Of a DNA stretch of 64,000 bases, positions 1 to 64,000 are shown one piece after another. This stretch comes from Pararhodobacter sp. SW119 (GTDB lineage: Bacteria > Pseudomonadota > Alphaproteobacteria > Rhodobacterales > Rhodobacteraceae). A program made the translations under genes and the position numbers. Position 1 is the first letter of the stretch. Each line of letters starts with the position of its first letter. The notes under the pieces were generated by a model. That model was not told the origin of the DNA, ran no database searches, and saw only the letters and a program-made list of their open reading frames with translations. The DNA is taken from NCBI RefSeq assembly GCF_017811755.1, contig NZ_JADDJF010000008.1, forward strand, positions 62,001 to 126,000, written 5' to 3'.

Positions 1-256
1 CCAGGGCCGCCACGGCAGCCTCCAGGTCGAGGGTCCGACCGTTCAGGCGCAGCGCGCCGTCGGGCAAGATCACCAGTGCGTCGCGCGGCGGTTCGGTCGC
101 GATCCCGTCCAGTTGGACCAGGCGGACATCGGGATCGGGGCGGGGCGCAAGGCTGCCGGCGATCAGGAAGAAGACCAGCATCAGGAAGACGATGTTGATC
201 AGCGCGATCGTCGGCTCTCCCTTCTGGCGCGGGATGGGGGAGAGGAGGCGCCTCAT
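1..256 (-). CDS. ExbD/TolR-family biopolymer transport protein, partial (C-terminus off the left edge)
   Basis: About 85 N-terminal codons are present. The start is MRRLLSPIPRQKGEPTIAL, then one hydrophobic segment at about residues 19-37 (LINIVFLMLVFFLIAGSLA), then a periplasmic part; the frame is open to position 1. ExbD/TolR proteins have exactly this plan: a short cytoplasmic N-terminus, one membrane helix and a periplasmic domain. The usual membrane Asp is replaced by Asn here (LINIVFL), whereas the neighbouring ExbD copy keeps Asp. The ATG overlaps the stop of the upstream exbD by 4 bp, so the two are probably translationally coupled. It is likely the second ExbD subunit of an energy-transducing channel that continues outside the window. 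The family is clear, the energised partner is unknown. Confidence 0.8.
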   Translation of the reverse strand, partial: MRRLLSPIPRQKGEPTIALINIVFLMLVFFLIAGSLAPRPDPDVRLVQLDGIATEPPRDALVILPDGALRLNGRTLDLEAAVAAL

Positions 257-642
257 GCGCCGCCCCCGATCACGGCGACGCGCCAGCCGGGCTGGCGGTT
301 GATCAGGTGCAGGACCTCGGCCAGCGCCTGGGCGCTGACGCCGTCGGCCAACGCGACGAGGACGAGGCCGCCGGTGTCGCCTGCAAGCGCCGATTGCAGG
401 GTATCCGGGGTTGCGTCCTGGCCGTTCAGCCGCAGGCCCTGGGCGCCGAGTTGCAGGAAGAGGGGGGGCGCGTCGGGCAGGGCGGCGGCTCCGCCCATCG
501 CCAGATCGAGCGGCAGTTCGCCCTGCCGCGCAAAGGTGGAACTGAGCATGAAGAACAGAAGCAGCAGAAAGATCACGTCGATCAACGCCGTCATCGACAG
601 ACGTCGGCGCCGAAACGTGCCCTGCAGCCGGTCATGCATCAC
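253..642 (-). CDS. ExbD/TolR-family biopolymer transport protein
   Basis: This 129-residue protein has a short basic N-terminus, one membrane helix at about residues 17-38 (ALIDVIFLLLLFFMLSSTF) and a periplasmic C-terminal domain. The helix carries the Asp (LIDVIF) that ExbD/TolR proteins use in proton conduction. Length is normal for the family. It lies 3 bp downstream of the ExbB-like gene and overlaps the next ExbD gene by 4 bp, so the three should work as one inner-membrane complex that uses the proton gradient. Having two ExbD genes after one ExbB gene is found in several Gram-negative TonB systems. The client (TonB-dependent receptor or Tol-like) is not in the window. Confidence 0.85.
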   Translation of the reverse strand: MMHDRLQGTFRRRRLSMTALIDVIFLLLLFFMLSSTFARQGELPLDLAMGGAAALPDAPPLFLQLGAQGLRLNGQDATPDTLQSALAGDTGGLVLVALADGVSAQALAEVLHLINRQPGWRVAVIGGGA

Positions 643-645
643 GGG

Positions 646-1356
646 TCACACATGGCGTGCGGCGCGGTCGGGCAGGGCGCCTTCGGCCGGGTGACGCGCC
701 GACACCTCGGTCGGCGGGGCGAGGCCGGCGTAAAGCGCGACATCGATGATCTGCATCGCCATCCGCGATTCGCGCGCGACGCGGGATTCCAGCCAGGTCA
801 GCGCCAGCGCTGCGGGCATCGCCACGCCCAGCCCGACCGCCGTGGTCAGCAGGGCCACCCAGATTCCGCCGGCCAGTGCTGCGGGATCGACCGCGGCGCC
901 GGCCTCCTGCAGCGATTGGAAGGCACTGATCATGCCCAGCACGGTGCCGAAAAGGCCCAGAAGCGGCGCCACCTGCGCGATGCTGTCGAGCGCGCGAAAC
1001 CCCGATTGCAAGCGCGCGATCGCGGCCTCGGCCAGGCCGGTCAGGCGCGCGCGCAGCGCTTCGGTCGCAGCGGGTTCCTGCGAGGCGCCGAGCGCGACGA
1101 TGGTCAGCGGCGCCAGATGGCTGGGGCTTTCGCCTGCCTGGCGCAGCGCGGCGGTTACTCGACCGCGGTCCAGTTCGGCCAGCGCCGCGGCAAGTTCCGC
1201 GTGACGGCCCACCGCGGCGCGGCGAAACTGCATCAGCTTCCACAGGACCAGCGCCACGGCGACCACGGACATCAGCAGAAGTAGCATGACCACCGGGCCG
1301 CCAAGGTCCAGAAGCGCGCCGAGACCTTCGGGCAGATAGGCGTCGCGCGCGGTCAT
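646..1356 (-). CDS. ExbB/MotA/TolQ-family proton channel protein
   Basis: The chosen start is the ATG at 1356 (MTARDAYLPEGLG), giving about 236 residues; it overlaps the preceding stop by 4 bp. Three hydrophobic segments are visible: about residues 16-36 (GGPVVMLLLLMSVVAVALVL), about 120-142 (QVAPLLGLFGTVLGMISAF) and about 158-183 (GIWVALLTTAVGLGVAMPAA). The last two contain the small-residue-rich pattern typical of MotA/TolQ/ExbB channels. The large cytoplasmic loop lies between helices 1 and 2, as expected. Followed by two ExbD genes, it should form the pentameric channel of a proton-driven inner-membrane motor. A longer in-frame extension upstream to 1647 overlaps the neighbouring gene and is rejected. 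Confidence 0.87.
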   Translation of the reverse strand: MTARDAYLPEGLGALLDLGGPVVMLLLLMSVVAVALVLWKLMQFRRAAVGRHAELAAALAELDRGRVTAALRQAGESPSHLAPLTIVALGASQEPAATEALRARLTGLAEAAIARLQSGFRALDSIAQVAPLLGLFGTVLGMISAFQSLQEAGAAVDPAALAGGIWVALLTTAVGLGVAMPAALALTWLESRVARESRMAMQIIDVALYAGLAPPTEVSARHPAEGALPDRAARHV

Positions 1357-1778
1357 TTCAGCACCTCGATATCGGTGTCGCTGTGCACCACGAGCGCGTC
1401 GCTGCACTGGTCCGCATCGAGCGGCGTGCAGCTGCTGATGGCGTTGATCAGAACGCGCCCGACCTGCGCGCAGTCGACGTCCGGCAGGTTGAAGCTGCGC
1501 ACACGCAGGCCGTTCTGCGGCAGCGACTGAAAATCCAGCAGCGTCAGGCGCAGGACTCGGTTTTCGGGCGTCAGAAGTACGGTTTCGGCGCGCAGATCGT
1601 CTATGGCGGTGTCGAGCCCGCTTTCCAGCACGAAGACCAGCTGACACTGGGCCTGCATCTGCGTGACCTGATCCAGCCGGAGGGAGAGCTGCGCGCCGGC
1701 CTCGGCCCGCGGCGCTAAGGCGGCGAGGAAGCTGGCGGCAAGGAACAGGGGCAAAAGGCGCATCCGGACGGCTTTCAT
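1353..1778 (-). CDS. Small secreted protein of unknown function, first gene of the ExbBD operon
   Basis: I do not recognise the family. From the ATG at 1778 the product is about 141 residues and starts with a convincing Sec signal peptide (MKAVRMRLLPLFLAASFLA, cleavage probably after APRAEA). The mature part has five cysteines, including a CxxxxxxxC stretch near the end, so disulfides in the periplasm are plausible. Its last codons overlap the ExbB gene (ATGA), which puts it in the same transcript as ExbB and the two ExbD genes. A periplasmic accessory of that complex is a reasonable guess and nothing more. A second possible start (MRLLPLF) lies five codons downstream. Confidence 0.6.
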   Translation of the reverse strand: MKAVRMRLLPLFLAASFLAALAPRAEAGAQLSLRLDQVTQMQAQCQLVFVLESGLDTAIDDLRAETVLLTPENRVLRLTLLDFQSLPQNGLRVRSFNLPDVDCAQVGRVLINAISSCTPLDADQCSDALVVHSDTDIEVLK

Positions 1779-2181
1779 CTGGGACGGGAATTTCGGGTTC
1801 GGAGTGTCGGGCGGGCCAAGTCTCGCTTCTCCGGCTAGCACTGTCTGACGGACGCTTTCAAGAAGCGATGCGCCGCGGTAGCAGGGCCAACCGGTGCGGC
1901 CGCAACGAGCTATGCCAACAGCATCGAAGGGCCGACTGGGAACCGCAGCAGACCGCCGCCATACTTCTGGATATCGCGGGAGCTACCAGGCGACAGAAAT
2001 AAGTCTCCGCAGGAAACCGAATTCATCGAGAAATACCGCATTTGCCACGAGAGGGGTTCAGGGGGCGTGCCGGCGACAATCACCTTTCTGCCTGGTATCG
2101 TGAGGAGATCGGTAGAGCGCATACATTTGGCGAATAATCTGTATTATGTAATTAATACGTGCGGTGTCGTTCGCTCCGACC
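1779..2181. other. Intergenic region with a local AT-rich inverted repeat
   Basis: About 400 bp between the ExbBD operon and truB. The stretch is less GC-rich than its surroundings. The clearest structure is at 2141-2158, where GTATTA and TAATAC face each other across 6 bp, inside an AT-rich pocket. A 70-codon minus-strand frame (1910-2122) begins about 20 bp downstream of that repeat. It uses codons rare in this genome (TTA, ATA, AGA) and resembles no family I know, so I do not call it a gene. No tRNA or convincing terminator was seen. Confidence 0.4.
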
Positions 2182-3096
2182 TCAGGCCTTTTCCGTCACG
2201 AAGACACGGCTGGGATGCAGCACGCCGCCCATGTAGGCGCCGACCGCAACGGCGGTCCCCTGATAGCTTGCCCAGCAGGTCTCCCCGAATTCCGCGTCCG
2301 AGCGGATGACGGTGCCGGGGTTGCCGTTGCGCACACGGGTCACGCCTTCGAGGTTCAGCACGACTTCGGGCAGATCGCGCAGCGCGACCTCCAGCGGCAG
2401 CACGTGCTGGTCGAGTTCGGGCGTGCCGGCCAGCGCCTCGATCTGATCGAGCGTGATCCCGTTGCTCGCCTCGAACGGACCGGACCAGGTACGCCGCAGC
2501 CAGGTGACGTGCCCGTGGCAGCCCAGCGCCTGGCCGAGGTCGCGCGCGATGGCACGCACATAGCCGCCCTTGCCGCAGACCATCTCGAATTCCGCGTGAT
2601 CGGCATCAGTGCGCACGACCAGGTCCAGACGTTCGACGAACAAGGGCCGCGCCGCCAGGTCCATCGCCTCGCCCGCGCGCGCGATGTCATAGGCGCGCTC
2701 GCCCTCGACCTTGACGGCCGAGAATTGCGGCGGGACCTGCTGGACCTGGCCGCGGAACGCGGGCAGCGCGGCCTCGATCTGGGCGTCGGTGGGCCGCGCG
2801 TCGGATTGGGCGATCACCGCGCCCTCGGCGTCATCGGTGGTGGTCGCCTGGCCGAAGCGCACGCCGAAGCGGTAGCATTTCAGCGCGTCGGTGACGAAGG
2901 GCACGGTCTTTGTCGCCTCGCCCAGGGCCACCGCCAGAACCCCGGTCGCCGACGGGTCCAGCGTCCCGGCGTGGCCGGCCTTGGCGGCCTTAAGCGCCCA
3001 ACGGACCTTGCCCACGACCGAGGTCGAGGTGACGCCGGCGGGCTTGTCGACCACCAGCCAGCCCGAGATCGCGCGTCCCTTGTGCCCGCGTGCCAT
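2182..3096 (-). CDS. truB: tRNA pseudouridine(55) synthase TruB
   Basis: TruB converts U55 in the T loop of tRNAs to pseudouridine. The 304-residue protein has the family hallmarks: the VDKPAG segment at about 16-21, the catalytic motif GTLDP with the nucleophile Asp47, and the later [12 protein letters not shown] segment typical of TruB. Length is normal for alphaproteobacteria. The start ATG at 3096 has a purine-rich site upstream (GGAAAGGGCAAG). It is often followed by rpsO; here the downstream 300 bp hold no rpsO, so that linkage is not seen in this window. Confidence 0.96.
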
Positions 3097-3270
3097 TCTT
3101 GCCCTTTCCGTTCTGCGTGGCCGCGCGGTCTAGCCGCTTCGCCCGGCGCGATCAAGCCAGGCGCATGGGCCGGTGACAAAGAAGCGGCTGTTCCGTCAAA
3201 AAGTGCTGCACCCCAGGATTGTATCCCCAGATTTCTCTTTACAGGCCCTCGCTTTTCACACACCATATCT

Positions 3271-3300
3271 GGTACGGGTGGTGTCGTACCGTGCCGTACC
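3271..3300. promoter_or_regulatory. Candidate operator: GGTACG/CGTACC repeats between truB and the ybjN-like gene
   Basis: In the 270-bp divergent intergenic region, GGTACG (3271-3276) is followed after 8 bp by its inverse CGTACC (3285-3290) and after 4 more bp by a second CGTACC (3295-3300). Inverted half-sites 14 bp apart are a common layout for a dimeric regulator. Which of the two divergent genes it serves cannot be told, and no regulator is encoded nearby. Confidence 0.3.
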
Positions 3301-3366
3301 TTGCCTTGTCCCCAGTCAGTTGTGGGCATGGCACGAGGCGGCCCAAGATTGCGGAAAGGCCAGGCC

Positions 3367-3870
3367 ATGTCGCTTTGGGAAGACAGCATCCTCACCGACG
3401 AGATCCATCCGATCGACATTGTCGAGACGCTGGCCGAGCACCACGCTTGGGAGTTCGACCGCGTCGGCGACGACCAGATCGCGATGTCGGTGGAGGGCAG
3501 CTGGCGCACCTATGCGCTGACGCTGGCCTGGTCGCCCAGCGATGCGACCCTGCGACTGATCTGCACGTTCGAGCTGGACCCGCCAGAAGACCGGCGCCCG
3601 GCGCTGATGACGGTGCTGAACAGCGCCAACGACCTTTGCTGGGGCGGCGCTTTTACCTGGTGGGAAAGCCAGCGCCTGATGGTCTGGCGCTACGGTTTGC
3701 TGCTGGCCGGCGACCAGATCGCGGCACCCGAGCAGATCGACCAGATGATCCGCACCGCGGTCGAGGCCTGCGAGCGGTTCTACCCCGCCTTCCAGCTGGT
3801 CTGCTGGGGCGACAGGTCGCCGGCGCAGGCGCTCGATCTGGCCATTGCACGCGGATACGGCCGGGCCTAA
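3367..3870 (+). CDS. YbjN domain-containing protein
   Basis: A 167-residue soluble protein with no signal peptide or membrane helix. It fits the YbjN family (bacterial sensory transduction regulator, fold related to type III secretion chaperones): an acidic N-terminus, then a mixed alpha/beta domain rich in Trp and Leu (for example WGGAFTWWES near residue 100). YbjN-like proteins are widespread in Rhodobacteraceae directly before proC, as here. Their biochemical role is not established. The next gene, proC, starts 29 bp downstream, so the two probably share a transcript. The ATG at 3367 was chosen because upstream in-frame starts would add unrelated low-quality sequence. Confidence 0.75.
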   Translation: MSLWEDSILTDEIHPIDIVETLAEHHAWEFDRVGDDQIAMSVEGSWRTYALTLAWSPSDATLRLICTFELDPPEDRRPALMTVLNSANDLCWGGAFTWWESQRLMVWRYGLLLAGDQIAAPEQIDQMIRTAVEACERFYPAFQLVCWGDRSPAQALDLAIARGYGRA

Positions 3871-3899
3871 GCTTCGCCCCCGCAACGCATGGGGGTGGC

Positions 3900-4712
3900 A
3901 TGGACCTGACGGAAACGAACGCGCGCGGCCTTGTGCTGCTGGGCTGCGGCAAGATGGGATCGGCGCTGCTGAAGGGCTGGCTGGCACGCGGGTTGCAGCC
4001 GCAATCGGTGCATGTGATCGAACCCCACCCTTCGGACTGGTTGCGCGGCACGGGTGTCGCGGTGAACGGCCCCCTGCCCCCGAACCCCGCAGTCGTGCTG
4101 CTGGCGGTGAAGCCCCAGATGATGGGCGAGGCGCTGCCGCAGATCGCGGAACTGGCGTCGGAGAGCACGCTTTTCGTCTCGATCGCCGCGGGCACCTCGC
4201 TGGACCGGCTGGCCGGGTTCCTGGGCGCCGGGGCGCGGATCGTGCGCGCGATGCCGAACACGCCCGCCGCCGTCGGGCGCGGCATCACCGCGCTGATCGG
4301 CAACTCGGGCGTCAGCGGCGCGCAGCTTGACCTCGCCGACGCGCTGATGGCCGCTGCCGGCCAGACCGTACGGCTGGAGAGCGAGGCGCAGATGGATGCG
4401 GTGACCGCCGTTTCGGGCTCGGGCCCGGCCTATGTGTTTCACCTGATCGAGACACTGGCCGAGGCCGGCGCGGCGCAGGGCCTGCCACCCGACATGGCGC
4501 TGCAGCTGGCTCGCGCCACCGTCGCCGGCGCCGGTGCGCTGGCCGAGGAAGCATCCGAGGACCCCGGCACGCTGCGCGAGAACGTGACCAGCCCGGGCGG
4601 CACCACCGCCGCCGCGCTGGAGGTGCTGATGGACCCCGCGGCCGGCTTTCCCGCGCTGCTGCCGCGCGCCGTCGCCGCCGCCGCTGCCCGCGCCCGGGAG
4701 CTGGACCAATGA
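3900..4712 (+). CDS. proC: Pyrroline-5-carboxylate reductase
   Basis: ProC catalyses the last step of proline synthesis, NAD(P)H-dependent reduction of pyrroline-5-carboxylate. The 270-residue protein opens with the Rossmann signature VLLGCGKMGSALLKG (about residues 12-26). It also has the AMPNTPAAVGRG segment and the C-terminal P5CR signature around ENVTSPGGTTAAAL (about residues 225-238). Length is normal. The ATG at 3900 follows GGGGGTGGC, which can serve as ribosome binding site. The gene overlaps csaA by 4 bp, suggesting an operon with csaA and the dehydrogenase gene after it. Confidence 0.96.
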   Translation: MDLTETNARGLVLLGCGKMGSALLKGWLARGLQPQSVHVIEPHPSDWLRGTGVAVNGPLPPNPAVVLLAVKPQMMGEALPQIAELASESTLFVSIAAGTSLDRLAGFLGAGARIVRAMPNTPAAVGRGITALIGNSGVSGAQLDLADALMAAAGQTVRLESEAQMDAVTAVSGSGPAYVFHLIETLAEAGAAQGLPPDMALQLARATVAGAGALAEEASEDPGTLRENVTSPGGTTAAALEVLMDPAAGFPALLPRAVAAAAARARELDQ

Positions 4713-5044
4713 CCATCTCCTTCGACGATTTCATGAAGGTCGATATCCGCGTCGGCACCGTGACCCGCGCCGAGCCGTTCCCCGAGGCGAAGAAGCCTGC
4801 GTTCAAGCTCTGGGTCGATTTCGGCCCCGAGATCGGCGAGCGCAAATCCTCGGCCCAGATCACCGAGCATTACGCGCCCGAGGATCTGGTGGGCCGGCAG
4901 GTGCTGGGCGTCGTCAACTTTCCGCCCCGGCAGATCGGGCCGGTCCGGTCCGAGGTGCTGGTGCTCGGGCTGGCCGATGGCAACGGTGATATCGTGCTGA
5001 TCGCGCCGGAACGCGCGGTTCCGGACGGGGCGCGGTTGTGCTGA
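4709..5044 (+). CDS. csaA: tRNA-binding OB-fold protein CsaA
   Basis: A 111-residue protein consisting of one OB-fold tRNA-binding domain, the same fold as the C-terminal domain of MetRS and PheRS beta. The family signature is clear: FMKVDIRVGTV near the N-terminus, the KPAFKLWVDFG strand, and the VVNFPPRQIGPVRSEVLVLG stretch. CsaA binds tRNA-like structures and has been described as a chaperone-like factor in Bacillus; its exact role is unclear. It overlaps proC by 4 bp and the next gene by 7 bp, so it sits inside a tight operon. Confidence 0.92.
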   Translation: MTISFDDFMKVDIRVGTVTRAEPFPEAKKPAFKLWVDFGPEIGERKSSAQITEHYAPEDLVGRQVLGVVNFPPRQIGPVRSEVLVLGLADGNGDIVLIAPERAVPDGARLC

Positions 5045-5997
5045 AGCTCTATCTCTCGCGTCCGCTGCCCGACCGGGTGGTGGCCGCCGCCAGCGAAGGG
5101 TTCGACCTGACCGTGCGCCAGGCAACCACGCCGATGACTAAGGCCGAGATGCACGAAGCCCTGGCCGAGGCCGACGTGATCATGCCGACGCTGGGCGACA
5201 TGTTCTCGGCCCCAGTCTTCGCCGCGGCGGCGAAACCGCGGGCGCGGCTGCTGGCGAATTTCGGTGTCGGCTACAACCATATCGATGTCGAGGCCGCCCG
5301 CGCCGCCGGGCTGGAGGTGACGAACACGCCGGGCGCTGTCACCGATGCCACCGCCGATATCGCGCTGACGCTGATGCTGATGACCGCGCGCCGCGCTGGC
5401 GAGGGCGAGCGGCTGGTCCGCGCCGGGCTGTGGGAGGGCTGGCATCCGACGCAACTCCTGGGGTTGCATATGACCGGCAAGGTGCTGGGCGTGATCGGCA
5501 TGGGCCGGATCGGACAGGCGATCGCCAAGCGCGCGCATTTCGGCTTCGGCATGCAGGTGCTCTATCACACCCGCACCCCGCGCCCCCTGCCCGACCTGCC
5601 GGACGCGCGTGCCCTGCCCCGGCTGATCGATGTGATGGCCGCCGCAGATATCGTCGTGCTCGCCATTCCCGCTACGCCCACGACGCACCACATGATCGAC
5701 GCCGACGCGCTGGCGGCGATGCGTCCGCAGGCGCATCTGGTCAACATCTCGCGCGGCGACGTGATCGACGAGGCGGCGCTGATCGACGCGCTCCGGGCGC
5801 GGCGGATCGCGGGCGCGGGCCTGGATGTCTACGAACACGAGCCGCAGGTGCCCGAGGCGCTGCGCGCGATGGAAAATGTCGTGCTGCTGCCGCACCTGGG
5901 CACCGCCGCGCTGGAAGTGCGCGAGGCGATGGGCCTGATGGTGCTGGAGAATGCCCGCGCCTTCCGCGATGGCCGGGCGCTGCCCAATGTCGTCTGA
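5038..5997 (+). CDS. 2-hydroxyacid dehydrogenase, probable glyoxylate/hydroxypyruvate reductase
   Basis: A 319-residue D-isomer-specific 2-hydroxyacid dehydrogenase. The NAD(P)-binding motif GMGRIGQA is at about 154-161. The catalytic set is visible: Arg239 in NISRG, a Glu in YEHEP (about 266-268) and His286 in LLPHLG. The FGVGYNHID segment near residue 75 and the overall length match the GyaR/GhrB group that reduces glyoxylate and hydroxypyruvate. Exact substrate cannot be fixed from sequence. It starts with GTG and overlaps csaA by 7 bp. Its 3' end overlaps the next small gene by 11 bp. Confidence 0.9.
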   Translation: MLKLYLSRPLPDRVVAAASEGFDLTVRQATTPMTKAEMHEALAEADVIMPTLGDMFSAPVFAAAAKPRARLLANFGVGYNHIDVEAARAAGLEVTNTPGAVTDATADIALTLMLMTARRAGEGERLVRAGLWEGWHPTQLLGLHMTGKVLGVIGMGRIGQAIAKRAHFGFGMQVLYHTRTPRPLPDLPDARALPRLIDVMAAADIVVLAIPATPTTHHMIDADALAAMRPQAHLVNISRGDVIDEAALIDALRARRIAGAGLDVYEHEPQVPEALRAMENVVLLPHLGTAALEVREAMGLMVLENARAFRDGRALPNVV

Positions 5998-6484
5998 ACC
6001 CGGCTCCCGTCCGGGCACGCTGCGCAGCCTGGGCGCGGCGCTGCTGAACGCGACGCTTCTGCTGTTGGCGCTGGTTCTGGTACTGGCGATCGTTCTGGTC
6101 GTGCAACTGCGCGGTCTTGCGCAGGAAACCCGCCTTGCCGACCGACCGGACATTGCCACGCTGGAAGACCGGGTGGCGCAGGCCCAGGCGACGGCGCAAG
6201 AGGCGCTGGCCACCCTCGATGCGCTTGAAGCGCGCCGCGGTGCATCCTCCGCCCCGCCCCCTGCCCCCGGCGCGATCCGCCCGGCACCCACCGAAAGCGA
6301 CCTACCCGATGACCTTCAGGCGGTGGAGCGCGCGCTGATGTCGCTGGCGGCGGAACTGGCGGCGCTGCGCATCGCGCCGCTCGACCCCGATGCGCTGGAG
6401 CGGGACGACGACAGCCTGATCCGCTGGCTCGTGCTGGTCATCCTGCGCACCATCGCCCGCGACTTCGTGGAGCCCGGCGCCTAG
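5987..6484 (+). CDS. Small membrane-anchored protein with predicted coiled coil, unknown function
   Basis: About 165 residues, not recognised. From the ATG at 5987 it has a short N-terminus, one strong membrane helix (about residues 18-42, LLNATLLLLALVLVLAIVLV) and a heptad-like Ala/Glu/Leu-rich region (about 45-80) suggesting a coiled coil. A Pro/Ala-rich linker and another Leu/Ala-rich helix follow. Near the C-terminus a shorter hydrophobic stretch (LIRWLVLVILRTIA) may be amphipathic. Start codon and frame are supported by the 11-bp overlap with the dehydrogenase gene, a pattern seen throughout this operon. Function unknown. Confidence 0.6.
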   Translation: MSSEPGSRPGTLRSLGAALLNATLLLLALVLVLAIVLVVQLRGLAQETRLADRPDIATLEDRVAQAQATAQEALATLDALEARRGASSAPPPAPGAIRPAPTESDLPDDLQAVERALMSLAAELAALRIAPLDPDALERDDDSLIRWLVLVILRTIARDFVEPGA

Positions 6485-6497
6485 CGCCCGCGCCGCC

Positions 6498-7064
6498 TCA
6501 ATCCGCTGGCGCCAAGCAGGCCTGCAATCCCGTTTCCAGCGCCGCGGTGTCCTCGGCCACGGAAAACAGCGCCCGCAGCGGCGGTTCGGCGAAGCCCTGG
6601 GCGATGATATGGTCGATCAGCGCCAGAAGCGGCTGCCAGTAACCGCCGGCGTTCAGCAGCAGGATCGGCTTATCATGCAGGCCGATCTGCGCCCAGGTCA
6701 GCACTTCGAAGAACTCGTCCAGTGTGCCGGCGCCACCGGGCAGGACGACCAGCGCATCGGAATTGGCAAACATGACCTTCTTGCGCTCGTGCATCGTCTC
6801 GGTCACCACCAGACCCGACAGGTCGCGCCCGGCGGCCTCGCGCGCCATCAGGTGCTGCGGGATCACGCCGAGGCATGCGCCGCCGGCGGCACGGGCGCTG
6901 CGCGCCACTTCGCCCATCAGGCCGACATCGCCCGCACCGAAGACCAGTCGCCAGCGATTGCGCGCCAGCATCGCGCCGGTGGCCTGGGCAGCGTCGACCA
7001 GCGCGGGGTCGCGGCCGGGGCGCGCGCCGCAAAAGACGCAGACCGAGGCGCTGAAGCCCTGCAT
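6498..7064 (-). CDS. LOG family protein (TIGR00730-type)
   Basis: A 188-residue LOG (LONELY GUY) protein. The diagnostic motifs are present: GAGDVGLMG (43-51), the MHERK segment (91-95) and PGGAGTLDE (109-117), which carries the catalytic Glu. Characterised members release free base from nucleoside 5'-monophosphates (cytokinin-type phosphoribohydrolases). They were formerly mislabelled as lysine decarboxylases. In bacteria the physiological substrate is usually unproven. The gene is convergent with the preceding operon and divergent from the LysM gene. A small palindrome TTGCCGCGGCAA (7109-7120) lies in the divergent region. Confidence 0.88.
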   Translation of the reverse strand: MQGFSASVCVFCGARPGRDPALVDAAQATGAMLARNRWRLVFGAGDVGLMGEVARSARAAGGACLGVIPQHLMAREAAGRDLSGLVVTETMHERKKVMFANSDALVVLPGGAGTLDEFFEVLTWAQIGLHDKPILLLNAGGYWQPLLALIDHIIAQGFAEPPLRALFSVAEDTAALETGLQACLAPAD

Positions 7065-7162
7065 GGACGGTCCCTTTCGTATGGCGGGTCGGTGGTGACG
7101 GAATTCTTTTGCCGCGGCAACGGTGCGTTGCTACAACCGATAAAGGTTTACGGAAACTGAAA

Positions 7163-8803
7163 ATGTCGGCTTTCCTGCAGCGAACGGTCCTGATTGGCGG
7201 TGTCATCGCGGCGCTGTCTTTTGCGGTGGTGACGGTGATCGACCGCTCGCCCGCACCAGACGTGGCACCGGACGTTGCCTCCGCCCCGCCCGCAGTCGCG
7301 GTCGAGGACGCACCGGTCGACGCCGAACCCGCACCCGCCCCGGATGCCGCGGCCGAGGCCGAAGCCCCGACGCCGCCCGCCTTCGACGTCGTGCGCGTGG
7401 CCGCTGACGGCAGCGCGCTGGTCGCGGGCACCGCCGCGCCCGGCGCCTCGGTGGTGCTGCGCGTCGACGGCGAGGCGGTGGCCGAGACGCTGGCCGATGC
7501 GGCCGGGCAGTTCGTGATCCTGTTCACCCTCGCGCCCTCGGACGATCCACAGGCGATGACGCTGGAAAGCCGCCGTGGCGAAGGGGCGGTGACGCGCGCC
7601 GGAGATACCGTGATCCTCGCCCCGCGCCTCACGCCGGCGTTGACGGCGCTGGCACCCGAAACGGCGTCCGAGGCGTTATCCGAGGCGGCGGACGCCGAGA
7701 CAACCGCACCCCCGGTCGAGATCGCCTTGCGCGACCCAGAGGAAGCGGTCGAAACCGCTGCCGCGGAGCCGGGGCGCGATGAAAGAGCGGACGAGCCAAC
7801 CCCGGACATCCCGCAGACCGAAGCCATGCCCGAAGCTGCGGTCGAAACCGCCCTGCGCGATGTCGCCCCGGCCCCGGTGCCCCTGCCCGCGGCGGCACCG
7901 GGCGAACCGGCCCCGACGGGCGAGGATCTGCCCGACGCCGACGCGACCGCCTTGGCGGCGCCGGCGCCCCCACCGCCCCTGCAACGCCCGGCCGCGGCCG
8001 GGCGCGACGGCGCGGCGCCGGACCTGCTGGCGCCGGCCAACGGACCCGCCGCCCCGTCGCCGGGGCGCGCGCCGACGCCAGGCACCGAGACCGCCCCCCT
8101 GCCCGATCTTGCCCTGCCCGACCTTGCCCGCAACGCGACCGCCACCAATTCCGCCGCCGGCGCGCAGGCGGACAGCCCGACGGCACCGGTCGGCGCGCTT
8201 GCGCCGCCGCCCGCGGCGGCGGCTCCGGCTGCCACCCCGGCACTGCCCCCGGCCTTCGTGCTGCGCACGAGCGGCGCGGTGGATCTGGGCGAACCGCCGC
8301 CGCAGACCTCGGACGCGGTGGTGATCGAGACGATCAGCTACGGCGAGGATGGCGCGGTCCGCATCGCCGGGCGCGCCGGTCGGGGCGATCCAGAGGCGCG
8401 GGTGCAGCTTTACCTCGACAACCGGCCCCTGGCGCTGGCGCAGGCCGACCGCGGCGCATGGTCCGTCGCCGTGCCGGAACTGGCGCCCGGCCTCTATACC
8501 CTGCGCGCCGACCAGCTGGCCGCGGACGGGCGCGTTTCCACGCGGTTCGAAACCCCGTTCCAGCGCGCCGCGCCGGAAACCCTGGCCCCCGCCCCTGCCC
8601 GCCCGGATGGCGACGACCCGGACGCCACCGACGCGCCCGAGGTGCGGCTGATCACCGTGCAGCCCGGCAACTCGCTCTGGCGGATATCGCGCGCGCAATA
8701 TGGCGAGGGCGTGCGTTACGTTCAGATCTACCGCGCGAATGTCGATCAGATCCGCGATCCCGACCTGATCTATCCCGGTCAGGTCTTCGTCGTTCCGGAC
8801 TGA
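7163..8803 (+). CDS. LysM peptidoglycan-binding domain protein, Pro/Ala-rich
   Basis: About 546 residues. The N-terminus has one membrane anchor (about 8-26, LIGGVIAALSFAVVTVI). A very long Pro/Ala/Glu-rich region follows, containing bacterial Ig-like repeats (GSALVAGTAAPGASVVLRVDG and a second related block near residue 395). A single LysM domain ends the protein (about 495-546, VQPGNSLWRISRAQYGEG...YPGQVFVVPD). LysM domains bind peptidoglycan, so this is most likely an inner-membrane-anchored periplasmic protein touching the wall. The start ATG at 7163 was preferred because the upstream extension lacks the anchor logic. An Atm1-type exporter gene follows 34 bp downstream on the same strand. 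Confidence 0.85.
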   Translation: MSAFLQRTVLIGGVIAALSFAVVTVIDRSPAPDVAPDVASAPPAVAVEDAPVDAEPAPAPDAAAEAEAPTPPAFDVVRVAADGSALVAGTAAPGASVVLRVDGEAVAETLADAAGQFVILFTLAPSDDPQAMTLESRRGEGAVTRAGDTVILAPRLTPALTALAPETASEALSEAADAETTAPPVEIALRDPEEAVETAAAEPGRDERADEPTPDIPQTEAMPEAAVETALRDVAPAPVPLPAAAPGEPAPTGEDLPDADATALAAPAPPPPLQRPAAAGRDGAAPDLLAPANGPAAPSPGRAPTPGTETAPLPDLALPDLARNATATNSAAGAQADSPTAPVGALAPPPAAAAPAATPALPPAFVLRTSGAVDLGEPPPQTSDAVVIETISYGEDGAVRIAGRAGRGDPEARVQLYLDNRPLALAQADRGAWSVAVPELAPGLYTLRADQLAADGRVSTRFETPFQRAAPETLAPAPARPDGDDPDATDAPEVRLITVQPGNSLWRISRAQYGEGVRYVQIYRANVDQIRDPDLIYPGQVFVVPD

Positions 8804-8837
8804 ACCGCCCCTTTCCTTCGCACCCGCAAGGAACTAG

Positions 8838-10709
8838 GTGACAGCGGCACAGACCACGGACACGCCAGCCATGACCCTCGCCAGCGATGCGCCCGACGCC
8901 GCCCCGCCCGACCGTCCCGCGCAGGAGGCCTCGGGCTGGGCGACGATCCGCAAGGTCGGCCCCTACCTCTGGCCCGAGGGCGAGACGGGCGTCAAGGTCC
9001 GCGTCGTCACCGCACTTCTGCTCCTGCTGGTGGCCAAGCTCGTCGCGGTCGGCACGCCGCTGATCTACCGCGCCGCGGTCGATGCGCTTGCCCCCGCGGA
9101 TGCCGGCACCGGCTGGCTGGTCGGCGTGGGCGCGGTGGGGCTGACGGTCGCCTACGGCATGGCGCGGCTTCTGAACGTGGGGTTCCAGCAACTGCGCGAC
9201 GCGGTCTTCGCCGTCGTCGGGCAGCGTGCGCTGCGCAAGCTGGCGCTGGAGACCTTCACGCATATTCATCGCCTCAGCCTGAGCTATCACCTGACGCGCA
9301 AGACCGGCGGGCTGAGCCGGATCATCGAGCGCGGGGTCAAGGGCGTCGATTTCCTGTTGCGCTTCCTGATCTTCTCGATCGGGCCGCTGGTGCTGGAACT
9401 CGCGCTGATCGCGATCATCTTCGTCGTGCTCTTCGACGCGCGCTATCTGGCGGCGATCGTCGTGACCATCGCGCTCTATATCTGGTTCACGTTCAAGGTG
9501 ACCGAATGGCGGGTGAAGATCCGCCGGCAGATGAACGACCAGGACACCGATGCCAACCAGAAGGCGATCGACAGCCTGCTGAACTTCGAAACCGTCAAGT
9601 ATTTCAACGCTGAAGACCGCGAAGCGCAGCGCTATGACGGCGCGATGGAGGGCTACGAGCGCGCCGCGCTGAAGACCGCCTATTCGCTGGCCTACCTGAA
9701 TTTCGGACAGTCCGCGATCATCACCGCCGGGCTGGTCGTGGTGATGGTGTTCGCGGCCATCGGGGTGGAACAGGGCGCGCTGACGGTGGGCGATTTCGTC
9801 ATGGTCAACGCCTACATGATCCAGATCACCATGCCGCTGAACTTCCTCGGCACGGTCTATCGGGAAATCCGACAGTCGCTGGTCGACATGGGCGAGATGT
9901 TCGGCCTGCTGGGCCAGCCACCCGATGTCGTGGAAGCACCGAACGCCAAGCCCTTGAAACTGAAGGGGGGCGCCGTGCGGCTGGAGAACCTGCGCTTCGC
10001 CTACGACCCCGAGCGCGTGATCCTGAAGGGGATCACTCTGGACGTGCCGGCGGGCGCCAAGGTGGCGCTGGTGGGGGCGTCGGGGTCGGGGAAGTCGACG
10101 ATCGGGCGGTTGTTGTTCCGGTTCTACGATGCAACGGGCGGGCGGCTGCTGATCGACGGGCAGGATGTGCGGGATGTGACGCTGGACAGTTTGCACCGGG
10201 CGATCGGGGTGGTGCCGCAGGACACGGTGCTGTTCAACGACACGATCTACTACAACATCGCCTACGGCAAGAATGACGCGACGCGCGCCGAGGTCGAGGC
10301 GGCGGCGCGCGCGGCGCGCATCCACGACTTCATCCAGACCCTGCCCGAGGGCTACAAAACCCAGGTTGGCGAGCGTGGCCTGAAGCTGTCGGGGGGCGAA
10401 AAGCAGCGCGTCGGAATCGCCCGCACCCTGTTGAAAAACCCCGCGATTCTGCTGCTGGACGAGGCCACCTCGGCGCTGGATACGCAGACCGAGGGGAACA
10501 TCCAGGAAAGCCTGAACGCGATGGGCAAGGGGCGCACGGTGATCACCATCGCGCACCGGCTGTCGACCGTGGTCGATGCCGACCGGATCGTGGTGCTGGA
10601 GGCCGGCGAGGTGGTCGAGGAAGGCACGCACGAGGCGCTTCTGACGCAGGGCGGGCGCTATGCGGCGATGTGGATGCGGCAGGCGCGGGAGCGGTCGGAC
10701 CAGGCCTGA
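8838..10709 (+). CDS. Atm1/HMT1-type ABC exporter (fused membrane and ATPase domains)
   Basis: A 623-residue half-transporter: an N-terminal membrane domain with about six helices (roughly residues 50-330) and a C-terminal ATPase. Walker A GASGSGKST is near residue 413, the signature LSGGEKQRVGIA near 516, Walker B with LLLDEATSALD near 537, and the H-loop in TIAHRLSTV. The sequence pattern (TRKTGGLSRIIERG, SLLNFETVKYFNAEDRE) matches the Atm1/ABCB7/HMT1 group. Members export glutathione-linked species for Fe-S protein maturation or heavy-metal tolerance; which applies here is not decidable. The start is GTG at 8838, with an in-frame ATG 11 codons later as an alternative. Confidence 0.9.
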   Translation: MTAAQTTDTPAMTLASDAPDAAPPDRPAQEASGWATIRKVGPYLWPEGETGVKVRVVTALLLLLVAKLVAVGTPLIYRAAVDALAPADAGTGWLVGVGAVGLTVAYGMARLLNVGFQQLRDAVFAVVGQRALRKLALETFTHIHRLSLSYHLTRKTGGLSRIIERGVKGVDFLLRFLIFSIGPLVLELALIAIIFVVLFDARYLAAIVVTIALYIWFTFKVTEWRVKIRRQMNDQDTDANQKAIDSLLNFETVKYFNAEDREAQRYDGAMEGYERAALKTAYSLAYLNFGQSAIITAGLVVVMVFAAIGVEQGALTVGDFVMVNAYMIQITMPLNFLGTVYREIRQSLVDMGEMFGLLGQPPDVVEAPNAKPLKLKGGAVRLENLRFAYDPERVILKGITLDVPAGAKVALVGASGSGKSTIGRLLFRFYDATGGRLLIDGQDVRDVTLDSLHRAIGVVPQDTVLFNDTIYYNIAYGKNDATRAEVEAAARAARIHDFIQTLPEGYKTQVGERGLKLSGGEKQRVGIARTLLKNPAILLLDEATSALDTQTEGNIQESLNAMGKGRTVITIAHRLSTVVDADRIVVLEAGEVVEEGTHEALLTQGGRYAAMWMRQARERSDQA

Positions 10710-10725
10710 ACGCCCCCTGCAACCC

Positions 10726-10791
10726 GTCTGGCAGGGTGCTGGCGGGCGTATGGCAAGCGGCTGGCAAGCGTATGGCAAACGTATGGCAGTT
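10726..10791 (+). repeat. Array of six 11-bp units containing TGGCA/TGGCG (array 1)
   Basis: Just after the Atm1-type gene, six contiguous 11-bp units run head to tail: GTCTGGCAGGG, TGCTGGCGGGC, GTATGGCAAGC, GGCTGGCAAGC, GTATGGCAAAC and GTATGGCAGTT. All carry TGGCR at the same offset. The region lies between two convergent genes, so it is not an ordinary promoter. A second array with near-identical units occurs on the other strand at 59535-59578. The 11-bp spacing would put every unit on about the same face of the helix. Function unknown. Confidence 0.85.
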
Positions 10792-10918
10792 CCGAACGCC
10801 CCGACAACGCCTTGTTGACGGAATCGGCGCCGGTTCAGCCCGCGCGGGAGGCCACCCGGCGTTCGATATCGGCGATGACCGCGGCGCGAACAGGACCGGC
10901 GCTGCGCGGCGGCGCGCC

Positions 10919-12103
10919 TCAGGTTTTCAGGAAGATCTCGCCGGGCAGGGAGCAGAACTTCTCGACCCCGGTGTCGGTGATCAGGATGCTCTCGGTGATC
11001 TCCAGCCCGCCGTCGTCCAGCCAGAGCGCGGGCATGAAGTGCAGGCACATGCCGGGTTCCAGCACCGTCTCGTCCCCGCGGCGCAGCGACATGGTGCGTT
11101 CGCCCCAGTCCGGCGGATAGCTTAGCCCGATGGAATAGCCGCAGCGATTTTCCTTGTAGAAACCATGCCGTTCCAGCGTGGTGTTGAAGGCGTTTGCGAT
11201 GTCATCACAGGTATTGCCGGGGCGCGCCTGCGCCAGCCCGGCCTCGGTCGCCTCCTGCACGGCGGCTTCGGCCTGGCGGTACTTGGTGGGCGGTTCGGTG
11301 AAATAGAGCGTGCGCGACAGGGGCACATGGTAGCGGCGGTAAACGCCCGCGATTTCAAAGAAGTGCGACTCGTCCTTCTGCATCGGCCGGTCGTCCCAGG
11401 TCAGATGCGGCGCGGTCGCGTCCAGCCCCGACGGGGCCATCGGCACGATGGCGGCGTAATCGCCCCAATGCCCGTCCGCGCCCAGCACGGCGGCGCGCAG
11501 GATCTCGGCCACCAACTGGTGCTTGGGCAGGCCGGGTTCGGCCACTTCCAGGATCTTGTGGTGCATCGCCTCGACGATGCGGGCGGCGCGGCGCATGCGT
11601 TCGATTTCGGTCCGCGATTTTACCGTGCGCTGCCAGTTGACCAGGGCGGTGGCGTCGATGATCGTGGCCTTCGGCAGATGCTCGACCAGCACGGCATGGG
11701 CCTTGGCGGAGTAATAGTAATTCTCAAGCTCGACGCCGATCACCCCGGAATCCCATTCCTTTTCGGCCAGCAGGTTGGCCAGGGTCTCCATCGGGTGCTT
11801 GTCGTCGTTCTGGACGTAGCTGTCGTCGTAGGAACGGATCGCGTCATCGGGCGCGCCGATGATCGTGCGCCGGGCGCCGGCCGCGTCGATGCCGCGCCCC
11901 CACCAGATCGGCGCGCCCTCGGACCCGACGACGACGGCCTGGTGGACGTAGAAGGACCAGCCGTCATAGCCGGTGGCCCAGGCCATGTTCGACGGGTCGG
12001 TGATGATCATCGTGTCGACGCCCGCCGCCTCCATCCCGTGACGGATGCGGGCAAGGCGCGCGGCATAGTCCTGCGGGGTGAAATCCGTGGTCTTCAGGTC
12101 CAT
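10919..12103 (-). CDS. doeA: Creatinase/M24-fold hydrolase, probable ectoine hydrolase (DoeA/EutD-like)
   Basis: A 394-residue protein with the creatinase N-terminal domain (about 1-160) followed by the pita-bread M24 domain. The N-terminal segment NMAWATGYDGWSFYVHQ and the GGLEITESI motif near the C-terminus match what I know of ectoine hydrolases, which open the ectoine ring to N-acetyl-diaminobutyrate. The two Asp metal ligands of true M24 aminopeptidases are not evident, as in creatinase. The ATG at 12103 was chosen for its strong ribosome binding site (GGAGAAGG, 3 bp spacing); the longer form would start with TTG. No other ectoine catabolic genes (doeB, eutE, asnC-type regulator) are nearby, so the substrate stays uncertain. 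Confidence 0.65.
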   Translation of the reverse strand: MDLKTTDFTPQDYAARLARIRHGMEAAGVDTMIITDPSNMAWATGYDGWSFYVHQAVVVGSEGAPIWWGRGIDAAGARRTIIGAPDDAIRSYDDSYVQNDDKHPMETLANLLAEKEWDSGVIGVELENYYYSAKAHAVLVEHLPKATIIDATALVNWQRTVKSRTEIERMRRAARIVEAMHHKILEVAEPGLPKHQLVAEILRAAVLGADGHWGDYAAIVPMAPSGLDATAPHLTWDDRPMQKDESHFFEIAGVYRRYHVPLSRTLYFTEPPTKYRQAEAAVQEATEAGLAQARPGNTCDDIANAFNTTLERHGFYKENRCGYSIGLSYPPDWGERTMSLRRGDETVLEPGMCLHFMPALWLDDGGLEITESILITDTGVEKFCSLPGEIFLKT

Positions 12104-12123
12104 TGCCTTCTCCAAGCAGAGCG

Positions 12124-12561
12124 TCAGTTTTCCAACCAGATCGTGACCGGGCCATCGTTGACCAACGCCACCTGCATTTCGGCGCCGAAGACGCCGCGTT
12201 CGACCGTTACGCCCTGCCCGGCCAGACTATCGGCGAAACGGGTGTAAAGCGCCTGTCCCTTTTCGGGATCTGCGGCGCCGGAAAAGCCGGGGCGGTTCCC
12301 GCGTGAGGTGTCGGCGGCCAGCGTGAACTGGCTGACAACCAGCGCGGCGTTGCCGGCCTGCGGCAGCGCCAGGTTCATCTTGCCGGCGTCGTCGCGGAAG
12401 ATGCGCAGCTTCGCGATCTTCTCGGTCAGCGCCGCGGCGCGGGCGGCATCGTCGCCGGGCATCGCGCAGACGAGGATCATCAGGCCGGGGCCGATCCGGC
12501 CCACCACCTGCCCCTCGACCGTCACCGACGCCTCGGTCACGCGTTGCAGGAGCGCGCGCAT
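12124..12561 (-). CDS. dtd: D-aminoacyl-tRNA deacylase
   Basis: Dtd hydrolyses D-amino acids and glycine mischarged on tRNA. The 145-residue protein has the two signature motifs: SQFTLA (77-82) and NDGPVT (135-140), which supplies the Gly-cisPro active-site element. The N-terminus [15 protein letters not shown] is typical. Length is normal. It overlaps the next gene upstream (the zinc-ribbon protein) by 1 bp and lies 20 bp before the hydrolase gene, so it may share their transcript. Confidence 0.95.
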
Positions 12562-13652
12562 CAGAACGCCTCGCCCAGGATGACGAAGAGCGCCGCCGCG
12601 ACCAGCGCCGCCGCGATGGCGCCCGCGATCTTCCAGACCGACCAGGGACGTTCGCCCTGAACATTGCCGGTCTGGGCGTTGACGACGAAGCGGAAACTGC
12701 GCCCGCGGTAGCGGTAGGCGGCCATCCAGATCGGCAGCAGCAGGTGCTTGAAGCGCTCGTCGGCATGCTGCGCATCAAGGCTGCTGATGCGCTGCTCATC
12801 CCCGCCGATGTCGCGGCGCACGTCCTGGCGCAGGACCTCCTCCATGCGCTCGAGCGCGATGCGGTGGCTGTCGGCCAGATCGACGGTATAGCCCTCGGCC
12901 CGGAAGCCCGAGAGGTATTGCGGGTCGTAGGGCGAGAGGTCCGCCAGCATCCAGGGTTCCAGCCCGCGCGTGAACTTGCGCGGCAGCGACTGCGCGGCCA
13001 TCACCAGCACGTCGCGGAACTGCCGCTGGACGCTGCCCGAAACCCGGCGCCAGCGGATCTGGCGCACGCGCTCGGTCTTCTTGCCGACGCGGCGGGTCTC
13101 GTAATAGGCGTCGCCCCGCTCGCCGGTGTAGCGGGCGCGCGAGCGGGCGTCGAAGGCCCAGTAGGGGACGTAAAGCCCGTCCATCTTGCGGTCGGGGCGG
13201 GCGTATTTCTTCAGCTCGGTCGGCGCGAACCAGAGGCCGCGCAGCCAGCGGTTCATGGCGCCGTGGGCCTCCTCCTCGGTCAGGCGGAAGGGCAGGACGG
13301 CGGCGGGCTTTATGTGGCGGTGGGTGCCGGTGTCGGCGACCACGGGCGAGGCGCAGAACGGGCATTGCGCCGAATGCTGCGCCGGGTCGAACTGCACCTG
13401 CGCGCCGCAATTGCCGCAGTTGAGGACGCGGGTCTCCTCCATCGCGGCGTCGGGCAGGCGATCGGCGAGCGCGGTCTGCAGCGCGTGGGTTTCCAGCGCC
13501 GCGTTCCGGTCGGCGTCGGTGAAGGGGATGGGCTGTTCGTGGCCGCAGTATTCGCAGGTCAGGCGGCGCTGGCCCGGCGCATAGCGCAACTGCGCGCCGC
13601 ATTGCGCGCAGGGAAAGCGGTGCGTTTCTGCCGGGGCGCCGGTCGCGGACAC
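12561..13652 (-). CDS. Double zinc-ribbon protein with C-terminal membrane anchor
   Basis: About 363 residues starting with GTG. Two TFIIB-like zinc ribbons are plain: Cys15/Cys18/Cys33/Cys36 and Cys79/Cys82/Cys97/Cys100. A long domain rich in Trp and Arg follows (about 110-335, with YVPYWAFDA and [13 protein letters not shown]). A single membrane helix ends the protein (about 341-360). Proteins of this type are often annotated as 'primosomal protein N' (replication factor Y)-like' without biochemical support. The gene sits 7 bp downstream of the SPFH-domain gene, and this pairing is common in bacteria. The partners probably act together at the membrane; role unknown. Confidence 0.7.
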
Positions 13653-13659
13653 CTGCGGC

Positions 13660-14778
13660 TTATCCCGCGGGCGGCGGCGGGGGCGGCGGCGCGGTGAAAA
13701 GCCGCGCCAGATCGGGGATGTCGCCGGCCTTCTTCCAGCCGTCCTGGCCCGCGGTCCAGACCATCGCGTCGCGCGTCACGGCGCCTTGCGCGATCATCTG
13801 CTGGATCTGCGCCGTGCCGTAGGGGCCTTTGGTCTGGCCGTTTTCGGCCAAGTGCCACTGCGCTTCGGCCGGCGGCGGCGGGGGCGGCGAAGCCTGGGGC
13901 GCGGCGGGGGGCTGCTGCTGGCCCATCCCGGCCATGCCCTGGGCCATCGCCTGGCCCATGCCCATCCCCATGCCCATGCCGATGCCGGTCCCCATGCCGC
14001 CTTCGCCCTGTTCGGCGGCCTTCTGCATGGCCTGCGCGGCGGAAAACTGGGTGTACTTGTTCAGATCCCCCGCAATCCCCATCGAGGTGCGCTGGTCGAG
14101 CACCTTCTCGACCTCCTCGGGCAGCGAGATGTTCTCGATGTAAAGCTCGGGCATCGACAGCCCGTAGTCGGTCAGCGTGGGTTCGATCGCCTTGGCAACG
14201 ATCTCCGACAGGTCCTTGGTATTGGCCGCCATGTCGAGCGCGGGGATGCCGCTTGCCGCCAGCACGCGGCTGACCTTCTGCACGACGATATTGCGGATCT
14301 GGCCGGCGATCTTGTCCTCGGTGAAATCGCCGTCGGTGCCCACGATCTCGGTCATGAAACGGGCGGGATCGGCGACGCGGACGGCGTAGGAGCCGAAGGC
14401 GCGCAGGCGCAGCGGGCCGAATTCCGGATCGCGCAGCATGATCGGGTTCTGCGTGCCCCATTTCAGGCCCGGAAAGCGGCGGGTGTTGACGAAGTAGATT
14501 TCCGACTTGAAGGGCGAGTTGAAGCCGTGGTCCCAGTGCTGCAGCGCCGTCATGATCGGCAGGTTGTTGGTTTCCAGCTGATAGAGGCCGGGGCCGAAGA
14601 CATCGGCCAGCTGCCCCTCGTGGATGAAGACCGCCGCCTGCCCCTCGCGCACGGTCAGCTTGGCGCCGTACATGATCGAATTGCCGTAACGCTCGAACCG
14701 CCAGACCAGACGGTCGCGGCTGTCATCGAGCCATTCGATGACATCGATGAACTGGCCCTTGAGGAAACTGAACACCAT
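13660..14778 (-). CDS. SPFH (band 7)-domain protein with C-terminal GYF_2 domain
   Basis: About 372 residues. The N-terminal two thirds form an SPFH/band 7-type domain (the 'virion core protein'-like group; for example FVNTRRFPGLKWGTQNPIML and the IRNIVVQKVSRVLAASG helix). It is followed by a low-complexity Gly/Met-rich linker near residues 255-280, then Pro-rich sequence, then a GYF_2-type domain (about 305-350, WHLAENGQTKGPYG...DGWKKAGDIPDLARLF). A Pro tail ends the protein. SPFH proteins oligomerise on membranes. The ATG at 14778 is preferred over an upstream GTG because GGGAG lies at a suitable distance. Paired with the zinc-ribbon membrane protein just downstream. Function unknown. Confidence 0.75.
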   Translation of the reverse strand: MVFSFLKGQFIDVIEWLDDSRDRLVWRFERYGNSIMYGAKLTVREGQAAVFIHEGQLADVFGPGLYQLETNNLPIMTALQHWDHGFNSPFKSEIYFVNTRRFPGLKWGTQNPIMLRDPEFGPLRLRAFGSYAVRVADPARFMTEIVGTDGDFTEDKIAGQIRNIVVQKVSRVLAASGIPALDMAANTKDLSEIVAKAIEPTLTDYGLSMPELYIENISLPEEVEKVLDQRTSMGIAGDLNKYTQFSAAQAMQKAAEQGEGGMGTGIGMGMGMGMGQAMAQGMAGMGQQQPPAAPQASPPPPPPAEAQWHLAENGQTKGPYGTAQIQQMIAQGAVTRDAMVWTAGQDGWKKAGDIPDLARLFTAPPPPPPPAG

Positions 14779-14886
14779 CGCAAACACTCCCGCGGCGAGA
14801 CGGGACCGTTCTAGCGGCGAATCGACGCCGCCTCAATGGCGACGTCGGGGGGCGGCGTCGCGGGGTCGGCGCACCGGTTTGCGTGG

Positions 14887-15669
14887 TCAGAGCGCGGTCC
14901 AGCCGCCGTCGACGCTGATCGTGGTGCCGGTGATCTGCGCGGCGGCGTCGGAACAGAGGAAAATCGCGGTGCCGCCGATCTGCTCGACCGTGGCGAATTC
15001 CTTGGACGGCTGGCGTTGCAGCATCACCTCGCGGATCACGGTTTCGCGGTCCATGTCGTGGGTCTTCATCTGGTCGGGGATCTGCGATTCCACCAGCGGC
15101 GTCAGCACGTAGCCGGGGCAGATGGCATTGGCGGTGATACCGCGGCCGGCGGCCTCCAGCGCGGTGACCTTGGTCAGCCCGACGACGCCGTGCTTGGCCG
15201 CGACATAGGCGGATTTGTAGGGCGAGGCGGTCAGTCCGTGGGCCGAAGCGACGTTGATCACCCGGCCCCAGCCCGCGTCATACATGCCCGGCAGCGCGGC
15301 GGCGGTGGTGTGGAAGGCCGACGACATGTTGATGGCGATGATCGCGTCCCATTTCCCGGCGGGGAACTCCTCGATCCGGGCGACGTGCTGGATGCCGGCG
15401 TTGTTGACCAGGATGTCGCAGCCGCCGGCCTTCTCGACCAGGGCGCGGCAGTCGTCGGCTTTCGACATGTCGGCGGCGATGTAGCGCACCGGGACGCCGT
15501 GGCGGTCGGACAGGTCCTTCGCCAGCGCGTGATCCTCGTCCCGGTCGGTGAACGAATTGAGCACGACCTCGATGCCCGCGGCCGCGAAGGCCTCGGCCAC
15601 GCCCAGCCCGATCCCCGAATTCGACCCCGTCACGATCGCGCGCTTGCCGCGCAGCTTGCCGTCGCTCAT
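14887..15669 (-). CDS. bdhA: D-3-hydroxybutyrate dehydrogenase
   Basis: BDH interconverts 3-hydroxybutyrate and acetoacetate with NAD, linking polyhydroxybutyrate breakdown to central metabolism. The 260-residue SDR protein has the cofactor motif TGSNSGIG (14-21), NNAG (89-92) and the catalytic set Ser142, Tyr155 and Lys159. It also has the family segments GIQHVARIEEFP and ASAHGLTASPYKSAYVAAKHG, which distinguish BDH from FabG. The ATG at 15669 has a strong ribosome binding site (AAGGGGAAAGCC). An intrinsic terminator preceded by a promoter-like sequence lies about 90 bp upstream, so this gene may be under attenuation or may simply follow a small RNA gene. Confidence 0.93.
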   Translation of the reverse strand: MSDGKLRGKRAIVTGSNSGIGLGVAEAFAAAGIEVVLNSFTDRDEDHALAKDLSDRHGVPVRYIAADMSKADDCRALVEKAGGCDILVNNAGIQHVARIEEFPAGKWDAIIAINMSSAFHTTAAALPGMYDAGWGRVINVASAHGLTASPYKSAYVAAKHGVVGLTKVTALEAAGRGITANAICPGYVLTPLVESQIPDQMKTHDMDRETVIREVMLQRQPSKEFATVEQIGGTAIFLCSDAAAQITGTTISVDGGWTAL

Positions 15670-15758
15670 GGCTTTCCCCTTGCTTGATGTCGCGGCGCAG
15701 CATAACCGGCGCGCCGGGGGATGCCAGAGGGGGCTGCCAGACCACCCGGAGGCGGGCC

Positions 15759-15786
15759 AAAAAAAACGCCCGCACAAGGCGGGCGT
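15759..15786 (-). terminator. Intrinsic terminator
   Basis: Perfect 8-bp stem ACGCCCGC/GCGGGCGT with a 5-nt loop (15766-15786), followed on the minus strand by eight T residues. It is a textbook rho-independent terminator reading in the minus direction, although no protein-coding gene ends here. Confidence 0.85.
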
Positions 15787-15833
15787 CAGTCGTTGAGGCA
15801 GGTTTCATACAGGCAAGAAACCTATCGAGCAGT
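15759..15833 (-). ncRNA. Candidate small RNA (or attenuated bdhA leader), about 75 nt
   Basis: No protein gene lies between 15670 and 15951, yet the minus strand carries a full transcription unit. A promoter-like pair TTGGAT-17 bp-TATAAA (15868-15840) is followed by a first stem-loop, AGGTTTC/GAAACCT with a 10-nt loop (15800-15823). A second GC-rich stem (15766-15786) runs into eight T residues. The predicted RNA is about 75 nt. The 90 bp to the bdhA start allow two readings: an independent small RNA, or a premature-termination product of a bdhA leader. The only reading frame within it is a short MKPAST... frame with no ribosome binding site. Confidence 0.55.
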
Positions 15834-15839
15834 GCCCTC

Positions 15840-15868
15840 TTTATATCCAATCCCCGTGAACGATCCAA
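15840..15868 (-). promoter_or_regulatory. Sigma-70-type promoter candidate for the small RNA/bdhA leader
   Basis: On the minus strand TTGGAT (15868-15863) and TATAAA (15845-15840) are separated by exactly 17 bp. The expected transcription start is near 15833. Match to the vegetative consensus is good for a GC-rich genome. Confidence 0.5.
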
Positions 15869-15951
15869 GCTAAAAGTTTGAAATCGTGGCCGGCGCGGGG
15901 TAGGCAGGCGAAAACGGGCAAAGCGACACGATTGTTGCGCGACATACCACA

Positions 15952-17766
15952 ATGAGGCGAATGATGCGCGGAAGGTTTCGGCTTTGGGTTGTGTGCCTGG
16001 CGGTGTTTGCAGCTGCAGCAAGCCCCTTGGCCGCGCAACCCCGGCACGGCATCGCTATGTACGGCGACCCCGCGCTTCCCCCAGATATGGTGTCCCTGCC
16101 CCATGCGAATCGCGATTCGCCCAAGGGCGGGCGCGTGGTTTTCGCCGAAACCGGGGGATTCGATTCGCTCAACCCCTATATCCTGGCCGGCACCGCCCCC
16201 TGGGGGGTTTCCCTGCTCACGGTTCAAAGTCTTCTGGTGCGAAACTACGACGAACCCTTCACGCTTTACGCCGGGCTGGCCGAGTCGGTCGAGACAAACG
16301 AATCGCGTGATTTCGTCGAATTCACCCTGCGCGAGGGGGCGCGATTCTCGGACGAGAGCCCCGTCACCATCGACGATGTGATCTGGTCGTTCGAGACGCT
16401 GGGCACCGAAGGGCACCCGCGTTTTCGCACCGCCTGGGACAAGGTCGCGACGATGGAAGCGACCGGGCCGCGGTCCGTCCGACTGACCTTCACCGAACCC
16501 GACCGCGAACTGCCGCTGATCCTGGGCCTGCGCCCGATCCTGCAGCGCGCGCAGTTCGAAGACCGCCGCTTCGGCGCGTCCAGCCTGGAGCCGCTGGTCG
16601 GATCGGGGCCCTATGTCGTCGACCGGTTCGAGCCGGGGCGCTTCGTCAGCTTCCGCCGCAACCCCGACTGGTGGGCCGCCGATCTGCCGGTCTTTGCCGG
16701 GCAGCACAATTTCGACGAGATCCGCTACGACTTCTTCGGCGACGCGGCGGTCGCGTTCGAGGCGTTCAAGGCCGGAAACATCTCGGTCTGGCGCGAACCC
16801 AATGCGGCGCGGTGGGTCGACAGCTACGACTTTCCCGCCGTAAGCGACGGCCGCGTGCGGTTGGAGGAGGTGCCGCACCAGCGCCCGTCGGGGATGAACG
16901 GTTTTGTCATCAACACAAGGCGCGCGCCCTTCGACGACTGGCGGGTGCGCGACGCGCTGATCCATGCCTTCGATTTCGAGCGGATCAACCAGGTGATCAA
17001 CGGCGGGCTGGAGCCGCGCATCACCTCCTATTTCGGCAACTCCGACCTGGGCATGCAGCCCGGCCCGGCGACGGACGAGGTGCGCGAGCTGCTGGCGCCC
17101 TTTGCCGACACCCTGCCCCCCGGCGCGCTGGACGGCTACGCGCTGCCGGTCAGCGAGGGCGGCGCGAACCGGGGCAACATGCGCATCGCCGCGCGCCAGC
17201 TGGCCGCCGCCGGATGGGAGCCCGATGCCACCGGTCGGCTGCGCAACGCCGCCGGCCAGCCGCTGAGCTTCGAGATCCTGTTGCGCCAGGGCCAGCCCGA
17301 GGTGCAGGCCATCGCCGCGATCTACATCGAGGCGCTGGATCGGCTGGGCATCTCTGCCCGCGTGCTGCAGATCGACCCCGCGCAATATGTCGAGCGCAGC
17401 AATGCCTACGACTTCGACATGACGCATTTCGTGCGCCTGATGTCGCTGAGCCCGGGTAACGAGCAGTGGCTCTACTGGGGGTCGCAAGGCGTGGAGGCGC
17501 CGGGGACGCGCAACCTGCCCGGCGTGGACTCGGCGGCGGTCGAGGCGATGATCACCACGATGCTCGAGACGAGTTCGGCCGAGACGTTCACGGCCTCGGT
17601 GCGCGCGCTGGACCGGGCGCTGATGGCCGGGCGCTATGCGGTGCCGTTCTGGTTTGCCCCGGTGTCGCGCCTCGCGATCGCGCAAGGGTTGCATTTTCCC
17701 GAGCGGCTGCCAATTTACGGCGACTGGACGGGCTTCCTGCCCGAGGTCTGGTGGTACGAGGAGTGA
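15952..17766 (+). CDS. Extracellular solute-binding protein, family 5 (oligopeptide/YejA-like)
   Basis: A 604-residue secreted binding protein. The N-terminus has a signal peptide (RLWVVCLAVFAAAASPLAA, cleavage near AAQ). The body has family 5 features: DSLNPYILAGTAPWG, the FTLREGARFSDESPVTIDDV segment, and SGPYVVDRFEPGR. Similarity to the YejA group suggests an oligopeptide or opine-like ligand. No permease or ATPase genes follow, so it is an orphan component; the next gene is an entericidin. Three ATGs (15952, 15961, 15964) are possible starts; the second has GAGG at a good distance. Confidence 0.85.
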   Translation: MRRMMRGRFRLWVVCLAVFAAAASPLAAQPRHGIAMYGDPALPPDMVSLPHANRDSPKGGRVVFAETGGFDSLNPYILAGTAPWGVSLLTVQSLLVRNYDEPFTLYAGLAESVETNESRDFVEFTLREGARFSDESPVTIDDVIWSFETLGTEGHPRFRTAWDKVATMEATGPRSVRLTFTEPDRELPLILGLRPILQRAQFEDRRFGASSLEPLVGSGPYVVDRFEPGRFVSFRRNPDWWAADLPVFAGQHNFDEIRYDFFGDAAVAFEAFKAGNISVWREPNAARWVDSYDFPAVSDGRVRLEEVPHQRPSGMNGFVINTRRAPFDDWRVRDALIHAFDFERINQVINGGLEPRITSYFGNSDLGMQPGPATDEVRELLAPFADTLPPGALDGYALPVSEGGANRGNMRIAARQLAAAGWEPDATGRLRNAAGQPLSFEILLRQGQPEVQAIAAIYIEALDRLGISARVLQIDPAQYVERSNAYDFDMTHFVRLMSLSPGNEQWLYWGSQGVEAPGTRNLPGVDSAAVEAMITTMLETSSAETFTASVRALDRALMAGRYAVPFWFAPVSRLAIAQGLHFPERLPIYGDWTGFLPEVWWYEE

Positions 17767-17768
17767 CG

Positions 17769-17885
17769 ATGCGGAGGCTTGCGGTTCTGGGTCTGGTCCT
17801 GCTGCTGGCCGGCTGCGGCACGGTCGAGGGGATGGGGCGCGACATTTCGGACGGTGCGGTGGCGGTGCGCAGCTGGTTCCGCTGA
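17769..17885 (+). CDS. Entericidin A/B family lipoprotein
   Basis: A 38-residue lipoprotein (MRRLAVLGLVLLLAGCGTVE...). It has a short basic N-terminus, a hydrophobic helix and a lipobox LAGC, then the TVEGMGRDISDGAVAV stretch characteristic of the entericidin EcnA/EcnB family. In Enterobacteria these small envelope lipoproteins act as an antidote/toxin pair linked to cell lysis in stationary phase. In alphaproteobacteria single copies are common and their role is not established. It starts 2 bp after the stop of the binding-protein gene, so the two are probably cotranscribed. Confidence 0.85.
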   Translation: MRRLAVLGLVLLLAGCGTVEGMGRDISDGAVAVRSWFR

Positions 17886-17903
17886 GCCCCGAATCCGGGG
17901 GTT

Positions 17904-17919
17904 TGCTCAAGCTTGAGCA
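17904..17919. promoter_or_regulatory. 16-bp perfect palindrome with CAAGCTTG core
   Basis: TGCTCAAGCTTGAGCA is a perfect palindrome between the entericidin gene and the AMP-ligase gene. A TTGACA (17934-17939) lies 14 bp downstream, and a second inverted pair TCAAG/CTTGA overlaps it, so an operator is plausible. A related palindrome occurs at 63425-63440. It might instead be part of the entericidin 3' end. Confidence 0.4.
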
Positions 17920-18120
17920 GAGGGGTCAAGCCCTTGACATGGCTCGATATCCCGAAAAAAATTAATCTGATTTCAACCTCTTGATAGCGGTCCTGGCGAA
18001 GGTCGGGCGGCTCGCTCGGATGATCGGGCGCATGGCCGGCACGCGGTGCGAACGCCTCCCCGCGGCCCGACCGGCCCGCCCGCCTCTTGCCTGCCCGGCG
18101 CGGCGGGCGTAGCAGGGGCC

Positions 18121-19641
18121 ATGCTGTCCGTCACCGACCCTGCGCCCTTTGCGCCGCCCCCCGCGCCGTTCAACCTGGCCGAATACGTCCTCGGCGCGGG
18201 CGCGGCCACGCCCGACAAGATCGCCCTGCAGGTCCTGCGCCTGACCGGGGCCGAGCGGTGGTCCTATGCGCGGCTGACCGCGGCGGTGCGCGGGATCGGC
18301 ACCGGCTTCCTGCGCGCGGGGCTGGTCCCCGGCGACCGGCTGCTGCTGCGGCTGGGCAACACGGTCGATTTCCCGCTGGCCTATCTGGGCGCGATCGCGG
18401 TGGGGGTGGTGCCGGTGCCGACCTCCTCGCAACTGACCGGGGCCGAGATCACCGGCATGGCGGCGCTGCTGGACCCCGCGGCAGTGGTCGCGGGCGCGGG
18501 CATCGCGCTGCCGGACCATCCGGCGCGGGTGATCGCCGCGGCCGACCTGGCCGCCTGGCAGGCGCTGCCGCCCTGCGACTGGGACCGGGGCGCGCCCGAC
18601 CGGCTGGCCTACATGGTCTTCACCTCGGGCACCTCGGGGCGGGCGCGGGCGGTGATGCACGCCCATCGCGCGGTCTGGGCGCGGCGGATGATGTGGGCGG
18701 GCTGGTACGGGCTGCGTGCCGAGGACCGGCTGATGCACGCCGGCGCCTTCAACTGGACCTATACGCTGGGCACCGGGCTTATGGACCCCTGGGCGATCGG
18801 CGCCACCGCCCTGATCCCCGACGCCGGGATCGAGCCCGCGCAACTGCCGCTTCTGATGAAGCGCTTCGACGCGACGATCTTTGCCGCCGCACCGGGGGTC
18901 TACCGGCAGTTGCTGAAGATGCCGGTGCCCGCCCTGCCCCGCCTGCGCCACGGCCTTTCCGCCGGCGAGAAGATGCCCGAGACGACGCGCGCCACCTGGC
19001 AGGAGGCGACCGGAACCGAAATCTACGAGGCGTTGGGGATGTCGGAAGTATCCACCTATGTCTCGGCCAGCCCGGAACGCCCCGCACCCCCCGGCGTGGC
19101 GGGCTATCCGCAGCCCGGACGCCGCGTCGCGGTGCTGGGACCGGAGGGAAACCCCGTGCCGCGCGGCACGCCGGGCGAGATGGCGGTGGGCGCGGACGAT
19201 CCGGGCCTGATGCTGGGCTACTGGCGGGCCGAGGCGGAGACCACGGCGCGGATGCGGGGCGGCTGGTTCCTGACCGGCGACACGGTGGCGATGGACGACG
19301 ACGGCGCGATCCGCTACCTCGGCCGCGACGACGACATGCTGAACGCGGGCGGCTTTCGCGTCTCGCCCTTGGAGGTGGAGCGCGCCTTCGACGCCCACCC
19401 CGGCATAAGCGAAAGCGCCGCGGTCGAACTGCCGGTGCGCGCAGGCGTCAGCGTCATCGCACTCTTCTACGTGCCCGCCGCCGGGCCGCTGGAGGATGCG
19501 GCGCTGGCCGCGCATGGCGCGGAGTTGCTGGCGCGCTACAAGCAGCCGCGCCTGTTCGTCGCGCGCGACACCCTGCCCAAGGGCGCCAACAACAAGCTGA
19601 ACCGGCGCGCCCTGCGCGACGCCTGGAAGGAGGGCGCATGA
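18121..19641 (+). CDS. Adenylate-forming acyl/aryl-CoA ligase family protein
   Basis: A 506-residue ANL-superfamily enzyme (ATP-dependent activation of a carboxylic acid, then transfer to CoA). The P-loop TSGTSGRA is at about 168-175, and YEALGMSEVSTYV matches the A5 motif. GWFLTGDTVAMDDDGAIRYLGRDDD matches A7/A8, and LPKGANNKLNRR at the C-terminus keeps the catalytic Lys. The acid substrate cannot be read from sequence; the alkyl/aryl ligase group with benzoate-CoA ligase is closest in feel. The ATG at 18121 excludes an implausible upstream extension. It overlaps the DsbA-family gene by 4 bp, so ligase, DsbA-like and MFS genes form one operon. Confidence 0.85.
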   Translation: MLSVTDPAPFAPPPAPFNLAEYVLGAGAATPDKIALQVLRLTGAERWSYARLTAAVRGIGTGFLRAGLVPGDRLLLRLGNTVDFPLAYLGAIAVGVVPVPTSSQLTGAEITGMAALLDPAAVVAGAGIALPDHPARVIAAADLAAWQALPPCDWDRGAPDRLAYMVFTSGTSGRARAVMHAHRAVWARRMMWAGWYGLRAEDRLMHAGAFNWTYTLGTGLMDPWAIGATALIPDAGIEPAQLPLLMKRFDATIFAAAPGVYRQLLKMPVPALPRLRHGLSAGEKMPETTRATWQEATGTEIYEALGMSEVSTYVSASPERPAPPGVAGYPQPGRRVAVLGPEGNPVPRGTPGEMAVGADDPGLMLGYWRAEAETTARMRGGWFLTGDTVAMDDDGAIRYLGRDDDMLNAGGFRVSPLEVERAFDAHPGISESAAVELPVRAGVSVIALFYVPAAGPLEDAALAAHGAELLARYKQPRLFVARDTLPKGANNKLNRRALRDAWKEGA

Positions 19642-20270
19642 TCCGCCTCGACATCTTTTCCGACCCGATCTGCCCCTGGTGCTACATCGGCAAGGCGGGG
19701 CTGGATGCGGCGCTGGAGGCCCGCGCCGACCATCCCTTCGCGGTCGAGTGGCACCCGTTCATGCTCAACCCCGACATGCCGGCAGGCGGCATGGACCGCG
19801 CCGCCTATCTGGAGGCGAAGTTCGGCAGCAAGGAAGACGCGGTGAAGCGGATGCTGACTATCCAGCAGGCGGCCGAGGCGGCGGGCGTGCCGATCGACTT
19901 TGCAGCGCAGACGCGCCTGCCCTCGACGCTGGATGCGCACCGGCTGATCCACTGGGCGGGGCTGGAAGGCCGGCAGAACGCCGTGGTCGCCGCCCTTTTT
20001 CGCGCCTATTTCGTCGACGGCGCCGATATCGGCGAGCCGGAGGTGCTGACCGGCATCGCCGGGGCCGCGGGGCTGGATGCGGCGATGATCGCCCGCCTTC
20101 TGGAAAGCGACGGCGACGTGGAGGAGATCCGCGCCCGCGACGCCGATATCCGCGCCCGCGGCCTGTCGGGCGTGCCGGCCTTCATCATCGACGGGCAGCA
20201 CGTCCTGCACGGCGCGCAGCCGCGCGATGTCTGGCTGCAGGTGATCGACCAGATGGCGGGCCGCGCGTGA
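19638..20270 (+). CDS. DsbA family oxidoreductase, FrnE-like
   Basis: A 210-residue thioredoxin-fold protein with the helical insertion of the DsbA family. The active-site CPWC is at residues 12-15 (FSDPICPWCYIGK). SGVPAFIIDG near residue 175 supplies the cis-Pro loop. There is no signal peptide, so it is cytoplasmic, like FrnE/2-hydroxychromene-2-carboxylate isomerase relatives. Those either reduce disulfides or act as glutathione-dependent isomerases. Its gene overlaps both neighbours by 4 bp. Linkage to a CoA ligase might hint at aromatic acid metabolism, but that is inference only. Confidence 0.87.
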   Translation: MIRLDIFSDPICPWCYIGKAGLDAALEARADHPFAVEWHPFMLNPDMPAGGMDRAAYLEAKFGSKEDAVKRMLTIQQAAEAAGVPIDFAAQTRLPSTLDAHRLIHWAGLEGRQNAVVAALFRAYFVDGADIGEPEVLTGIAGAAGLDAAMIARLLESDGDVEEIRARDADIRARGLSGVPAFIIDGQHVLHGAQPRDVWLQVIDQMAGRA

Positions 20271-21469
20271 GCCTGGCCAGCGCGCCGCCGCGCACCATGC
20301 GGTTCGGCGAGTTCATCGCCCTGCTGGCGCTGCTCTTTGCCACGGTGGCGTTTTCCATCGACGCGATGCTGCCGGTCCTTGGCGTCATCGGGAACGAGTT
20401 GTCGCCGCCCGACCCGGGGCGCGCGCAGCTGGTGATCACGGTCTTCGTGCTGGGCCTCGGCCTCGGCACGTTCCTGTCGGGGCCGATTTCGGACCGGTTC
20501 GGGCGCAAGCCGGTGATCCTGACCGGGATCGCGATCTACATGCTCGCCGCCACGGTCGCCGCCACCTCCGACAGCCTGGAGATGCTGCTGATCGCGCGGT
20601 TCATCCAGGGGCTGGGGTCGGCCGCGCCGCGCGTCGTCAGCCAGGCGATGGTGCGCGACCTTTATGTCGGGCGGCACATGGCGCGGGTGATGTCGTTCGC
20701 CATGGCGGTCTTCGTGCTGGTGCCCGCCGTCGCGCCGCTGATCGGGGCGCAGATCGACGCGGCCTTCGGCTGGCGCGCGATCTTCTGGAGCTTTCTCGTC
20801 TTCGGCCTGACCTCGGGCCTGTGGCTGGCGCTGCGCCAGCCCGAGACGCTGGCGCCCGAGAACCGCCGCCGCCTGCACCCCACCGACCTGATGCTTGCGC
20901 TGCGCGAGGTGCTGGGCCATGCGCGCGTGCGCCTCTACCTGCTGGCGCTGTCGCTCAGCTTCGCGCCGATGTTCGCCTGGCTGGCCTCGGTCCCCTTGAT
21001 CTTCGACGAGACTTTCGGGCGGGGGGCGGAATTTCCCTACTGGTTCGCGCTGGTCGCGGTGCTGTCGGCCCCGGCCAGCCTGATCAACGCGCAACTGGTG
21101 GTGCGGCTGGGCATGCAGCGGCTGCTGTCCATCGCGCTGGCCGCGCAGATCGGCTCGGCGGCGGTGATCCTGGGGCTGATGATGCTGGGCATGGTCGACT
21201 TTCCCGCCTTCGTCGTCTTCATGTGGCTGCAGTTCTTCTCGATCGGGCTGATCTTCGGCAACCTGAACGCGCTGGCGCTGGAGCCCTTGGGCCATGTCGC
21301 GGGCATGGCGACCTCGGTCATGGGCGGGGTGTCGACGATGGCGGCGGCGGTGATCGCCACGCCCATCGCGCGCGCCTTCGACGGCACCGCCGCGCCGCTG
21401 GCGCTGGGCGCGCTGGTCTGCGCGGCGCTCGCGCTGACCTGCGTGCGGCTGGCCGCGCGGCGGGCCTGA
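20267..21469 (+). CDS. Bcr/CflA-type multidrug efflux MFS transporter
   Basis: About 400 residues with twelve predicted membrane helices. The MFS loop signature GPISDRFGRKPVILTG lies between helices 2 and 3 (about 72-87), and the Bcr/CflA pattern RFIQGLGSAAPRVVSQAMVRDLY follows. Members use the proton gradient to export drugs such as bicyclomycin, chloramphenicol or sulfonamides; the natural substrate is unknown. The GTG at 20267 overlaps the previous stop by 4 bp. An ATG ten codons later (MRFGEF) is an alternative. It is the last gene of the three-gene operon and is convergent with trgB. Confidence 0.88.
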   Translation: MSLASAPPRTMRFGEFIALLALLFATVAFSIDAMLPVLGVIGNELSPPDPGRAQLVITVFVLGLGLGTFLSGPISDRFGRKPVILTGIAIYMLAATVAATSDSLEMLLIARFIQGLGSAAPRVVSQAMVRDLYVGRHMARVMSFAMAVFVLVPAVAPLIGAQIDAAFGWRAIFWSFLVFGLTSGLWLALRQPETLAPENRRRLHPTDLMLALREVLGHARVRLYLLALSLSFAPMFAWLASVPLIFDETFGRGAEFPYWFALVAVLSAPASLINAQLVVRLGMQRLLSIALAAQIGSAAVILGLMMLGMVDFPAFVVFMWLQFFSIGLIFGNLNALALEPLGHVAGMATSVMGGVSTMAAAVIATPIARAFDGTAAPLALGALVCAALALTCVRLAARRA

Positions 21470-21473
21470 ACGC

Positions 21474-22613
21474 TCAGCGGCTTTCGGCGCGCAGCGCGTC
21501 GCGCTGGCTGGCCAGCCACAGCGCGCTGATCAGCACCGGCGCGGTCGCCACCTCGCCGCTGTCGATCAGGTGCAGAAGCCGCGGGAAGGGCAGCACGTGC
21601 GGGCGGATATCCTCGGCCTCGGTCTCCAGCCCGGCGGTGGCCTGCGTGCCGGGGTCGAGCGTGGCAAGCCCGACATAGGCGTGGATGAATTCGCTGACCG
21701 CCGCCGGGCTGGGGTAGAACGCCGGCACCGGCAGCAGGGCGCGCAACTCCAGCCCCGCCTCCTCAAGGCTTTCGCGGCGCGCGGCGTCCTCGGGCGTCTC
21801 ACCGGCGTCGATGCGCCCGGCGATGGTTTCCAGCACCCAGGGGTTGCGGTCGCCGCGGGTGTGCACGCCGAAGCGATACTGCTCGACCAGAAGCACCAGG
21901 TCCTGCACAGGGTCGTAGGGCAGCACCGTCACCGCATCGGCCATCACGAAGGCCGCGCGCGTCACCGGCCGGCTGAGCGCGCCGTCGAAGCGGCGAAAGC
22001 GCAGATCGGCCTCCTCGACCCCGAAGAAGCCGGTATAGGGCGCGCGTAGCCGGGCGATCTGCACGTCGTCGCCGGCCGGGGCGCGGCGCAGGGTGGCGGG
22101 CGCGGGCTCGGCCTCGGCGCGCTGGCGGCTGGTCACGCGGGCCTGCAGCATGCGGTAGCGGGTGCGGATGTGGCGCGGCTCGGTCTGCGGCAGCAGCGTC
22201 ATCACCTCGGCGGCGGTGGCGGTGGTCACCCGCCCCCAGTCGCGCGCCCAGTCGTCCAGCGACCACGGCGCGCCGCCGTTCCATTCGCCGGGCTCGGGGC
22301 GGTAGATCAGCGCCTCGACCGGGCCGCTGGCGGTGGTCACGCTGACGCTGGCCAGCTCGTAGCCGAAGACCCGCTCGTAGGCGTCCAGCCGCGCGCGCAC
22401 CACCGGGTCGGGGCGCAGCAGCAGCCCCGTCGCCTGCGCCCCGGTCCGGGGCTGGCAGACCGGGAATTCCTGCACCGCGCCGGCCCGGTCGACGGCATGA
22501 AGCACCGCGTGATCGGGCAGCGTCGCGGCTTCGACCTGAACCGCGCGCGCCCCGGCGACCACGCGCAGAAGCGGCAGGTGGCGCAGGGTGCCGAAGACGA
22601 AAAGCGGGGTCAT
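21474..22613 (-). CDS. trgB: Tellurite-resistance protein TrgB: GGCT-like plus NUDIX fusion
   Basis: About 379 residues in two domains. The N-terminal part (1-130) has the gamma-glutamylcyclotransferase/AIG2-like opening PLFVFGTLRHLPLL. The C-terminal half is a NUDIX hydrolase with a complete Nudix box, G-x5-E-x7-RESLEEAG (GRIDAGETPEDAARRESLEEAG), of the ADP-ribose pyrophosphatase type. The adjacent trgA, 42 bp upstream, recreates the trgA/trgB pair first described in Rhodobacter sphaeroides, where it contributes to tellurite resistance. The enzyme chemistry behind resistance is not established. ATG at 22613 chosen. The assignment rests on domain layout and neighbourhood. Confidence 0.78.
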   Translation of the reverse strand: MTPLFVFGTLRHLPLLRVVAGARAVQVEAATLPDHAVLHAVDRAGAVQEFPVCQPRTGAQATGLLLRPDPVVRARLDAYERVFGYELASVSVTTASGPVEALIYRPEPGEWNGGAPWSLDDWARDWGRVTTATAAEVMTLLPQTEPRHIRTRYRMLQARVTSRQRAEAEPAPATLRRAPAGDDVQIARLRAPYTGFFGVEEADLRFRRFDGALSRPVTRAAFVMADAVTVLPYDPVQDLVLLVEQYRFGVHTRGDRNPWVLETIAGRIDAGETPEDAARRESLEEAGLELRALLPVPAFYPSPAAVSEFIHAYVGLATLDPGTQATAGLETEAEDIRPHVLPFPRLLHLIDSGEVATAPVLISALWLASQRDALRAESR

Positions 22614-22655
22614 GCGATCTGGACAGCGTCCGGTGGCCAAGGGGGTCGGGGCCCG

Positions 22656-23114
22656 TCAGCGGGCAAGGCGTCGCCTTTCGAGTAACCGGAAAAGCAGCCA
22701 GAGCACAATCCCGCAGATCAGCGCCCCGCCGCCGAGCAGCAGCAGGAACGACCGATCCATCGCGACCGCCATGAACCGCAGCGTCTGGTCGACGAAGCCC
22801 TCGACCGCGTCCATCGGCTCGCGGTACACGCGCCGGTAGCCGTGGACGAAGACCATGCGCAGCGCCGCCCCCAGCGCCGCGACCAGCGCCGTCAGCACGA
22901 CCGCCTGCGCGGTATAGTACAGGGTCCAGAAGAACCCGTGATCGACGCGCGGCCCCAGATAGCCGAAGCCGATAACCGCAGCGATCCCCGCAACCCACAG
23001 GTTGAGCCCGCCAAGCTGCGCGCCCTCGGCGAACAGCGGCCGGTAGGCCTCGGCCGCGACGATCGCCAGGATCGCCAGCACCAGCGCCGAAAGGGGACGG
23101 ATCAGCGTGAACAT
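22656..23114 (-). CDS. trgA: TrgA family membrane protein (tellurite resistance)
   Basis: A 152-residue protein with four hydrophobic segments (about 5-22, 37-53, 64-90 and 120-143) and a conserved middle (YLGPRVDHGFFWTLYYTAQAVVLTAL). This is the TrgA layout known from Rhodobacter sphaeroides tellurite resistance. Its gene precedes trgB on the same strand with a 42-bp gap, which supports the name. The cysteine synthase gene cysK, which belongs to the original trg locus, is not present next to it here. Mechanism unknown. Confidence 0.75.
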   Translation of the reverse strand: MFTLIRPLSALVLAILAIVAAEAYRPLFAEGAQLGGLNLWVAGIAAVIGFGYLGPRVDHGFFWTLYYTAQAVVLTALVAALGAALRMVFVHGYRRVYREPMDAVEGFVDQTLRFMAVAMDRSFLLLLGGGALICGIVLWLLFRLLERRRLAR

Positions 23115-23142
23115 CGCGTTTCCTTTTGCTGGGCCGGCGGGA

Positions 23143-24354
23143 TCAGGCCGGGCGGCGCAGGGTGATCTGCGTCACGTCGCAGAACCCCGCCTGAAAGGAC
23201 GCCGCGCAGGAGGTCAGGTAGAATTCCCACATCCGCCGAAAGCGGTCGTCGAAACCCAGCGGCTGGATGCGCGTCCAGCCGTCGAGGAATGTCTGGTGCC
23301 AGCGGCGCAGGGTCTGGCTGTAGCTTTCGCCGAATTCGATAGACCCCTGCGGGATCAGCCCGGCGCGCGCCACCTCGGCCCGCAGGCGCGAGGGCGAGAT
23401 CAGCATGCCGCCGGGAAAGATGTATTTCTGGATGAAATCGACGCCCGCACGATACGCGTCGAAGCGCGCGTCGGGCACGGTGATGATCTGCAGCGTCGCC
23501 TGCGCGCCGGGCTTGAGCCGTTCGCGCAAGGTGTCGAAATAGACCGGCCAGTATTTCTCGCCCACCGCCTCGAACATCTCGATCGAGGCGATGGCGTCGT
23601 ACTGGCCGCGTTCGTCGCGGTAGTCCTGGAGCTTGATCTCGACCCGGTCGGCCAGCCCCGCCCGCTGCATGCGGGCGACGGCATAGTCGTGCTGCGCCTG
23701 GCTGATGGTCAGCCCGGTCACCTTCAGCCCGCGCTTGCCGGCGGCGTATTCGGCAAACCCGCCCCAGCCGCAGCCGATCTCCAGCACATGGTCGCCCTCC
23801 TGCAGTTGCAGCGAATCGACCAGCGCCGCGTATTTCTGCTCCTGCGCGCGTTCCAGGCTTTCCTGCCCGGTGCGGAACAGCGCCGAGGAATAGGTCATGC
23901 TGTCGTCGAGCCAGTGCGCGTAGAAATCGTTGCCGAGGTCGTAGTGATAGGCGATGTTCTTCTTCGCCTGTGTGCGGCTGTTGCCGCGCAGCCAGTGGCG
24001 CAGCCGCTCATAGAGCCGCACCAGCGTCATGCCGCCGTAGCCCTCGTAGACATCGGGGTTGTCGTGGGTGATCAGGTCCATGAAGGACTGCAAGTCCGGC
24101 GTCGACCACCACCCTTCGAGGAAGGCATCGGAAAAGCCCAGATCCCCCTCGCGGATCAGGCGGGCGAAGCAGTCGGGGTTGTGGATCACGATCTCGGCCA
24201 CCGGGCCGGGTTTCGGCCCCTGGGCGCGGAATCGCCTTCCGTCGGGCAGGACCAGGTCGAGGCGCCCGTGCGTGATCCTGCGGGCCTGCTCGAAGGCCTG
24301 ACGGAAATATCGCGGCAGGTTGCCCTGGCCTTCGGTACTGGTGAACGCGTCCAT
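23143..24354 (-). CDS. cfa: Cyclopropane-fatty-acyl-phospholipid synthase family protein
   Basis: A 403-residue SAM-dependent enzyme that methylates double bonds of membrane phospholipid acyl chains, usually to cyclopropanes. The N-terminal lipid-binding part is followed by YHYDLGNDFY (137-146), the SAM-binding LEIGCGWGG (191-199) and SIEMFEAVGEKYWPVYF. All are family hallmarks, and length is normal. It starts 79 bp downstream of the photolyase gene on the same strand. In Rhodobacter sphaeroides cfaA and phrA belong to the RpoE singlet-oxygen regulon, so their adjacency fits a photo-oxidative stress unit. I could not find a clear RpoE-type promoter. Confidence 0.92.
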   Translation of the reverse strand: MDAFTSTEGQGNLPRYFRQAFEQARRITHGRLDLVLPDGRRFRAQGPKPGPVAEIVIHNPDCFARLIREGDLGFSDAFLEGWWSTPDLQSFMDLITHDNPDVYEGYGGMTLVRLYERLRHWLRGNSRTQAKKNIAYHYDLGNDFYAHWLDDSMTYSSALFRTGQESLERAQEQKYAALVDSLQLQEGDHVLEIGCGWGGFAEYAAGKRGLKVTGLTISQAQHDYAVARMQRAGLADRVEIKLQDYRDERGQYDAIASIEMFEAVGEKYWPVYFDTLRERLKPGAQATLQIITVPDARFDAYRAGVDFIQKYIFPGGMLISPSRLRAEVARAGLIPQGSIEFGESYSQTLRRWHQTFLDGWTRIQPLGFDDRFRRMWEFYLTSCAASFQAGFCDVTQITLRRPA

Positions 24355-24388
24355 CTTGTCTCTGGTGTCCCCGGAACTGTCGATCAGC

Positions 24389-24410
24389 GTAATCGAGAAG
24401 GATGTAATCG
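24389..24410 (-). promoter_or_regulatory. Direct repeat CGATTAC-8 bp-CGATTAC upstream of cfa
   Basis: On the minus strand two identical CGATTAC heptamers (24410-24404 and 24395-24389) lie 35-56 bp before the cfa start, separated by 8 bp. A repeat in this position could be a regulator site. No regulator is known from this window. Confidence 0.3.
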
Positions 24411-24432
24411 CAACGAAAAAATCACGTCGCCG

Positions 24433-25848
24433 TCATTTGCCGCGATGCCGCTCGTAGGCGGCCAGCGCGCGGTTGCGCCCCTCGGCCAGATCGACCAGCG
24501 GTTCGGGATAGGGCGCGTCGGGGCTCAGCTTCCAGGACCGCGGCACCGCGTCGAAATAGGCGCGCGCGTCGGCGCCGGGGTTGCGGGCCAGTTCGGCGAT
24601 GAAGCGGTGGCGCCAGGTGCAGTCGGGGTCGAACTTCTCGCCCTGCGTGGCGGGATTGAAGACGCGGAAATAGGGCGCGGCATCGGGGCCCGACCCGGCC
24701 ACCCACTGCCAGCCCATCGCGTTCGACGCCGGGTCCCAATCGATCAGGCAGTCCTCGAACCATTTCAGGCCGACTTTCCAGTGCGTCATCAGATGCTTGG
24801 TCAGGTACGAGGCGACGATCATCCGGGCTCGGTTGTGCATCGTGCCGGTCACGTACATCTCGCGCATGCCGGCATCGACGAAGGGCTCGCCGGTCAGGCC
24901 GCGGCGCCAGCGTTCGGCGTCGGCATTGTCGTCGCGCCAGGGAAAGGCGTCCCATTCCGGGCGCCAGTTGCCGCTGGTGATTTCGGGCGTGTGGAAGACC
25001 AGGTGATGCGCGAAGTCGCGCCAGGCCAGCTCCTTCAGGAAATGCTCGGCCCCCTTGTGGCCCCGGTCCTGTTCCAGCAGGCGCTGGGTGCGCCACCAGA
25101 CGCGGCGCGGGCCGATCTCGCCCAGCGTCAGGTTCTCGGACAGGCGCGAGGTCGTCTCGCCCGCCGGAAAGTCGCGGGCGGTCCTGTAGTCCTCGACCGC
25201 GCCGTCGAGGAACGCGTCGAGCTTTGCCTCGGCCTCGGCCGACCCGACGCGAGCGTGGCGCGCGACGATCGCCGCCCCGCGGTTCATGGCCGCGCCCAGC
25301 CCCCAGTCGGCAAGGCTGTCCGAGGTTGGCCAGCTGTCGGGCGCTTGCAGCTTCGACGGCGCCTTGCAGGGCGCGGCCACGCCGCGCGCCGACAGCGCCT
25401 TCCAGAAGGGCGTGTAGACCTTGTAGTGGCCGCCCTCGCCCGTCGCCACCTGCCAGGGTTCGATCAGCGTGTGCCCGGCAAAGCTTTGCGCCTCGGTCCC
25501 CGCCGCGCGCAGGGCCTGCTTGACCTCGGTGTCGCGCGCGCGCGCCGGCGCATCGTAAAGCCGCCCCCACCAGACGCCGGCGGCATCGGTGTCGCGCACC
25601 AGATCGCGCAGCACCTCCAGCGCGTTCCCGCGCCGCAGGATCAGCCGCGAGCCATGGTCCGCCAGCGTCTTGCCGAACACCTCCAGCCCCTGCCCCAGCC
25701 GCCACCGCGGCGCCGCGCCCAGCCCGGTGACGCTGTCGTCGGCGATGAACACCGGGATCAGCGGCCGGCCGGTCTCGGCGGCGGCGCTTAGCATCGGGTT
25801 GTCGTCCAGCCGCAGGTCGCGGCGGAACCAGAGGATCAGCGGCTGCAT
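24433..25848 (-). CDS. phr: Deoxyribodipyrimidine photolyase
   Basis: A 471-residue DNA photolyase that repairs UV-induced cyclobutane pyrimidine dimers with light. The N-terminal antenna-binding domain starts ILWFRRDLRLDDNP. The C-terminal FAD-binding domain has ELAWRDFAHHLVFHTPE, the conserved WRRGLTGEPFVDAGMREM stretch, MHNRARMIVASYLTKHL and the Trp-rich NAMGWQWVAGSGPDAAPYFRVFNP. This is class I photolyase-like with normal length. It lies upstream of cfa on the same strand. The FAD domain looks intact. Confidence 0.95.
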   Translation of the reverse strand: MQPLILWFRRDLRLDDNPMLSAAAETGRPLIPVFIADDSVTGLGAAPRWRLGQGLEVFGKTLADHGSRLILRRGNALEVLRDLVRDTDAAGVWWGRLYDAPARARDTEVKQALRAAGTEAQSFAGHTLIEPWQVATGEGGHYKVYTPFWKALSARGVAAPCKAPSKLQAPDSWPTSDSLADWGLGAAMNRGAAIVARHARVGSAEAEAKLDAFLDGAVEDYRTARDFPAGETTSRLSENLTLGEIGPRRVWWRTQRLLEQDRGHKGAEHFLKELAWRDFAHHLVFHTPEITSGNWRPEWDAFPWRDDNADAERWRRGLTGEPFVDAGMREMYVTGTMHNRARMIVASYLTKHLMTHWKVGLKWFEDCLIDWDPASNAMGWQWVAGSGPDAAPYFRVFNPATQGEKFDPDCTWRHRFIAELARNPGADARAYFDAVPRSWKLSPDAPYPEPLVDLAEGRNRALAAYERHRGK

Positions 25849-25867
25849 GAAACGGTCCGGTTGCCTG

Positions 25868-27091
25868 TCACAGCACCCGATCTAGCGCGCGGATCAGCCG
25901 GTCAAGTTCAGCCTCGCTGGTGTAGTGCACGAAACTCAGGCGCAGCGCGCCGTGCGCCAGGTCCGCGCCCTGCGCCTCCAGCGCGCGGTTGGCGTAGAAG
26001 GTGCCGCCGCCCGCCATGATCCCCTCGGCGGCCAGCGCCTGGGCCAGATCGGCGCCGGGCTTCTCGGCCAGCACCGCGACGGTGGGTGCCCGCCCCTCGG
26101 CCCGGCGCGGGCCCAGCAGGCGCAGGTCGTTGCGCGCGCCCAGATGGTCCAGCAGCGGCTGCAGAAGTCGCGTTTCATGCCCGCGCATCAGATCGTGCGC
26201 CAGCGCCGCGCGGCCCCTGGGGTCGCGCCCCTCGCCGCCGTGGTGGCTGGCCAGCGCGTCGATATAGTCCGCCATCCCGGCGCAGGCGGCGATCTGCGCG
26301 TGGTCCGGCCCGGCCGGGGTGAACCGCTTGTAAAGCGTGTCGGCGTTGAAATAATGCCCCTGGTTGGGCAGACGCATCCCCAGGTCGCGGCGGATGACCA
26401 TGATCCCCTGATGCGGCCCGTAGGTCTTGTAGGCCGAGAACAGGTAGATATCCGCCCCCAGCGCGCCGACATCCGGCAGCCCGTGCGGCGCGTAGCTGAC
26501 CCCGTCGACGCAGACCACGGCGCCCACGGCATGCGCCAGCGCGGCGATCTCGGCCACCGGGTTCACCTCGGCCACGACGTTCGAGCAGTGCGGGAACGCG
26601 ACCAGCTTCACCCGCTCGTCCAGCATCGCCTCCAGCCGCTCCAGCGCCAGATGCCCGGTCGCGGGGTCGAGCTTCCATTCGCGGATCTCGATCCCCGCCT
26701 CGCCCAGCCGCCGCCAGGGGCCGGAATTGGCCTCGTGGTCCTGGTCGGTGACGACGATCGCATCGCCCGGCTTCAGGTGCTGCCGGAACGCCTGCGCCAG
26801 AACATAGGTGTTGGCGCTGGTCGAGGGGCCGAAGCTGACCTCGTCCTCCGCCACGCCCATCATCGCCGCCAGCCGCGTGCGCGCCTCGTCCATCTCCGCG
26901 CCCGCCAGGCGCGAGGCCTCATAGGGTCCGTAGGGCTGCACCTTGCGCTCGCGGTAGAACCGCGTCAGCCGCTCGATCACCGGCGCGCAGGTGTAGCTGC
27001 CACCCGCATTCTCGAAAAACGCCTGCCCGTCCAGCGACGGCTCGGCGAAGGCCGGAAACTGCGCGCGCACGAAATCGATATCCAGTTGCAT
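25868..27091 (-). CDS. Cysteine desulfurase-like PLP enzyme (class V aminotransferase fold)
   Basis: A 407-residue PLP-dependent enzyme. The likely Schiff-base Lys is K222 in FSAYKTYGPHQG. Other fold-typical elements are FFENAGGSYTCAPVIERL, FGPSTSANTYVLAQAF (phosphate-binding region), DQDHEANSGPW and CVDGVSYAPHG. It belongs to the 'cysteine desulfurase-like protein' group rather than IscS/SufS: the HHAN-type and RTGH motifs of those are absent. Substrate unknown. It is divergent from ssrA, whose promoter lies directly upstream. Two bp-rich GC stretches separate it from the photolyase gene. Confidence 0.85.
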   Translation of the reverse strand: MQLDIDFVRAQFPAFAEPSLDGQAFFENAGGSYTCAPVIERLTRFYRERKVQPYGPYEASRLAGAEMDEARTRLAAMMGVAEDEVSFGPSTSANTYVLAQAFRQHLKPGDAIVVTDQDHEANSGPWRRLGEAGIEIREWKLDPATGHLALERLEAMLDERVKLVAFPHCSNVVAEVNPVAEIAALAHAVGAVVCVDGVSYAPHGLPDVGALGADIYLFSAYKTYGPHQGIMVIRRDLGMRLPNQGHYFNADTLYKRFTPAGPDHAQIAACAGMADYIDALASHHGGEGRDPRGRAALAHDLMRGHETRLLQPLLDHLGARNDLRLLGPRRAEGRAPTVAVLAEKPGADLAQALAAEGIMAGGGTFYANRALEAQGADLAHGALRLSFVHYTSEAELDRLIRALDRVL

Positions 27092-27160
27092 TCGAATCTC
27101 CCCTCGTTCGGGCGCAGACTAGGACCCGCGCGCGCCAGGCGACAGACCCCAACGGGGGGC

Positions 27161-27189
27161 TTGAGCCGGCGGCAAACTGCGCCTATATC
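27161..27189 (+). promoter_or_regulatory. Promoter of ssrA
   Basis: TTGAGC (27161-27166) and TATATC (27184-27189) are separated by 17 bp. They sit just upstream of the tmRNA acceptor piece. Expected start near 27194. Confidence 0.6.
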
Positions 27190-27190
27190 A

Positions 27191-27512
27191 GGGGTGTTCC
27201 CGGCAACGGGGACTATGGACATAAACGCGCCCGTAATACGCGGATCGGACCCGGGGGCGGTACCCGGCGGCTCCACCAATCACCCTCATTGGGGGAAAAT
27301 GGGGCCGAAACAGGATCGACGAACGTCTAAAGGGGTTTGCTTTGTCCCGGTGAGCTACCACCGTTATCGGTGCGCAAAGTACAGTTGCCAATGACAACCG
27401 TGCTCCGGTGGCCGTTGCTGCGTAAGCAGTAACCACTACCGAAACTTAAGCCCTGGCGCTTAGCCGTGTCAGGCGGGGTTCGCAGGCACCTGGCAACAGA
27501 AGCCTGCACTTC
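27191..27512 (+). ncRNA. ssrA: tmRNA, circularly permuted two-piece form
   Basis: The gene has the permuted order of alphaproteobacteria. The acceptor piece comes first and ends with CGGCTCCACCA at 27268-27278. A short spacer (27279-27300) is removed, and the coding piece starts GGGGCCGAAACAGGATCGAC at 27301. GGGGCCG pairs with CGGCTCC to form the 7-bp acceptor stem, including the G3-U wobble that directs alanine charging. The tag frame is 27387-27425 and reads ANDNRAPVAVAA then TAA, preceded by the resume alanine on the tmRNA itself. The 3' boundary is estimated from the last stem (GCAGGC/GCCTGC, 27482-27507). tmRNA rescues stalled ribosomes together with SmpB. Confidence 0.93.
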
Positions 27513-27603
27513 ATTCCAGTTCAGCACCCTGACCCGCGCCGCACCCGCGAACCGCCGCCACCGGGCCTTGAGTTCGCCTGTCCGCCATGGCCTAATCCGG
27601 CGC

Positions 27604-28233
27604 ATGACCAAACCCGATCTTTCCCACGCCTACGCCCTGCAGACGCCCGAAGACTGCCTCAAGCTTTACGCCGACTGGGCCGACAGCTACGACGCCGACT
27701 TCGCCCGCAACCGGGGCTATGTGCTGCCCGCGCAGGTCGCCGCGGCCTTCATGGCGGCCGGCGGCGGCGCGCCGGTCCTCGACGTGGGCGCGGGCACCGG
27801 GCTTCTGGGCGTAGCGCTCGCCGGCCTCGGCCTTTCCGGCGCCATCGACGGGATCGACCTCTCGCCCGCGATGCTGGACCGCGCCCGCGAAAAGGGCTGC
27901 TACCGCACGCTGATCGCCGCCGACGTGACCCGCCCGCTGGACCTGCCCGCGGTCTATCGCGGCATCGTTTCTTCGGGCACCTTCACCCACGGCCATGTCG
28001 GGCCCGAGGGGGTGCCGCCGCTTCTGGACATCGCCCTGCCTGGCGCGCGTTTCGCGCTCTCGGTCAATGCCGGCGTCTGGGCGGCGCGCGGCTTTCCCGC
28101 CGCGCTCGACGCGCTCGCCGACCGGATCGCGGGCCTCACCCTGTCCGAGGTACCGATCTACGACGCCGCGCCGGACCCCGCCGACCCCCACGCCACCGAC
28201 CACGCGCTGATCTTGCAGTTCACCCGCCGATGA
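27604..28233 (+). CDS. Class I SAM-dependent methyltransferase
   Basis: A 209-residue protein with the SAM-binding motif I VLDVGAGTGLLGVAL (about 58-72) and the acidic strand GIDLSPAMLDRAREKG. The N-terminal YADWADSYDADF pattern is typical of small-molecule methyltransferases in the UbiE/WBSCR27-like group. The substrate is unknown. It overlaps psuK by 4 bp, so it is in the pseudouridine catabolic operon, although no link of a methyltransferase to that pathway is established. ATG at 27604 chosen; the longer frame runs back into ssrA. Confidence 0.82.
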   Translation: MTKPDLSHAYALQTPEDCLKLYADWADSYDADFARNRGYVLPAQVAAAFMAAGGGAPVLDVGAGTGLLGVALAGLGLSGAIDGIDLSPAMLDRAREKGCYRTLIAADVTRPLDLPAVYRGIVSSGTFTHGHVGPEGVPPLLDIALPGARFALSVNAGVWAARGFPAALDALADRIAGLTLSEVPIYDAAPDPADPHATDHALILQFTRR

Positions 28234-29132
28234 CCGCGCCCCCGCCAGGCCCCGACATCCTCTGCATCGGCTCTGTCCTCTGGGACGTGATCGGGCGGAC
28301 GCCGGCGCAGATGCGGCTCGGCTCCGACGTGCCAGGGCGGATCAGCCGCCTGCCGGGGGGCGTGGCGCTGAACATCGCCATGACGCTGGCCCGCTTCGGC
28401 CTGCGCCCGTCGGTGCTGACCGCCATCGGCCGCGACGCCGAGGGCGAGGCGCTGACCGCCGCCTGCCAGGCGCTGGGTGTCGACACCACGCTCGCCTACC
28501 GCTCCGACGATCTGCCGATCGACCGCTACATGGCGATCGAGGGGGCGAACGGCCTGATCGCCGCCATCGCCGACGCCCATTCGCTGGAGGCCGCGGGCGA
28601 GCGCATCCTCGCGCCGCTGGCCGATGGCCGGCTGGGCACCGCTGCCGCGCCGTGGCGCGGGCCGGTGGCGCTGGACGGCAACCTGACGGTGACGCTGCTG
28701 GATCGCATCGCCGGATCGCCGCTCTTCGCCGCTGCCGATCTGCGCGTGGCCCCCGCCAGCCCCGGCAAGGCCGAACGCCTGCTGCCCTTCCTGCGCCACG
28801 CCCGCGCCACGCTCTATCTGAACCTCGAGGAGGCCGGCCTCCTCTGCCAGACGCGGTTCACTGACAGCCGCACAGCGGCGCAGGCGCTGGTCGCGCGTGG
28901 TGCGGCGCGCGCACTGGTCACCGACGGGGCGCGCGACTCCACCGACGCCCGCGCCGGTGCCCCGCCCCTGACCCGCCCCGCGCGCGAGGTTCTGGTGGCA
29001 CGCGTCACCGGCGCGGGCGATACCTTCATGGCCGCGCATATCGTATCTGAGACCCGCGGCGCCGGGCGCGAGCAGGCGCTGACCCGCGCCCAGGAAGCCG
29101 CCGCCGCCCATGTCGCCGGAGAAATCGGTTAG
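28230..29132 (+). CDS. psuK: PfkB-family carbohydrate kinase, probable pseudouridine kinase
   Basis: A 300-residue ribokinase-like enzyme. The C-terminal PfkB signature VTGAGDTFMAAH is near residue 260 and includes the catalytic Asp of GAGD. The N-terminal GSVLWDVIGRTP and RLPGGVALNIAMTLARFG segments are also family-typical. Directly followed by psuG with only the stop between them, it is best assigned as pseudouridine kinase, which makes pseudouridine 5'-phosphate for PsuG. Pathway context carries most of the weight for that specificity. Confidence 0.85.
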   Translation: MTAPPPGPDILCIGSVLWDVIGRTPAQMRLGSDVPGRISRLPGGVALNIAMTLARFGLRPSVLTAIGRDAEGEALTAACQALGVDTTLAYRSDDLPIDRYMAIEGANGLIAAIADAHSLEAAGERILAPLADGRLGTAAAPWRGPVALDGNLTVTLLDRIAGSPLFAAADLRVAPASPGKAERLLPFLRHARATLYLNLEEAGLLCQTRFTDSRTAAQALVARGAARALVTDGARDSTDARAGAPPLTRPAREVLVARVTGAGDTFMAAHIVSETRGAGREQALTRAQEAAAAHVAGEIG

Positions 29133-30053
29133 ATGAATAATTTGATGTCACTATCGGACGAAGTTAAGTCCGCACTTGAAGTCAAAAAACCCGTGGTCGC
29201 GCTGGAATCGACGATCATCACCCACGGCATGCCCTGGCCCCAGAACGTCGAGACCGCCCGCGCCGTCGAGGCCGAGGTGCGCGCCGCCGGCGCCGTGCCG
29301 GCGACCATCGCGGTGATGGGCGGGCGCATCCGCGTCGGCCTCGACGACGCCACGCTCGATGCGCTGGGACAGGCGGTGGCGGTGATGAAGCTCAGCCGCG
29401 CCGACCTTGCCGCCTGCCTTGCCAGCGGGCGGACCGGGGCGACGACCGTCGCCGCGACGATGATCTGCGCGCATATGGCGGGGATCGAGGTCTTCGCCAC
29501 CGGCGGCATTGGCGGGGTGCATCGCGGCGCCAGCGAAAGTTTCGATATCTCGGCCGACCTGCCGGAACTGGCGCGCACCCCGGTCACCGTGGTCGCCGCC
29601 GGCGCCAAGGCGATCCTCGATCTGCCGAAGACGCTGGAGATGCTGGAAACCCTGGGCGTGCCGGTCATCGCCTACGGGCAAGACGCCTTTCCGGCCTTCT
29701 GGTCGCGCGATTCGGGGCTGAAGGCGCCGTTGCGGATGGACAGCGCGGCGCAGATCGCCGCCGCCCACCGGATGCGCGCGGCGCTGGGGCTGGACGGCGG
29801 GCAACTGGTCGCGAACCCGATCCCCGAGGCCGCGGCATTTCCCCGCGGGGAAATCGAACCGGTGATCGAGGCCGCGCTGGTCGAAGCGGTCGCCCGCGGC
29901 ATCGCCGCGAAGGAGGTCACGCCCTTCCTGCTCAACCGGATATTCGAGCTGACAGACGGACGCTCGCTCACCGCCAATATCTCGCTGGTGAAATCGAACG
30001 CCCGCCTCGCCGCCGCCATCGCCGCCGGACTGGCCGCCGACCCCGCCGCCTGA
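29133..30053 (+). CDS. psuG: Pseudouridine-5'-phosphate glycosidase
   Basis: PsuG splits the C-C glycosidic bond of pseudouridine 5'-phosphate into uracil and ribose 5-phosphate. The 306-residue protein has the family signature ALESTIITHGMPWPQN (Glu25), FATGGIGGVHRGASESFDIS and VVAAGAKAILDLPKTLE, with the catalytic His/Asp/Lys expected in those segments. Length is normal. The reading frame contains an 18-bp palindrome (29837-29854) in frame, encoding FPRGEI at about 236-241. The same six-residue pattern, LPRGEI, is encoded by a related palindrome in purB. The start ATG is directly after the psuK stop. Confidence 0.95.
   Translation: MNNLMSLSDEVKSALEVKKPVVALESTIITHGMPWPQNVETARAVEAEVRAAGAVPATIAVMGGRIRVGLDDATLDALGQAVAVMKLSRADLAACLASGRTGATTVAATMICAHMAGIEVFATGGIGGVHRGASESFDISADLPELARTPVTVVAAGAKAILDLPKTLEMLETLGVPVIAYGQDAFPAFWSRDSGLKAPLRMDSAAQIAAAHRMRAALGLDGGQLVANPIPEAAAFPRGEIEPVIEAALVEAVARGIAAKEVTPFLLNRIFELTDGRSLTANISLVKSNARLAAAIAAGLAADPAA
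29837..29854. repeat. 18-bp palindrome ATTTCCCCGCGGGGAAAT inside psuG
   Basis: Perfect palindrome, in frame within the psuG coding region (residues F-P-R-G-E-I). Identical copies are in the psuG-purB intergenic region at 30105-30122 and 30175-30192. Confidence 0.9.
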
Positions 30054-30070
30054 ACCTGCCGCCTTCCCCG

Positions 30071-30225
30071 TTTCCCCGCGCGGAAAGATGCTTAACAATG
30101 TCTTATTTCCCCGCGGGGAAATGCCTTGCGCGGCTTTCCACCTGCCTGCGGGAAAATTTGCTTAACGACCTCTTATTTCCCCGCGGGGAAATCGCGCCTC
30201 GCGCTCTCGCATTCCCCGCGGGGAA
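30071..30225. repeat. Cluster of TTTCCCCGCGGGGAAA-type palindromes in the psuG-purB gap
   Basis: The 256-bp gap between psuG and purB holds two perfect copies of the 18-bp palindrome (30105-30122, 30175-30192) and a copy with core TTCCCCGCGGGGAA (30212-30225). Two weaker ones (30071-30086, 30134-30155) are also present. Each perfect copy is preceded by TGCTTAAC-4 bp-TCTT, and a weaker TTTCC...GGAAA hairpin lies just before that, so the region is two tandem copies of a composite unit of about 55 bp. No gene is present here. Function unknown. Confidence 0.85.
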
Positions 30226-30309
30226 AGGCTCGGACCCGGCCCCGCCTTGCGGCCCCTGCCCGGCCGGTCTATCAGGCCGCAACCCCAGACCCTTTTCAGG
30301 AGCCTCGCG

Positions 30310-31617
30310 ATGATCCCGCGCTATTCCCGCCCCGAGATGGTCGCCATCTGGTCGCCGCAGACGAAGTTCCGCATCTGGTTCGAGATCGAGGCCCATGCCG
30401 GTGACGCGATGGCCGATCTGGGTGTCATCCCGCGCGAAAACGCGCAAGCCGTCTGGAAGGCGAAGGATACCGAGTTCGACACCGCCCGCATCGACGAGAT
30501 CGAAGCGGTCACCAGGCATGACGTCATCGCCTTCCTGACGCATCTGGCCGAGATCGTCGGCCAGGACGCCGCGCGCTTCGTCCATCAGGGCATGACCTCA
30601 TCGGATGTGCTGGATACGACCTTCAACATCCAGCTTGTCCGCGCGTCCGACCTGCTGCTGGAAGGGATCGATCGCCTGCTGGCGGCGCTGAAGGCCCGCG
30701 CGATGGAGCACAAGGATACGGTGCGCATCGGCCGGTCGCACGGCATCCATGCCGAGCCGACGACGTTGGGCCTGACCTTCGCCCGTTTCTACGCCGAAAT
30801 GGCCCGCGCCCGCCGCCGGCTGGAGGCCGCCCGCGACGAGGTGCGCACCGGCGCGCTGTCGGGCGCGGTCGGCACCTTCGCCAATATCGACCCGGCCGTG
30901 GAGGCGCATGTCTGCGCGCAACTGGGGCTGGAGGTCGAGCCGATCAGCACGCAGGTCATCCCGCGCGACCGCCACGCGATGTTCTTCGCCACGCTGGGCG
31001 TCATCGCCTCGAGCGTCGAGAACATCGCGACCGAGATCCGCCACATGCAGCGCACCGAGGTGCTGGAGGCCGAGGAGTTCTTTTCGGCCGGGCAGAAGGG
31101 GTCGAGCGCGATGCCGCACAAGCGCAACCCGGTGCTGACCGAAAACCTGACCGGGCTGGCGCGGCTGGTGCGCGGCATGGTGGTGCCGGCGCTGGAGAAC
31201 GTGGCGCTTTGGCACGAGCGCGACATCAGCCATTCCTCGGTCGAGCGGATGATCGGCCCGGATGCCACCGTGACGCTGGATTTCGCCCTGCACCGGCTGG
31301 CGGGGGTGATCGAGAAGCTGGTGATCTATCCCGAGAACATGCTGGCGAACATGAACAGGTTCCGCGGCCTGGTGATGAGCCAGCGGGTCCTGCTGGCGCT
31401 GACCCAGGCGGGTGTGACGCGCGAGGATGCCTACCGGCTGGTGCAGCGCAACGCCATGAAGGTCTGGGAGGAAGGCAAGGACTTCAAGACCGAACTGCTC
31501 GCCGATCCGGAAGTCTGCGCGGCACTTCCCCGCGGGGAAATCGAGGAGAAGTTCGACCTCGGCTATCACACCAAGCACGTCGACACGATCTTCGCCCGCG
31601 TCTTCGGCGCGGGCTGA
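30310..31617 (+). CDS. purB: Adenylosuccinate lyase
   Basis: PurB cleaves SAICAR and adenylosuccinate in purine synthesis, releasing fumarate. The 435-residue protein has the fumarase/aspartase signature GSSAMPHKRNP (264-274), the TSSDVLDT segment (97-104) and GRSHGIHAEPTTLG (141-154) with the catalytic His. Length is normal. Near the C-terminus a palindrome (31526-31539) encodes LPRGEI at about 406-411, a place where homologues usually have a SPEEI-like turn. It starts after the repeat cluster, with AGGAG about 9 bp upstream of the ATG at 30310. Confidence 0.96.
   Translation: MIPRYSRPEMVAIWSPQTKFRIWFEIEAHAGDAMADLGVIPRENAQAVWKAKDTEFDTARIDEIEAVTRHDVIAFLTHLAEIVGQDAARFVHQGMTSSDVLDTTFNIQLVRASDLLLEGIDRLLAALKARAMEHKDTVRIGRSHGIHAEPTTLGLTFARFYAEMARARRRLEAARDEVRTGALSGAVGTFANIDPAVEAHVCAQLGLEVEPISTQVIPRDRHAMFFATLGVIASSVENIATEIRHMQRTEVLEAEEFFSAGQKGSSAMPHKRNPVLTENLTGLARLVRGMVVPALENVALWHERDISHSSVERMIGPDATVTLDFALHRLAGVIEKLVIYPENMLANMNRFRGLVMSQRVLLALTQAGVTREDAYRLVQRNAMKVWEEGKDFKTELLADPEVCAALPRGEIEEKFDLGYHTKHVDTIFARVFGAG
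31526..31539. repeat. Palindrome core TTCCCCGCGGGGAA inside purB
   Basis: Fourteen-bp perfect core, extended on one side by AAT. It is in frame with purB and read in the same frame as the copy in psuG (PRGEI). Confidence 0.85.
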
Positions 31618-31620
31618 GCG

Positions 31621-32424
31621 CTACTTGCTCAGCAGCTGATCCATCGTCTGCGAGGGCTGGTCGCAGCCCGCCTCGCCCACGATCCGCGCCGGCACGCCGG
31701 CGACGGTCTTGCAGGGCGGCACGTCCGACAGCACGACCGAGCCTGCGGCGATCCGCGTGCAATGGCCGATGGTGATGTTGCCCAGCACCTTCGCCCCCGC
31801 GCCGATCAGCACGCCGTCGCCGATCTTGGGGTGGCGGTCGTCGTGTTCCTTGCCGGTGCCGCCCAGCGTGACCGAATGCAGCATCGAGACGTTGTCGCCG
31901 ACGACGGCGGTTTCGCCGATGACGATGGAATGGGCGTGGTCGATCATGATGCCCTTGCCGATGCGCGCGGCGGGGTGGATGTCGACGCCGAAAACCTCGG
32001 ACACGCGCATCTGCACCAGATAGGCCAGGTCGCGCCGCCCCTGCTGCCAGAGCCAGTGGCCGACGCGGTAGGCCTGAACCGCCTGATAGCCCTTGAAATA
32101 CATCATCGGCTGAAGCAGGCGCGTGCAGGCCGGGTCGCGCTCATAGACGGCGACCAGATCGGCGCGCGCGGCCTCGCCCAGCCAGGGGTCGGTGTCGTAG
32201 GCCTCGTCCCCGATCTCGCGCAGGATCTGCTCGCTGAGTTCCTGCGAGGAAAGCTTCAGCGAGAAGCGATAGGCCAGCGCGTGTTCCATCGTGCGGTGGT
32301 GCAGCAGGCTGTTGTGCAGCACGCCGCCGATCAGCGGCTCGTCGGCGATGGCCTGACGCGCCTCGTCGGCGATGCGGGACCACACCGGGTCGAGCGTGGC
32401 GAGTTTGTGTTGCGCTTCGGGCAT
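31621..32424 (-). CDS. cysE: Serine O-acetyltransferase
   Basis: CysE makes O-acetylserine from serine and acetyl-CoA, the first step of cysteine synthesis. The 267-residue protein has an alpha-helical N-terminal domain and the left-handed beta-helix of hexapeptide repeats. VDIHPAARIGKGIMIDHAHSIVIGETAVVGDNVSMLHSVTLGG carries the catalytic His and Asp. The C-terminal tail ends DQLLSK rather than the -I used to dock cysteine synthase in E. coli. ATG at 32424 chosen. It is immediately downstream of the GTA cluster on the same strand, with a GC-rich hairpin between them. Confidence 0.95.
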   Translation of the reverse strand: MPEAQHKLATLDPVWSRIADEARQAIADEPLIGGVLHNSLLHHRTMEHALAYRFSLKLSSQELSEQILREIGDEAYDTDPWLGEAARADLVAVYERDPACTRLLQPMMYFKGYQAVQAYRVGHWLWQQGRRDLAYLVQMRVSEVFGVDIHPAARIGKGIMIDHAHSIVIGETAVVGDNVSMLHSVTLGGTGKEHDDRHPKIGDGVLIGAGAKVLGNITIGHCTRIAAGSVVLSDVPPCKTVAGVPARIVGEAGCDQPSQTMDQLLSK

Positions 32425-32483
32425 GCCGCACCTCCGATCCATCGTGGAGGAAAGATAACGAGTTTCGCGGCATTTTCCAGAGC

Positions 32484-32506
32484 GCGCGCGCAAGTTGTGC
32501 GCGCGC
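32484..32506 (-). terminator. GC-rich hairpin after the GTA cluster
   Basis: On the minus strand a 9-bp stem GCGCGCGCA/TGCGCGCGC with a 5-nt loop lies 22 bp after the last GTA stop and 60 bp before cysE. There is no T run, so it is either a weak terminator or an mRNA 3' stabiliser. Confidence 0.4.
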
Positions 32507-32527
32507 CGGGTCTTGCGTGGGGCGCGC

Positions 32528-35500
32528 CTATTGGCCGAGCGCGGTTTCGCTGAAGGGTCCCGGCCCGAAGCGGTCGGAAAGCTGCGCGACGCGCAGCGTG
32601 AAGCCGCCCCCTGTCCCGTCTGCCGCCTGATCGGCGGCGGAATAGGTCCAGTCCGCGGTGGCAACGCGGGTTTCGCGGCGCAGCGTGCCGCCGGCATGGA
32701 TCTGGATCAGGTACTGCTCGCGCTCCTCGCCCAGCGGCACGTCGAAGAGGTCCCAGTCGTCATCGAGCCGGGTGCGGCGGATCCAGCGGGCGGCGACGCT
32801 GCCGTCCGGGGCGCGTGTGGCACGCAGGTGGACCGGCGCGTAGGGGCGCAGGCCGACGCCCTGAAAGGCGCGCGTGCGGCTGACATGGACCGGGTCGTCG
32901 GCGGCGCGGCTGGCGGGGCCAATCCGGTAGGTGCGCGCGACCTTGCGCAGGTTGATCGGCAGGTCGATCTGGCGCAGGGCGCTGTCGATGCGCACCACCG
33001 TGCTGCCGGCGGGCCAGACCGGCGGGGCCACGGCATCGGTGCCGAAAAGCCCGCGGTTGAGGTCGCGCAGACGCCAGAGGCCGCGGGCTTCGGGCTGGGC
33101 GTCGGCAAACTGGAACAGCTCCCAGGTCTCGCCGTCGCCGATGGCCATGAGGTTCGCGCCCGCGATCACGCTGGGCCGGCCGGCAGGGATCAGCGCCAGA
33201 TCGTCGGGCAGCCGGACCAGCAGGTCCGCCCGCGCCCAGAGGCCGGGGCGCGCGCGCGGCAGGTCGGTCATGCTGGCGCCCAGCGTCGCGCGCGCCGAAA
33301 TCAGGGTGTTGAGCGGCGGCTCGGCCCCGGCCTCATTCATGTCGTAGACGGCGACGCTGCCGGGCCAGGGGCGCGCGGCGACGGCCAGGTGCGGGGCATA
33401 CGCGACCTCGTCCCCGCGCATCAGCGGCAGGTCGAGGAAGACGGGCAGGACCGGCGCCGGGGCGGCATGGGCGCGCGGCGCGGTCGGTTCCTCGACGATG
33501 TCGGCGGCGCGGTAGACGCCGGGCTCGACACGCACGGCCTCGACCTCGCGCGCGCCGGTCAGTTCCATCCGGTCGACGCGGTAGTGGCGCAAGCCTTCGG
33601 CCGTGTGCAGGCCGACGACATCGCCCGCGCGCACCGGCGAGGAGGGCGCGAGGCTGAAGCGCGCCACGTCGCGGGCGACCCGCGCCTCGGCCATCCAGCG
33701 GCCGACGATGCCGCGCGCCTCGGCCCGCGTCAGCAGGAGCGAGAGTTCGCTTTGCTGGGTGTCGCTGGCGTCGTGGTCGGGCAGGACGACCTCGGCGGTG
33801 CGGGTGTCGAAATCGCCCTCGGCCTCGATGTAGTTCAGGCGGACGCGGCCGGGGACCTCGGGCTCGGGCGCGCGGATGGTTTCCAGATCGCCGCCGTCGC
33901 GGGCGATCAGGGCGTCGTGGTCGATGTGGTGCAGGGGCTGGCCGTCGCGCATGCGGAAGACGAGGGTGCCGTCACGCTCGATCGCCTCGAACCCGTGGGC
34001 GAGCATCAGGGGTTGCAACGCAGCGCGGCCGCTTTGCGTGGACGGAATGGCGTAGCCGCGCACCAGCCCGCGCAGGTCGCTGACATCGACCGCGGTGACG
34101 CCGGCGGCGGCGCAGACCTCGGCCACGACGGCAGCGAGGGGCTGATTCATGGCGCGGCCGGTGATCCAGTGGCCGCGCGCCCAGTTGTCGCCGTCGGACC
34201 AGAGGTCGCGGCGGCCGGGAAACCACGGGAAGGGGCGCGCGTCCCACGCCCAGACATGGGCGCGGTCCCAGTCGACCATTGGCGCACCGTAGAGGGGCGA
34301 GACGGGGTTCTGCGCGGGGTCGGTCCAGTGCGCGGCGAGCGCGCGCAGGTACTGCATCTGGATCAGGTCGTCGCGCTGGCCGGTGGAGTGCCAGGGCAGG
34401 CTCGATTCCGAGGATTTGGGATCGAGGAACTTGTTGGGCTGGTTGGTGCCCTTGTCGATGGCGGCGCAGCCGATCTCGGTGAACCAGACGGGTTTGGAGC
34501 GGGGCTGCCAGGGGCTGGGGGTGGCGGCGCGCTGGCCATCGATGCGGTCGTGGTGCGGGTTTTCCCACCAGGCGCGCAGGTCCTTGTAGCGCCAGATCCA
34601 GGGTTCGTCGTGGGCGCCGTCGGTGATCGGCTGGCGGGCCTGGGCGGCGCGGGCGGCGGCGTCGGGGTAGAACCAGTCGAACCCCTCGCCCCCGGCGACA
34701 TTGTCCTTGAGGTAGTCGAGGTCGTGGATTGCGGGCCAGTGGACGCGGTCGAGATGGGTGTCGCCGTCGCGCCAGTCCGACAGCGGCATGTAGTTGTCGA
34801 TGCCGATGAAGTCGATGTCGGGGTCCGCCCAGAGCGGGTCGAGGTGGAAGTAGCGGTTGCCGGCGGCGTCCCGGTAGCCCGAATATTCGCTCCAGTCGGC
34901 CGCATAGCTGAGCTTGACCGAGGGGCCGAGGAGGGTGCGGACATCGCGCGCGAGGTCGATCAGCGCGGCGACGGCCGGAAAGCTGTCGCCGTCGCCGCGG
35001 ATCTGGCTGAGTGCGCGCATCTCGGAGCCGATGCAGAACGCGTCGACCCCGGTTGAGGCCGCGCAGAGCGCCGCGCAGTGCAGGATGAAGCGGCGGTAGG
35101 ACCACTCGTCAGGGCCGATATAGATGACGCGGCCGGGGGTGACGGTGAAGTCCTGCGCGCGCGCGGTGCCGAAGAAAGCGGCGACCTCGTCCGCCGCGGC
35201 GGCGCTCCGGTCGGGCGAGCCGGGCAGGCCGGGCGCCTGCGAGAGCGTGATGCGCCCGCGCCAAGGCAGCGGCGGCTGGCCCGCCGCGCCGGTCCAGGGG
35301 TCGGGCAGCGTGTTGCCGGCCAACTGGTCCATCAGGATGAAGGGGTAGAAGACCACCTTCTGGTCGGCCGCGTTCATCGCCGCGATGGCCTGCAGGACCG
35401 AGGCGTCCGAGGGGGTGCCGCCATAGACCGGCGCGCCGTCCAGGTTCGGCAGTGTCTGGGCCGCGGCGCGGGTCAGGCCGCTGACCGCCCAAGGCTGGCT

Positions 35501-36418
35501 GGTGTTGCGCGCCGGGGCCTCGACCTTGGGGCGGATGCGGCAGTCGGCGCAGCGCAGGTCGTCGCCGAACCACGACACGACCAGAAGGCCCGAGCCGACC
35601 GCCGGCAACTCGTTGCGCAGCGAGTCGAGGGAGGCGGTGAAGTCCGACCCACCGCCCGGCGAATTGACGTTGAGCATGCGGCGCGCGCCGAGGCCATCGT
35701 CGGTGTCGACCGGGTCGGTCGCCAGCGCGTACTCCCCCGAGCCCGGCATCCAGGCGACCGCGCGGACCGCCTGTTGAAGGGTGGTCTGGTCCGGGGCTTG
35801 CGCGGCGCGCATGACCTCGAAGGAAAAGCCGGGAATGCGGTTGCCGAAGGGGCCGAGGTCCAGGTCCTCCATCACCACATAGGCGGTGCCGCGGTAGGCG
35901 GGCGCGCGCCCTGCCCCTTCGATCGCCTCGATCTTCGGGTCGGGCAACTGGTCCGAGGTGCCGGGATAGAGCCGCAGGTTCAGCGTGTCGCGGTCGATTT
36001 CCTCGCCATCCGCCCAGACGCGGCCGAGGCCGGTGATCTGACCCTCGCAGAGGGCGATGGCGAGGCTGACGGTGTAGCGCGCGCCCTCGCTGACGCGCGG
36101 CCCCAGCCCGCCCTTGGTGCGGCGCGACCGGCCGGCATGTTCCTCGAAGTTCGAGGCCCAGATGACGTGGCCGGCGAGCCGCATCCGGCCCCAGAGGCGC
36201 GGCAGCGCCACCCCCTCGCCCGCGCCGGTGATGCGCAGCCGGTCGACGCGGCTATGATCGACCGAGCGCGAACCCAACCCGAGAAGCCGCTGGTCGATGA
36301 CGCGGCCGACCGTCGCGCCCACCGCGCGCCCGATCACCGCACCCGAAAGCCCCAGGACCGCGCCGCCGACCTGCGCGCCTGCCGCAGCCCCGACCGCCGA
36401 GAGGACCAGTGTCGCCAT
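32528..36418 (-). CDS. g15: GTA g15: baseplate megatron/host-specificity protein
   Basis: A 1296-residue protein and the last gene of the GTA cluster. It has an N-terminal hydrophobic Gly/Ala-rich segment, then a tail-hub-like part (VSEGARYTVSLAIALCEGQITGLGRVWADGEEID), then the GTA TIM-barrel-like domain (around KLSYAADWSEYSGY, WADPDIDFIGIDNYMPLSDWRDG). A C-terminal fibre-like part follows. This is the expected domain order and size of RcGTA gp15, whose barrel resembles glycoside hydrolases and may act on the cell envelope during DNA delivery. There are 18 bp between it and g14. Confidence 0.92.
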   Translation of the reverse strand: MATLVLSAVGAAAGAQVGGAVLGLSGAVIGRAVGATVGRVIDQRLLGLGSRSVDHSRVDRLRITGAGEGVALPRLWGRMRLAGHVIWASNFEEHAGRSRRTKGGLGPRVSEGARYTVSLAIALCEGQITGLGRVWADGEEIDRDTLNLRLYPGTSDQLPDPKIEAIEGAGRAPAYRGTAYVVMEDLDLGPFGNRIPGFSFEVMRAAQAPDQTTLQQAVRAVAWMPGSGEYALATDPVDTDDGLGARRMLNVNSPGGGSDFTASLDSLRNELPAVGSGLLVVSWFGDDLRCADCRIRPKVEAPARNTSQPWAVSGLTRAAAQTLPNLDGAPVYGGTPSDASVLQAIAAMNAADQKVVFYPFILMDQLAGNTLPDPWTGAAGQPPLPWRGRITLSQAPGLPGSPDRSAAAADEVAAFFGTARAQDFTVTPGRVIYIGPDEWSYRRFILHCAALCAASTGVDAFCIGSEMRALSQIRGDGDSFPAVAALIDLARDVRTLLGPSVKLSYAADWSEYSGYRDAAGNRYFHLDPLWADPDIDFIGIDNYMPLSDWRDGDTHLDRVHWPAIHDLDYLKDNVAGGEGFDWFYPDAAARAAQARQPITDGAHDEPWIWRYKDLRAWWENPHHDRIDGQRAATPSPWQPRSKPVWFTEIGCAAIDKGTNQPNKFLDPKSSESSLPWHSTGQRDDLIQMQYLRALAAHWTDPAQNPVSPLYGAPMVDWDRAHVWAWDARPFPWFPGRRDLWSDGDNWARGHWITGRAMNQPLAAVVAEVCAAAGVTAVDVSDLRGLVRGYAIPSTQSGRAALQPLMLAHGFEAIERDGTLVFRMRDGQPLHHIDHDALIARDGGDLETIRAPEPEVPGRVRLNYIEAEGDFDTRTAEVVLPDHDASDTQQSELSLLLTRAEARGIVGRWMAEARVARDVARFSLAPSSPVRAGDVVGLHTAEGLRHYRVDRMELTGAREVEAVRVEPGVYRAADIVEEPTAPRAHAAPAPVLPVFLDLPLMRGDEVAYAPHLAVAARPWPGSVAVYDMNEAGAEPPLNTLISARATLGASMTDLPRARPGLWARADLLVRLPDDLALIPAGRPSVIAGANLMAIGDGETWELFQFADAQPEARGLWRLRDLNRGLFGTDAVAPPVWPAGSTVVRIDSALRQIDLPINLRKVARTYRIGPASRAADDPVHVSRTRAFQGVGLRPYAPVHLRATRAPDGSVAARWIRRTRLDDDWDLFDVPLGEEREQYLIQIHAGGTLRRETRVATADWTYSAADQAADGTGGGFTLRVAQLSDRFGPGPFSETALGQ

Positions 36419-36436
36419 CTGCCTCGGCCTCCTTGT

Positions 36437-36883
36437 TCAGTGAAATTCGAACCGCGCCACGACGCGCCGCCGCCAGGGCAGGCTGAGCGGGCTTTCGATC
36501 ACGCCATGACGTTCGTAGGCGTGGATGAAGCGGAAATCGGGGGTCGCACCGGCCGACGAGAGCACGCCCACGTGGCGCGCCGCCGCGCGCGCGCGCATCC
36601 GGAAAAGCAGAATTTGGCCGGGGCGCATGGTTGCCGACGGGGGGAGTTCGGTCAGCTGCCGCGCGAGCGCGCGCCAGAGCGTTTCGCCCGCGTCGGGTTC
36701 GTCCCAGGCGGCGCCGTAGAACGGAACGGGCGGGATCGCCGCGCCGTGGAGGTCCTGCCAGAGGCCGCGCACGAGGCCGAGGCAGTCGCAGCCGATGCCC
36801 TTGCGCGCCGCACGGTGGCAGTAGGGGGTGCCCAGCCAGTCGCGGGCAAGGCGCGCGACGGCTTCCGACCGGTCCACGCTCAT
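36437..36883 (-). CDS. g14: GTA g14: NlpC/P60-family peptidase
   Basis: A 148-residue NlpC/P60-type peptidase. The catalytic Cys lies in GCDCLGLVRGL (about 31-34 region) and the catalytic His in AARHVGVL (about 100). In RcGTA the equivalent protein sits in the baseplate and probably cuts peptide crosslinks of the wall so DNA can enter. Length is normal. The ATG overlaps the stop of g13 by 4 bp. Confidence 0.92.
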   Translation of the reverse strand: MSVDRSEAVARLARDWLGTPYCHRAARKGIGCDCLGLVRGLWQDLHGAAIPPVPFYGAAWDEPDAGETLWRALARQLTELPPSATMRPGQILLFRMRARAAARHVGVLSSAGATPDFRFIHAYERHGVIESPLSLPWRRRVVARFEFH

Positions 36884-37737
36884 CGACGGCGACCGCCATC
36901 ATTGACGCCATCGCCGCGCGGCATCAGGGTCAGCCAATCCTCGCCCGGGATATGCGGGAAGCCGCGGAAGTTGACTTGATTGGCGAATTTTTCACGACAG
37001 GTCGCGAAGCGCTTGTCGCAGCCTGCCTCCAGCCGGATCGCGTCGCCCGGCGCGGGCGTGGCGCCCGGTGCGGCCCAAAGCTCGATTTGGCGCGCATCGC
37101 CGGCGTTGTGGTCGCGCTTGATCAGGCCGGTGAGGCCCCCCGCCGCGCCGTCCAGAAACCGCACCCGCCCGGCGGTGAACCAGCCGGAGGCGTGTGTTTC
37201 CAGCGGCGGCAGCGTCAGGAGGGCGCCGCTTTCAGCGACCGCGGTAATCTGACAGAGGTCGAAATAGCCCGGTGAGGCGAGATCGAAGCCGCAGGCGCTG
37301 TCGCCCAGAACCACGGGGCAGAGCGCGCCGAAGACGCGGCCAGCGCCGCGCGAGAGGGGTTCGGAGAGCCCGCGCAGTTCGACGCGAAACGCGCCGCCCG
37401 CCCGTGTGATCTCGCCCAGCGTGCCGCGGAAGAGGAGTTGCCGGTCGGTGACCGAGGTCCAGTCGACCTGCCAGATGCGTAGTTCGGCGGCGTCGTAGCG
37501 ACCGGCGAAGATGTCGGCCTCGGTCAGGCCGGCGCTGCTGAGTGCCCCGGAGGCTTCGGTGTTGTCGGTCGACAGCCCCGTGGTCTGCATCAAGGCTTTC
37601 GCGGTCATGCCGGTTTCGGCGCGAAACAGGATGCCGTCGAAGTCTAGGTCGCGGTCGTGGTCGGTAAAGCCGAGAACGCGTCCGTCGCGGCGACTGAGCG
37701 CCCAGGCGCGGGCGAGGGTTGACGTGCCGCCGCTCAC
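36880..37737 (-). CDS. g13: GTA g13: baseplate hub protein (DUF2163/TIGR02218)
   Basis: A 285-residue hub protein of the family TIGR02218. Four cysteines in the C-terminal half (GALCPVV, SACGFD, CDKRFATCREK and FDLC region) match the set that holds an iron-sulfur cluster in the RcGTA structure. The N-terminus TLARAWALSRRDGRVLGFTDHD is typical. It overlaps g12 and g14 by 4 bp each. Confidence 0.92.
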   Translation of the reverse strand: MSGGTSTLARAWALSRRDGRVLGFTDHDRDLDFDGILFRAETGMTAKALMQTTGLSTDNTEASGALSSAGLTEADIFAGRYDAAELRIWQVDWTSVTDRQLLFRGTLGEITRAGGAFRVELRGLSEPLSRGAGRVFGALCPVVLGDSACGFDLASPGYFDLCQITAVAESGALLTLPPLETHASGWFTAGRVRFLDGAAGGLTGLIKRDHNAGDARQIELWAAPGATPAPGDAIRLEAGCDKRFATCREKFANQVNFRGFPHIPGEDWLTLMPRGDGVNDGGRRR

Positions 37738-38366
37738 AGCCGCACCTCGATCACCGGGATCTTCGGGATCTCGCCCGCCGCGAAGCTGGCGAGCGAGATC
37801 TGGATCAGGTCGGTGTCGAAACGGACCGGGACGTCGAATTCGTAGCCCGCGGTGATGGTCGCCGCCGGTGCGGGCGGGGTGTCGAAGCTCACGAGACCGG
37901 TCGCGGTATCCAGTGCCCAGCCCGCGTCTGCCGCCATCTCGACCCCGTCGATGGCGACGCGCAGGGTACCGGCGACGGGCTTGCGGATGGGGCGCACGAC
38001 GCTGGCGTCGCCCGAGCGGTAGGTCTTGACCAGCGCGAAGGCCTGCTGCGCGCCGTCACCGCTGCCGATCACCTGATCGGTCGCGGCGATGGCATTCGCG
38101 GCGCGGGCAGACTTGAAATCGACCCAGTCCTTCCAGCGAAAGGCGTGAAGCATCCCCTGGCGGGCCTCGAAAAAGGCCAGGACCGTTTCAAGGTCATCGA
38201 GCGAACGCAGGCCGACCCCGGCATCGTAGCGTCGGCGCGACTGGGCCCAGGGGGTGTTGCGTTCCTCGTGACCGTTGGCGAAGGTCACGATCTCGGTGCG
38301 TCTCTCGGGGCCGCCGAGCGATCCGAAGCTGAGGTTGGTGGGGAATCTGACGTCGTGGAAGGCCAT
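37734..38366 (-). CDS. g12: GTA g12: distal tail protein (TIGR02217)
   Basis: A 210-residue protein with the TIGR02217/DUF2460 pattern (MAFHDVRFPTNLSFGS; ERRTEIVTFANGHEERNTPWAQSRRRYDAG). In RcGTA it forms the distal tail ring between the tail tube and the baseplate hub. Length is normal. It overlaps g13 by 4 bp and lies 4 bp after g11. Confidence 0.92.
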   Translation of the reverse strand: MAFHDVRFPTNLSFGSLGGPERRTEIVTFANGHEERNTPWAQSRRRYDAGVGLRSLDDLETVLAFFEARQGMLHAFRWKDWVDFKSARAANAIAATDQVIGSGDGAQQAFALVKTYRSGDASVVRPIRKPVAGTLRVAIDGVEMAADAGWALDTATGLVSFDTPPAPAATITAGYEFDVPVRFDTDLIQISLASFAAGEIPKIPVIEVRL

Positions 38367-38370
38367 GCGC

Positions 38371-39027
38371 TTACCCGTTCCTGTGCCCCTGCGCGAGCAG
38401 GCGGTTCATCTGCGCGGCGATCTGGCTCTGGCTGCGCTGGAAGCCGGCGACATCCGGGGTCGAGATGTTGATCACCACATTGACCGGCCGTGCCGCACCG
38501 CCGTCGGCCCGCACGCCCAGCCGACCATCGGCGCCGCGGGTCAGGGGCATGATCGCCTCGGGTCCGGCCTCGCCCATCAGGCCGGTGCCGTTGCGCATCG
38601 GAAAGGTGACCGGGCCCGAGACGACGCCGCCCCTGGCAAAGGGCATGACCCTTCCCTGGCTGAAGGCGCCGCCGTTGGCGAAGGGCATGACGTTTGCCAT
38701 CATGCCCGAAAGGCCGGAGGCGAGCGCGCCGCCGAGGGCGTTCTGCACCGGGCGCATCGCGGCGCCGTAGAGGGTGTTGGAAATCGACCGGCCCAGTTGC
38801 CGCATCGCGTCCGACAGGCGGCCGCCGTCGAAGACCACGCCATCGAAGGCTCGGCGCACGCCCGAGCCGAAGGAGCGCGACATGCCCTCGACCTCGCGTC
38901 CCGTGGCGTTGAGGGTCCTGCCCATCTGCGCCAGTTCGGCGTCGAACACGGCGATCATGTCGGTGGTCGGCCCGAGGCGCGCTTCAAGCTGGGCGATCTG
39001 CGCGCTGATGTCATCGAGGTCGTTCAT
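38371..39027 (-). CDS. g11: GTA g11: tail tape measure protein
   Basis: A 218-residue protein: a helical, partly coiled-coil N-terminal half (MNDLDDISAQIAQLEARLG) followed by a Gly-rich region with phage tape-measure character (GMMANVMPFANGGAFSQGRVMPFARGG). It is short compared with phage tape measure proteins, as expected for the short GTA tail. It overlaps g10.1 by 4 bp. Confidence 0.88.
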   Translation of the reverse strand: MNDLDDISAQIAQLEARLGPTTDMIAVFDAELAQMGRTLNATGREVEGMSRSFGSGVRRAFDGVVFDGGRLSDAMRQLGRSISNTLYGAAMRPVQNALGGALASGLSGMMANVMPFANGGAFSQGRVMPFARGGVVSGPVTFPMRNGTGLMGEAGPEAIMPLTRGADGRLGVRADGGAARPVNVVINISTPDVAGFQRSQSQIAAQMNRLLAQGHRNG

Positions 39028-39248
39028 TCGCCCCCCTTGGGATTTCGGTGCGCCGGATCATCCGGAAATTGCGCCATCAACGCATCGAGCGAGGCGCGCG
39101 AGAATCCGGCATCGCCCGCCTCGCGCCCGAGCATGAGCATCAGTTCCAGCGGCGTGAGGGCCCAGAACTCGCCAGGCTTCAGGCCCAGCCCGTGAAGGCC
39201 CGCGCGCATCAGGCCCGCCCAGTCGATCCGTCGGCTGGACGATGTCAT
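39024..39248 (-). CDS. g10.1: GTA g10.1: small tail assembly protein (TIGR02216)
   Basis: A 74-residue protein (LMRAGLHGLGLKPGEFWALTPLEL) with the TIGR02216 pattern. It sits between g10 and the tape measure gene, where phages encode tail assembly chaperones. It overlaps g10 by 1 bp and g11 by 4 bp. Assembly role is inferred from position. Confidence 0.85.
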   Translation of the reverse strand: MTSSSRRIDWAGLMRAGLHGLGLKPGEFWALTPLELMLMLGREAGDAGFSRASLDALMAQFPDDPAHRNPKGGE

Positions 39249-39568
39249 CAGCCGGCCTCGGGCAGGGCGAAGGACCGCGCCAAAAGTTGCGCGGCGGTGC
39301 GCGCGGCCTGCATCGGGCCGCCCACCAGATCGGCATGGGCCAGGGTTTCGGCGTCGCCGCGCCAGCCGCCGCCGCGCAGCCCCGCAAGGATCAGCGCCAG
39401 TACGTCGCGGGCCGAGAAGCGACCGCCTTCGAACCGTTCGACCAGATCGACCAGGCTGTCGGCGCCAAGGGTTTCTTCCAGTTCGGCCAGCGCGCCCAGC
39501 GTCAGTTTCAGAACATGACGCTGACCGTCCAACACCAGCGCGACTTCGCCCCTGAAGGGATTAACCAT
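39248..39568 (-). CDS. g10: GTA g10: tail assembly chaperone-like protein
   Basis: A 106-residue protein of the GTA gp10 family (VALVLDGQRHVLKLTLGALAELEETLG). It occupies the tail assembly chaperone position upstream of the tape measure gene. It lies 10 bp after g9. Not part of the mature particle in models of RcGTA, so it is probably an assembly factor. Confidence 0.87.
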   Translation of the reverse strand: MVNPFRGEVALVLDGQRHVLKLTLGALAELEETLGADSLVDLVERFEGGRFSARDVLALILAGLRGGGWRGDAETLAHADLVGGPMQAARTAAQLLARSFALPEAG

Positions 39569-39578
39569 CGCTGCCCCC

Positions 39579-39992
39579 TCAATGTGCGGTGAAGTTCAGC
39601 GCGCCCGCCGAGGCGAGCGACAACTCATAGCTGGCCTCGCCGTTGTGCGAGCCGGAGTATTCGATCGCGGTGATCTGGAAAGGCCCGTCGATCGTGCCGA
39701 AGTCGGGGATGATCACTCGCATCTGCGGGATCTCGCCGGCAAAGAACGCCGCGCGCGCGCGCTCATCGGTGGCTGCGTCGCGGAAGACTCCGGAACCCGT
39801 CAGCGACGCCGATTTGACCCCTGCCCCGCCCAGCAGCTCGCGCCAGCCGCCGGCGCTGTCGAGGTTGGTCGTATCCACCGTTTCGGCGTTGAAGCTGATG
39901 CGCGTTGCGCGCAGTCCCGCCACGGTTTCGAAATCACCCGTGCCGGTCATGTCCATCTTGATCAGCAGATCCTTGCCTTTCTGAACCGCCAT
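39579..39992 (-). CDS. g9: GTA g9: major tail tube protein
   Basis: A 137-residue protein of the TP901-1-like major tail protein group (MAVQKGKDLLIKMDMTGTGDFETVAGLRATRISFNAETVDTTNLDS). It polymerises into the tail tube. Length is normal. Lies 39 bp downstream of g8. Confidence 0.92.
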   Translation of the reverse strand: MAVQKGKDLLIKMDMTGTGDFETVAGLRATRISFNAETVDTTNLDSAGGWRELLGGAGVKSASLTGSGVFRDAATDERARAAFFAGEIPQMRVIIPDFGTIDGPFQITAIEYSGSHNGEASYELSLASAGALNFTAH

Positions 39993-40031
39993 CGACTTCC
40001 TCCAGTTCTGAAAATCGCGCCAAGGGGCGCA

Positions 40032-40436
40032 TCAACCTTCGATCCGCGCCCGGAAGCGCAGCTCAACCTGTCGCCCCCGGCCGCCGTCGATCCGGCGTGC
40101 CTGGGCTTGGTGGAACCACATGTGGACCAACCGGCTCGGCCCCAGATCTAGCGGAGGATCCTGGAGCAAGACACTCACCCGACCCGCAATCCGCTTGGCG
40201 GTAGAGAACCCCGCGGCATCGCTGACCACGCTGATGGTGAAGCGGTGCTCGGCGCCGGGGCCGCTGGCATCCGACCGATCGATCACGTCCTCGGGGCCTA
40301 GCAGGACATAGGTTCCGCGCGGCGCGCCCGGAGGCAGGGCGTCATGGACGGGCACGCCGGCCGAGGCCAGGTCGGGATCGGCCTGAAGCAACTGAAAGAT
40401 CGCCCCCTGCAGATCGGCCGCGCAGCTGTAGCTCAT
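40032..40436 (-). CDS. g8: GTA g8: tail terminator protein (DUF3168)
   Basis: A 134-residue DUF3168-type protein (VPVHDALPPGAPRGTYVLLGPEDVID). It caps the tail tube and joins it to the head completion proteins. The ATG overlaps g7 by 4 bp. Confidence 0.9.
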   Translation of the reverse strand: MSYSCAADLQGAIFQLLQADPDLASAGVPVHDALPPGAPRGTYVLLGPEDVIDRSDASGPGAEHRFTISVVSDAAGFSTAKRIAGRVSVLLQDPPLDLGPSRLVHMWFHQAQARRIDGGRGRQVELRFRARIEG

Positions 40437-40771
40437 ATCGGAACCCTTTCGCGCGCGTGGCAGATCAAAAATGCGCCCAAGGGATCGGCCTCGCTGACAG
40501 CAACGATATTGAAGATGCGGGAGCCATCGCGGAAACGCTGGCCGGGGCGCGGGCGTTGCGGGCTGTCGTGTGGTGCGGAACGCAGAAAGATGCGGAACGC
40601 CATCTGTCCTTCCGGCACGATGTCCCCGCGCACCTCGCGCGCCGGCCCCGGGCTGAGTTCGGTCCAGTGAGTGCCGAGGGAGTGCCAGTCGGTAGCATGC
40701 CCACCAGCGCCGTCCTGCGTGAACTGCGCCTGTTCCAGGAGCATTGGACGGTTGAGCGAATACCTGTTCAT
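40433..40771 (-). CDS. g7: GTA g7: head closure/stopper protein
   Basis: A 112-residue phage head-tail joining protein (LNRPMLLEQAQFTQDGAGGHATDWHSLGTHWTELSPG). It corresponds to the stopper ring below the connector. Overlaps g6 and g8 by 4 bp. Confidence 0.9.
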   Translation of the reverse strand: MNRYSLNRPMLLEQAQFTQDGAGGHATDWHSLGTHWTELSPGPAREVRGDIVPEGQMAFRIFLRSAPHDSPQRPRPGQRFRDGSRIFNIVAVSEADPLGAFLICHARERVPI

Positions 40772-41355
40772 CCGCGATGCCCCCCCGCTGTCAGTCTGGT
40801 CGGAGTCCAGCGCGCGATCATTGCGCTGACCGTCGCGGGGGTTCCTGCGCCGGTGCGGTCCTCGAAAAATCGCGCGGCGAGTATCATCACGGCATGGGCA
40901 AGATCGTCGGGCACGGCGTCCCAGGACGGGCCGAAGCCCGCGGTGAAGTCGATCTCGACCAGACCACCAATCGGGATCGCCGGCATCATGGCACCGCGCG
41001 CGACGATCTGCGGTCTATGGCGATCGGGAAACAGCCGGTAGCGGTCCGATGCGACGATCGTTGGACTGTTGGCGCGATTACGAAGCGTGATCGCCTGGAT
41101 CGCGGTCACCGGGGCGACCGGCAGGGTCTGCGCGTCGATGGTCCGCCAGTTGCGCAAAATCAGTTTGAATCCCCGCTGAAGCAGGATCTTGCCGCTTTCG
41201 GCCTCGATCCGTGCAATTGCCGCAGACAAATGTCGGGCGAGTTCGGGATCGAGCGACGCGCTGTCGGCAAAACCGACGCCAAGGCGCAGGTGCGCACGGA
41301 AGGTCGCAACTGGCAGATCTTCCGCCGCGATGGCCGTGGTTTCGATCAGATCCAT
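40768..41355 (-). CDS. g6: GTA g6: head-tail connector (TIGR02215-like)
   Basis: About 195 residues from the ATG at 41355 (MDLIETTAIAAEDLPVATFRAHLRL). It has the alpha-helical adaptor pattern of phage head-tail connectors (ILAARFFEDRTGAG near the C-terminus). It binds the portal and passes to the stopper. A longer frame to 41406 lacks support. It is separated from the capsid gene by 169 bp that carry a strong hairpin. Confidence 0.9.
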   Translation of the reverse strand: MDLIETTAIAAEDLPVATFRAHLRLGVGFADSASLDPELARHLSAAIARIEAESGKILLQRGFKLILRNWRTIDAQTLPVAPVTAIQAITLRNRANSPTIVASDRYRLFPDRHRPQIVARGAMMPAIPIGGLVEIDFTAGFGPSWDAVPDDLAHAVMILAARFFEDRTGAGTPATVSAMIARWTPTRLTAGGHRG

Positions 41356-41486
41356 GCGAAATTCTCCAGACCAGGTAGAAAAAACGGCGCAGGAACGCCC
41401 CCGCATCGCTCGGACGGAGGGGAGCAGCTGGACGATGCGAGGTGATGCGACATCAAGATGGACACCCCGCGAACCTGCGCCGCAAC

Positions 41487-41520
41487 CGGTTCGGGCCGAT
41501 TCGCCAATCGACCCGAACCG
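41487..41520 (-). promoter_or_regulatory. Strong stem-loop right after the capsid gene
   Basis: Stem of 9 bp (CGGTTCGGG/CCCGAACCG), a 1x1 mismatch, 5 bp more (CGATT/AATCG) and a 4-nt loop. It begins 5 bp past the capsid stop and has no T run. It may protect or trim the capsid mRNA end, or lower read-through into g6. Confidence 0.5.
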
Positions 41521-41524
41521 ATGC

Positions 41525-42742
41525 TCAATTCACGGCGAACTTCAGGATCTTGATCGCCTTGAAATCGGTGACGTCGCCGCCCACGCGCTTGGTTGCGTAG
41601 AACAGCACATGCGGCTTGGCGCTGAACGGGTCGCGCAGAACCCGCAGGTCCGGCCGTTCGGCAACGGTGTAGCCGGCGGTGAAGTCGCCAAAGGCGATCG
41701 CATAGGCGTCCTCGGCAATGTCCGGCATGTCTTCGGCGACCAGCACCGGATAGCCCATCAGACGCGCGGGTTCGGCGGCTGCCAGACCATCGGACCACAG
41801 GAAGCGGCCGTCAGCGTCCTTCATCTTGCGCACGGCGCCCGCGGTTTTCGAGTTCATCACGAAGACCGCGTTGGCGCGATAGCCGGCTTCAAGCGCGTAG
41901 ACCAGATCGACGATGGCATCGGCGGAGTTCGTGCCGAGGAAATCGCCCGCCGCGCCCGTCGCCACGTACCCCAGCGACCCCCAATCCGCGAGGTTTTCGG
42001 GGACGATCGCATGGTCGAGGAAACCACGCGGCTTGTCGACGCCATCGCCGTGAATGAAGGCCGAGGCCTCGGCGCGGGCGAACTTCTGGGCGATCCGGTC
42101 GGCAAGCCAGCCCTCGACGTCGAAGGCGCTGTCTTCCAGCAGTCGCTGGCTGGCCTTGGGCATGGCCGAAAGCTCGTGCAGGCGGATCGAGATCCGGTCA
42201 AGGACCGGACTGGCGGTGTCGGCAACGGGGTCGCTTTCGCTGGCCCAACCCGAACCGATTTCGCTGTGATCGACCAGAACGTCGAAGCTGGACGCCTCGA
42301 CCTGGACGACATTCGCGATCGATCGGAGCGAGGAGGACGCGTAGAGCACCCCTCGAATCCGATCGGTGGTCTGCGGATCCACAAGGTAGCCCCCTTCGGA
42401 GTTGACGGACGTGTTCATCCCCTTGCCTTCGAGCACGAGGCCGCGCAGCGCGTCATCGTCGCCAGAGCGCAGGTAGGCGTCGAATGCCTTCAGATGCAGG
42501 TTCTGACAGCCATCGCCGGTCGACAGCGGGGGGCGTTGGGACTTGATCGAAAGTTTACGGTCCAGCATGGTGAGACGCTCGTCATGTTGTTGAAGATTGG
42601 TCTTGATTTCAGTTCGGAAGGATCTGATCTCGTTCACGAAACCATCCATTGCCGACTTCAGTCGACGCGCCTCGTCGCCAGGCTCGAGCGCGGTGTCCAT
42701 ATCCTGGCCGTAGCCCGGAACCTGTGGTGTCATGGCTGTCAT
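41525..42742 (-). CDS. g5: GTA g5: HK97-type major capsid protein
   Basis: A 405-residue HK97-fold capsid protein. An N-terminal helical delta domain (residues 1-110 with EIRSFRTEIKTNLQQHDERLTML) is expected to be removed on maturation. The mature part begins near NTSVNSEGGYLVDPQTTDRI. Family-typical segments are SEIGSGWASESDPVAD, LHELSAMPKASQRLLED and NAVFVMNSKTAGAVRKMKD. It is the main head protein of the GTA. An alternative ATG lies three codons in (MTPQV). Confidence 0.95.
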   Translation of the reverse strand: MTAMTPQVPGYGQDMDTALEPGDEARRLKSAMDGFVNEIRSFRTEIKTNLQQHDERLTMLDRKLSIKSQRPPLSTGDGCQNLHLKAFDAYLRSGDDDALRGLVLEGKGMNTSVNSEGGYLVDPQTTDRIRGVLYASSSLRSIANVVQVEASSFDVLVDHSEIGSGWASESDPVADTASPVLDRISIRLHELSAMPKASQRLLEDSAFDVEGWLADRIAQKFARAEASAFIHGDGVDKPRGFLDHAIVPENLADWGSLGYVATGAAGDFLGTNSADAIVDLVYALEAGYRANAVFVMNSKTAGAVRKMKDADGRFLWSDGLAAAEPARLMGYPVLVAEDMPDIAEDAYAIAFGDFTAGYTVAERPDLRVLRDPFSAKPHVLFYATKRVGGDVTDFKAIKILKFAVN

Positions 42743-42872
42743 CCTTGAGTGTTTGCGTCAGTCATTGAGCCGGATCCGCCCGGCCATAGGGTCGGGTCAT
42801 CCCTGTACCCGCCTGTCCCACGCCGGTCGAAACCGGCAGGCGTTGATTGGTCGCGCAGGCGACGCATGGGCT

Positions 42873-43418
42873 TCATTCCCGCATTGCTGCGCGCGCGGAG
42901 TCGATCCCCTGCGCCAGCACCGCCATTGCCGCCGCGATGTCGTCCGTCACGGAAGCGCCTTTTGCCGCCACCCGGGCGACCGAAAGCATGGGGAAGGTCA
43001 CCAGCGACACCTCCCAGAGTTCCAGTTCCAGCAGCCTGCGCCCGCCGCCCGGCGATTTCTCGGATCTGACCGTTCGATAACCGATCGACAGGCCATCGAC
43101 GGCGCCAGCCTCCATCAGCGCCGCGGCTTCTCGCGCGCGCGTCACTTCGGTCAGCAAGCGACCTTCGACCCAAAGGCCGCGCTCATCTTCGCGCACGGTG
43201 TCCCAGACGCCGATGGGCTGCGACGCGTCGTGCTGCCAGAGCATACGCACCCGCCCGCCCGCTGCCGCCAGCCGCGCAAGCGAGGCTGCATAGGCGCCCG
43301 GCACGACGGTGTCGCCGCCCTGATCGCGCGCCCCGAAGATCGAGGCGTAACCTGCGACCTTCGATCCATCGTGGATGCGAAGGGCCTCTTCAGGTCGGTT
43401 GAACTTGGTCTCCAACAT
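42873..43418 (-). CDS. g4: GTA g4: HK97-family prohead protease
   Basis: About 181 residues from the ATG at 43418 (METKF-like start MLETKFNRPEEALRI). It is a HK97-type serine protease: catalytic His in MLWQHDASQPIG, catalytic Ser in DGLSIGYRT, and the ELWEVSLVTFPML strand. It cleaves the capsid N-terminus during head maturation. The start was chosen over a frame to 43508 that overlaps g3.5. Spaced 130 bp from g5. Confidence 0.92.
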   Translation of the reverse strand: MLETKFNRPEEALRIHDGSKVAGYASIFGARDQGGDTVVPGAYAASLARLAAAGGRVRMLWQHDASQPIGVWDTVREDERGLWVEGRLLTEVTRAREAAALMEAGAVDGLSIGYRTVRSEKSPGGGRRLLELELWEVSLVTFPMLSVARVAAKGASVTDDIAAAMAVLAQGIDSARAAMRE

Positions 43419-43432
43419 CAAGGACGCCTCTC

Positions 43433-43678
43433 TCACAAACGGGTCGCCAGCAAAGCCAGCGCGCCATGCATCAGAACCCCGGCCGCGACCCCGTAGACCG
43501 CCAGCCACAGTCGCTTTTCCAGCCGTTCGATCATCGTCTCGATCCGGTTCAGGCGGTATTCTAGCCCTGCGCGCCGTTCTTCCTCGACACGCTCCTGGGC
43601 GTCGATCCGGGCCTGCGCGAGGTCGAAGCTGTCATAGAGAAAGCGGGACCCACCCACCGTGCGCCGCGCGACGTTCAT
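43433..43678 (-). CDS. g3.5: GTA g3.5: small protein with coiled coil and C-terminal membrane helix
   Basis: 81 residues from the ATG at 43678 (MNVARRTVGGSRFLYDSFD). A charged helical middle (about 20-55, AQARIDAQERVEEERRAGLEYRLNRIETMIERL) is probably a coiled coil. A strong C-terminal hydrophobic helix follows (WLAVYGVAAGVLMHGALALL). Its place between portal and protease identifies it as g3.5. Role unknown. It overlaps the portal stop by 4 bp. Confidence 0.75.
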   Translation of the reverse strand: MNVARRTVGGSRFLYDSFDLAQARIDAQERVEEERRAGLEYRLNRIETMIERLEKRLWLAVYGVAAGVLMHGALALLATRL

Positions 43679-44877
43679 GTATCCTCCGCCAGCCGGGGGA
43701 GGCCCAGAAGCACGCGCTTCTCGGCATCGCTCAGAAAACTTGCCTCGCTCACCCGACGCCACTGCTGCTCGCGCTCGGCCGACAGCGCAGGAACCTGGTC
43801 GAGGTCCGGCTTGAGTTCGACCGCCGCGCCGACATGGCCCGAAAGCCAGTGTCCCAGCGCCGCCGTGACTTTCGCCGCCAGGGGCAGCACCGTAAGCCGG
43901 TAGAAGGCGCGATTGGCCTCCTGATAGTTTGCGTAGGTCGCGTCGCCGGGAATACCCATCAGCATCGGCGGCACGCCGAAAGCGATGGCGATTTCGCGCG
44001 CCGCGGCTTCCTTGGTCTTGTGAAACTCCATGTCCGAGGGGCTGAATCCCATCGGTTTCCAGTCCAGCCCCCCTTCCAGCAACATCGGACGCCCGGCGTT
44101 GCGTGCGCCCATATGGTGGTGTTCCATCTCCGATTGCAGGCGCTCGAACTGCTCGTTCGACATCTTGGCCTGCCCGTCGGCGCCCTTGTAGATGATTGCT
44201 CCGGAAGGGCGCGCGGCGTTGTCCAGAAGCGCCTTCGACCAGCGCGAGGCCGCATTGTGCACATCGATCGCCGTGGCGGCCGCTTCCAATGGCGAAAGAC
44301 CGTAGTGATCGTCGGTCGGATGGTAGGCGCGGATATGGCAGACCGGCATCTCGGCGGGTTCGGCGCCCATGAGGAATCGATGCTTGCGTCCACTCACGCT
44401 GTAATCATAGGCCTGCGGCCAGCCATCCGGCCCCGGCACCACGCTCATCCGATCGGAACGCAGTACATGCAGTTCCGACGGCATGCCGCCAGCGGGGGCC
44501 ACGGCCTCGACATAGGCGTTACCGGAAAGCAGAAGTTGGGCGTAGATCGCCTCAAGAAACTCGGCTTTTCCCTGTATCGGATTCGGGCGGCGCATCAGTG
44601 ACAGCAGGGGATGCTGTTCATACCGCCGCTCGGCATCCTGCAGGATCAGCGGCAAGGCGGCAGCCGCTTCGGTGATCATGCGGACCACGCGAAACCCCAT
44701 CGGATTTCGCTGGAAGCCCACGCGCGTCAGCGACCCGGTATCTCGCGCCGTCCAGTTGACCCTGGTCGCTGCCTGAATCGCGGCGATCTTGCCGACCGGC
44801 CCCGCAGTCAACGGCCCCACGGCCGAGGCCTTGGCCTCGGGCACCGTGTCCGCCGACTTTCGAAAGAAATCGAACAT
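43675..44877 (-). CDS. g3: GTA g3: portal protein
   Basis: A 400-residue HK97-type portal protein (AIQAATRVNWTARDTGSLTRVG; ASRWSKALLDNAARPSGAI; GVPPMLMGIPGDATYANYQEANRAFYRLTVLPL). It forms the dodecameric DNA gate at one head vertex. The ATG at 44877 starts MFDFFRKSADTV; the longer frame to 45156 is rejected because it runs into the GNAT gene on the other strand. It is separated from g2 by an 832-bp insertion. Confidence 0.94.
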   Translation of the reverse strand: MFDFFRKSADTVPEAKASAVGPLTAGPVGKIAAIQAATRVNWTARDTGSLTRVGFQRNPMGFRVVRMITEAAAALPLILQDAERRYEQHPLLSLMRRPNPIQGKAEFLEAIYAQLLLSGNAYVEAVAPAGGMPSELHVLRSDRMSVVPGPDGWPQAYDYSVSGRKHRFLMGAEPAEMPVCHIRAYHPTDDHYGLSPLEAAATAIDVHNAASRWSKALLDNAARPSGAIIYKGADGQAKMSNEQFERLQSEMEHHHMGARNAGRPMLLEGGLDWKPMGFSPSDMEFHKTKEAAAREIAIAFGVPPMLMGIPGDATYANYQEANRAFYRLTVLPLAAKVTAALGHWLSGHVGAAVELKPDLDQVPALSAEREQQWRRVSEASFLSDAEKRVLLGLPRLAEDT

Positions 44878-45142
44878 GCGAAACCTCTTCGTCTTTCGCC
44901 CGAGCCGAGCAGTCGGCAAGCGGACGGTGGCTTGGGGGCAGGCGTGATACGCTCGGCGCCACCTGGGCTTGGTCTGTGTTTTCGACGAGATTCCTGAAGA
45001 TGGCGAAAGGCGAGCGTACGCTGCCCCCGCAACGCGGTAGTCGAATGCGCTAGGGCCGGCAGATTGCTGTAGCTCCGTGAAAATGGCACAGGCGATCAGC
45101 CGCCACGTTGACGGGAAGAGAGCATCAAGGATTCTGACGCAC

Positions 45143-45640
45143 GTGAAGATTCGCAACGAAACCCCGGCCGACGCCGATCAGATTCGACGCATCACCGAGG
45201 ATGCGTTCGCCGGTTCAGCGCACAGTTCAGGCACCGAAAGCGCGATCATCGACGCGCTCCGTCGCGAAGGGTCACTCACCCTGTCGCTGCTGGCTGAGGA
45301 AGGCGACGAAATCGTTGGCCATGTCGCGTTTTCGCCCGTGCTTGTCGGCGGGCGCGAAGTGGCCTGGTTCGGCCTCGGCCCGGTGTCGGTGCGGCCCGAC
45401 CGACAGCACGAGGGCATCGGTGGCACCCTGATCTGCGAGGGATTGTCGCGTCTACATGCGCAAGGTGCCCGGGGATGTGTGGTTCTCGGCGATCCGGGGT
45501 ACTATCATCGCTTCGGCTTCATGACCGATGCGAAACTTCGGTTTCCAGGGGTCCCAGCCGAGTATTTCATGTGCCTGGCTTTCTCCGATCCGATCCCGAC
45601 AGGGGTCGTCAGCTACCACAGCGCATTCGGTGCGTCCTGA
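45143..45640 (+). CDS. GNAT-family N-acetyltransferase (YhbS-like), inserted in the GTA cluster
   Basis: A 165-residue GNAT protein of the YhbS type. It starts with GTG at 45143 (VKIRNETPADADQIRRITEDAFAGS). The acetyl-CoA-binding motif is visible: FGLGPVSVRPDRQHEGIGGTLICEGLSRL. The family end YYHRFGFMTDAKLRFPGVPAEYFMCL follows. It is on the plus strand between the terminase and portal genes, which are on the minus strand. Substrate unknown. A frame from ATG 45077 adds 22 residues not typical of the family. Its position interrupts an otherwise continuous GTA operon. Confidence 0.87.
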   Translation: MKIRNETPADADQIRRITEDAFAGSAHSSGTESAIIDALRREGSLTLSLLAEEGDEIVGHVAFSPVLVGGREVAWFGLGPVSVRPDRQHEGIGGTLICEGLSRLHAQGARGCVVLGDPGYYHRFGFMTDAKLRFPGVPAEYFMCLAFSDPIPTGVVSYHSAFGAS

Positions 45641-45709
45641 CAGACGCTCGACACGGGCCAGGAGAGCGCTCGAAAAAGGCTGTCGGAAGAGGTTGCCTTC
45701 TTCCCACCC

Positions 45710-47107
45710 TCAGAGCGTGCGCACCCGCGGATCACGCCAGCGTGAGGCGGGTTCAATAATTAACTCGTGCAGCGCCCAGACCAATGCATCGACACGATCG
45801 GGGCTGCCCGGCCCGCAAAACCCCTGCGCCGTCATTAGCGCCATCTGTTCCTCCAGCAAGGACAGACCGGGCATGTGCTTCACGCGGCGCTGTTCATAAA
45901 GCGCGGCCACAGGCTCTGCGCGCGCAGCCTTGCCAATCGTTGCGCGCACGGCGCGGTAGGGAACCAGCGGATCGACCTGCCGCAGGACACCCGCGATCAG
46001 GTCACCGCCCTGATTGACTTCGGCCACAACACGATCGGCGCCGTGTCGCGCCTTCGCCGCGAGCGCGGCCTCCGCCCATTCCGACGGCGAGACGGCGGCA
46101 ACGCTAGCATCCTCGATCACATATGCGCGCCAGTCCTTGACCGGGCCTTCGGTCATCGCCCCCACGACCAGGATGCCACAAACGTCCGATTTCGCGTGCC
46201 CGGTCACCGAGGGGTCGATGGCGACTACGATGCGGGACAAAGCGGGCAGTTCACGCACGCGCGCCGCCTCGATCAGGGCGCTTGGAAACAGAGTGCCCTC
46301 GGCATCCTCCAGCAGGACGCCTTCCAGTTCCTGGCGGCCCAGCCGGGTCGCACCGTAACGCTGTTGCATTTCCTCAAGGAAAGACGCCGCCAGCCACGCC
46401 TTGTTGGCGCTGGTCGGGGCATGGGTGGATACCGTGCTGGGCAAGCCGAGGATTCGCTTCAGCGTGGGTTGCGCCCGCGGTGTGGTGGTGACGATCTGCT
46501 GCGGGTGATCGCCCAGTCGCAACGCGAACTGCAGCATGTCCCAAGCCTCTTCCGCCTTTTTCCACTTGGCCAGTTCGTCGGCCCAGGCTGCGTCGAATTG
46601 CGGGCCGCGCAGCGCCTCGGGCTCGGTCGCCGAGAAGGCCTGTGCGGTGGCCCCGTTCGGCCAGACCAGTCGGCGCTTCGACGCCTCCCACTCCGGGCGG
46701 CGGTCGGGGGGCGAGCAGGCCATGATGCCACTGTCGCCAAAGATCATCACGTCCCGCACCTGGTCGTAGGTCTCGCCCACCAGGGCCACACGGTTGGCGC
46801 GGCCCGGATCGCCGGGGCGGCCGCCTTCAACCTGCGCACGCACCCATTCGGAACCGGCACGGGTTTTCCCCGCGCCACGCCCGCCGATACAGACCCAGGT
46901 CCGCCATGCCCCGCCCGAGGCCGTGGCCTCGGGCGGCAACTGATGCGGCAATGCCCAGAACTCGAAAAGCCAGGGCAATGCCATCAGCGCCTGATCGCTC
47001 AGGTCATTCAGGAACGCTTCCTGCACCGGCGCTGGTGCGCAAGCGATCCATTCGGCGTCGGATTTCGGCGCGTGCGGCGCCGAGGTCGAGTTCGCCAATC
47101 CCGGCAT
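45710..47107 (-). CDS. g2: GTA g2: terminase large subunit
   Basis: About 465 residues. The ATPase domain has Walker A GGRGAGKTR (residues near 74-82), Walker B-like DAAWADELAKWKKAEE, and the nuclease domain opens with VVAIDPSVTG. The sequence EALMALPWLFEFWALPHQ is typical of RcGTA-like terminases. It packages about headful host DNA fragments. The start is uncertain: the ATG at 47107 (MPGLANST) overlaps g1 by 104 bp, yet the conserved part clearly begins before the next ATG at 46984, so a start in that overlap is required. Confidence 0.93.
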   Translation of the reverse strand: MPGLANSTSAPHAPKSDAEWIACAPAPVQEAFLNDLSDQALMALPWLFEFWALPHQLPPEATASGGAWRTWVCIGGRGAGKTRAGSEWVRAQVEGGRPGDPGRANRVALVGETYDQVRDVMIFGDSGIMACSPPDRRPEWEASKRRLVWPNGATAQAFSATEPEALRGPQFDAAWADELAKWKKAEEAWDMLQFALRLGDHPQQIVTTTPRAQPTLKRILGLPSTVSTHAPTSANKAWLAASFLEEMQQRYGATRLGRQELEGVLLEDAEGTLFPSALIEAARVRELPALSRIVVAIDPSVTGHAKSDVCGILVVGAMTEGPVKDWRAYVIEDASVAAVSPSEWAEAALAAKARHGADRVVAEVNQGGDLIAGVLRQVDPLVPYRAVRATIGKAARAEPVAALYEQRRVKHMPGLSLLEEQMALMTAQGFCGPGSPDRVDALVWALHELIIEPASRWRDPRVRTL

Positions 47108-47366
47108 CGTCGAGTTCCCCTTTGAGATATTTGTAGAACTTGCCCCTGTCATTGACCGCGAGTGTGCCAAGTTTGGTAAACTCATCGAGCGCCACCTTTG
47201 CCTGTGGGAAATTCTGATGCTCCCCAGCTTCCAGTTCCGCCTGCAGGGTGGCAAACCTGTCGGCGGCCTTGGTTAGCGTTTCGATCATGAAGCGCGCGAT
47301 ATTGCGCTCTCTCGCCTGTTCCAGTTCGAGCTCGTTCTTGTTTATCGTTGTCGTTTCTTGTTTCAT
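47004..47366 (-). CDS. g1: GTA g1: terminase small subunit
   Basis: A 120-residue protein, largely helical (LELEQARERNIARFMIETLTKAADRFATLQAELEAG). It fits the RcGTA gp1 small terminase that helps the large subunit package DNA without sequence preference. It is the first structural gene of the cluster. The ATG at 47366 follows an A/T-rich stretch and a weak purine site. Its 3' end overlaps g2. Confidence 0.85.
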   Translation of the reverse strand: MKQETTTINKNELELEQARERNIARFMIETLTKAADRFATLQAELEAGEHQNFPQAKVALDEFTKLGTLAVNDRGKFYKYLKGELDDAGIGELDLGAARAEIRRRMDRLRTSAGAGSVPE

Positions 47367-47408
47367 TTTTTTTGCCCGTTCTCATGCTGCTCCGCACGAG
47401 CGAAAAGA

Positions 47409-47443
47409 AAAAGCGGCCCGGGGGCGTACCCCGTGCCGCTTTT
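47409..47443 (-). terminator. Intrinsic terminator between mltG and g1
   Basis: AAAAGCGGC (47409-47417) pairs with GCCGCTTTT (47435-47443), and an inner CGGGG/CCCCG stem extends it. In the minus direction a T-rich run follows. It ends the fabF-mltG transcript and lies only 43 bp upstream of g1, downstream of a promoter-like sequence. Confidence 0.75.
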
Positions 47444-47466
47444 GCAATTCTTCCAGCTTGCCCGAA

Positions 47467-47502
47467 TGTCTACATCAAGGCGTACGCAAAGTCAATTTGA
47501 CT
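47467..47502 (-). promoter_or_regulatory. Promoter candidate with overlapping palindrome upstream of the GTA cluster
   Basis: On the minus strand TTGACT (47495-47490) and TAGACA (47472-47467) are 17 bp apart. The -35 box is one arm of the inverted repeat AGTCAATTTGACT (47490-47502). Predicted start near 47460, about 20 bp before the terminator at 47443. Two TCTGCCA repeats (47535-47541, 47545-47551) lie further upstream. Confidence 0.5.
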
Positions 47503-47566
47503 CCGCCGTGATCCCGCCGGGAAAAAGCCTAAAATCTGCCACATTCTGCCAAGGTCGCAGCGCAAC

Positions 47567-48721
47567 TCATTGACTTCGCTGCTGCGCTTCGATCTCGCGC
47601 CAGCGGGCCACGTTGCTGTTGTGGTCGGCCAGGTTGGTCGCGAACGCATGTCCCCCGGTCCCATCCGCGACGAAATAGAGGTAAGGCGTCTCATCCGGGT
47701 TCAGAGTCGCCTCGATCGCCGCACGGCCGGGATTTGCGATCGGCGTGGGCGGCAATCCGTCGATCTGATAGGTGTTGTAGGGCGTGCGCGCATCCAGTTC
47801 GGACCGCCGCAATCCCCTGCCCAGAACGCCCTCGCCCTGCGTGATCCCGTAGATCACTGTCGGGTCCGTCTGCAGGCGCATCGGAACGCGCAGTCGGTTG
47901 ACGAAGACACTGGCCACCTGCGGGCGCTCCTGCGGCTGGCCAGTCTCCTTCTCGACGATGGAGGCCAGGATCAGCGCCTCTTCCGGGCTGTCGAGCGGCA
48001 GTCCCTCAGCGCGATTTTCCCATGCCGCGGAGAGGATCGCGCTTTGCCGGGCCTGCATCTCGTCGATCAAGGTGGCGCGATCGGCGCCCGGACGGACCTC
48101 GTAGCTTTCCGTCGCCAGCGATCCCTCCGCCGGCACCTCGGGCAATTCCCCTTCCAGGAACGGGGCATTGGTCAACGCAAACCAGACCTGCCAGCTTGTC
48201 ACCCCTTCCGCCAGGGTCACGCGAAAACGCGTGTCGGCCTGCTCCAGAACGGCGTCGAACTCTTCCGGCCGGTCCTCCGAATCGACGGGCATCAGCGCCA
48301 CCTCGGCAAACCGGCCGGTTGCCGTGTCCAGATCGCGGACCAGCAGTTCGGCGCGCGTCACGCCGACGCGCAGCACCACCTCCGTCCCGCAGGTGGACGC
48401 CCCCCCGCGTGTCACGATGTCCAGAATCTGGTCCATCGAGACGCCGGGTTCGATCAGATAGGAGCCGAACCGCAGTCGATCATCGCGTTCGGTGTACTGG
48501 GCACCGATGCGGAACAGGATGCCGCTCGAGATCGCCTCCTGCGCCTCCAGTTGCCGGGTGACCGCGCGCAGATTCGCCCCCTGTTCGACCCGCAGGCAGA
48601 TCGCCTGCTCCAGCGGGCCTTCGGCGTGGAAGCTGCGCTGACCCATCGCCAGCACGCCGCCGAGGACCACGAAACCGACGATCAGCAGCGTCAGCGCGTT
48701 TGCCGCAATGTGCTTCCACAT
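47567..48721 (-). CDS. mltG: Endolytic transglycosylase MltG
   Basis: MltG cuts nascent peptidoglycan strands at the inner membrane and so sets glycan length. The 384-residue protein has one N-terminal membrane helix (about 7-27), a LysM-like part (LRFGSYLIEPGVSMDQIL), and the YceG-like catalytic domain. The catalytic Glu sits in ASIVEKETG, with the typical LRVPMRLQTDPTVIYG and YNTYQIDGLPPTPIANPG. It overlaps the fabF stop by 1 bp. It directly precedes the GTA leader region. Confidence 0.93.
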   Translation of the reverse strand: MWKHIAANALTLLIVGFVVLGGVLAMGQRSFHAEGPLEQAICLRVEQGANLRAVTRQLEAQEAISSGILFRIGAQYTERDDRLRFGSYLIEPGVSMDQILDIVTRGGASTCGTEVVLRVGVTRAELLVRDLDTATGRFAEVALMPVDSEDRPEEFDAVLEQADTRFRVTLAEGVTSWQVWFALTNAPFLEGELPEVPAEGSLATESYEVRPGADRATLIDEMQARQSAILSAAWENRAEGLPLDSPEEALILASIVEKETGQPQERPQVASVFVNRLRVPMRLQTDPTVIYGITQGEGVLGRGLRRSELDARTPYNTYQIDGLPPTPIANPGRAAIEATLNPDETPYLYFVADGTGGHAFATNLADHNSNVARWREIEAQQRSQ

Positions 48722-49983
48722 CAGTCGCGGACCCGCCCCATGATCAGGCTGGCATTGGTCCCGCCGAAGCCGAAGGAATTGGACAGCACGACATCGATTT
48801 TCCGTTGGCGGGCTTCATGCGGGGCCAGATCCATCGCGCTTTGCACCGCGGGATTGTCCAGGTTGATCGTCGGTGGCGCCTTCTGGTCGCGGATTGCCAG
48901 AATGCAGAAGATGGCCTCGACGGCACCTGCCGCGCCCAACAGGTGTCCGATGGAGGACTTGGTCGAACTCATCGTCGTCGCGGCGGCCGCGTCGCCCAGA
49001 AGCCGCTCGACCGCGCCCAGTTCGATCGTGTCGGCCATGGTCGAGGTGCCGTGCGCGTTGATGTAGTCGATCCCAGAGGGCTCGAGTCCGGCGCGCTTCA
49101 ACGCCGCCGCCATCGAGCGGTACCCGCCATCGCCGTCCTCGCTGGGGGCGGTGATGTGATAGGCATCGCCCGAAAGTCCGTAGCCAAGCACCTCGGCATG
49201 GATCTTCGCGCCCCTTGCGCGCGCATGCTCCAACTCCTCCAGCACGACGACGCCCGCGCCCTCGCCCATGACGAACCCATCGCGATCCGCGTCGTAGGGG
49301 CGGCTCGCAGCCTTGGGGTCGTTCCCGCGTTTGGTCGAAAGCGCCTTGCAGGCGTTGAAACCCGCGATCCCGATCTCGCTGATCGGGCTTTCCGCGCCGC
49401 CCGCCACCATCACGTCGGCATCGCCGAATGCAATCAGCCGCGCCGCGTCGCCAATGGCATGCGCGCCGGTGGAACAGGCGGTCACGACCGCGTGGTTCGG
49501 CCCCTTGAAGCCGTAGCGGATGCTCACCTGGCCCGAGATCAGGTTGATGAGCGCGCCGGGGATGAAAAAAGGCGAGACCCGCTTCGGCCCGCGCTCCTTG
49601 ATCAGCACCGCGGTTTCCGCAATCGTGCTCAGGCCGCCGATGCCCGATCCGATCATCACCCCGGTGCGCAGCAGGCTTTCCTCGTCCTCCGGCGTCCAGC
49701 CCGCATCCTCGACCGCCTGTTGCGCGGCGGCCATGCCGTAGAGGATGAAGTCGTCGACCTTCCGCTGTTCCTTGGGCGCCATCCAGTCGTCGGGGTTGAA
49801 TGTCCCGTCCGCCCCATCGCCGCGTGGTATTTCGCAGGCATAGGTCGTTGTCAGATGGCTCGGATCGAAGCGCGTGATCGGCCCCGCGCCCGACTTGCCG
49901 GCCAGCAGGCGCGTCCATGTCGCCTCGACCCCGCAGCCCAGCGGCGTGACCATTCCCAATCCGGTGACGACAACTCGGCGCAT
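48721..49983 (-). CDS. fabF: Beta-ketoacyl-ACP synthase II
   Basis: FabF condenses malonyl-ACP with the growing acyl-ACP in fatty acid elongation. The 420-residue protein has the catalytic Cys170 in VTACSTGAHAIG and the two His in INAHGTSTM and SIGHLLGAAGAVEA. ATG at 49983 with a clear GGAGG ribosome binding site. It is on the minus strand with mltG, whereas fabG-acpP are 1.4 kb away on the plus strand, so the usual fabG-acpP-fabF order is broken. Confidence 0.95.
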   Translation of the reverse strand: MRRVVVTGLGMVTPLGCGVEATWTRLLAGKSGAGPITRFDPSHLTTTYACEIPRGDGADGTFNPDDWMAPKEQRKVDDFILYGMAAAQQAVEDAGWTPEDEESLLRTGVMIGSGIGGLSTIAETAVLIKERGPKRVSPFFIPGALINLISGQVSIRYGFKGPNHAVVTACSTGAHAIGDAARLIAFGDADVMVAGGAESPISEIGIAGFNACKALSTKRGNDPKAASRPYDADRDGFVMGEGAGVVVLEELEHARARGAKIHAEVLGYGLSGDAYHITAPSEDGDGGYRSMAAALKRAGLEPSGIDYINAHGTSTMADTIELGAVERLLGDAAAATTMSSTKSSIGHLLGAAGAVEAIFCILAIRDQKAPPTINLDNPAVQSAMDLAPHEARQRKIDVVLSNSFGFGGTNASLIMGRVRD

Positions 49984-50082
49984 TTTGACCTCCGATCGCA
50001 GTTCCGTTTGCTGATACACACACTTTCCGCGCGCGAAAAGCCCGCGCTCGCCATTCGGGCGAGTGCCCGCCCGAAGCCAATG

Positions 50083-51318
50083 TCACCCCAGCATCACGAT
50101 CTGGACATCTGCGACATTCGTGCCGGTCCCGCCGGTGACCAGCAGGTCGCCCGCTAGCTGTAGCGCCCTGTGGCTGTCGTTGTCGGCCAGAAGCGCGCGC
50201 CAGTCGCCGCCCGCGGCCGCGATCCTGTCCAGCGTTCCACCATCGACCAGTCCGCCCGCCGCCTCGGTGGGGCCATCGCGCCCGTCGGTGCCGCCCGAGA
50301 GAAAGACCCAGGGTCGGGCAATCCCCTCCATCCCCGCCGCGACCCGCAACGCCAGTTCCTGGTTGCGTCCACCCCTGCCCCGCCCCTGCAGGGTCACCGT
50401 CGTCTCACCCCCACAGACCGCCAGGATCTCTCCTGCCGGTGCCGCCCGCATCCGCGCCACCAGCCAGTCGGCGGCCGCGCCCACATCGCCCGTCAGCCGA
50501 TCCGTCCATATCGTCGCGGCCGACGCCGAAACCATCGCCGCCAGCGACATGCCGTTCGACCCGATCAACCGGTTTTCGGCCTGGACGCGCTGTGCGCCGT
50601 CCTCGCTACGATCCAGTGCCTCGCGCACCGACACAGGCATCCGGTCCCAGAGGTTGCGCGTCACCAGCAGTTGCCGCGCCTCTTCTCTCGCGCAAATTGG
50701 CGCCACCGTCAGACCCGAGGCGACGACGCGCAGGTCATCCCCGATCACGTCGGACAGGATCAGGGCGACCACTCGCGCCGGCGCTGCGGCACGCGCCAGC
50801 CCGCCGCCTTTCAGCCGCGACAGGCGTTGCCGAACGGAGTTCATTCCGGTGATGTCCATTCCCGCAGCCAGCATCAGCCGGTTGGCCTGCGCCTTGTCCT
50901 CCAGCGATACGCCCGGCACCGGTGCCGCCAGCAGGGCCGAGCCCCCACCCGAAATCAGGGCCAGAACCACATCGCCGGCCCTCGTCCGGGCCAGCATCGC
51001 CTCCACCGCCTCGGCGGCGCGCAGCCCGCCCGCGTCGGGCACCGGGTGGCCCGCGACATGCACCTCGGCACCATCCAGCGGCGCGGCGTTTTCGGCGTTT
51101 GTCACGACGATCACGCCGCTTGCCGGGATGCTTTCGGCCAGATGCTCCTGCGCCGCCGACGCCATGGCACGCGCGGCCTTGCCCACCGCAACGATCCAGA
51201 CCCGCACCCCGCGGACATCCATCTCGGCAAGCGCGTGCGCCACCGCCGGGCCAGGGTCGGCCGCGGCCACCGCCACGCCGAAAAGTCGCGTTGCCTCCGC
51301 CCGCATCGCCTCGATCAT
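50083..51318 (-). CDS. Glycerate 2-kinase (MOFRL family)
   Basis: A 411-residue glycerate kinase of the GckA/TtuD type that makes 2-phosphoglycerate from glycerate. The N-terminal DUF4147 domain shows VAVGKAARAMASAA and VLALISGGGSALL. The C-terminal MOFRL domain shows EILAVCGGETTV, GRGGRNQELALR, and FLSGGTDGRDGPTEAAGGLVD. Length is normal. It may serve photorespiration-like glyoxylate/glycine metabolism together with hydroxypyruvate reductase. ATG at 51318; an upstream GTG is directly adjacent. It lies between fabF and fabG, divergent from fabG. Confidence 0.92.
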   Translation of the reverse strand: MIEAMRAEATRLFGVAVAAADPGPAVAHALAEMDVRGVRVWIVAVGKAARAMASAAQEHLAESIPASGVIVVTNAENAAPLDGAEVHVAGHPVPDAGGLRAAEAVEAMLARTRAGDVVLALISGGGSALLAAPVPGVSLEDKAQANRLMLAAGMDITGMNSVRQRLSRLKGGGLARAAAPARVVALILSDVIGDDLRVVASGLTVAPICAREEARQLLVTRNLWDRMPVSVREALDRSEDGAQRVQAENRLIGSNGMSLAAMVSASAATIWTDRLTGDVGAAADWLVARMRAAPAGEILAVCGGETTVTLQGRGRGGRNQELALRVAAGMEGIARPWVFLSGGTDGRDGPTEAAGGLVDGGTLDRIAAAGGDWRALLADNDSHRALQLAGDLLVTGGTGTNVADVQIVMLG

Positions 51319-51399
51319 CACAGCCTCCGCTTCTACCGCATGACTGGCACAAACCCATCGCCGCTGCTAGAAGCGCGGGAGGCAGAAAACGGGGGGAAC

Positions 51400-52137
51400 A
51401 TGTTCGATCTGACGGGAAAGCGCGCGCTGATCACCGGCGCCTCGGGGGGGATCGGTGCCGCGATCGCGCGGGTGCTGCACGGCGCTGGCGCGACGGTCGG
51501 CCTGTCCGGCACGCGCGAGACGCCGCTCACGGACCTGGCCAGGGAACTGGGCGAACGCGCGCATGTGCTGCCGTGCGACCTGTCCGACCCCGCCGCCGTG
51601 GACGCCCTTCCGAAAACTGCGGCAGACGCGATGGGCGGTCTCGATATCCTGGTCAACAATGCCGGCATCACCCGCGACCAGATCTTCATGCGCATGTCCG
51701 ATGCCGATTGGCAGGCGGTTCTGGATGTCAACCTGACCGCCGCCATGCGCCTCTGCCGGGGCGTCATGCGCCCGATGATGAAGGCGCGCTGGGGTCGGAT
51801 CGTCAACATCTCGTCCATCGTCGGCGCCACCGGTAACGCCGGTCAGGCGAATTATGCCGCCGCCAAGGCCGGATTGATCGGCCTGACCAAGTCGCTTGCC
51901 GCCGAGGTGGCCAGCCGGGGAATCACCGCCAACGCGGTCGCGCCCGGCTTTATCGCCACCGCCATGACCGAAAAGCTGACCGACGAGCAGAAAACCCGGA
52001 TAAACGGGCAGATTCCCGCCGGCCGCATGGGCACGCCCGAGGAAATCGCCGCCGCCGTCCTCTATCTGGCCAGCGACGAGGCCGCCTATGTCACCGGCGC
52101 GACCCTGCATGTGAACGGCGGGATGGCGATGATCTGA
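51400..52137 (+). CDS. fabG: 3-oxoacyl-ACP reductase
   Basis: A 245-residue SDR enzyme that reduces beta-ketoacyl-ACP with NADPH. Cofactor motif TGASGGIG (12-19), NNAG (86-89), catalytic Ser138/139, Tyr152 and Lys156. The FabG-typical ITRDQIFMRMSDADWQAVLDVNL and GFIATAMTEKL are present. The ATG at 51400 has GGGGGGAAC upstream. It precedes acpP on the same strand, the usual fatty-acid order. Confidence 0.94.
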   Translation: MFDLTGKRALITGASGGIGAAIARVLHGAGATVGLSGTRETPLTDLARELGERAHVLPCDLSDPAAVDALPKTAADAMGGLDILVNNAGITRDQIFMRMSDADWQAVLDVNLTAAMRLCRGVMRPMMKARWGRIVNISSIVGATGNAGQANYAAAKAGLIGLTKSLAAEVASRGITANAVAPGFIATAMTEKLTDEQKTRINGQIPAGRMGTPEEIAAAVLYLASDEAAYVTGATLHVNGGMAMI

Positions 52138-52321
52138 GGCCGATTCCCGCCCCTTGCGAAAGCGTTTGCCATGCCGCATGACTGTGCTATAGGCGGCGCT
52201 GATCGAGCCGGGACCTGCCCGCGCTGGTCAATGCCTGCATTGCCGAGCATGTGCAGGCGGCGCCTGGTAGGGGCAGTAGGACAAGAACGGCGGGTTCCGC
52301 CGAAACACACGAGGAAATGAC

Positions 52322-52555
52322 ATGAGCGACATCTCAGAGCGCGTGAAGAAGATTGTGGTCGAACATCTCGGTGTCGACGAAGAGAAGATCACCGAAAACG
52401 CCTCTTTCATCGACGATCTGGGCGCTGACAGCCTCGACACGGTCGAACTTGTGATGGCTTTCGAGGAAGAATTCGGCATCGAGATCCCCGATGACGCCGC
52501 CGAGAACATCCAGACTTTCGGCGATGCGGTGAAGTTCATTTCCGACGCGGCCTGA
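52322..52555 (+). CDS. acpP: Acyl carrier protein
   Basis: A 77-residue ACP with the phosphopantetheine site Ser37 in [13 protein letters not shown]. It is highly acidic and of normal length. The start follows GAGGAAATGAC with a strong ribosome binding site (GAGGAA). It carries growing acyl chains for FabF, FabG and related enzymes. A 26-bp hairpin lies 35 bp after its stop. Confidence 0.97.
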
Positions 52556-52589
52556 CCCGTCGCGCCAGACAGCACCGAACGAAATTTGT

Positions 52590-52615
52590 GGCGCCCTTTC
52601 CCCGGAAAGGGCGCC
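52590..52615 (+). terminator. Hairpin after acpP
   Basis: A perfect 12-bp stem (GGCGCCCTTTCC/GGAAAGGGCGCC) with a 2-nt loop is followed by ATTCGCATTTCGG. The stem is terminator-like; the T run is poor. Probable transcription end of fabG-acpP. Confidence 0.6.
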
Positions 52616-52731
52616 ATTCGCATTTCGGGCAGGGCCGCACCGGCCTTGAAGCCTTGCCCGTTTCGCCGTCGCCGAGATAGAAGCACCCGCTACCGCCCCC
52701 TGTCCGCATGGGGCGCCAACAAGGGGCAGAC

Positions 52732-53658
52732 ATGCCGAATAGCCGGAACGCGCCGCCGACAGACGCCGTGCCCGCCTCGCTCGGGCACCGGTTGCAGGAC
52801 CGCGCGATTGGCGTGCTGATCGCGCTTCTTCTGCGGCTGCCCTACCGGCGACGCGTGGCGCTGATGGGATGGATCGTCTCGCGCCTCGTCGCGCCGCTTG
52901 CCGGCTGGCGCAAGCGGGTGCGCGCCAACCTTGCCCATGTCTTCCCCGACCTGCCGAGGGCCGAGGTCGAACGCATCGCCCGCAGGGTGCCCGAAAACGT
53001 CGGGCGCACGGTGATGGAGCTGTTCTCGGGTCCCGATCTGATCGCACAGACGCGGCATGTCCCGGTCGAGGGGCCGGGGCTGTCGGCGCTGCAGGCGGCG
53101 CATGATGCCGGCCGCCCGGTGATCCTCGCCACGGCGCATCTGGGCAATTACGACGCCGCGCGCGCGACGCTGCTGAACCGCGGCTATCGGCTGGGCGCGC
53201 TCTACATGCCGATGGCGAACCCGGCTTTCAACCGCCGCTACGTCGCCGCGATGGAGTCGCTCGGCGGGGAAATGTTCCCGCGCGGGCGCGCCGGGCTTTC
53301 CGGCATGATCCGGCATCTTCGGCAGGGGGGCGTGCTGGCGCTGGTCGTGGACCAGCACATGCACCATGGCGAGCCGCTGGATTTCATGGGCCAACCCGCG
53401 ATGACGGCGATTTCCGCGGCGGAACTGGCGCTGAAGTTCGACGCGCCCCTGATCCCCGGCTACGCGCTGCGCACCGACGACCCCACTGGCTTTCGCGTCA
53501 TCGTGGAGGCGCCGGTGCCGCCGGGCGATCCCGTCTCCATGACCCAGGCGCTGAATGACAGCGCCGCGGCGCAGGTCCGCGCGAACATGGATCAGTGGCT
53601 CTGGATTCATCGTCGCTGGAAGGGTGCACCCGACGCTTCTGCCGCCACTGGCGGCTGA
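52732..53658 (+). CDS. Lipid A-type lysophospholipid acyltransferase (LpxL/HtrB family)
   Basis: A 308-residue LpxL/HtrB-family acyltransferase that adds secondary acyl chains to lipid A or a related lipid. The N-terminal membrane helix (about 25-45) and the catalytic H-x4-D motif, HLGNYD (136-141), are present. RLGALYMPMANPAFNRRY and VDQHMHHGEPLDFMG are family-typical. The ATG at 52732 has AAGGGG at a good distance. The acyl donor would be an acyl-ACP, which fits the preceding acpP gene. Confidence 0.88.
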   Translation: MPNSRNAPPTDAVPASLGHRLQDRAIGVLIALLLRLPYRRRVALMGWIVSRLVAPLAGWRKRVRANLAHVFPDLPRAEVERIARRVPENVGRTVMELFSGPDLIAQTRHVPVEGPGLSALQAAHDAGRPVILATAHLGNYDAARATLLNRGYRLGALYMPMANPAFNRRYVAAMESLGGEMFPRGRAGLSGMIRHLRQGGVLALVVDQHMHHGEPLDFMGQPAMTAISAAELALKFDAPLIPGYALRTDDPTGFRVIVEAPVPPGDPVSMTQALNDSAAAQVRANMDQWLWIHRRWKGAPDASAATGG

Positions 53659-53676
53659 ACCAAACGGTCCCGGCGC

Positions 53677-54579
53677 TCAGCGCAGCCGCGCCGCCGCCAC
53701 GATCTCGCCCTGCCCGCGTTCCTGCGCGACAACGACCAGCGGGTCGGTTCCGTCGATCTGCACCGACATTTCTAGCGGCGCGCGCATGTCCCAGGTGGCG
53801 ATCGTCTGCCAGCTGGTGACGATGTTGTGGTACTCGCCTCGCCGCCCGGCATTCTCGCCGGCCTCGATCTCGACCATCGCGGTCGGTGCATAGCGGATCA
53901 GATGCAGCACCAGCGCCGCCTGCGCGTCCGGCGCCGTCTGCGCGCGCGCGGCAAACGCGGTATCCGCCAGTTCGGCGCCCGGGCGCGCAGCGATCAGCGG
54001 CGCGTCCTCCGCCTGTTCGTCGCGATGGGCGCGAATCTCCAGCGCGCCGCTGGGCGCGCGGGTCAGTTCCAGTATGATCTCGGCCTTCTGGCGGCGGTGA
54101 TGGTCGATGGCGTTCATCACCTGCATGACGCGAAACCCCTCGATCACGTCGTCGCCGTTGACGATCACCTGCGGCGTGTAGATCGTCGAATGACCGTTGC
54201 GCCGGGCGTAGCGCTTCTGGCGTTCGGCGTGTTCGGGCAGTGCGAAGGTGTCCGCCCAGCCGATATAATCCCAGTAATCGACATGCAGGGCCAGCGCGAT
54301 CACGTCCTCGCGCATCGCCAGTTGTGCCATCATCGCATCCGCCGGCGGGCAGGCCGCGCAACCCTGCGCGGTGAAAAGCTCGATCACCACCTGCCGCTCG
54401 GCCGACGCCCCGGGCAGCGAGACCTGCGCAACCGCCGGCGCCGCCAGCAGCAAGCCCGCCGCCCAGACCGCAATCCCCGCCATCAGCCCGGACGCGGGAC
54501 GCGGCAGCCCGGACGCGGGACGCGGCGGGCCGTTGCGGAACGGGTCGCGGTCGACGGAATCGCGCGCGCCGGGAATCAT
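53677..54579 (-). CDS. DUF1223 domain protein, secreted thioredoxin-like
   Basis: A 300-residue protein. An unusual basic N-terminus of about 32 residues holds a perfect tandem repeat RPASGLP. A signal-peptide-like hydrophobic stretch follows (MAGIAVWAAGLLLAAPAVAQ). The DUF1223 domain has a CxxC pair, CAACPPAD, and ALHVDYWDYIGWADTF, resembling thioredoxin-like proteins. The start at 54579 is preferred because AAAGGAG lies 6 bp upstream; an internal ATG at 54483 would remove the repeat. Periplasmic; function unknown. Confidence 0.8.
   Translation of the reverse strand: MIPGARDSVDRDPFRNGPPRPASGLPRPASGLMAGIAVWAAGLLLAAPAVAQVSLPGASAERQVVIELFTAQGCAACPPADAMMAQLAMREDVIALALHVDYWDYIGWADTFALPEHAERQKRYARRNGHSTIYTPQVIVNGDDVIEGFRVMQVMNAIDHHRRQKAEIILELTRAPSGALEIRAHRDEQAEDAPLIAARPGAELADTAFAARAQTAPDAQAALVLHLIRYAPTAMVEIEAGENAGRRGEYHNIVTSWQTIATWDMRAPLEMSVQIDGTDPLVVVAQERGQGEIVAAARLR
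54484..54525. repeat. Two perfect 21-bp tandem units
   Basis: CAGCCCGGACGCGGGACGCGG, less its last base, is repeated exactly at 54484-54504 and 54505-54525. It encodes seven residues twice in the DUF1223 N-terminus. Likely a recent slippage duplication. Confidence 0.85.
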
Positions 54580-54720
54580 GATTGCTCCTTTGCCTGAACC
54601 TTGTCTCGGGCCTCGCCCTTAATGCCAGCCAAGAAAGCACCGATGCAAGCGCGGGCAAGCACCGTGCGCACGGTTACACCCGGATGTGACCGCAGACAGC
54701 GTCTCGGCAGGCCTCGACTT

Positions 54721-54744
54721 TTCTGTGCACAATGGTATACAGAA
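54721..54744. promoter_or_regulatory. Inverted repeat TTCTGT-12 bp-ACAGAA upstream of acnA
   Basis: TTCTGT and ACAGAA face each other with a GTATAC inside the spacer, 85-108 bp upstream of the acnA start. Might be an operator in the acnA promoter region. No regulator is visible. Confidence 0.3.
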
Positions 54745-54828
54745 CACGTAACGGCCCTTGATCCCTCATCCCCGAACAGGCTAGAGAGCCGCAGCGAAAC
54801 CTCTGTTTTCCAGAAGGGAGCCACCCAG

Positions 54829-57600
54829 ATGCCCATCATTGTCGGCCAGGACAGCGCCAAGACGCGCAAGACACTCAGCGCGGGCGGCAAGACCATCGCC
54901 TACTACTCAATCCCCGCCGCCGAGGCCGCGGGACTAGGCGATTTCAGCAAACTTCCCGCGGCGCTGAAGGTCGTGCTGGAAAACATGCTCCGCTTCGAGG
55001 ACGGCAAGACGGTGACGCAGGACGACATCCGCGCCTTCGCCGACTGGGCCGACAAGGGCGGCAAGAACCCGCGCGAGATCGCCTACCGTCCGGCCCGCGT
55101 GCTGATGCAGGACTTCACCGGCGTGCCCGCCGTCGTCGACCTGGCGGCAATGCGCGACGGGATCGTGGCGCTCGGTGGCGACGCGCAGAAGATCAACCCG
55201 CTGAACCCCGTCGACCTCGTGATCGACCATTCGGTGATGATCGACGAATTCGGCAATCCGCGCGCCTTCCAGATGAACGTCGACCGCGAATACGAGCGGA
55301 ACATGGAACGCTACACCTTCCTCAAATGGGGGCAGAAGGCGTTCGACAACTTCCGCGTGGTCCCGCCGGGCACCGGCATCTGCCACCAGGTTAACCTGGA
55401 ATATCTCGCCCAGACCGTCTGGACCGATCAGGACCAGAACGGCGACACCGTGGCCTATCCCGATACCCTGGTCGGCACCGACAGCCACACCACGATGGTC
55501 AACGGCCTCGCCGTCCTCGGCTGGGGCGTCGGCGGGATCGAGGCCGAGGCCGCGATGCTCGGCCAGCCGATCTCCATGCTGATCCCCGAGGTTGTCGGCT
55601 TCAAGGTCACCGGCGCCATGGTCGAAGGGGTGACCGCCACCGACCTCGTGCTCAAGGTCGTCAAGATGCTGCGCGATCACGGCGTTGTGGGCAAGTTCGT
55701 CGAATTCTACGGCGACGGCCTCGATCACATGCCGCTGGCCGACCGCGCGACCATCGCCAACATGGCCCCCGAATACGGCGCCACCTGCGGCTTCTTCCCC
55801 ATCGACGGCGAAACCCTGCGCTACCTGCGCCAGACCGGCCGGCATGAGGACCGCATCGCCCTGGTCGAGGCCTATGCCAAGGAAAACGGCATGTGGCGCG
55901 ACGAAAGCTACGCGCCGGTCTACACCTCGACCCTGCACCTGGACCTCGGCGATGTCGTTCCCGCCATCTCGGGCCCCAAGCGTCCGCAGGACCACGTGGC
56001 ACTCGATGCCGCCGCCGGCGCCTTCGGCGACTATATCCGCGGCCTGCGCAAGGTGCCCTCGGCCCCCGAACTGGAAAAGGCCGACTGGGCGGAGGAGGGC
56101 GGCTCGCCCGGTCCGAACCATGTGCCCGGCGATCATGACGGCGTGAAATGGGTGACTGTCGCGGGCGAGGATTACAAGCTGCGCGACGGCTCCATCGTCA
56201 TCGCCTCGATCACCTCCTGCACCAACACCTCCAACCCCTATGTGCTGGTCGGCGCGGGGCTTCTGGCCCGCAAGGCGCGCGCGCTGGGGTTGAACCGCAA
56301 GCCCTGGGTCAAGACCTCGCTCGCGCCCGGCAGCCAGGTGGTGACCGAATACCTCAACGCCGCCGACCTCAGCGAGGATCTGGACGCGCTCGGCTTCAAC
56401 CTCGTGGGCTACGGCTGCACAACCTGCATCGGCAACTCCGGTCCGCTGCAGCCCGAGATCTCGAAGGCGGTGAACGACAACGACCTCGTCGCCGTCTCGG
56501 TCCTTTCGGGCAACCGCAACTTCGAAGGGCGCATCAGCCCCGACGTGCGCGCCAACTACCTCGCCTCGCCGCCGCTGGTCGTGGCCTATGCGCTGGCCGG
56601 CGACATGAACATCGATATCACCCGCGACCCGCTGGGAAATGACAAGGACGGCAACCCCGTCTACCTGAAGGACATCTGGCCCTCGACCCAGGAAATCGCC
56701 GAGATGGTCGAGAAGGTCGTCCACCGCGAGATGTTCATCGACAAGTACGGTGATGTCTTCAAGGGCGACGAGAAGTGGCAGGGCGTGCAGACCCCGGACA
56801 CCGAGACCTACGACTGGCCCGCGACCTCGACCTACATCCAGAACCCGCCCTACTTCCAGGGCATGTCAAAGGAAAAGGGCTCGATCGAACCACTGAAGGG
56901 CGCGCGCATCCTCGCGCTTCTGGGCGACATGATCACCACCGACCACATCTCGCCGGCAGGCTCCTTCAAGGCCGAAACGCCGGCCGGCAAGTACCTGACG
57001 GAACGCCAGGTCGCGTCCAAGGATTTCAACAGCTACGGCTCGCGCCGGGGCAACCATGAAGTCATGATGCGTGGCACCTTCGCCAACATCCGCATCCGGA
57101 ACGAGATGCTGGACGGCGTCGAGGGCGGCTACACGAAAGGCCCCGACGGCGAGCAGACCTCGATCTACGACGCCGCGATGGCCTGGCAGGATCAGGATGT
57201 GCCGCTGGTCGTCGTCGGCGGGGTGGAATACGGCGCCGGCTCCAGCCGCGACTGGGCGGCCAAGGGCACGAGCCTGCTGGGCGTCAAGGCCGTGATCGCC
57301 GAAAGCTTCGAGCGTATCCACCGCTCCAACCTCGTCGGCATGGGCGTCATCCCGTTCGAGTTCACCGACGGCGACAGCCGCAAGTCGCTCAAGCTGTCCG
57401 GTGAGGAGGAAATCTCGATCGAGGGGCTGGATGACGACGTCAAGCCGCTCTCCGAGGTGCCCTGCAAAATCGCCTATCCCGACGGCAGCGAAAAGACGAT
57501 CACGCTCAAGTGCCGCATCGATACCGAGATCGAGGTCGACTACGTCAAGCACGGGGGCGTCCTGCACTACGTCCTGCGCAACCTCGCGCAATCGGCCTGA
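54829..57600 (+). CDS. acnA: Aconitate hydratase AcnA
   Basis: AcnA interconverts citrate and isocitrate in the TCA cycle using a 4Fe-4S cluster. The 923-residue protein of the AcnA/IRP type has the cluster Cys in SITSCTNTSNP and the pair in GYGCTTCIGNSGPL. GTDSHTTMVNGLAVLGWGVGGIEAE and GAGSSRDWAAKG are also family-typical. The ATG at 54829 follows AGAAGGGAG. It is monocistronic; a strong terminator follows. Confidence 0.96.
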   Translation: MPIIVGQDSAKTRKTLSAGGKTIAYYSIPAAEAAGLGDFSKLPAALKVVLENMLRFEDGKTVTQDDIRAFADWADKGGKNPREIAYRPARVLMQDFTGVPAVVDLAAMRDGIVALGGDAQKINPLNPVDLVIDHSVMIDEFGNPRAFQMNVDREYERNMERYTFLKWGQKAFDNFRVVPPGTGICHQVNLEYLAQTVWTDQDQNGDTVAYPDTLVGTDSHTTMVNGLAVLGWGVGGIEAEAAMLGQPISMLIPEVVGFKVTGAMVEGVTATDLVLKVVKMLRDHGVVGKFVEFYGDGLDHMPLADRATIANMAPEYGATCGFFPIDGETLRYLRQTGRHEDRIALVEAYAKENGMWRDESYAPVYTSTLHLDLGDVVPAISGPKRPQDHVALDAAAGAFGDYIRGLRKVPSAPELEKADWAEEGGSPGPNHVPGDHDGVKWVTVAGEDYKLRDGSIVIASITSCTNTSNPYVLVGAGLLARKARALGLNRKPWVKTSLAPGSQVVTEYLNAADLSEDLDALGFNLVGYGCTTCIGNSGPLQPEISKAVNDNDLVAVSVLSGNRNFEGRISPDVRANYLASPPLVVAYALAGDMNIDITRDPLGNDKDGNPVYLKDIWPSTQEIAEMVEKVVHREMFIDKYGDVFKGDEKWQGVQTPDTETYDWPATSTYIQNPPYFQGMSKEKGSIEPLKGARILALLGDMITTDHISPAGSFKAETPAGKYLTERQVASKDFNSYGSRRGNHEVMMRGTFANIRIRNEMLDGVEGGYTKGPDGEQTSIYDAAMAWQDQDVPLVVVGGVEYGAGSSRDWAAKGTSLLGVKAVIAESFERIHRSNLVGMGVIPFEFTDGDSRKSLKLSGEEEISIEGLDDDVKPLSEVPCKIAYPDGSEKTITLKCRIDTEIEVDYVKHGGVLHYVLRNLAQSA

Positions 57601-57620
57601 GCCGACCGACAAGCCGGATC

Positions 57621-57653
57621 AACGGCCGGGGCGTCTGTCCCCGGCCGTTTTCC
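57621..57653 (+). terminator. Intrinsic terminator after acnA
   Basis: Eleven-bp perfect stem AACGGCCGGGG/CCCCGGCCGTT with a 7-nt loop, followed by TTCCATTTT. Twenty bp after the acnA stop. Confidence 0.8.
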
Positions 57654-57803
57654 ATTTTGGCAAGAACAACTCTGTCGCATACGCAACGGGTCGACAGGGA
57701 CAGAGGCTCCCGCTCAGCAAGTCCGGGCCGGTCCGAAACGTGCCGAATTTTCGGCGCATTCCTAAGCCAACGCTGGCCAAGGAAATGGTTTTCGGGGCTT
57801 TCC

Positions 57804-58481
57804 ATGGCGCAACAGGTAGCAGTGCTCGTCGATGGCGAGAACATTGGCGCGCGGCACGCCGCGCGGATCCTGTCGATCGCCGCGCGCCACGGCGATCCCT
57901 CGGTCGTGCGCGTCTATGCCGACGCGCAGCGCGCCTCCGACTGGCATGGCGCCTGTGGCTATCGGATGGTGCATTCAGGCACCGGCAAGAACGCCGCCGA
58001 CCTGTTTCTGGCGCTCGATGCGATGGAACTGGCGCTGTCTAGGCATCTGCGCTGTTTCGTGATCGCCAGTTCCGATGGTGATTTCAACCATGTCGCGACC
58101 CGCCTGCGCGAACACGGCGCCAAGGTCATCGGGATCGGCGAGGCGAAAGCCCCCAATTGCTTCCGCGCTTCCTGCACAGAGTTCGTCGAACTCGACGCAA
58201 AGCCGCAGCATTCGCCTTTCCACGTCGCGTTCCCTCCAGTGACGCAACTGGATCAGACGATCCGCGCAGTCATCGCGGCGCAGAGCCAGAACGGCTCCGG
58301 CATCCGCATTGCGGAACTCAGCGCAAGACTGCATGCGCTGCACGGCGTCCGGATCAGCACGTATCCCGAAAAGAACTGGCGCACCTACCTGCTTGCCCGC
58401 CCCACGCTCTACGATCTGGACCCCCGTGGGCCCGAAGCGATGGTCAGGTTCCGCCCGGCCGGATTCGGTGTGGCCGCCTGA
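57804..58481 (+). CDS. NYN-domain protein with C-terminal LOTUS-like domain
   Basis: A 225-residue protein. The N-terminal NYN domain (PIN-like nuclease fold; about 1-135) has the conserved acidic residues in VLVDGENIG (Asp10) and SSDGDFNHV, with SGTGKNAADLFLALDAMEL between. A short C-terminal part (about 150-220, IRAVIAAQSQNGSGIRIAELSARLHALHGVRI) resembles an OST-HTH/LOTUS RNA-binding domain. It is probably an RNA-processing or RNA-binding protein; target unknown. ATG at 57804 chosen. It stands alone between acnA and the MipA gene. Confidence 0.85.
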   Translation: MAQQVAVLVDGENIGARHAARILSIAARHGDPSVVRVYADAQRASDWHGACGYRMVHSGTGKNAADLFLALDAMELALSRHLRCFVIASSDGDFNHVATRLREHGAKVIGIGEAKAPNCFRASCTEFVELDAKPQHSPFHVAFPPVTQLDQTIRAVIAAQSQNGSGIRIAELSARLHALHGVRISTYPEKNWRTYLLARPTLYDLDPRGPEAMVRFRPAGFGVAA

Positions 58482-58519
58482 GCCCCCTGCCCGCCCGCGG
58501 TTTCACGGGCCGGGTTGCC

Positions 58520-59290
58520 TCAGAAACGCAGGCTGAAATGCCGCGTCAGACCGATCCGGGCCGTCAGCTGGTCGCGGCTGCCCTGCCGCACGATGGGCGA
58601 GGCGGCGGCATCGCCGCGCAATCGGTCGTAGCGCAGCGACCCGGTGATGCCCCAGTCCGCGTTCAGCGGCTGGTAGGCGCCGATCTCGAACCCGACGGAA
58701 TAGGTCCCGCCTCCGGGCCGGTAGGCGTTCAGCACGGGGGGCGAGGCCTCCGCGGCGGTGATGCCGAAATAGGTGCGCATGAACCGTCCATCGCCGAACT
58801 CCGCGCGTGGCCCCGCGTGCAGGACCAGCCCACTCTCGGCCCGGTAGATCGCGTTGGCGCCGATCGCACCGGTCAGCGCCCGGTGGCCGACGACGCCGTA
58901 GCGCACCTCGCCATAGACCTGCCAGAACTCGGTCGTGTGATGCAGTCCCAGCCCCAGTTCCAGCGCGGCCTTCACGTCGTTCAGGCCGGCCAGTTCGTCC
59001 TTCCCCTCACGCTTGGGGATGTAGCGGAAGACGCCGCGCAGCCCGGTGCCCGGCGCGAACTGCCGGGGCCCCATCGGATCCCCCACCGCCAGCGCCCCAA
59101 AACGCAACGCGGTGAACCCGAAGCTGCCGCTGGGCGAGACACTGTAGCTGTCGGAACCGAAGTAACTGGGCGCCAGGCTCGCGCCCCCGGTCAGGGAAAA
59201 CGCGAAGACCCGCTCCTGCGCGACTGCGGGCTGCGCCAGCAACGCCGCGGTCGAGACGGTTGCGGCGATGGCGGAACGGCAAAGGCGCAT
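58520..59290 (-). CDS. MipA/OmpV family outer membrane protein
   Basis: A 256-residue beta-barrel protein. Signal peptide MRLCRSAIAATVSTAALLAQPAVAQ; then alternating hydrophobic strands (GGASLAPSYFGSDSYSVSPSGSFGF, TYSVGFEIGAYQPLNADWGITGSLRY); C-terminal Phe (FSLRF) as needed for barrel insertion. MipA-type proteins in E. coli serve as scaffold for MltA/PBP1B; other members are porin-like. Role here unknown. ATG at 59290 chosen. Confidence 0.87.
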   Translation of the reverse strand: MRLCRSAIAATVSTAALLAQPAVAQERVFAFSLTGGASLAPSYFGSDSYSVSPSGSFGFTALRFGALAVGDPMGPRQFAPGTGLRGVFRYIPKREGKDELAGLNDVKAALELGLGLHHTTEFWQVYGEVRYGVVGHRALTGAIGANAIYRAESGLVLHAGPRAEFGDGRFMRTYFGITAAEASPPVLNAYRPGGGTYSVGFEIGAYQPLNADWGITGSLRYDRLRGDAAASPIVRQGSRDQLTARIGLTRHFSLRF

Positions 59291-59912
59291 GGGCTTGACC
59301 CTTCTGAATGGCGCGGATCCGGTGCAGTAGACGAGATGTATACTTAGGACAAGCGAAGGAAGTTCCCACGCCGATGCTGCCGGGCGAAGGCGCCGCGCGC
59401 CGCACCCGCCTCCCGAGGGCGTCCCGCCGCCACCTCGGACCGACCCGCGTCAGCCCGATCCCGTCCGCGACGACCCGCCAGCCGAACCTCGCGTGGCAGG
59501 TGCGATCCAGCCCGAAACCCCTCACTGCCGGCAAAACTGCCATACGCTTGCCATACGTTTGCCATACACTTGCCAGCCAGATTCTGGCAGGTAAAAATAT
59601 AGTTTTTTTCAGTGCCTTGTTCACACGATACCGCGTTTACGCCCCCTACCGGCGCGCGCCCCGTCAGGACACCGTTAACCGCCCGCGGCGGCGCCGGAGG
59701 GCCGCGTGCGGCCCGACCCGGGCGGGTGGGGTTCGATGCCCCACCCGGCCGGCCCCGTGCATCCCTTCACGCCGATCTTTCGCGCTTGTGACCCGCCTCC
59801 GGCGACGCCGTCCCGGACACCCCCCGCCCTCGCTTGAACTCGCCCCGCCCCGCATATAGGGTGCGCGCCAATTCGGGCCGCCCCCGGACGCATTTTCCAC
59901 ACGAGGCACGCG
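59291..59912. other. Intergenic region between the MipA gene and yajC
   Basis: About 620 bp without a supported gene. It contains the second 11-bp repeat array (59535-59578), a GCCAGATTCTGGC inverted repeat beside it (59576-59588), and an AT-rich patch with GTAAAAATATAG (59591-59602). A strong CGGGTGGGG/CCCCACCCG hairpin with a TTCGATG loop (59723-59747) looks like a tRNA T-arm but has no matching tRNA body. Promoters of both divergent genes must lie here; none is clear. Confidence 0.5.
59535..59578 (-). repeat. Array of four 11-bp TGGCA units (array 2)
   Basis: On the minus strand the units read GGCTGGCAAGT, GTATGGCAAAC, GTATGGCAAGC and GTATGGCAGTT, contiguous and in the same phase. The last three are the same as units in array 1 at 10748-10791, and the order ends with the same GTATGGCAGTT. 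Confidence 0.85.
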
Positions 59913-60236
59913 ATGTTCATTTCCCCTGCTTACGCCCAGGCTGCCGGTGACGGCCCCGGCCTGATCACCAGCCTGATCCCCTTCATCCTGATCTTCGCGA
60001 TCATGTGGTTCCTGCTGATCCGTCCGCAGCAGAAGAAGATGAAGGAACACCGCTCCATGGTCGAAGGCCTGCGCCGCGGCGACCAGATCGTCACCGCCGG
60101 CGGCGTCGTCGGAAAGGTCACCAAGGTCAAGGAAGACGGCGAGGTCGAGGTCGAGATCGCCGACGGCGTACGCGTCCGCGTCGTCAAGCAGACGATCAGC
60201 GCGGTCGTCTCCAAGACCGAACCCGCCAAGGAATGA
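59913..60236 (+). CDS. yajC: Sec translocon accessory protein YajC
   Basis: A 107-residue protein with one membrane helix (about 18-41, LITSLIPFILIFAIMWFLLI) followed by RPQQKKMKEH and a small beta domain (GDQIVTAGGVVGKVTKVKEDGEVEVEIADGVRV). All are hallmarks of YajC, which associates with SecDF. It precedes secD with a gap of 123 bp that includes GC-rich hairpins. Confidence 0.95.
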   Translation: MFISPAYAQAAGDGPGLITSLIPFILIFAIMWFLLIRPQQKKMKEHRSMVEGLRRGDQIVTAGGVVGKVTKVKEDGEVEVEIADGVRVRVVKQTISAVVSKTEPAKE

Positions 60237-60359
60237 TCCGGCCCCGGGCGCTCGCCCGGCCGGCCCCTGTTGTCGCCCGGGGCCCCAAACCCCGGGCCAC
60301 ACCATTTGAAGGCCCCGCGGCGAAACGACCCCGTGACGGCCCCCTGAGAAGGCATTGAC

Positions 60360-62024
60360 ATGCTGCAAATCCCGCTCTGGAAACGCGCGCTGATCCTGCT
60401 GATCTGCCTTTCCGCGCTCGTCTTCTCGACCCCGAACCTGTTCTACGACCGGGTCGAGCGGCACAACGACGCCGTCGCCGCGATCGAGGCCGGCACCCAA
60501 CCCGACGCTGTCGCCGCGGACCAGGGGCTCTGGCCGGACTGGGCGCCCTCCTACCTGATCAACCTCGGGCTCGACCTGCGTGGCGGCGCGCATCTGCTGG
60601 CCGAAGTTCACGTGAGCGACGTCTATGCCGACCGCATCGACGGCCTCTGGCCCGAGGTTCGCGACCTCCTCGTCGCCGAACGCGCCATCGTCGGCAACGT
60701 CCGCCGCATGCCCTCCGACGACGCCGGCCTGCTGCGCGTTACGGTCTCCAACCCCGACGGGTTGCAGCACGCGCTGGAGACCGTGCGCACCATCGCCCGT
60801 CCGGTCCAGACGCTTCTCGGCGCCGGGGCGCGCGATCTCGACGTGCGCCTCGAAGGGCAGGAAATCGTCGTGACCCTGTCCGAGGCCGAACGCCTCGCCA
60901 CCGACGACCGGACGATGCGCCAGTCGCTGGAGATCATCCGCCGCCGCGTCGACGAGGCCGGCACGCGCGAGCCCACGATCCAGCGTCAGGGCGAAGACCG
61001 CATCCTGATCCAGGTGCCCGGTATCGGCTCAGCGGCGGAGCTCAAAGAACTGATCGGAACCACCGCCCGACTGACCTTTCACCCGGTCATCAACGTCACC
61101 TCGGACGCAAACGCCGCCCCAGGCCCGCGCGAGGTGATCTACCCCTCGATGGACGAGCCCGGCACCTACTACATCCTCGAACAGACGCCCGTGGTGACCG
61201 GCGAGCAACTGGTCGACGCACAGCCCGATTTCGACCAGAACAACCGCCCCGCGGTCAGCTTTCGGTTCAACCCGGCCGGCGGGCGCGCCTTCGGCCTCTA
61301 CACTGCCGAGAACATCGGCTCGCCCTTCGCGATCGTTCTGGATGGCGAGGTGATCTCGGCCCCGGTGATCCAGAGTCATATCTCGGGCGGCTCGGGCATC
61401 ATCACCGGCCGCTTCTCGGTCGACGAATCGACGCGCCTCGCCCTACTCCTGCGCTCGGGCGCGCTACCGGCCGAGATGACCTTCCTCGAGGAACGCACCA
61501 TCGGGCCCGAACTGGGGCAGGACAGCATCGATGCGGGCCGCGTCGCCGCCATGGTGGCAATGGTCGCGGTCCTCGCGTTCATGGTGTTCAGCTACGGCTT
61601 CTTCGGCATCATCGCCAATATCGCGTTGATATTGAACCTGACCATGGTCTTCGCCCTCCTGTCGCTCATCGGTGCCACGCTGACGCTGCCCGGCATCGCC
61701 GGGATCGTGCTGACCATCGGCATGGCGGTGGATGCGAACGTGCTTATCTTCGAACGAATACGCGAAGAACTGAAGACCGCCCGCGGCCCCGCCCGCGCCA
61801 TCGAACTGGGTTACGAGAAGGCGCTCTCGGCCATCCTCGATGCCAATATCACCACCTTCATCACCGCCGCGATCCTGTTCGCGCTGGGATCCGGCCCGGT
61901 GCGAGGATTCGCCGTGACGCTGGGGCTGGGCATCGTGACCTCGGTCTTCACCGCGCTCTTCGTGACGCGGCTGATGATCGTCTTCTGGTTCGAGCGCAAA
62001 CGCCCGAAAACCTTCGCCATCTGA
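60360..62024 (+). CDS. secD: Protein translocase subunit SecD
   Basis: SecD uses the proton gradient with SecF to pull proteins through SecYEG. The 554-residue protein has an N-terminal helix (WKRALILLICLSALVFSTP), the periplasmic domain with GLDLRGGAHLLAEV, FRFNPAGGRAFGLYT, GSGIITGRFSV and SGALPAEMTFLEER. Five C-terminal helices include VDANVLIFERIREEL. Length is normal. secF follows after 12 bp. Confidence 0.96.
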   Translation: MLQIPLWKRALILLICLSALVFSTPNLFYDRVERHNDAVAAIEAGTQPDAVAADQGLWPDWAPSYLINLGLDLRGGAHLLAEVHVSDVYADRIDGLWPEVRDLLVAERAIVGNVRRMPSDDAGLLRVTVSNPDGLQHALETVRTIARPVQTLLGAGARDLDVRLEGQEIVVTLSEAERLATDDRTMRQSLEIIRRRVDEAGTREPTIQRQGEDRILIQVPGIGSAAELKELIGTTARLTFHPVINVTSDANAAPGPREVIYPSMDEPGTYYILEQTPVVTGEQLVDAQPDFDQNNRPAVSFRFNPAGGRAFGLYTAENIGSPFAIVLDGEVISAPVIQSHISGGSGIITGRFSVDESTRLALLLRSGALPAEMTFLEERTIGPELGQDSIDAGRVAAMVAMVAVLAFMVFSYGFFGIIANIALILNLTMVFALLSLIGATLTLPGIAGIVLTIGMAVDANVLIFERIREELKTARGPARAIELGYEKALSAILDANITTFITAAILFALGSGPVRGFAVTLGLGIVTSVFTALFVTRLMIVFWFERKRPKTFAI

Positions 62025-62036
62025 GGAGCGCGAGAC

Positions 62037-63005
62037 ATGCGACTGAAACTCGTCCGCGACGAAACGTCGATCGACTTCCTTGGCACCTGGCGACTGAGCT
62101 TCGGCGCCTCGATGGTGATGATGGTCTTGTCGGTCGTGGCCTTCTTCGCCTTCGGGCTGAACTTCGGCATCGACTTTCGGGGCGGGACCTCCATCCGGAC
62201 CGAGGCCACGCAGCCCGTGGATGTTGGCCAGTACCGCAGTGCGATCGCGCAGCTGGGTCTGGGCGACGTCGCGATATCCGAGGTGTTCGACCCCACCTTC
62301 GGCCCCGATCAGAATGTCGCCATGATCCGCATCCAGGCGCAGGAAGGACAGGAATCGGTGCCTCCGGCAGTGCTGGAAGAGGTCCAGACCGCGCTGCAGG
62401 AGGTCGATCCCTCGCTGCGCTTTTCGTCGGTCGAGTCGGTGGGGCCCAAGGTGTCCGGCGAGCTTGTCCAATCCGCCATCCTGGCGGTCGCAACGGCGCT
62501 GGCCGCGATCCTTGTCTATATCTGGCTCAGGTTCGAATGGCAGTTCAGCGTCGGCGCGGTGGCCGCGCTGGTGCATGACGTGGTGCTGACCATCGGGCTT
62601 TTCTCGGTCCTGCAGATCCGCTTCGACCTGGCGATCATCGCGGCGATCCTGACCATCGTCGGCTATTCGATCAACGACACCGTTGTGGTCTTTGATCGAA
62701 TTCGTGAGAATCTGATCAAGTTCAAGAAGCGCCCCTTGATCGACGTCTTCAACATGTCCCTGAACGAGACGCTGTCGCGTACCGTCATGACCTCGCTGAC
62801 CACGCTCCTGGCGCTGATCGCGCTGTTCGCGTTGGGCGGCGACGTGATCCGTGGCTTCGTCTTTGCCATGATGTGGGGCGTGGTCGTCGGGACCTGGTCG
62901 TCGATCTTCGTGGCTGCGGTCGTGGTCAAGCGGTTGGGCGTCAAGCGCGACTGGTCGAAGACCGACACCGACAAGCCCGGAACGCAGTTTTCTACCGAAG
63001 GCTGA
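62037..63005 (+). CDS. secF: Protein translocase subunit SecF
   Basis: A 322-residue SecF with six predicted helices. FGIDFRGGTSIRTE is near the N-terminus, SAILAVATALAAILVYIWLRFEW begins the membrane core, and GYSINDTVVVFDRIREN is the family signature. Partner of SecD. The Mth938-like gene follows after 7 bp. Confidence 0.96.
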   Translation: MRLKLVRDETSIDFLGTWRLSFGASMVMMVLSVVAFFAFGLNFGIDFRGGTSIRTEATQPVDVGQYRSAIAQLGLGDVAISEVFDPTFGPDQNVAMIRIQAQEGQESVPPAVLEEVQTALQEVDPSLRFSSVESVGPKVSGELVQSAILAVATALAAILVYIWLRFEWQFSVGAVAALVHDVVLTIGLFSVLQIRFDLAIIAAILTIVGYSINDTVVVFDRIRENLIKFKKRPLIDVFNMSLNETLSRTVMTSLTTLLALIALFALGGDVIRGFVFAMMWGVVVGTWSSIFVAAVVVKRLGVKRDWSKTDTDKPGTQFSTEG

Positions 63006-63012
63006 GGCAGCG

Positions 63013-63366
63013 ATGCGATTGATCGAGATAGACTTCGGCGCGGCGCGTCCCATCGAAGCCTACGGACCCGGCTTCTTCCGGATCGGCGGGGAGGCGCATG
63101 AGGCACCGGTCATCATTGCGCCCGGGCACGTCGCGTCCTGGGGCGGCTTTGACGATCCCGCGCCGCTGCTGGCCTTGACCGGGCAGGTCGATGTGCTTTT
63201 CATCGGCACCGGGGCCGAGATCGCACCCATCCCCCCAGCCCTGCGCCGCCCCCTGGAAGACGCCGGGCTGGGGGTCGAGGTCATGGCCTCGCCCACCGCG
63301 TGCCGCACCTACAACGTGCTTCTGTCCGAGGGACGGCGCGTCGCGGTTGCCTTGATCGGGGTGTAG
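63013..63366 (+). CDS. Mth938-like (NDUFAF3/DUF498) domain protein
   Basis: A 117-residue single-domain protein of the Mth938-like group. Typical are YGPGFFRIGGEAHEAPVIIAPG, VDVLFIGTGAEIAPIPPALRRPLEDAGLGVEVMASPTACRTYNVL. The mitochondrial relative NDUFAF3 helps assemble respiratory complex I; bacterial role is not established. It follows secF by 7 bp and is commonly found between secF and ccmA in Rhodobacteraceae. Confidence 0.88.
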   Translation: MRLIEIDFGAARPIEAYGPGFFRIGGEAHEAPVIIAPGHVASWGGFDDPAPLLALTGQVDVLFIGTGAEIAPIPPALRRPLEDAGLGVEVMASPTACRTYNVLLSEGRRVAVALIGV

Positions 63367-63424
63367 CGGACCAACAGCGTCTACGGCATGCCTTTGAGGC
63401 GCAAAGTCCTGATTGTCGGTGGTC

Positions 63425-63440
63425 GGTCCAAGCTTGGACC
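63425..63440. promoter_or_regulatory. 16-bp perfect palindrome with CAAGCTTG core, upstream of ccmA
   Basis: GGTCCAAGCTTGGACC lies in the 298-bp gap before ccmA, followed by an AT-rich stretch with CATATAGG (63461-63468) that may be a -10 region. It shares the CAAGCTTG core with the palindrome at 17904-17919. The rest of the gap holds nothing I can name. Confidence 0.4.
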
Positions 63441-63664
63441 ATTTGGCAAGTTATTGATTTCATATAGGTGAATCTGCGTCGTTAACCGCAATGAAACTTT
63501 CGGAAAACCCGTGACACGGACCCCCAATCGCGACCTGTCGCGCAGGGGCCGGTTGCACCCATCCTGGCATCTTTCGCCGACGCAATGCCGTCCCCTCGGT
63601 CCCAGCCAGGGCTGGCCGCGCGCTTTCGGTTGCGCGCGTGCCGTAATCGGCTAAACCCGCCCGG

Positions 63665-64000
63665 ATGGAACTGGCGGTTTCCGATCTGACCTGTGCCCGG
63701 GGCGGCGTGCCCTTGCTGGAGGGGGTGCGCTTCACCCTGCCGGCGGGGGCGGCGCTGGTTCTGCGTGGCCCCAACGGCTGCGGCAAGACCACGCTTCTGC
63801 GCACCATCGCCGGGTTGCAACCACAGCTTTCCGGCACGATCGACTGCCCGCCCGATGCGATCACCTATGCCGGCCATGCCGACGGTTTGAAGGCGGTCCT
63901 GACGGTGGCCGAGAATCTGGCTTTCTGGGCGGCGATTCATGGGACGCCGGGCATCGACGCGGCGCTGGAAGCGATGAACCTGACCGACCTGGCCGCGCGT
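63665..64000 (+). CDS. ccmA: Heme exporter ATP-binding protein CcmA, partial (C-terminus off the right edge)
   Basis: The first 112 codons of an ABC ATPase. [21 protein letters not shown] is followed by Walker [19 protein letters not shown] (about 34-51). The Q-loop is replaced by [23 protein letters not shown], the typical CcmA pattern. CcmA energises heme handling by CcmBCD for cytochrome c maturation. The ATG at 63665 is at the expected place. The signature and Walker B are outside the window. Confidence 0.92.

Follow-up and report, generated by a model that had tools for sequence, protein, structure and literature searches.

The genome of Pararhodobacter sp. SW119 carries at least 84 short arrays of helically phased 11-bp units, which are dispersed between genes, are polar, and are accompanied by a one-sided footprint of base composition at the scale of kilobases. 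We hold with about even confidence that these arrays are cis-acting directional sites, which would be bound head-to-tail by a putative protein and start a one-directional DNA transaction. The window, i.e., the whole stretch of 64,000 nucleotides analyzed here (C171:62001-126000 of a genome of 4.51 Mb in 192 contigs, called G000 below), contains two arrays (Table 1). Both had been described in the original prediction, one with six units between convergent genes and the other with four units, on the opposite strand, between divergent genes, and we confirmed both in the sequence and in these contexts. Five of the six units of array 1 have the core TGGCA (unit 2 has TGGCG), and the stop codon of the ABC transporter gene lies 41 bp ahead of the first exact TGGCA triple. 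The pair TGGCAN6TGGCA occurs six times in the window, every time inside one of the two arrays, against 0.12 expected from shuffled sequences (n = 100, largest count 2). Single units, searched in the window with two mismatches allowed, are at chance (11 found, 13.2 expected). Hence, the signal is in the phasing and not in the word.

Table 1. Features of the window, by position
Feature	Position	Strand	Remarks
ABC transporter gene	8838..10709	+	upstream of array 1; family search
Array 1	10726..10791	+	six contiguous 11-bp units; subfamily A tail GTTCCGAACG
M24 peptidase gene	10919..12103	-	convergent, downstream of array 1; family search
tmRNA	27157..27510	+	alphaproteobacterial, permuted
Tandem repeat	30072..30227		70-bp repeat with TTCCCCGCGGGGAAA palindromes
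Gene transfer agent cluster	32528..47366	-	RcGTA-type
Gene transfer agent protein	32528..36418	-	GTA_TIM, Phage-tail_3 and Rcc01698_C domains
Capsid	41525..42733		cluster marker
Protease	42873..43418		cluster marker
Portal	43675..44877		cluster marker
GNAT acetyltransferase gene	45077..45640	+	between terL and portal
Large terminase (TerL)	45710..47026	-	PF03237, PF17289
Candidate small terminase (TerS, g1)	47004..47366	-	120 aa; position and C-terminal segment common to congeners
mipA-like gene	58520..59290	-	downstream of array 2; family search
Array 2	59535..59578	-	four 11-bp units; subfamily B tail GTTTTGCC
yajC gene	59913..60236	+	upstream of array 2; family search

The genome-wide search proposed in the original prediction, run with three TGGCA at 11-bp pitch, gave 199 matches (84 forward and 115 reverse), and the reversed-pattern control gave none. 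Counting each array at its 3' end, these matches make up 84 places, and a search with the core masked adds at least one. The family is thus genome-wide, with many more than two copies, varied flanking genes and a fixed spacing, contrary to the outcomes that would have refuted the original prediction. Over 864 kb of the genome, the period of 11 has 18 intergenic matches, whereas periods of 9, 10, 12, and 13 have 0, 0, 1, and 0. We retrieved 80 loci which, together with the window, provide the 83 arrays analyzed below, each with three to six exact units (the place C182:122923 was left out). The units follow each other head-to-tail, as GNNTGGCANNY at a fixed pitch of 11 bp, and there are up to nine of them in a relative. 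The unit TGGCANNNGNN is a direct repeat. Its G at offset 8, which played no part in the ascertainment of the arrays, occurs in 276 of the 279 internal units of this genome and in 132 of 135 in the congener G008, while the remaining spacer positions are only 48-82% conserved. The masked-core search gave 17 matches, all 17 with TGGCA as the core, and a position-weight scan of the 864 kb recovered the 22 arrays present there and no degenerate copies. The fixed outer G, the invariant masked core and the lack of degenerate copies indicate that the unit word is under selection. The uneven constraint within the unit and the absence of decayed copies among these 22 arrays also make protein binding likely, as had been predicted, and the anatomy of the arrays together with this constraint suggests a head-to-tail protein platform. 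We found no reader protein for the arrays, which counts against our preferred explanation.

The sequence past the last unit defines three subfamilies: A has GTTCCGAACG and similar tails, B has GTTTGCC or GTTTGCG, and C includes the rest, frequently terminating in a unit like GATGGCTGGCA. The flanks of some subfamilies were copied together with the array. Subfamily A often has dispersed repeat modules about 60 bp further on, and in total such modules adjoin 24 of 81 arrays. Among the matches listed, relatives of module 1 occur in each of the 18 genomes of the genus, and module 2 has its relatives mostly in array-bearing genomes. Module 2, which has no match in Rfam, consists of two hairpins around CCCAACGCGAGGAAGGTT...CACAGCCTGACGAGGGGCGGGAG; it was seen downstream of the array at L037, L044, L050, and other loci of subfamily A, and 13 of its 21 copies in 1.26 Mb are within 600 bp of an array.

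None of the 83 arrays is inside a gene predicted by our own codon-usage predictor. The reliance of the gene calls on this predictor also tells against our preferred explanation. Both neighbors were called for 78 arrays (five lack one): 38 are in convergent gaps, 33 in tandem, and 7 in divergent ones, against 16, 81, and 55, respectively, for the remaining gaps of 80 bp or more at the same loci. Arrays therefore favor convergent gaps, and the divergent setting of array 2 is of the rare class. The original prediction regarded a promoter role as unlikely; with so few arrays in divergent gaps, we reject such a role in general. In tandem gaps, the array is on the strand of the neighboring gene in 16 cases and on the opposite one in 17. 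The flanking genes are varied, those of the window arrays having been covered by the family search. We also rejected an RNA element, given this mixed orientation and the lack of Rfam matches at the gathering score in six array loci. Across the window, Rfam identified only the tmRNA.

Several known systems have part of this anatomy. PhoB/OmpR operators have two to four direct repeats spaced by 11 bp at promoters. Like the arrays, they and the SARP operators are head-to-tail sites for winged-helix proteins with an 11-bp pitch, and the PhoB core TGTCA N6 TGTCA is one base apart from TGGCA N6 TGGCA. However, these sites are promoter elements upstream of regulated genes, whereas the arrays avoid promoters, as their distribution among gaps indicates. 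Plasmid parC sites, bound by ParR, and replication iterons also consist of tandem repeats in phase, which are occupied by a protein filament or an initiator. Yet, they occupy one locus adjoining their own gene, whereas the arrays are at 84 or more loci; those of the window adjoin ABC transporter, peptidase, mipA, and yajC genes, not an initiator, and neither is beside par genes. REP/BIME repeats are palindromic units found in many copies at the 3' ends of genes. The arrays are likewise intergenic and numerous, but their unit is a direct repeat, and REP/BIME have no known polar footprint at the kilobase scale.

The arrays have a polarity. Counted at four-fold sites, their strand has more G than C at 70 of 81 loci, and at 56 of 65 after correction for the strand of the genes (convergent gaps, 35/37; subfamilies A, 36/41, B, 5/7, and C, 15/17). 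The median absolute skew is 0.19 at 22 array gaps against about 0.09 at 382 other gaps, and the strand of the arrays flips along contigs together with the local skew. In G017, an array-free congener, we found no intergenic 11-bp arrays over 400 kb, and intervals of strong skew account for 1.5% against 8-12% in contigs of G000. Two observations count against our preferred explanation: the excess of G on the array strand is weaker in intergenic sequence (51/80), and strong skew peaks, up to about 0.4, exist where there is no array. The latter are possibly former array sites. Array-free places with a strong four-fold-site skew include, in G000, C1 near 205260 (0.43), C138 near 155327, and C105 near 238183.

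The footprint differs between the two sides of the array. The skew profile of 45 arrays in long regions is 0.26 in the kilobase before the array, 0.11 just after it, 0.22 at +2 kb, and about 0.1 up to +11 kb. The GC content of four-fold sites (GC4) is 0.89-0.91 between -5 and -2 kb, reaches 0.92 within the kilobase preceding the array and 0.94-0.95 over 0 to +4 kb, and is back to the baseline by +8 kb. Among the arrays with long flanks, 36 of 44 have a higher GC4 downstream than upstream (Wilcoxon 1e-7); the same difference is centered on -0.003 in 244 control gaps. Per locus, the difference is positive at 57 of 74 loci in this genome (p 3e-6) and at 14 of 16 in G008. The step was not seen in a Marinosulfonomonas MAG (3/6 loci), which counts against the interpretation as directional sites. 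The footprint is present in the three subfamilies and in each of the four gene layouts, whether the repeat modules are nearby or not. Hence, we rejected the modules as its cause. We also rejected a replichore-scale GC skew, because the bias fades within about 15 kb, and a codon effect at the 3' ends of genes, because genes at a distance of over 10 kb from arrays have a G/C bias at neither end and the split by strand disagrees with it.

Such a polar footprint suggests a directional DNA transaction starting at the array, and two known types of directional processes have to be considered. Chi sites (RecBCD/AddAB) are, like the arrays, dispersed and directional, with a one-sided footprint or effect that fades over kilobases. 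An array could act as a signal of this kind, altering a helicase-nuclease on broken DNA and raising recombination on one side, which would fit the polarity, the one-sided GC rise that fades over several kilobases and the agreement of the arrays with the local strand bias. However, the Chi sites known so far each consist of one short word and number in the hundreds, whereas here three to six exact phased units are found at 84 places, tens of kilobases apart (about one per 43 kb on the larger contigs), in a pattern that is patchy within the genus and absent from most congeners. We thus find this reading very unlikely. The arrays could also be polar barriers or pause sites for replication forks. 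A row of tightly bound protein is able to block forks, the step in strand bias is exactly at the array, and orthologs in G017 suggest, from a small sample, that the arrays are on the leading strand. Yet, a genome with about 84 barriers would bear a high cost, the array strand flips within contigs, and a one-sided rise in GC is not expected from a barrier alone, which makes this the least probable of the readings we considered. The same evidence bears on the initial suggestion of a chromosome-organizing or replication/segregation site, which stays plausible in part: the arrays are indeed polar and an alignment with replication is possible in that small sample, but the strand flips and the footprint is local.

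Loci with and without arrays were compared to see whether the footprint goes with the array. At C105:161066, G000 has an intact array in a gap of about 350 bp, and G008 a decayed one in a gap of 363 bp. G014, G001, and G002 have no array there and their flanking genes adjoin directly, the distance between the aligned blocks being 20, 12, and -6 bp, respectively. The skew of the upstream gene is 0.31 in G000 against 0.04-0.09 in G014, 0.11 in G001, and 0.08 in G002, and in its last 183 codons it is 0.55 in G000 and 0.475 in G008. For the first long downstream gene, skew and GC4 are 0.30 and 0.95 in G000 and 0.23 and 0.96 in G008, where the array is present or decayed, against 0.20 and 0.85 in G014, -0.03 and 0.84 in G001, and -0.02 and 0.80 in G002, where it is absent. 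At this locus, the footprint follows the array and is weak or absent in G014, G001, and G002, although the intermediate downstream skew of G014 (0.18-0.20), which lacks the array there, counts against our explanation. A second, more distant copy of the upstream gene in G008 (L506) has a skew of 0.26, and no array was seen there. At a larger scale, 15 genes at 8 arrays were compared with their array-free orthologs in G017: the upstream skew is 0.097 in G017 against 0.122 in G000, the downstream skew 0.097 against 0.221, and the downstream GC4 0.910 against 0.950. We conclude that the downstream part of the footprint goes with the array. However, the G017 orthologs retain a weaker bias of the same sign, and at array 1 of the window the G bias of the ABC transporter gene is common to most array-free congeners, while the downstream peptidase gene differs. 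Both observations count against the arrays as the only source, and some of the bias may be older than the arrays.

An older bias would be expected if the arrays were non-autonomous repeats, similar to REP or MITE, that prefer the ends of genes and one strand, the footprint being then a landing preference. The subfamilies with common flanks, the proximity of dispersed modules, the gain or loss of loci and the part of the bias that is seen in array-free orthologs all agree with such an element. In contrast, no terminal inverted repeats were recognized, nor was a target duplication recognizable by eye at the one empty site compared, and the scan that gave no degenerate copies, the uneven constraint in the unit and the way the footprint follows the array at C105 argue against it. 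We therefore see this origin as quite unlikely. The selfish tandem element initially suggested has the same merits, as loci are gained and lost and some flanks were copied, but leaves the polarity and the one-sided footprint unexplained.

The taxonomic distribution of the arrays is narrow. In the genus, 3 of 18 genomes hold them in number. Among 60 relatives (own genome included), six have matches: G000 (199), G008 (115), G014 (16), G007 (3), G021 (1), and G023 (1). At the family level, where nearly every genus was represented by a single genome, six of 394 genomes have a four-unit pattern: own (115), G256 (15), G216 (2), and G141, G295, and G325 (1 each). A narrower pattern gave 50 stretches in the named collection, i.e., 21 in a Rhodobacteraceae MAG (G008), 15 in an uncultured Marinosulfonomonas MAG, 3 in the MAG G014, 1 in the MAG G007, and 10 singletons. 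Two of the 15 Marinosulfonomonas stretches have identical flanks, and the units are almost all GTATGGCAARC, a uniformity imposed in part by the pattern itself. A congener otherwise lacking arrays has a single one with a different unit, TTTGGCAAACGG (L310, 456-).

Array positions are conserved in part between species. We found 34 array loci in G008, of which 30 were retrieved, and 10 of these adjoin an ortholog of a gene flanking an array in G000, three of them with both flanks. The same holds for two of the three array loci of G014. Past the ABC transporter gene of the array 1 locus, there are six exact units in G008, two in G014, and other sequence in eight array-free congeners. Array loci were thus gained and lost between congeners. 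We rejected a plasmid or phage origin of the element, since phages gave no match, and plasmids only five weak ones about 40 bp long. Viral contigs of IMG/VR include at least 120 stretches with four or more TGGCA at 11-bp pitch (L111-L230). Many of these are inside open frames, some of proteins of about 250 aa, of which eight were family-searched (three belong to a replication or DUF1376 family and five gave no match). Some are ahead of promoter-like sequence, and others precede apparent late-operon and terminase genes, judging from the look of the sequence. Instead of an origin of the chromosomal arrays, we take them as a convergent use of a good phased site.

The window also encodes a gene transfer agent, and packaging is a further possible role of the arrays. 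Phage pac and cos sites, and the P22 pseudo-pac sites of Salmonella, are polar starts of packaging that would result in a footprint of headful size. Arrays could be pac-like starts for the gene transfer agent of the same genome: the terminase would load at the array and fill headfuls 3' of it, so that the 3' DNA is transferred and recombined more. Packaging in Dinoroseobacter shibae is reportedly non-random. The rise in GC4 peaks over 0-4 kb and is gone by 8 kb, i.e., about one to two particle lengths if RcGTA DNA is about 4 kb, the value given in PMC6854486. The candidate TerS, which has no family match above the cut-off, starts with MK(K/Q)ETTTI in G000, G014, and G008. It is of a divergent type in all three array-bearing congeners, and the 14 readable array-free ones have a common type. 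Before the C-terminal helix, TerS identity is 0.36-0.47 among array-bearing pairs despite TerL identities of 0.87-0.90, whereas it is 0.71-0.88 among array-free pairs with TerL at 0.83-0.96 (four pairs, 0.71-0.80; six more, without G015, 0.73-0.88). Between array-bearing and array-free congeners, this part is 0.12-0.33 identical.

Other observations speak against packaging sites. The array-free congeners have the cluster too (GTA_TIM is in 16 of the 18 genomes), the array-bearing congeners form one clade, such that the divergence of TerS is a single event, and the TerS of Marinosulfonomonas is not of the G000 type. By tblastn, the G000 TerS still aligns over its full length to an array-free TerS at 35%. 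AlphaFold2 models of both types have three helices, in helical hairpins, and no helix-turn-helix (pLDDT 59 and 74, the array-bearing type being of low confidence). For RcGTA, PMC6854486 and PMC7947584 describe a TerS with no DNA-binding domain, a weak binding of DNA and no known packaging site. In this the arrays would differ from pac and cos, as no packaging site is known for gene transfer agents. We thus judge packaging starts rather unlikely, and doubt that the arrays are dedicated start sites whose terminase changed in step with them, with packaging 3' of the array. At most, the gene transfer agent is suggested as a candidate user of the arrays. Two related ideas were rejected: a domain swap in TerS, since the helical layout is the same and a weak full-length similarity remains, which is fast divergence, and a TGGCA pair at the leader of the gene transfer agent, which is 10 bp apart and occurs in G000 only (not in G008 or G014).

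Our preferred explanation is hence that of directional sites. A putative sequence-specific protein would fill the array in a single orientation, with one subunit per helical turn, and the complex would start (or halt) a one-directional DNA transaction running 3' of the array. This transaction would most likely be homologous recombination or the capture of DNA for transfer, and its trace would be an increase in GC that resembles conversion, together with a strand bias. DNA uptake sequences of Neisseria and Haemophilus, which are tied to DNA exchange, are also dispersed and often between convergent genes. However, a genome has them as single copies, about a thousand or more in number, with no helical array, whereas the arrays described here are phased. 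In the open-access literature searched, we found no counterpart combining phased arrays, dispersion, and a polar footprint.

The arrays are ready-made baits and deletion targets, which makes the question directly testable. Directional sites with a one-sided footprint of kilobases would imply that these bacteria target some DNA transaction, be it recombination, transfer, or the control of replication. In the case of recombination, the arrays would form a system of bacterial hotspots built differently from Chi. In the case of DNA transfer, gene transfer agents would exchange genes in a non-random manner. Should the packaging-site reading be true, the host would choose the genes that it shares, which would overturn the view of random packaging by gene transfer agents.
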